From IMG/VR virus record IMGVR_UViG_3300032053_006388, positions 1 to 20,503 of that record: a stretch of DNA of 20,503 bases; one strand, given 5' to 3'. The stretch's first letter is position 1; every line of letters starts with the position of its first letter. Made by a program: the position numbers and the translations under genes. A model generated the notes under the pieces. The model ran no database searches. It had not been told where the DNA came from and saw nothing but the letters and a program-made list of their open reading frames with translations. The DNA is from a virus. Below are positions 1-20,503 of the stretch, one piece after another.

Positions 1-3000
1 TTCTGGTATGTATTTATCAACTACAGCTTCTGCAGATTTATATAAAATAAAGTTCTCATTTACAGGGCCCTTATTTATGATTGTAGAAAAAGTACTTTTC
101 AATAACTTTTGTTGCATACCATATTCTCTAACTAAAGGGTTAGCAACAAAGTATATAGCCTCTTCTCTAGGTACACCCGCATTCATTAAATAATTAAGTA
201 CAGGTGTAGTTTCTGTATCTGCTTGAATATCAGCAACCCACGCATCTTTTTCAGCATCAAGTTGACCATTCATTTTATGTGATCTAGTATCAGCAATACG
301 TATATTTTCTTGATCATATCTATGAGATAAAGAAATTACTCTTTCCCCATTACTATTTAACATAGTATTATGTCTAAGTAATAAACGTGTTTGATATTCA
401 TCTACACCTTCTATACTTTTTTGTTGAGCATCATCAAACTTAGAAGCTTGATATGTTGCAGGCATTTTGGCACCAATAGAATTCCAAATAGGGTGTTGTT
501 TATTATCTTGAGCATCAATACCTAATGCAGCCTTAGCCATCATATTTTTTTCATGCTTATCTAAATTATAACCAATCTCTAATGTTGTTGTAGGAGATAT
601 AGTTCTTTTAGTTTCGTCATTAGGATTTATTCTTTCTGATTCACCATGTGCTACATTATATCTATTATATTCTGTAACATATTTTTGTATTTTATCAGCT
701 ATAGGTTTTAATAAGTAAGTATCATTAGGTCTTACTAATGATGCATAATTTTCTGGTATAGCAAGTAAACTAGCTGTTGAAGCAATTAATTTATTTTCTA
801 AAGCAGCTCTTTGTTTACTTAATAAACTCTTTGCACTAATTGTAGTTTTATCTTTAATCTGTTCCCCTTTCAAAGAAGCCAATTCCTCTGACAATTGAGA
901 ATTAGTTTTACTTGATTTAATATAAGTTCCTCTACTACTAATATGAGGCATCATGAAATAAAGTTTATCAACGTCAAAATCGGATCCGGCCTTTGCTACA
1001 ATTTCAGTAGGTACTACAATTTTATTACCTGCAGCTGGATCTAAAAAATGGTATATCTCAGCAAATTCTAATGAGTTCAAATTTTGAATTGGAATACGTG
1101 CTCCAGACAGAGTTACTAATTGTCTATTGTCTCCTGTATTTAACCAGTTATCATCTTTAATTGCTTCATTTAATCTATCTATAGTACCTATTCTTTCACC
1201 ATTAAAAGAAACTTCAAGTATATTAATAAAGTCTCCCTGTAGAGCAATTGCAACTTTCATTGCATCTGTATTACCATTTGCACCTGGTTTGTAAAATGGT
1301 AGATTATTTGACCCCATCCATTTTTTTACATCATCTTCTGTAGCTTTTTTAAGATTAGGACTATTACTCCATAAACCATTATACATAGTTGACGGTACTT
1401 GTACAAGTGATTCCCCTTTAACTTTTTGTTTAATTAATCTTTTATTGATTACAGATAATAACATTTTTTCAATAGTATCTGCCTCTAAATGTAAAGACAA
1501 ATCTGTTTTAAGAGACCCGTCAGGATTAACACCAATCATTTTAATTAAATGCTCAGGCATATCTCTTTTAGATAATTCTTTTTGTACTAAAGATAATAAC
1601 TTAGTAAATTCACCTTGATATCTGCCATCTTTATATTCCCATTGAATCTCATGTAGTAATTCAATTTTCAAAAACTCAGTATAATTTGCAACATCATCGT
1701 GGTACTCTTTTGCTAACTCAGCATGTTTCTCATAAGATAACTTACCTTGCTCATATAAACCATCAAGTATTAATCCTCTTAACTGTGTTGGAAATGGAAT
1801 CTTACCTTTAAACTTATTATTTACTTCAGTAACATTCTTTAAATATTCTAAAGCTATTATGTTGTCTGTAAAAGTTAATTTATCTTTTAATTTAGTTTGA
1901 GTAGAATCTGTAAACACTTCATCAGCAATACCATTAGATGTAATGCCACCTACTTTTGATCCAGATTCATATGTTACATATTGAATGTTATTTCTTAACA
2001 TTTCTTTATGTAAATGATCTAACTCACTATTCTTAATTTCTGATGGGATAAGAGGAGCTAATGCAAATTTATGCATAGATGTTACAGGAGCTAAAGTATC
2101 ATTTAATAATTCACCATAATTCTGTAATTTATAAACCGGGAAAAATTCTTCTATTTCAGATGTTGTAACAACTCTATCATTTATAATGTCTTGAAATAAA
2201 GCTTCTTGTTTATCAGACCAATTATTTTCTAATTTTTTAAGAGTTCTGTAACCATCAATAGTAATATAACCTGCTCCATCAGCCTCATTCATTTCTTTAT
2301 AAGACTTTAAATCTTTTTTAATATTTTCATCTATTATTTCTTTTATTTCTTTTTTAGTTTTACCTGAGTTTTTTAAACTTAATTCATAATCGTCTCTTAA
2401 TCCTTTTTCAATATCTTTTAAATATACAGAAGGTCTATCTATATCTTTAATAATAGCTGTATTAAAAGTACCGTCATAAGAAAATCTATCATATTCTGCA
2501 CCAAGAGTTTTAGCAAGTTTAGCAGCATACGTTTTTTGATTCCACGTATTATTAATAAAGTTTTGAGCCCACTCATCAGTTAAAAATTTTCTACCTCCTG
2601 ATTGAGAACCTGTATTTCTTTTATGTAATTCTTCTTTAACATGATTAAACTGAGACATGTCACCAATAAATAAATTTACCGTCTCAAAATTATGAATCCA
2701 AGAATTATAAGTAAATGCTTTAACTAACATATACTCTTGTTCTTGTTCTGTTAATTTAGAATTTCCAGTTTTTTCAATTAATGATGGATCAATATATTTA
2801 GCATTAGTTAAGTTATTTAAATTATCACTAACCTGCTCATTAAAATATTGTATAATATCTTTTTGAATAGCATCTCTTAGATCTTTATTTTGTTTTACAT
2901 AACCTATTAAACCATTTTTATTTTCAGTTATACCTTTCACTACATCATTACTAAGTAGTAATACTTTAGTGTCTTTACTTAATACTTTATCAAAAGCTGT

Positions 3001-6000
3001 AAATACTTCACCAGCATATATAGGATCTTCTTTTGTACCACCTACTCTTTTATTATAACCAGTATATTTTTTAAATTCTTCTCTATTGTTTTTAAACTTT
3101 TGAATTCTTTCAAATTCAGAAGCTATATAAGGTATCATAATTTTATCTATTGTATACAATTCACCTGTTTGTTCTTTATTAAACATGTCAATATCTACAT
3201 ATAAACTACTATCTTTTCCTTTATCTTTAATAAGGCCTCCTTTAACTCTTACACCAAGAGAAGTCTTTTTACCAGCTGCTCTAATAAATTCTTGCAAACC
3301 ACCTTTTAACATAGTGTGCATTTCTTGTAAAAACTTACTAGATTTGTCTAAGTCAGATGTATTAGTACCTTCACTAAATTCAGCAACTTGTGTTCCTGAT
3401 ACCATAGTTAAGTCTAAATATCTTTCATGTCTTCTATCTTTTTGTCCTTCATTTATTTTACCTGTCTCATAATTAAATACACTTTTTAATATTTGAGAAT
3501 AATTAGTAAAGCTTGATACTTTTGGATTTAAGTATTTCATATACTTAAACTCACTTTTAATCCAACAATCTGTAAGATTTTCAATGCTATTTAAAGCATC
3601 AATTTTTCTTGATATTGAGAAATCTTGTACAAAAGGAAACACCATATCCCCAGCTGCATTAAATATACCTTTACCTTTTGTTTCTAAACCAAATTGTGCT
3701 TGTAATCCAGCTAACCTATCTAATATATTCTTTTGATATACTTGATCACCACCTAAACTTTTAATAACACCTTTTGGTATTTTACTTTTAAGTAAAGCTA
3801 AAGGATCCATTACAAAACTTTTTAATGTTTTTTGTGCATCAACACTAGCATTAAAAGGATTACTTTGTATTTCAGCTAAGTCTTTTACTATTTGATAGAT
3901 ATAAGGAAGACCATAATACTCAGAATTATCTTTTAATTCTTTTTTAATAACATTTAAATCATCTAAACCTATACCAATAGCTCTAGCAAAATCATAAGAT
4001 TTATTTACATTTAAGAAACCTGGATTATTTTTATCTTCAAAAGTCTTAACTAAACTAGTAAGTTTAGTCAGCATAGTTATGTTATCTACTTTAGTAATAA
4101 AAGGGTTATCTTCCGGTTGAACTACTTTAAATTCATTCTGAAAGCTTCTAATTATATTACTAGGTTCAATAGAAGCATCTATTACTTCCATAGTAAACCC
4201 TGTTATAGTAGGTTCCATATAACCTGTTTGTTCATCTAGCAACATTTCTTTAATAGGAAATGCTGTTAATTGACTATAAGCTATATCAGATAAACTTAAG
4301 TCTTGCCAAAAAGCTGCACTTACATCAAACTCTGATGTGTGCATTATTTTAGTAGGATCTGGTAATTTCTTTTCAACTAGTTGTTTTAATTCAGGTGCAT
4401 AAGTTAATGAAGCTTCTACTAATTTTTTAAAAGCAACCTCTCTATTTTTAACGCCACCTACTTCTCTAAGTAGTATACCCCAAACTTTATTGAAGTCAAC
4501 AAGTTCTTTGAAACCTAATTTGTTATTTACAGTTTTACCTTTTATAATTTTAAATAAACTTTTTACAATATACAAAGTTTCTTTACCTGCAAATTGCTCA
4601 GCAGATTTTTTACCTACTGACTTATCTACTATACCTGCACTATCATTACCATCAGATATATCTGTTTCATCTACAGGATCACCATTTTCATCAAATACTT
4701 CATCTCCGTAATCTATATCAATAAATTTTTGACGTATTAAATCAAATCTACTATTATTAGCATGGTACTTCATAACCCCGGATTTTTCATCTCCCCAGTT
4801 ATTAATTGTATTTTGAAGTATTCTAATATTATCAAGTAAGGTTTCTTGCTCAGAAGTTAATTCTTTATATACAGGTCCATCTTCTTTTATTTCAATTGAA
4901 GTAAAATCCGGCGAACCTCCTTTTATATAATTGTCAAATTGCGCTTTTGCGTCTCTTACATCATTAACAATAATTACATTTACATTTTTATCATTAACTA
5001 AAATATTATTATGCTTATAAAAATCTGATATAATTTCAATTGAACCTTTATATTTTTCTCCTTTAACTCTTTCTCCTTGTTTTATATCTGGAGTTAGATT
5101 ATTAAAGTTTTCAACTTGACTATTTAAGAATATATACTTATCTTCTCCTTCTTTACTACGGATAATAGCAATTGATTCATTCTCTAAATCTTCTATAGTA
5201 GTCAGTTCACTAAATGATTTATCTGTAATAACTCCTAGTTCATCGTTAAGATCATCTAATCTATCTTCTAATACAGCTTTTACATAACCATAAGCTTTAC
5301 TTCTATTAGTAATACCGTCTTCATCTTTTTCATTTGATAATAAAACTAGTGTACCTGATTTAGTAACAGCTTTACCATTACTAACTCTAGCATCATGATT
5401 TGCATCTACATAGTCAGATAATATTGAATCAATAGTATTAGATATAAGATTAGCTTCTTGTTTAGTTAATACATCAACTTCAACATCAGTAACTTTTTCT
5501 ACACCTCTATTAAGTAAATCCCATGTTACATTGTCTATAGAAGGGCTATAATTATTTAATAGGCTTGGATCTTTACTTGCTAAATATAATGCATCAAACA
5601 TTTCAGTTACTGATGCTGGATAATTACCTACTACAACATCTTTTGTATTAGTTTTACCTCCAAATAACTTATATAAGAAATCTAATATTTTTTGAAATAT
5701 AGTTTTTTGAATAGGTGCTTTTGCTTTAAATGTTTTTGGATCTTTTGCATAAGTTCTAAAGTCTTCAGCAATCATTTCTTCAATTTCAAAAAATGACTTA
5801 TTTGCATAAGGTGTATTACCTGACTTATCTTTATATTCTCTTATATCATTATATAACTTAAGCTTTTCTTTTTCAGTAAGATACAGTTGTGAAAATCCAT
5901 GCCATGCTTCATGGTATACATCAACCATACTACCTTTCTGATAAATTGATATGTTAGCTAATATAGTTGGATCTATTAAGGTTGCTCCGGTTACTGTAAA

Positions 6001-8550
6001 TCTTGCAAATACATCTGAGTTAACTAAATTAGCTGCATGATCAAGTGTAATATATTTATTTAAAGGTGAAGTATTCCACCAGTTATTAGCCTTTTCTACA
6101 TCTTCAACAGTTACATCTCCGCTTAATTTTGCTGATCTATCTAAACCTTTAATATTTTGATTGAGTAATGATGCAGCTCTAGATATTTTACTAGTAGGTT
6201 TAATAGGGCTAGTAAGTATAATACGGTCTTCAAGTTCAGGTATAGTTTCTTTTTCTTCAGTTGCTATAACTTCTTGCTCTTCAATCTCATCTTCGAGTCT
6301 TGGAGTTTCTTGTTTTACACCATACTCAGTTTCTGCTAAGTTACCTAAATAAGCACCTTGTGTACCATTTTCATTTACTGCATATACTTGTACTACATCT
6401 GCTATAACTTGTCCTGTTTCAGTTGTTAATTCAGGTCTTAAAACTAATCTAACTAAGTTACCTACTGCAGGCCAAGTTGGATCTTGAAATGTTTTACCTT
6501 CTTTTGATATTAAAGCGGTTTTATTTTGAAAATAAACTTTTGCTTCTCCTTCAATACCTGGTACTGTAACATTAAAATTAGCATAATGAACTTTATAAAA
6601 TCCTTTTTTAATAGCTGTAACATCAGCATCTATTACTTCTCCAGATTCTTTTAATCTATTTACTATAGCATCTTTTAAATTTTTTGTATCAGATGCTGCA
6701 TCTTCTTTTAACTCTGCTTTAACTTTATCAACTTTAGCAAGTAACTGAGAAGGTAAAGCAAATTCCATATATGCATTAAACAAACCTGGATCAGAACTAT
6801 TAATACTAATTTCTGTATTTAAATTTTTAATAAATTCAATGTAATCCTTAAACTCAATACTATCAGATTCTTTGTCATATGTCATATAACGTTCATTCTT
6901 AAGTAGTTCAGAATTAAAATTCATCTTAGCAGGGTATCTTCTTGTATTACCCTTACCACTCATTAATACTTCATATATTCTTTGTGCATCATCAACTAAC
7001 TGTGCTTCAGTTTTATTATCAATAGATTCTTGAGATAGATTAATTGAGTTATCTAAAAAATTTCTTTGAGGTTGTTCTTGTGAGGTATCATTAGAATAGT
7101 TAAACCAAAATTCTTTATTCTCTAATTTACCTCCAGTTTCATGTCTTCTTGTTGTAGCTTGAAGATCATTACTAAAAAACTGTTTATAGAAATCAATTCT
7201 TTCTGAAAAACTAATATTCTTATTTGTTAATACTTGTGCTACTTGCAAAGCTATTTCTTTAGGTACATCAGCTCTATCTATAATACACTCATTACCATCT
7301 AACAATATACTTGCAAAGCCTTTCTTGAATACTCCTCTACTTTGTTGAATAGTTTTTATAGTCTTAAAAGTATTTCTGTTAACACCGGATAATTGTGATA
7401 TTTTATTTAAAGATATTTTATTACCAAATGATTCAGGTAATCCAGAACTTATTCCTAAAAAAGGTAATAGTACAGGTTGTTTATCAGCTAATACCTTTTC
7501 TTTAAATTCATATATTTTTTTAAAGTCCTCTTGTTGTTCTGTCTTAATTAAGTTATAATACTCATTAAAAGACATACCTAGTTCTCTACTATAACTTTTA
7601 GTAGCAATCTCATAAGGATCTTGTATTTGATCTTCTTTACCGTATATATCAGTTACAGTATAACTGTCCCCTTTTTTTCTAGCATCTCTTAAAAATTGAT
7701 AAACTAATTTACCTCCTTCGTCTTTAGAACTTATACCACCTTCTGAATTAAAATATATAGGTGCACCTAAATTATTTGATATTACTAAAGCTACTATATT
7801 ATCTGTAGGTGTAACTCCTGCAGCATTACTATTTTGTTTAGCAATAGATCTAGATTTTATAATTAAGTTTCTAGTGTAAGTATCTAAATCTGTTTGAGCT
7901 ATACTAGATAAAGGTACAGCCTTAAGTTTAAGACTAACTCCTTCATATATTAAATCATTAGCTATTGTTTGTTGTGGATTAAGTACAGCTCTAATAGCAT
8001 TAAGCGTAGTATAAATTATTTTTTTAGATTCTTCAACTTGTTCTACATCCGCAATATTTTTTGACGTAGGATCTACTGCTAAAAATTCTTGAAATGTACT
8101 TGTAAAAGAACTATATGGTTTTAATCTTTCACTAAAAAAACCTGGTGCAGGATCAAATTCTTCAATATTAAAAGCTTCATCTGACTTTGTTTCCGCTAAA
8201 CCTTTGAGAGCTTCTCCACTAACTACATTATTGTATGTACTAATGATTGTTTGTATACCTTTATCCGGATGTAAAAAAGATTGTCCTAATTTATGAATAG
8301 ATCTTAAATCTACAAAATCTTCAATTTCAAAAAAATCTGTATTGGCTATATCAATAATCATTCTTGGTATATGCTGAACAATTTTTGCAGCAATTTCTGG
8401 AGTAGATACCTCAGCTTTACCATTAAAAATATGTTTTATATACTTAGTTACATCAAAGTTACTATTCTTTAATGCCGCATCTTGCATATGGCCATAAATG
8501 TTTTTATATAATTTCTCTACAGTTTCCGTAGAAAGGGCACAATTTATCAT
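1..8550 (-). CDS. Giant virion-packaged DNA-dependent RNA polymerase of crAss-like phage, with N-terminal metallopeptidase motif (3' end beyond window)
   Basis: The frame opens with ATG at 8550 (MINCALSTET) and runs 2850 codons to the left edge without a stop, so the C-terminus is missing. Residues 2485-2528 match the catalytic double-psi beta-barrel of multisubunit-type RNA polymerases: R2485-x-P-x-Q followed 35 residues later by GSDFDVDKLY, with D2524, D2526 and D2528 as the Mg-binding triad. K2161 (MHKFALAPL) and K2199 (SGSKVG) are candidate lysines of the partner barrel. About 240 residues after the loop comes a segment (GVPREEAIYFVANPLVREY) resembling what I recall from crAss-like polymerases. 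Further upstream, H880-E-A-W-H884 with EEMIAED at 924-930 looks like a gluzincin-type metallopeptidase, preceded by an acidic linker near 750-776. Such polymerases are packaged in the virion and transcribe early phage genes. The start lies 10 nt after the previous stop, so the gene is probably co-transcribed. The polymerase call is strong; the protease call is moderate. Confidence 0.93.
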   Translation of the reverse strand, partial: MINCALSTETVEKLYKNIYGHMQDAALKNSNFDVTKYIKHIFNGKAEVSTPEIAAKIVQHIPRMIIDIANTDFFEIEDFVDLRSIHKLGQSFLHPDKGIQTIISTYNNVVSGEALKGLAETKSDEAFNIEEFDPAPGFFSERLKPYSSFTSTFQEFLAVDPTSKNIADVEQVEESKKIIYTTLNAIRAVLNPQQTIANDLIYEGVSLKLKAVPLSSIAQTDLDTYTRNLIIKSRSIAKQNSNAAGVTPTDNIVALVISNNLGAPIYFNSEGGISSKDEGGKLVYQFLRDARKKGDSYTVTDIYGKEDQIQDPYEIATKSYSRELGMSFNEYYNLIKTEQQEDFKKIYEFKEKVLADKQPVLLPFLGISSGLPESFGNKISLNKISQLSGVNRNTFKTIKTIQQSRGVFKKGFASILLDGNECIIDRADVPKEIALQVAQVLTNKNISFSERIDFYKQFFSNDLQATTRRHETGGKLENKEFWFNYSNDTSQEQPQRNFLDNSINLSQESIDNKTEAQLVDDAQRIYEVLMSGKGNTRRYPAKMNFNSELLKNERYMTYDKESDSIEFKDYIEFIKNLNTEISINSSDPGLFNAYMEFALPSQLLAKVDKVKAELKEDAASDTKNLKDAIVNRLKESGEVIDADVTAIKKGFYKVHYANFNVTVPGIEGEAKVYFQNKTALISKEGKTFQDPTWPAVGNLVRLVLRPELTTETGQVIADVVQVYAVNENGTQGAYLGNLAETEYGVKQETPRLEDEIEEQEVIATEEKETIPELEDRIILTSPIKPTSKISRAASLLNQNIKGLDRSAKLSGDVTVEDVEKANNWWNTSPLNKYITLDHAANLVNSDVFARFTVTGATLIDPTILANISIYQKGSMVDVYHEAWHGFSQLYLTEKEKLKLYNDIREYKDKSGNTPYANKSFFEIEEMIAEDFRTYAKDPKTFKAKAPIQKTIFQKILDFLYKLFGGKTNTKDVVVGNYPASVTEMFDALYLASKDPSLLNNYSPSIDNVTWDLLNRGVEKVTDVEVDVLTKQEANLISNTIDSILSDYVDANHDARVSNGKAVTKSGTLVLLSNEKDEDGITNRSKAYGYVKAVLEDRLDDLNDELGVITDKSFSELTTIEDLENESIAIIRSKEGEDKYIFLNSQVENFNNLTPDIKQGERVKGEKYKGSIEIISDFYKHNNILVNDKNVNVIIVNDVRDAKAQFDNYIKGGSPDFTSIEIKEDGPVYKELTSEQETLLDNIRILQNTINNWGDEKSGVMKYHANNSRFDLIRQKFIDIDYGDEVFDENGDPVDETDISDGNDSAGIVDKSVGKKSAEQFAGKETLYIVKSLFKIIKGKTVNNKLGFKELVDFNKVWGILLREVGGVKNREVAFKKLVEASLTYAPELKQLVEKKLPDPTKIMHTSEFDVSAAFWQDLSLSDIAYSQLTAFPIKEMLLDEQTGYMEPTITGFTMEVIDASIEPSNIIRSFQNEFKVVQPEDNPFITKVDNITMLTKLTSLVKTFEDKNNPGFLNVNKSYDFARAIGIGLDDLNVIKKELKDNSEYYGLPYIYQIVKDLAEIQSNPFNASVDAQKTLKSFVMDPLALLKSKIPKGVIKSLGGDQVYQKNILDRLAGLQAQFGLETKGKGIFNAAGDMVFPFVQDFSISRKIDALNSIENLTDCWIKSEFKYMKYLNPKVSSFTNYSQILKSVFNYETGKINEGQKDRRHERYLDLTMVSGTQVAEFSEGTNTSDLDKSSKFLQEMHTMLKGGLQEFIRAAGKKTSLGVRVKGGLIKDKGKDSSLYVDIDMFNKEQTGELYTIDKIMIPYIASEFERIQKFKNNREEFKKYTGYNKRVGGTKEDPIYAGEVFTAFDKVLSKDTKVLLLSNDVVKGITENKNGLIGYVKQNKDLRDAIQKDIIQYFNEQVSDNLNNLTNAKYIDPSLIEKTGNSKLTEQEQEYMLVKAFTYNSWIHNFETVNLFIGDMSQFNHVKEELHKRNTGSQSGGRKFLTDEWAQNFINNTWNQKTYAAKLAKTLGAEYDRFSYDGTFNTAIIKDIDRPSVYLKDIEKGLRDDYELSLKNSGKTKKEIKEIIDENIKKDLKSYKEMNEADGAGYITIDGYRTLKKLENNWSDKQEALFQDIINDRVVTTSEIEEFFPVYKLQNYGELLNDTLAPVTSMHKFALAPLIPSEIKNSELDHLHKEMLRNNIQYVTYESGSKVGGITSNGIADEVFTDSTQTKLKDKLTFTDNIIALEYLKNVTEVNNKFKGKIPFPTQLRGLILDGLYEQGKLSYEKHAELAKEYHDDVANYTEFLKIELLHEIQWEYKDGRYQGEFTKLLSLVQKELSKRDMPEHLIKMIGVNPDGSLKTDLSLHLEADTIEKMLLSVINKRLIKQKVKGESLVQVPSTMYNGLWSNSPNLKKATEDDVKKWMGSNNLPFYKPGANGNTDAMKVAIALQGDFINILEVSFNGERIGTIDRLNEAIKDDNWLNTGDNRQLVTLSGARIPIQNLNSLEFAEIYHFLDPAAGNKIVVPTEIVAKAGSDFDVDKLYFMMPHISSRGTYIKSSKTNSQLSEELASLKGEQIKDKTTISAKSLLSKQRAALENKLIASTASLLAIPENYASLVRPNDTYLLKPIADKIQKYVTEYNRYNVAHGESERINPNDETKRTISPTTTLEIGYNLDKHEKNMMAKAALGIDAQDNKQHPIWNSIGAKMPATYQASKFDDAQQKSIEGVDEYQTRLLLRHNTMLNSNGERVISLSHRYDQENIRIADTRSHKMNGQLDAEKDAWVADIQADTETTPVLNYLMNAGVPREEAIYFVANPLVREYGMQQKLLKSTFSTIINKGPVNENFILYKSAEAVVDKYIPE
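967..981 (-). other. RNA polymerase catalytic loop DFDVD (DxDxD)
   Basis: This encodes residues D2524-F-D2526-V-D2528 of the giant frame, in the context AKAGSDFDVDKLYFM. Cellular beta-prime subunits have NADFDGD here. Crass-like vRNAPs keep the three aspartates but vary the fourth position. The upstream R2485-x-P also matches the cellular arrangement (NRAP about 35 residues before the loop), which makes a chance match unlikely. Confidence 0.92.
1954..2070 (-). other. Candidate second double-psi barrel lysine region of the vRNAP
   Basis: Residues 2161-2199 of the giant frame run from MHKFALAPLIPSE to ESGSKVGG. In two-barrel polymerases the barrel N-terminal to the DxDxD barrel supplies two active-site lysines. 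K2161 and K2199 are the best candidates by position and by the small-residue context around K2199. Eukaryotic RNA-silencing polymerases have an RPSxxKF-type motif in the comparable place. The assignment is by eye and the lysine spacing is longer than in QDE-1, so it is tentative. Confidence 0.45.
5740..5913 (-). other. HExxH metallopeptidase motif region inside the vRNAP chain
   Basis: HEAWH (residues 880-884, positions 5899-5913) follows a short hydrophobic stretch (SMVDVY) and is followed by GFSQLYLTEKEK. About 40 residues later EEMIAEDFRTY offers E925 or E929 as a third zinc ligand, the gluzincin arrangement. A helical stretch (FQKILDFLYKLFGG) comes soon after, as in metallopeptidase domains of phage polyvalent proteins. 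Possible roles are processing the giant proteins or attacking a host target; the sequence does not decide between them. Confidence 0.7.
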
Positions 8551-8560
8551 AACTTTCTTA
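8551..8560 (-). promoter_or_regulatory. 10-nt spacer before the vRNAP start
   Basis: The spacer between the TAA of the nuclease-domain gene and the vRNAP ATG reads TAAGAAAGTT. It is purine-rich but has no true Shine-Dalgarno core, as is common in Bacteroidota and their phages. The closeness suggests coupled translation from the upstream gene. Confidence 0.35.
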
Positions 8561-11500
8561 TTAACAATCTGATGTGGAGTCTTGGAATAAATCTTTATCT
8601 AAATCTTCAGTAGATTTACCTTTAGTTTCTGTTTTTAATTCATCTTTTCTTTGAGAATTTACTAAAAGGTCTTTTACATTATCTGATGATTCAGTAATTA
8701 AAACTTTTTCTTGAGCTGTAGGTTTAACAGTAGGTGTTTCTATATTATCCATAAGATTTTCTTTTAAAACAAATAGTTTATCAAGCTCATTAAAACTTAT
8801 AGTTTTTTGTCTAACCTTAGCTCCTATACTTTTTAATACTATTTTTTCTGTAGTATTATTAACTGAAACTACTGTTACTTCTGAACCTTGACTAGCAAAC
8901 TCATTTGCATTATTTTTACCCGTAAAGATAATTTCTTTTGCTATAAGTCTGTCACCAATTTGTAGGTTATTTTCAGTTAATTTAACAACTGCATTTTCAG
9001 CTAATTCTAATTCTCTTGTATCAACTAATTCTTGAAGAAGTGTAATATCAGTTAAACCTATTTTGTTTTGAGCAATAAGTATTGCAAACTTTTGTTTAAA
9101 CTGATTTAACTGTTCAGAAGTAGCTTCTCTAATAAACTTAACTAAACTAGGATCTAAACCTCTAGTTACTTCATCATTTGTTTGTTGTTGATCTGTAACA
9201 GCTGGTGATTCACCTTCTTCAGAAGTTTCTCTTTCAACTTCTTCTGGCGCTACTTCACCTTTTTTAGGTATAACAGAATCAATCTGTGCTACTTGTTCAG
9301 GAGTAGGATACAAAGGAATTCTATAATTACCTGGTTCTAGTAAAGTTTTTGATTTAGGTTTATTAGCTGAAGTAACTTTACCTGTTTCTTTATTGTAATC
9401 AATTTCAACAGGTAATATACTTATGTTAGCTTTAAGGCCAGTTAAATTAAATAACAAATTAGAGTATGCTAACTGTTGTAAAACATAACCAGGTTTTTGT
9501 GGAAACTTAGCATTTTCATTATTAAAGTTATTCCATTTACTAACCTTACCTGTTTTAACATCAATTATATATACTTTACCTGATCTATCAACAGCAAGTA
9601 AATCTACTTCACCTGCTACTTTAGCTTCTTTGTCATATAGAATTATACCGTTATCACCGTAACCTCTAGACATTATGTGAAGTCCTTTACTATCTATTAC
9701 TTTTTTAATACTTACTAAGTAACCTTCATTATCAGGATCTGTATTAAATAAATTGTCAAAAGCTTCTTGACTTATATTATCTTCATTAAATACATTAGGC
9801 TTGTTATCAAAAAGTAATCTTATCTGATTATCTAAATAATTACCAGCTATTCTAGAAGCTTCATTAGTTTTCTCAGCAACTAAATTAAGTACTGTATTTA
9901 ATAAATCTTGATTACTTGATTTTTTTTGGACAGTTCTTTTTAATTCAGATATTTGTTTTTCAATTTCTTCTACTCTAGTTTTATCTCCAAACTCTCCTTG
10001 TTCAGTAAGTAGATCTTGTTCTAATGATTCAATAGTTCTTTCTTGTACAGAAACATCTATATTATCCTGTAAAGCACCATAGATTTCCTTTAACTCTTTT
10101 TCTACTTCAGTATAAGTAAACTCACTAAATCCACTAAGACCTTTTTGTACACGTAAATTTTCAACAAAAGCTTTTATTGAATCTTTTGTTAAACCATCTT
10201 TTTGTATAGTACTGTTAAAACTAATTGTAATCTCATCAGCATTAACATGCTTATATTCTTCTTTAAATTGATTAATTACATTAGTAACTCTATCCATTGT
10301 AACACCATCAAGCTCATAACCTTTTGAGCTACGCTTAATTCTAGAGTTATCTTTAATTATTTGTTGTATAGCATTTATAGTTACTTTTTGTTCCGGAGAT
10401 AAATCTTCTTGAGATAATTTATCTAAATATTCATTTAATCTTATTATGAATAACTTATATTGACTGATTTTTAAATCATCTTCTGAAGTTTTATCTTCTT
10501 TTGCCTCAAGTTCTTTTAATCCTATCTCATGACTTTTTAAATAATTTCTCAATACAGATTCAGATAACTTGTCAGCACTAACTAATTCATTACCAATTAA
10601 TAATTTAGGTATTTCATAAGTTTCATCAGTTGCTTTTGTAGCCGTTTCTAATTGTTGATTTTTATTATATTCTTCAATTATACTAGCAGCTATATAATTA
10701 CTTCTAACAAAAGATTCAAAAGCAATATTATAATCATCTAACTCAGCAATGTTTAAACTATTATCAGCAGCATATTTTTCAAAAGCTGCTACTAACTCAT
10801 TATATACCTCTGGAGGCATACTATCTATATCTGTCTCATTGTTTATAGTAACCGGTTTTTCAAAAAAAGATTCAATATCTTGAGTACCCTTTTCTATACT
10901 TCTATCAATAACTTCTTGCTTTGCTTTAGTAAATTCTTCTTTAATAGCAGCAACTTCTTCCGCATTAGGTTCTTTAGTTATTGTATATTTAACTCCACTA
11001 GCAAATGTAGAAATACCATATAAAGCTCTAAAATTTTGCAGATCTATTTCAATACCATCAATATTATCTATTTTAAGTACATCACCATCTTTATAAAAAG
11101 TTAATCTTTCTATTTCTTCATCAACAGTAGCAATAGTATCAGCGTATTCTCCGGTTAATAAATCTTGGTTAAGTTCATTTATTGTCATATTAGTAAACCC
11201 ACTTAGTTCATTTCTTGTATCAAACTTATCTAGTGCATTAAGTCTAGCTTCTTGCATCTTATCTAATTCATCTAACTCAGCTTGAACAGCTTCACTGTTA
11301 ATTTCACTACTAGATTTTTTATTTCTGATACTTGCAATAAATACAAAAGGTGCTATAATTTCATCATAATCAGGATGAGATTTTTTAATAACAGTTTTGT
11401 TTACATCATTGAAAATTTCTTCAGGTGTAATTCCAAATTGTTGCCACATTTGAAAATCATCTAAGCTAATGTATAAACCTCTACTAGCTAAACCATTTAA

Positions 11501-14497
11501 TAAATCATTGTCTTCTTTTTTATTAAACTCTTGATCTTTTAAAGCTTCATAATATTCTCTACGGTTATCATATATATTTTTCATCCAGACTTTGTTTTTC
11601 TGAACGTGCTCAACAAAGTCTTTAGGATTATGTAAAAGATTTATATTTTCTACAAGTACTTGAGACTCATGTTGTAAAGTGTGAAAGTCAATTAGTTTTT
11701 CAAAAGCTTCATCAGTAGCTTTATTAAATAAAGGTTGATTAGATTCTTTAGCAATAACTTTTAAGTATGCATTATAACTAATTTCTAATTCATCTTTTTG
11801 TTCAGCAACTACTTCATCATATTCTTTATCTAATTCTTCAGGAGAGATACCTGGATTTTCTTCTTTTAGTTTGTCAAGTATTTGTTTTTTATTTCTTGTA
11901 AATTTTGTATAAGATTCTAAAGCTTCTTTATAATTTTTAAGAGCTTCTAATTTTTTAGTTTTAAAATTAATTTTACTTGTGTTTTCTGAAGTTTTAGGTA
12001 AACTATTTAACCCTTCTAATTCAGTCTTAATCATATCTACTTCATTAGCTAATCTTTTATTATCAAATAAAACATTAATATCTTCAAAACTAGCTTTTTT
12101 AAGTGGCCCATTAGATGTAACATCTTGTACAATACTGGACATTCTTTCCATTGTATTATCAAAAGACTCATTTAAGAATACTGCATTACCAATAGCTACA
12201 TTCCATGCATGATGAGTTGTCACTGCATCATTATAATCCGGACTATTTTTATTTTTAGTAGCTTCTTCTAGATTAATAGGATTAGGAAAATTCTTTTTGT
12301 AATAATTATGTTTCTCCTCTATTCTATCAATTTTACTAATTACAGCATCTAGCTTTTCTAAATACTTAGCACCTTCTCCTGGAGGTACACTTGGTACAGC
12401 CTCTTCAAATTCTTCAGGTGTTAAATCTTTATATGACTCTAATGTCTCTGTGTAATGATGTAATACATCATTTTCTGTAGCTCTTATTATAGCTTTATTA
12501 AAAGAAGCATCAGCGGCATCTCGTGATTCTTTTTCAGTACCTGTTAATCTTACTGTTTCCGCTTCTGCTTGCATACCTAATCCAATAGCATTAGCATTCC
12601 AGAAGTCAGCCATATCTACATTACTTAGTTCATTAACTAAGTTTTTACCATAAGTATCTCTTATTGCAGCATATTCACCAAACTCTTTAGGATTTTTAAT
12701 TTTATTATATCCTATATTTAATAAATGAGGTACTCCATTTAATGGTGCAGCAAACATACCCATTACAAAACCTGACGCAAATGTTTCAAAACCTTGTCCG
12801 GTAAATTGATTCTTTACTGCAGATTTAGTAAGCCCCATTGCATAATCATATGTAGCTAACTTATCATTTGAAAAAGAATCAACATAATAACTTTCTGTTG
12901 CTGAAGCAATTACATCCTGTGCATTTTCTTGTAATGCTTCAGTTAAGTTCTTTTTAAAATATGAAATACCTCCAGCTACACTTTTTCTAATAGGATCTTT
13001 AGCAAATGATTTAAGTGTATTACTTAAATTATTTTTTCTCCAATTCAATTCAGGAGTTAATACTTTTTTACCACTCTTTAAAGTTTGTTTAGTTGTAGTT
13101 CTAGCAATACTACCTCCTTTTAAATCTAAAATATCTTTTGTTTTAGCAGATAAAAAATTAGTACCTCTACCTTTAACACCTACAAGATTATCTAATACAA
13201 TTTTATTAGACATAAATATTAATGCAGTATTCCATTGTAATGTAGTTACACCAGCTTGTTTAGCTTGATTCATCATGTTTTGCTGCATTTCATCTGAAGG
13301 CGCTTCTTTATGTTCATTATAATAACTATTATATAACTTATTATAAACATCATTCTGCTTCATTCCCCCCTCTAATCTAGCTTCAGACAAGGCCATGTTA
13401 ATACCTCTTATTTCACCATAGAATCCACCAACAGTTTTTCTACCAGCATCTGCTAATCTAGCTAAACCTGTTAAGTTATTTTCATTTTTAGCAATCTTAA
13501 GAGCTGCATCTGATAAATGTTCTAAAGGATTAAAAAACTTTACTGCTGAATTATTTAAACCTTTTTCTATTTTAGATAGGTCCCAAAATTTTCTTGCAGA
13601 ACTAACATTGTCAAGACCTCGCACTGTAGCATTTACAGCACGCATTCCATCAGTAGCTGCATCTAATCCTTTAATACCTCTTAATAAATTTTTTCCTGCA
13701 TTAGCTGTTGTTGCAAATAAAGCGGGTGCTGCTCCACCACCTGTAACTGCTGTTGCTCCAATAGCTACAGCTTCTTCAAGTACAGCTTCTGTTATAATAC
13801 CTGCAGTATAAGCAAAACTCATTGCAGTATTATTTAAGAATCCACCTACACCACCTTTAGAAGAATTACCAATAGCAGCTGCTCTAGAATAAAATGCAGC
13901 ATCTTCTGTATCAGCTGAAAAATCTCCTTGAAGCATTTTACCTAAACTTTTTGGACCTGATACAAAACCTCTTGTAAATAATGGCCAAAAAGAATGAGTC
14001 ATCATTCTTTTAGTATCTTGCCATCCAGATGTACCTGCATTAAATATAGCTTCATTATCTCTATAAGGATGGAAACCTATTTTATCAAAAGTTTCTTGTC
14101 CATATGCTTTATATCTATCATAAAAAGCATTGCCGTCTGGACCTGCATTATATGAATACATCCTTGCATATTCATTCTTATCTTGATTAGCTTGATTATG
14201 AGCTAAAATTTCTTGCTTTAAACCAGCAGCAAAAACATCTACATTTGTACGTTTAGGTGATGCAGGTTTAGTAGCTGGGTTACCAACAATGTTTCTTATG
14301 GAATGTTGTTGATTAGTTAATTCATTTGCACCAGGCATCATAGGTGTAAAATGATCTGGGAAATCAGGGGATGGCATAGATAATCTATCTCCTTCAAAAG
14401 CAGATAAACTTTTAGTATTTAAATCTGGTGCATCTATTCCACCATAACCAGATCCTAATGAATCTAGTGAATTAAAAGGTACATCTGATTCTGCCAT
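8561..14497 (-). CDS. Large virion cargo/ejection protein with PD-(D/E)XK nuclease domain
   Basis: This 1978-residue protein has several distinct regions. Residues 1-80 are Pro/Ser/Gly-rich and probably flexible. Residues 130-180 carry a block (TFDKIGFHPYRDNEA, then W and RM) that I recall as recurring in large crAss-like virion proteins. Residues 225-266 and about 560-600 are hydrophobic, Ala/Gly-rich and membrane-like, with a shorter one near 425-440. Residues 620-1500 are charged and mostly helical, with likely coiled coils. Residues 1610-1690 form a PD-(D/E)XK nuclease core: GEVD (E1630, D1632), DVKTG (D1646, K1648) and QQLAY (Q1674, Q1675). An acidic linker near 1750 precedes a small beta-rich C-terminal domain. 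The start overlaps the previous stop as TAATG. It is probably packaged and ejected with the vRNAP. The nuclease call is good; the ejection role is inferred from size and neighbours. Confidence 0.85.
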   Translation of the reverse strand: MAESDVPFNSLDSLGSGYGGIDAPDLNTKSLSAFEGDRLSMPSPDFPDHFTPMMPGANELTNQQHSIRNIVGNPATKPASPKRTNVDVFAAGLKQEILAHNQANQDKNEYARMYSYNAGPDGNAFYDRYKAYGQETFDKIGFHPYRDNEAIFNAGTSGWQDTKRMMTHSFWPLFTRGFVSGPKSLGKMLQGDFSADTEDAAFYSRAAAIGNSSKGGVGGFLNNTAMSFAYTAGIITEAVLEEAVAIGATAVTGGGAAPALFATTANAGKNLLRGIKGLDAATDGMRAVNATVRGLDNVSSARKFWDLSKIEKGLNNSAVKFFNPLEHLSDAALKIAKNENNLTGLARLADAGRKTVGGFYGEIRGINMALSEARLEGGMKQNDVYNKLYNSYYNEHKEAPSDEMQQNMMNQAKQAGVTTLQWNTALIFMSNKIVLDNLVGVKGRGTNFLSAKTKDILDLKGGSIARTTTKQTLKSGKKVLTPELNWRKNNLSNTLKSFAKDPIRKSVAGGISYFKKNLTEALQENAQDVIASATESYYVDSFSNDKLATYDYAMGLTKSAVKNQFTGQGFETFASGFVMGMFAAPLNGVPHLLNIGYNKIKNPKEFGEYAAIRDTYGKNLVNELSNVDMADFWNANAIGLGMQAEAETVRLTGTEKESRDAADASFNKAIIRATENDVLHHYTETLESYKDLTPEEFEEAVPSVPPGEGAKYLEKLDAVISKIDRIEEKHNYYKKNFPNPINLEEATKNKNSPDYNDAVTTHHAWNVAIGNAVFLNESFDNTMERMSSIVQDVTSNGPLKKASFEDINVLFDNKRLANEVDMIKTELEGLNSLPKTSENTSKINFKTKKLEALKNYKEALESYTKFTRNKKQILDKLKEENPGISPEELDKEYDEVVAEQKDELEISYNAYLKVIAKESNQPLFNKATDEAFEKLIDFHTLQHESQVLVENINLLHNPKDFVEHVQKNKVWMKNIYDNRREYYEALKDQEFNKKEDNDLLNGLASRGLYISLDDFQMWQQFGITPEEIFNDVNKTVIKKSHPDYDEIIAPFVFIASIRNKKSSSEINSEAVQAELDELDKMQEARLNALDKFDTRNELSGFTNMTINELNQDLLTGEYADTIATVDEEIERLTFYKDGDVLKIDNIDGIEIDLQNFRALYGISTFASGVKYTITKEPNAEEVAAIKEEFTKAKQEVIDRSIEKGTQDIESFFEKPVTINNETDIDSMPPEVYNELVAAFEKYAADNSLNIAELDDYNIAFESFVRSNYIAASIIEEYNKNQQLETATKATDETYEIPKLLIGNELVSADKLSESVLRNYLKSHEIGLKELEAKEDKTSEDDLKISQYKLFIIRLNEYLDKLSQEDLSPEQKVTINAIQQIIKDNSRIKRSSKGYELDGVTMDRVTNVINQFKEEYKHVNADEITISFNSTIQKDGLTKDSIKAFVENLRVQKGLSGFSEFTYTEVEKELKEIYGALQDNIDVSVQERTIESLEQDLLTEQGEFGDKTRVEEIEKQISELKRTVQKKSSNQDLLNTVLNLVAEKTNEASRIAGNYLDNQIRLLFDNKPNVFNEDNISQEAFDNLFNTDPDNEGYLVSIKKVIDSKGLHIMSRGYGDNGIILYDKEAKVAGEVDLLAVDRSGKVYIIDVKTGKVSKWNNFNNENAKFPQKPGYVLQQLAYSNLLFNLTGLKANISILPVEIDYNKETGKVTSANKPKSKTLLEPGNYRIPLYPTPEQVAQIDSVIPKKGEVAPEEVERETSEEGESPAVTDQQQTNDEVTRGLDPSLVKFIREATSEQLNQFKQKFAILIAQNKIGLTDITLLQELVDTRELELAENAVVKLTENNLQIGDRLIAKEIIFTGKNNANEFASQGSEVTVVSVNNTTEKIVLKSIGAKVRQKTISFNELDKLFVLKENLMDNIETPTVKPTAQEKVLITESSDNVKDLLVNSQRKDELKTETKGKSTEDLDKDLFQDSTSDC
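9428..9670 (-). other. PD-(D/E)XK (RecB/Cas4-like) nuclease core
   Basis: Residues 1610-1690 of the 1978-residue protein show the three motifs in order. A strand ends in GEVDLLAVD (D1632), the next strand is VYIIDVKTGK (D1646, K1648), and a helix starts QQLAYSNLL (Q1674/Q1675, Y1678). The DVKTG and Q-x-x-x-Y pattern is typical of the RecB and Cas4 branch of the superfamily. All catalytic positions are present, so the domain is probably active. No cysteine cluster of the Cas4 iron-sulfur type is seen beside it. Confidence 0.8.
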
Positions 14498-14499
14498 TA
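14495..14499 (-). promoter_or_regulatory. TAATG stop/start overlap
   Basis: The TAA of the 1023-residue gene shares one base with the ATG of the 1978-residue gene. This is a termination-reinitiation arrangement and would keep the two large proteins in a linked ratio. Confidence 0.8.
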
Positions 14500-17400
14500 T
14501 CTTCCTGAATTGTGTTGAGTTACTTTATTAGCTACCTCTATACTATGTAATTTTGCTTTACTTAAGTTATTACCTTGAGTAGTCATATTATCATATATAG
14601 TATAATCATTATATGTATTTGTTTCATGATCTAAAAGGCTATAGTTTGTTTCTAAGTTATAATCACCTGTACCTGTAGTATTTTTAGTAACATTAAATGA
14701 AGTTTTTTGATCCATTGATTTCCATTGGTAACCATTAGGATTAGATTCTACAATAGCTGCAATAGGATCTAAATAACTAGATGTAAACAAACCATTAGAC
14801 CAATTCTTAGAATCAGAAACAACACTTATCCCATTAGTTAATATATCATTATAATCTGTTTCTGCATTAAGTAACCCTGCACCGTCTTTACTTTTTATAT
14901 AATTAGCTAACCATTCAGCATCAGGATAAATAATCATAGCTCCTTTATCTGCATTACCACCAGCAATAACTTGACTACTCATCTTAAAGTTTTTATATTT
15001 ACTCTTAGTATCATTCATTGATAAGATTATATCATTAAGCATTCTTTTACCAGATTGTGTTTGCTGATATCTAATATCTTTATCATCGCTTAAGTTGGTA
15101 CCATTAAAACTAATACCTGATGTAGCAAAATCTAATTTTCTAAAATCTCTTTCAAATTCATGAAAATAAGCATTTCCTTTTGTACCAAAAGCTAATGGAG
15201 CAACATTAATTGATTGTCTTCCCGGTGTAAATAAACCACTAGCAGTCATATCACCTAAACCACTTTGTGAAAGTCCTGGTATAGCTGTAGGTGTTTTTAT
15301 AGTTGAAGATTTCCAAGCTTTACCAGCTGCACTTAATAAAGCTTCATAACCTCCTGCTTCTTTTTTAGCTTCTTCAATTTTTCTTTTATATGCTTCACGC
15401 TGAGCAACTGGTAAATGAGCAAGTGCCTTAGCAAGATCTGCTGGAGCTGTATTCACAGTAGTTGTAGCTAGTGCTATTTTAGATATTTCTTTAATACCTG
15501 TCCAAGTTTTATCAAAAGAAAAATGTGTAAGATAATCTACTGCAGCTTTGTTTGCTTTGTTATTTATAGCTTCTCTACTTTCTTTAGAAAGAACTTTCAT
15601 AAATTCATCTTCACTTCTTAAAGTACCATCTGGTCTATATAAAAATTGAGCATTTTTAAGACCTTGGTTTGTAAGATTTTGTTCAACTTGCTTTGCACCA
15701 TCAATTCTCCACTTTTTATCTGCTTCAAGATAACCAGTATAATCTTTAAAATTAGAAGATGCTTTTGTGTAACCTGGATGACTTTGTTTTGTAATAAGAC
15801 TTACACTTTTATTATTATCTATCCAATAATCTAATTTTTTAGAAATCCAAAATAAACTATTTGCACCAACAGTACCTTTTAAAAAAGCATCGGCATTACC
15901 TGATAAACCTGCTTTAAATTTAGCACGAGTCATATTTTTATCTTTTTCAGTATGTAATGTCTTATCTGCTTGTGCTTCAGTCATTACACCTTCTTTTACA
16001 GCTTTATCCAATAATGCTAAAGCTTCTTGCATATAAGGTACACCATAAGTATTAGTTTGTCTACTTGAAATATTTCTACTTAATTGGGCCATGCTAATTT
16101 CTCCTGATGCAATTCCTTTATCTTCAAATTCTGTAAAAATATTATCATAAGATTCATTTTTAACAACTTGATTAAAAGTAGGATTTGGTATTTTATTACC
16201 ATTTGCGTCTTCAATAAATTCTTGAGAATCATAATGTGCAGCTCCTGTAGATAAATCCCATTTGTCTTGAGCTCTTTTATCTGCAGCTCTAATTTGTGCA
16301 GCAGCTACTTTTTCTCTACTTGCATTACTAGAAGCAACTTCTTGCATTCTATATGAATGATTTTGAGCACTTACCGCAAATGGATCAGCTACAATACTTT
16401 GTTTAGCATCTCTAAATGCAAATATTTGAGCTGACTCATCAAGATCTTTTTCCATTAATGATGATGCTAATGCATTATCTACTTTCCATCTTAAGGATTT
16501 AATGTCACCATAAGGATTTTCAGATCCTGTAGATGTTGTTGCAGTACCTTGTCTATCCTGCATAGCATCAACATCTACTTTTACTCTATTAAGTACATCA
16601 TCATTTATTTGTTTACCGTATTCTAAGTTAGCTAAAGCTTTTGGTAAATCCGGATTTTTATCACCTGAATTAATTTGTTTTTGGATATCTCTAATTCTGC
16701 CATCATAAGAAACTGAATCATCTCTTAAAGATTCATAACGCATTGTTTGTTGCTGTTTTAATCTATTAAAATTAGTTTCTAAATAATTCATTTCAGCAGC
16801 ATTTTTATCACCACCAAATTGAGCAGCATTAGAAGCAGCAAAGTTTTTTCTATCTACATATGCTTGTGTCTTATAAACTTCTTGAATAGCTGGATCATTA
16901 CCTAACTGAGATTCAAGTAACTTACTAAGAGGTTCCATTAACTGTTTACCATTTTTAGTAGTAACCATGTATCTACCATCAGGACTCCACTTAACAGTTT
17001 CCATAGATAAACCAGCTTCTTTAGTTATCTGTAATGCTTTTTCTTGTACATTAACATAGTTAGTATATTTAGCATTTGATATACCTAAAGTATCTGCAAT
17101 TGCGGATTCTTTAAATTCTTCTCTTTGATAATCTAAAGCAGCTACACCATCTGCCCAATAAAGAGCACGGGTTTTTTCATCTAATGAATTTTTAAGACCT
17201 TCTGCTCTATTTCTTTGTGCAGTATAATTTTTTGTAAAGGCCATATCTTTCATAAGATATTGATCTTCATAAAAAGGTTTAAATACTTGAGTAGCTTGAG
17301 TTACATTTTTTTCTAATGATAAATCTAGACCTGATACTTTTTTAAGAGTCACATCTATATTTTTTAAAAGTTCTTCTTTTCTTTGAATATTATCTTCATG

Positions 17401-17568
17401 AGTTAAATCTGCATAAAGGTATTGTCCATAAACTTGATTTAATTGTTTATAGTTACTATCATATTGTGTCTGCTTTGTTTGCAGTACATTATTATAGAAA
17501 TTTAAATCCGGTTGAAAAGGTTGAAACTGAGGTATATAATCTGTTACGCCCTGGAGATAAGTACTCAT
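14497..17568 (-). CDS. Probable virion cargo protein of crAss-like phage
   Basis: The product is 1023 residues, soluble-looking and largely helical, with no signal peptide, no membrane segment and no catalytic motif that I can recognise. The N-terminus (MSTYLQGVTDYIPQFQPF, then PDLNFYNNVLQTKQTQYD) matches what I recall of a family that precedes the polymerase-module proteins in crAss-like genomes. Residues 20-180 are rich in Gln, Lys and Glu with likely coiled coil. The C-terminal third is richer in Thr, Asn, Gly and aromatic residues and probably beta-containing. Its position between a structural protein and the nuclease/vRNAP proteins suggests that it is packed in the capsid and ejected. 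Its start overlaps the endonuclease stop (TAATG). The first codons CTC, CAG and GGC are unusual for this AT-rich gene. The family call rests on context and remembered similarity. Confidence 0.75.
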   Translation of the reverse strand: MSTYLQGVTDYIPQFQPFQPDLNFYNNVLQTKQTQYDSNYKQLNQVYGQYLYADLTHEDNIQRKEELLKNIDVTLKKVSGLDLSLEKNVTQATQVFKPFYEDQYLMKDMAFTKNYTAQRNRAEGLKNSLDEKTRALYWADGVAALDYQREEFKESAIADTLGISNAKYTNYVNVQEKALQITKEAGLSMETVKWSPDGRYMVTTKNGKQLMEPLSKLLESQLGNDPAIQEVYKTQAYVDRKNFAASNAAQFGGDKNAAEMNYLETNFNRLKQQQTMRYESLRDDSVSYDGRIRDIQKQINSGDKNPDLPKALANLEYGKQINDDVLNRVKVDVDAMQDRQGTATTSTGSENPYGDIKSLRWKVDNALASSLMEKDLDESAQIFAFRDAKQSIVADPFAVSAQNHSYRMQEVASSNASREKVAAAQIRAADKRAQDKWDLSTGAAHYDSQEFIEDANGNKIPNPTFNQVVKNESYDNIFTEFEDKGIASGEISMAQLSRNISSRQTNTYGVPYMQEALALLDKAVKEGVMTEAQADKTLHTEKDKNMTRAKFKAGLSGNADAFLKGTVGANSLFWISKKLDYWIDNNKSVSLITKQSHPGYTKASSNFKDYTGYLEADKKWRIDGAKQVEQNLTNQGLKNAQFLYRPDGTLRSEDEFMKVLSKESREAINNKANKAAVDYLTHFSFDKTWTGIKEISKIALATTTVNTAPADLAKALAHLPVAQREAYKRKIEEAKKEAGGYEALLSAAGKAWKSSTIKTPTAIPGLSQSGLGDMTASGLFTPGRQSINVAPLAFGTKGNAYFHEFERDFRKLDFATSGISFNGTNLSDDKDIRYQQTQSGKRMLNDIILSMNDTKSKYKNFKMSSQVIAGGNADKGAMIIYPDAEWLANYIKSKDGAGLLNAETDYNDILTNGISVVSDSKNWSNGLFTSSYLDPIAAIVESNPNGYQWKSMDQKTSFNVTKNTTGTGDYNLETNYSLLDHETNTYNDYTIYDNMTTQGNNLSKAKLHSIEVANKVTQHNSGR
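17542..17568 (-). repeat. Diverged copy of cargo-gene start (downstream copy)
   Basis: The first nine codons of the cargo gene encode MSTYLQGVT. The same stretch in the upstream endonuclease encodes MATYLQSVS: six of nine residues are identical and two more are conservative, with 16 of 27 bases the same. The downstream copy uses GC-richer codons (CTC CAG GGC) than the upstream one (TTA CAA TCA). Confidence 0.6.
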
Positions 17569-17570
17569 TA
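17566..17570 (-). promoter_or_regulatory. TAATG stop/start overlap at endonuclease/cargo junction
   Basis: The endonuclease TAA shares one base with the cargo-gene ATG. The bases before it (AATTTACTTA) hold no Shine-Dalgarno core, so translation of the cargo gene may depend on ribosomes finishing the endonuclease. Confidence 0.75.
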
Positions 17571-18209
17571 TAAGTAAATTAAATTAGTAGTGTTTTTTCT
17601 TTTTCCTGAAATACGTCTTGATAATTCATATTTAGGAATATTTAAAGTATTTGCAGCAATTGCTAAAGATTCATATACTTTACCTGTAATTATATTTTTT
17701 ATAGATTTTCTTTTATGTGCATTAACAATATTAAAATCTACATTTTTTAATTTTTTTCTAGCTTTTGCTAAATTTAGTTTGCATTCTTCTGATGCATTGT
17801 ATATTTTACCAGCTTCAATACATGCTAAAGAAGGCTTTTTACCTTTATTAGCAATTCTTAATTTTTCTTTTGTCTCTTCAGAATGAATAGAATAACTATT
17901 AGGATCTGTAGGTTTTAAATTATAACCAATAGATCTATCTAAACAATTAAGTTCATTAACCCAGTAGTGTTCTTTAGCATGTAGATTAGTTATATCGCAT
18001 TTTTCAATCATCTCAAAAATAAAGTTTTTTTCACCATATTTAGTCCATGCTTTTTGTAAATAACTGTTTTTATGTCTATCTCTTCTTAAAGCATAGAGGT
18101 GACCATTTATTCTAGTTCTTATGTTAGAAGCACAACCAATATATATTTTACCACTAATTATATTAGTAATCTTATATATACCTGATACTGATTGTAAATA
18201 TGTTGCCAT
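17568..18209 (-). CDS. Free-standing GIY-YIG homing endonuclease with NUMOD-type DNA-binding motifs
   Basis: The product is 213 residues. The N-terminal nuclease has GIY (10-12) and YIG (23-25). By eye alignment with I-TevI, R33, H37, E80 (in KEHYWV) and N97 (in GYN) match its R27, H31, E75 and N90, so the enzyme should be active. A NUMOD3-like segment (HSEETKEKLRIANKGKKPS) lies near 109-127 and a NUMOD1/helix-turn-helix-like segment (ITGKVYESLAIAANTLNIP, then SRRISGK) near 170-203; both bind DNA in this family. It would cut an allele lacking the gene and spread by repair. It sits between two virion genes, after a 63-nt AT-rich gap and overlapping the next gene by one base. Its first nine residues copy the start of that next gene, which suggests captured initiation sequence. 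No intron or intein signs surround it. Confidence 0.95.
   Translation of the reverse strand: MATYLQSVSGIYKITNIISGKIYIGCASNIRTRINGHLYALRRDRHKNSYLQKAWTKYGEKNFIFEMIEKCDITNLHAKEHYWVNELNCLDRSIGYNLKPTDPNSYSIHSEETKEKLRIANKGKKPSLACIEAGKIYNASEECKLNLAKARKKLKNVDFNIVNAHKRKSIKNIITGKVYESLAIAANTLNIPKYELSRRISGKRKNTTNLIYL
18183..18209 (-). repeat. Diverged copy of cargo-gene start (upstream copy, in endonuclease)
   Basis: The first nine codons of the endonuclease encode MATYLQSVS, immediately before the GIY motif. This extension is not part of the GIY-YIG fold and matches the start of the cargo gene at 17568. It may be a relic of that gene's original start. Confidence 0.6.
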
Positions 18210-18272
18210 AATTAATGTTTATCTATATTGTAAATATATTAAAATCTTATAAGTTTATTAAACATATAAAGT
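18210..18272 (-). promoter_or_regulatory. AT-rich intergenic gap with a weak candidate promoter for the endonuclease
   Basis: This is the only gap of any size in the window. TATATTTA at 18231-18238 on the minus strand resembles the Bacteroidota -7 box (TAnnTTTG) except in the last base, about 20 nt before the ATG. I see no TTTG -33 box. AAGTTTA occurs twice as a direct repeat (18251-18257 and 18269-18275), and TAAAC/GTTTA can form only short 5-bp stems, too weak for a convincing terminator. Confidence 0.25.
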
Positions 18273-20503
18273 TTAATAGAACATAAATGGAAATACATCT
18301 GATCCCATTACATAACCAGAAGTATGTGCACCACCATTTTTTGATTCAGCATTTTGCATGATCTTATCCATATTGAGAGTAGATTGTGTTTGTGAACTCA
18401 TTGCAGCTTTAGCAGCTGCCGTAGCTTGTTCTACACTAAAACCTTGTCCTATATACTTTTGTAATAAACTATCAAAAGTTGCTCCTGGAACTTCTCCAGT
18501 TAACTCTTTACCACCTTCAAACCATAAATTACCTGTTCTAGCATCTATATCATATTGTGGATATAATCCATTAGTTAAAGCCAAGTTAGATGCATTCTTC
18601 CAACCCGTACCAAATGCTTGTCTTACATTTTGATCAGCTGCAATTTTTGCATTATCAAATTGTTGATTAGCCATTGTATTCTGATCATATAATCTTTGAG
18701 CCGCACCTTGATTTATACCTTGAGCTTGATTTCTAGTATTAGCTGCATTTTGAGTAAACGTATTGGCTATATCAACATTAGCATTGTTATATTTAGATAA
18801 TGTATTAGCAGCTTGTTCTGCTCCTGTACCTTGTATACTTGACATATTAGATGCAAAAGCTTGAGGTCCACTAAACTGTCCTAATTGTTGCGCCATTAAA
18901 TTAGCATATTCACTTTGTTGAGCTAAGTCTCTTGTTGGATCTAAATATGTTGGATCTGGAACTTCTGGTTCAAATCTTGGAGCCCAAGGCATATACTTTT
19001 TAATTCTTGATTTATCTTTAAGTGCACCATAATAATTTAACTTATCAGGAGTCATCCATTCAGCTTGACGTAACTCAGGAGCTTCTTCAAAATCAGGAGT
19101 ATATTCATCAGCTCTTTTAATAGCTCCTGCTTTTATTTCTTCAGGTGTTAATTTAATACCATCAGCAGCTGCTTCTTTCATAACATATTTATTATACATT
19201 TCCGGATTTGTTTCATCATGCCAATACTTATCACCATTCTGATCAATAGATCCTTCTTTTTTCATTTGAGCTTCATAGTCAGCTTTATTTAATTTTACTG
19301 TTTGTGTATCTAAAGCACGGTACCACCATTCATCATCTTTATAACCAGCACTAATATCAGCAGCTGAAACCTTACCTGCTTTTAAAGCATCTACAATATC
19401 TTGATTTGTTTTTACTGTAATACCTTTTTTCTTTAATGTAGCTTTTACTGCATTACTAGGTTGGTGACTTACATTTTGTATGTAGTCAGCTACTAATTCA
19501 GGATTACTTTCAAGAATTTTTTGTTGCATTTCTCCTGCAGCTTTTTTAATATCAGCTTCAGTAAGAGGTTTACCTTTTCCTCCAATAGGTTCTAAACCAT
19601 ATTTATCTCTATAGAAGTTTAATCTAACTACTGACTCTGCATTAGTGTAAGCTTCTTTCATACCATAAGGGGTTCCTCCTGATTGTAATTTAGGCATACT
19701 ACCTCCTCTAGCATATTCTTGAGGTACTTTCTCATAATCTGTATATTCAGGATATACGTATCCCGGATTAAATGGAGCTGATTCTGAATTCATTTCATAA
19801 CCATATTGACCCATTGGCATAGCAATAGGTTCACCATTAGGCATTTGTTGTGGAGCTTCCATCATCTCTTCTTGAGGATTTTGTTCCATACCTTGTTCCA
19901 TTCCCTCTTCTTGAGGAGATTGTTGTTGAGCTAATTCTGGAATTAAATCTTCATCTGCTATATTATTAGCTTCCATATATGGCCTAGCTACTTCAGGTAT
20001 ACCTTGAGGAAAACCTTTTTTAGCTTCTTGTGCTACAGCAAGGGCTCCTAATTTCATAGTATAATTACGGATCATAATCTCTGCAGTCTTTCTTTCTAAA
20101 GTACTTGAGTTAGGATCTTGTAATAATTTTCTATATTTACTTAAGTCATATTGTTTAGCTAATGTAGCTGGTGTATATGATTTAGTATCTTTTACACTTT
20201 TACCAAATTGAGCTAATATTTTAGGATCCTTAAGCATCATTGATTTAGTATCACTAAAGATAAAAGTATCATCTGGAAGATTTAATGGTACACCTCCTGA
20301 AGAATGTCTAGGTCCTTTAATAGTAAGGTGTTCTGCCATACCATCACCATTAATGTCACCATAAACAGTTTCCCCTCCTTCAGCTTCTAAATTAGCTTCA
20401 TCTCTAGGTACAGCTGAAATAGTATTAGCTACACTAATATTTTTAGGTCCACTACTCATATCTGCTCCACCCCAACTAAGAGATTGGTTAGGTGCTATTT
20501 GAT
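18273..20503 (-). CDS. Structural/cargo protein of crAss-like phage (5' end probably beyond window)
   Basis: From the in-window ATG at 20459 the product is 728 residues, but the frame stays open to the right edge (IAPNQSLSWGGAD before MSSGPKN). I recall family members having such a lead, so the true start probably lies outside. Residues 20-75 (EAEGGETVYGD, INGDG, GPRHSSGGVPLNLP, FIFSD) are the most conserved-looking block. D35-x-N-x-D-G resembles a calcium-binding loop. Residues 175-210 are Gln/Glu/Met-rich low complexity, followed by ARGGSMPKLQSGG (250-262). The middle is charged and helical. Residues about 560-690 are Ala/Gln/Asn-rich and probably coiled coil, and the end is aromatic (VFPFMFY). 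No enzyme motif is seen. As the first gene of the visible block, it probably belongs to the virion. GGAG lies 5 nt before the internal ATG, so a start there cannot be excluded. Confidence 0.75.
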   Translation of the reverse strand, partial: QIAPNQSLSWGGADMSSGPKNISVANTISAVPRDEANLEAEGGETVYGDINGDGMAEHLTIKGPRHSSGGVPLNLPDDTFIFSDTKSMMLKDPKILAQFGKSVKDTKSYTPATLAKQYDLSKYRKLLQDPNSSTLERKTAEIMIRNYTMKLGALAVAQEAKKGFPQGIPEVARPYMEANNIADEDLIPELAQQQSPQEEGMEQGMEQNPQEEMMEAPQQMPNGEPIAMPMGQYGYEMNSESAPFNPGYVYPEYTDYEKVPQEYARGGSMPKLQSGGTPYGMKEAYTNAESVVRLNFYRDKYGLEPIGGKGKPLTEADIKKAAGEMQQKILESNPELVADYIQNVSHQPSNAVKATLKKKGITVKTNQDIVDALKAGKVSAADISAGYKDDEWWYRALDTQTVKLNKADYEAQMKKEGSIDQNGDKYWHDETNPEMYNKYVMKEAAADGIKLTPEEIKAGAIKRADEYTPDFEEAPELRQAEWMTPDKLNYYGALKDKSRIKKYMPWAPRFEPEVPDPTYLDPTRDLAQQSEYANLMAQQLGQFSGPQAFASNMSSIQGTGAEQAANTLSKYNNANVDIANTFTQNAANTRNQAQGINQGAAQRLYDQNTMANQQFDNAKIAADQNVRQAFGTGWKNASNLALTNGLYPQYDIDARTGNLWFEGGKELTGEVPGATFDSLLQKYIGQGFSVEQATAAAKAAMSSQTQSTLNMDKIMQNAESKNGGAHTSGYVMGSDVFPFMFY
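19838..19935 (-). repeat. Gln/Glu/Met-rich low-complexity coding stretch
   Basis: Residues 175-207 of the right-edge protein are built almost only from Q, E, M, P and G, with an imperfect GMEQ-GMEQ duplication and a later QEEMMEAPQQM. This probably forms a disordered linker between the conserved N-terminal block and the helical body, and is likely to vary in length between relatives. Confidence 0.5.

Follow-up and report, generated by a model that had tools for sequence, protein, structure and literature searches.

Mobile endonuclease elements that bring along part of the gene they interrupt are known from fungal mitochondria, in which mORFs located in atp6, atp9, cox2 and nad3 of Allomyces and Glomus/Rhizophagus carry a divergent copy of the displaced C-terminus (PMC3630166). 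In phage T4, the free-standing seg and mob endonucleases are GIY-YIG or HNH genes that lie between phage genes in the same transcriptional direction, and several of them are promoter-less cassettes that use upstream host promoters (PMC2988022). The same review covers intergenic insertion as well as gene splitting, with mobE in nrdA and mobA in gene 60 as examples, but capture of a neighbour's start codon together with a carried, recoded start is not described for these endonucleases in its relevant sections. The open-licence literature searched yielded no account of a phage homing gene that captures a start at the 5' end, and a published analysis of nuclease genes at the boundaries of exchange in phages (PMC10448857) does not mention the term "start codon". 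Purely by analogy, engineered home-and-rescue gene drives may be added, in which a nuclease element placed in an important gene brings a working copy of the part it breaks (PMC7968924); these are synthetic CRISPR systems in animals without homology to the phage element discussed here.

The locus in question lies in a 20,503-nucleotide stretch of viral DNA (the whole of which is referred to as the window; IMG/VR record IMGVR_UViG_3300032053_006388, positions 1 to 20,503). Its features, in the order in which they are read, are as follows:

18273..20459, minus strand: upstream virion-operon gene (728 aa), an open reading frame that ends right before the leader
18210..18272, minus strand: 63-bp leader that belongs to the downstream gene and has been captured by the endonuclease; matches the leader of endonuclease-free relatives
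18230..18256, minus strand: conserved promoter-like block AAACTTATAAGATTTTAATATATTTAC within the leader, single copy in the window
18192..18209, minus strand: captured native first six codons (MATYLQ), now the endonuclease start; 18-nt match to the native start in empty sisters
17568..18209, minus strand: GIY-YIG homing endonuclease open reading frame (213 aa), assigned by Pfam, PHROG and I-TevI fold
17542..17568, minus strand: recoded "rebuilt" start (ATGAGTACTTATCTCCAGGGCGTAACA, codons 1-9) of the target gene, brought in by the element; differs from native starts
14497..17568, minus strand: interrupted and rescued target gene, an open reading frame for a putative virion cargo protein (1023 aa)
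8561..14497, minus strand: next operon gene, open reading frame (1978 aa)
1..8550, minus strand: giant open reading frame homologous to the crAss-like virion RNA polymerase subunit (tblastn), running off the window

The giant reading frame matches g066 of Cellulophaga phage phi14:2, annotated as "Catalytic RNA polymerase subunit", as well as cr108_1 and other crAss-like phages in tblastn searches. As g066 is an example of the crAss-like virion RNA polymerase subunit, the window is assigned to a Crassvirales-type phage, the criterion for membership, which is fulfilled, being homology to this polymerase gene within the virion operon. The 728-aa upstream gene has a 72% homologue and conserved gene order in a 92-kb relative and weaker homologues in the L012, L028, L177 and L183 contigs, while a PDB search with its product gave no match at a meaningful E-value. 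Homologues of the 1023-aa target gene are present at every empty and occupied locus, but its product has no match in Pfam, PHROGs, the PDB or named phages. A role as virion cargo, as proposed in an initial annotation, is plausible from the location of the gene next to those of the virion RNA polymerase.

The endonuclease (18209..17568, minus strand) begins MATYLQSVS, its reading frame starting MATYLQSVSGIYKIT, and the target protein (17568..14497, minus strand) begins MSTYLQGVT, its reading frame starting MSTYLQGVTDYIP, with the target-gene ATG overlapping the endonuclease stop codon as TAATG. A GIY-YIG domain (Pfam PF01541) is recognized above cut-off at residues 10-87 (E 5e-8), in line with a PHROG homing endonuclease match (E 1e-32) and with likeness to I-TevI on the level of profile (E 1e-13, the alignment to 1mk0 beginning at residue 8) and structure (Foldseek E 2e-6, fold match to 1mk0). 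Residues Y12, Y23, R33, H37, E80 and N97 are invariant across the family, so that the criterion for a GIY-YIG homing endonuclease, i.e. the catalytic fold plus the GIY...YIG, R, H, E and N motifs, is met. As in I-TevI from the td intron of phage T4, the catalytic domain is followed by a separate DNA-binding part; unlike I-TevI, however, the enzyme is not intron-borne and has a different C-terminal half, and in I-TevI the domain starts at residue 2 without a MATYLQ tail. No intron is required because endonuclease and target gene are both read through directly, and occupied and empty alleles occur at one site among relatives outside of introns and inteins, which satisfies the definition of a free-standing phage homing endonuclease of the seg/mob kind. 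Within the family, two C-terminal versions exist, one of 213 aa ending in NTNLIYL and one of 211 aa ending in TTFKY[IL], which sit on an alike catalytic half (window 17568-17840; alignment A2 columns 125-214), as would result from a swap of the DNA-binding end.

The initial annotation had pointed out that endonuclease and target protein share six of their first nine residues, that such agreement is unlikely by chance and that a GIY-YIG fold does not need the lead peptide. The first two statements held. When residues 2-9 were compared for 794 distinct adjacent gene pairs from all fetched loci, every pair with at least five identities belonged to this endonuclease family except one (L192), and chance similarity was rejected, as this is the only pair among ~780 outside the family that equals it. 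In this exceptional pair (L192:5679-6091), the adjacent genes start MKYLKLFEN and MKYLKTFEN and are perhaps tandem paralogues. The third statement is consistent with the GIY-YIG region starting at residue 10 and with residues 1-6 forming a low-confidence tail without confident structure in the AlphaFold model (pLDDT <50). Two scans of viral contigs afforded 22 full-length or near-full-length family members including the window (19 distinct), all of which start M[AS]T[YF][LI]Q and, with the exception of L026, where the contig is too short, are directly followed by a homologue of the 1023-aa gene. In GIY-YIG relatives located elsewhere, the residues that precede the GIY motif are unrelated, and none of these relatives starts with MATYLQ; such starts at unrelated loci had been named in the initial annotation as a possible refutation, and their absence thus supports it. 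Among such genes, those in L043, L044, L047 and L048 share a long in-frame extension, RQSAAKPLSNEEGSTTIPEGSTG.., upstream of the catalytic domain. No relatives of the endonuclease were found in the bacterial genomes searched. All comparison loci are metagenomic contigs, and no activity has been shown.

When the first 80 residues encoded by the 1023-aa gene were used as query, 66 loci (50 distinct) that lack the endonuclease were identified. At these empty loci, the same leader lies directly 5' of MATYLQGVTDYIP, for example followed immediately by the start ATGGCAACGTATTTACAAGGTGTCACA (MATYLQGVT). The leader of these relatives corresponds to 18210-18272 of the window and not to 17570-17600, and their genes start MATYLQ.., which is the outcome that the idea of an insertion within the first codons had called for. 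The 30 nt before the rebuilt ATG are unlike the leader, with 18-22 mismatches of 30. The leader block AAACTTnnAAnATTTTAATAnnTTTAC is found once in the window and once in the 92-kb relative, in both cases ahead of the endonuclease, and zero chance copies of the block at 18230-18256 are expected in the window. A TAnnTTTA motif is located 12-31 nt before the ATG in 50/50 distinct empty loci. This Bacteroidota-like element within the leader block may point toward a gene-specific promoter, although this remains no more than a possibility.

The left junction can be read from sister pairs of occupied and empty loci. Both members of L008/L135, L018/L133, L019/L161, L170/L131 and L023/L165 have the same 30 bases at the end of the leader, and the endonuclease opens with the six native codons of the sister (0-1 mismatches), after which similarity stops. 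Leader and first six codons are likewise identical or nearly so in L016/L140 and L021/L153, followed by an abrupt loss of homology. Across 14 occupied/empty pairs, the first 18 nt show 16/252 mismatches, where random native starts would give ~40 (P<5e-5). Since conservation is also seen among the native starts, the 18-nt identity is of limited power in any single pair; the window's own nearest empty locus, L091, differs from the first 18 nt of the endonuclease at two positions. The capture claim rests on the sister-pair test, because the Mantel correlation between leader and captured codons is only suggestive (r 0.25, P 0.07). The junction mostly falls after codon 6, and after codon 7 in L018, L026 and L177. 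L023 and L024 are instructive in that endonuclease codons 7-211 (0/615), leader (0/60) and rebuilt start are identical, yet the captured codons differ at 4/18 positions. Together with the relatives at other loci, this comparison led to rejection of MATYLQ as an ancestral part of the endonuclease. In none of the 22 members is an ATG, GTG or TTG present at codons 2-12, and the element hence lacks a start of its own. The insertion point, the capture of leader and six codons and the missing start are thus established at the sequence level.

Alternatively, MATYLQ could be a functional tag that the endonuclease has kept, such as a packaging or ejection signal of virion cargo. This would be compatible with the conservation of residues 1-6 in every family member and with the position of the target gene beside virion RNA polymerase genes. 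However, the nucleotide match to the native codons of each recipient explains the peptide without invoking a function, endonuclease residues 7-9 do not follow GVT, and HNH endonucleases at the same site (see below) lack the MATYLQ peptide. We therefore consider a tag highly improbable and favor start capture.

At the right junction, the rebuilt start and the empty sister disagree over codons 2 to 8 or 9, beyond which the sister sequence resumes. The changes are largely silent, with 42 of the 47 changed codons being synonymous. Rebuilt and native starts differ at 75/234 positions, and native starts differ from one another by a mean of 3.05/18; rebuilt starts are thus further from native starts than these are from each other. 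In Mantel tests, the rebuilt start was correlated with the body of the endonuclease (r 0.38, P 0.001), whereas no correlation existed with the remainder of the target gene (r -0.03). Moreover, ATGAGT starts were found in 8/9 members of the 213-aa endonuclease clade and in 0/8 of the other (Fisher P ~4e-4, our own arithmetic). The rebuilt start follows the endonuclease and not the recipient; therefore, the element brings its own recoded start.

A competing scenario would be local duplication, i.e. the insertion duplicated the recipient start (target-site duplication) and the two copies then drifted. It would yield a pair of similar starts at a distance of 640 bp with no need for a carried sequence. 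It is, however, difficult to reconcile with leader and captured codons that are still identical to the sister while the rebuilt start already differs at 5-7/18 nt and rejoins at codon 9-10, nor would it predict that the rebuilt start tracks the endonuclease clade instead of the recipient. Duplication is thus largely refuted and retains very little credibility beside an element-borne start. With regard to the initial annotation, insertion within the first codons, with the old leader and codons kept as initiation signal of the endonuclease, was borne out by the sister pairs. The rebuilt start left downstream was confirmed only in part, as it is carried by the element and recoded and did not grow in place. 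The second endonuclease and the hypervariable island described below go beyond what had been claimed.

The similarities of endonuclease and target protein between loci are discordant. Relative to the window, the endonuclease is 82% identical in L008, 72% in L012 and 63% in L020, while the target protein is 37%, 28% and 72% identical, respectively. Such discordance does not result from vertical descent alone and demonstrates horizontal movement. An unrelated HNH endonuclease was detected directly before the same target gene at five loci (L003/L090/L243, L244, L245, L246 and L123/L247), with a size of ~160-165 aa, or 258 aa in L246:

L090:3501-3998, L123:3504-3998, and also in L244-L246: HNH endonuclease

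The native leader precedes the HNH endonuclease in L090 and L123, and ATGGCAA is reused in L244 and L247. In 4/5 of these loci, the target gene after the HNH endonuclease starts MATY[IL]QN[IV]TD, and the N at residue 7 is absent from all 50 distinct empty loci. As HNH and GIY-YIG enzymes are both present at one gene start with rebuilt starts, two unrelated nucleases have converged on one site and on a similar solution.

The reading that best accommodates these data, and that we regard as highly probable, is a homing cassette with start capture and a recoded rescue start, in which endonuclease activity and the loss cycle are inferred. In this model, a mobile endonuclease cassette sits within the target gene, between its codons 6 and 7. 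The left end of the cassette, which lacks a start codon, uses the leader and the MATYLQ codons of the recipient in frame to begin the endonuclease, and the right end provides the recoded first eight to nine target codons directly after the endonuclease stop (TAATG or a 2-nt gap). Owing to this carried start, the target protein would still be made whole, presumably via re-initiation at TAATG, which is likewise an inference. For spread, the endonuclease may cut the uninterrupted gene start of a co-infecting relative, and repair would then copy the cassette in. This cleavage, its target and the self-copying are inferred, with the discordant similarities of endonuclease and target gene as the only, indirect, support. 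The recoded start should in turn protect the occupied allele from renewed cutting, and the cassette may be lost by recombination between the two start copies, leaving an intact, recoded and presumably resistant start; neither immunity nor loss is more than inferred.

The proposed loss by recombination fits a hypervariable island in endonuclease-free phages of the window's clade:

L095, L098, L102, L105, L107 and L122 (gene start at 4001), codons 2-9: 24-nt island

Among 12 such phages, codons 2-9 differ by 33% on average, the leader by 9% and codons 10-39 by 7%. In 18 pairs with near-identical flanks, 150/432 positions (34.7%) differ in codons 2-9, 17/720 (2.4%) in the leader and 36/1620 (2.2%) in codons 10-39 (sums by our own arithmetic; the pairs are not independent). 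The island itself, with ~15-fold more divergence at exactly codons 2-9 than in the flanks, is directly evident. Codons 2-9 are not inherently variable, because another clade shows the opposite pattern, with these codons among the least variable parts (7% vs 14%). The start of L098 is 2/27 from the rebuilt start of the window and 7/27 from the nearest native start of other clades, and that of L102 is 3/27 from the rebuilt start of L023, while the island alleles of L122 and L107 resemble no known rebuilt start. We infer that the island represents scars of lost elements or recoded resistant alleles, with mutagenic repair or coconversion not excluded. In the window's clade, 450 bp surrounding the start are near-identical; an earlier idea that they form a conversion tract was dropped, since a similar gradient occurs in another clade.

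The island could also have arisen from error-prone repair or from selection for target-site resistance instead of element loss. Such an origin is possible: raised diversity at homing sites has been reported for mitochondrial mobile introns, for which conversion or mutagenic repair has been proposed (PMC5378118), and some island alleles match no known rebuilt start. On the other hand, the L098 and L102 starts are close to the rebuilt starts of the window and L023, respectively, and 5-14 changes per block with almost unchanged flanks suggest replacement in a single event. Plain horizontal exchange of short tracts is a further conceivable competitor of the scar interpretation. If the latter is nevertheless followed, a bolder proposal can be formulated as one joint claim, namely a natural cut-and-rescue homing cycle in phages, in which GIY-YIG and HNH cassettes repeatedly invade one virion-gene start, swap starts, carry a cleavage-proof rescue and leave resistant recoded scars upon loss. 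We would give this claim an even chance of proving right; if true, the scars would explain why variation in a region that is otherwise near-identical peaks at this handful of codons.

Compared to the systems introduced above, the phage element resembles the mORFs in that an endonuclease element in a protein gene carries a divergent, largely synonymous copy of the severed gene end and thereby makes a hybrid gene. The mORF criterion of a diverged and largely synonymous copy of the displaced part is met (codons 2-9), but that of a carried C-terminus is not, as it is the N-terminus here; the element thus works like a mORF without being classed as one. In mORFs, it is the 3' end that the element carries, with the native end pushed downstream, whereas the phage element carries the 5' end and, unlike mORFs, reuses the displaced native start as the start of its own endonuclease. 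It further differs by its location in a phage operon, by its GIY-YIG and HNH enzymes and by the absence of introns. Start capture with recoded rescue may hence be regarded as the 5' mirror of those elements in fungal mitochondria that bring along the 3' end of a gene, a version apparently undescribed in phages as far as the open-licence literature searched is concerned.

Taken together, the locus shows how a free-standing homing gene can occupy a virion-operon gene without intron or intein, by taking the start and returning a recoded one. At this single phage locus, two endonuclease families that are unrelated to each other represent the 5' counterpart of the mitochondrial C-terminal carriers. 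Its naturally occurring alleles, whether occupied, empty or recoded, are ready material for studies of cleavage immunity, start capture and loss, and the same alleles can serve to study homing resistance in wild virus populations.
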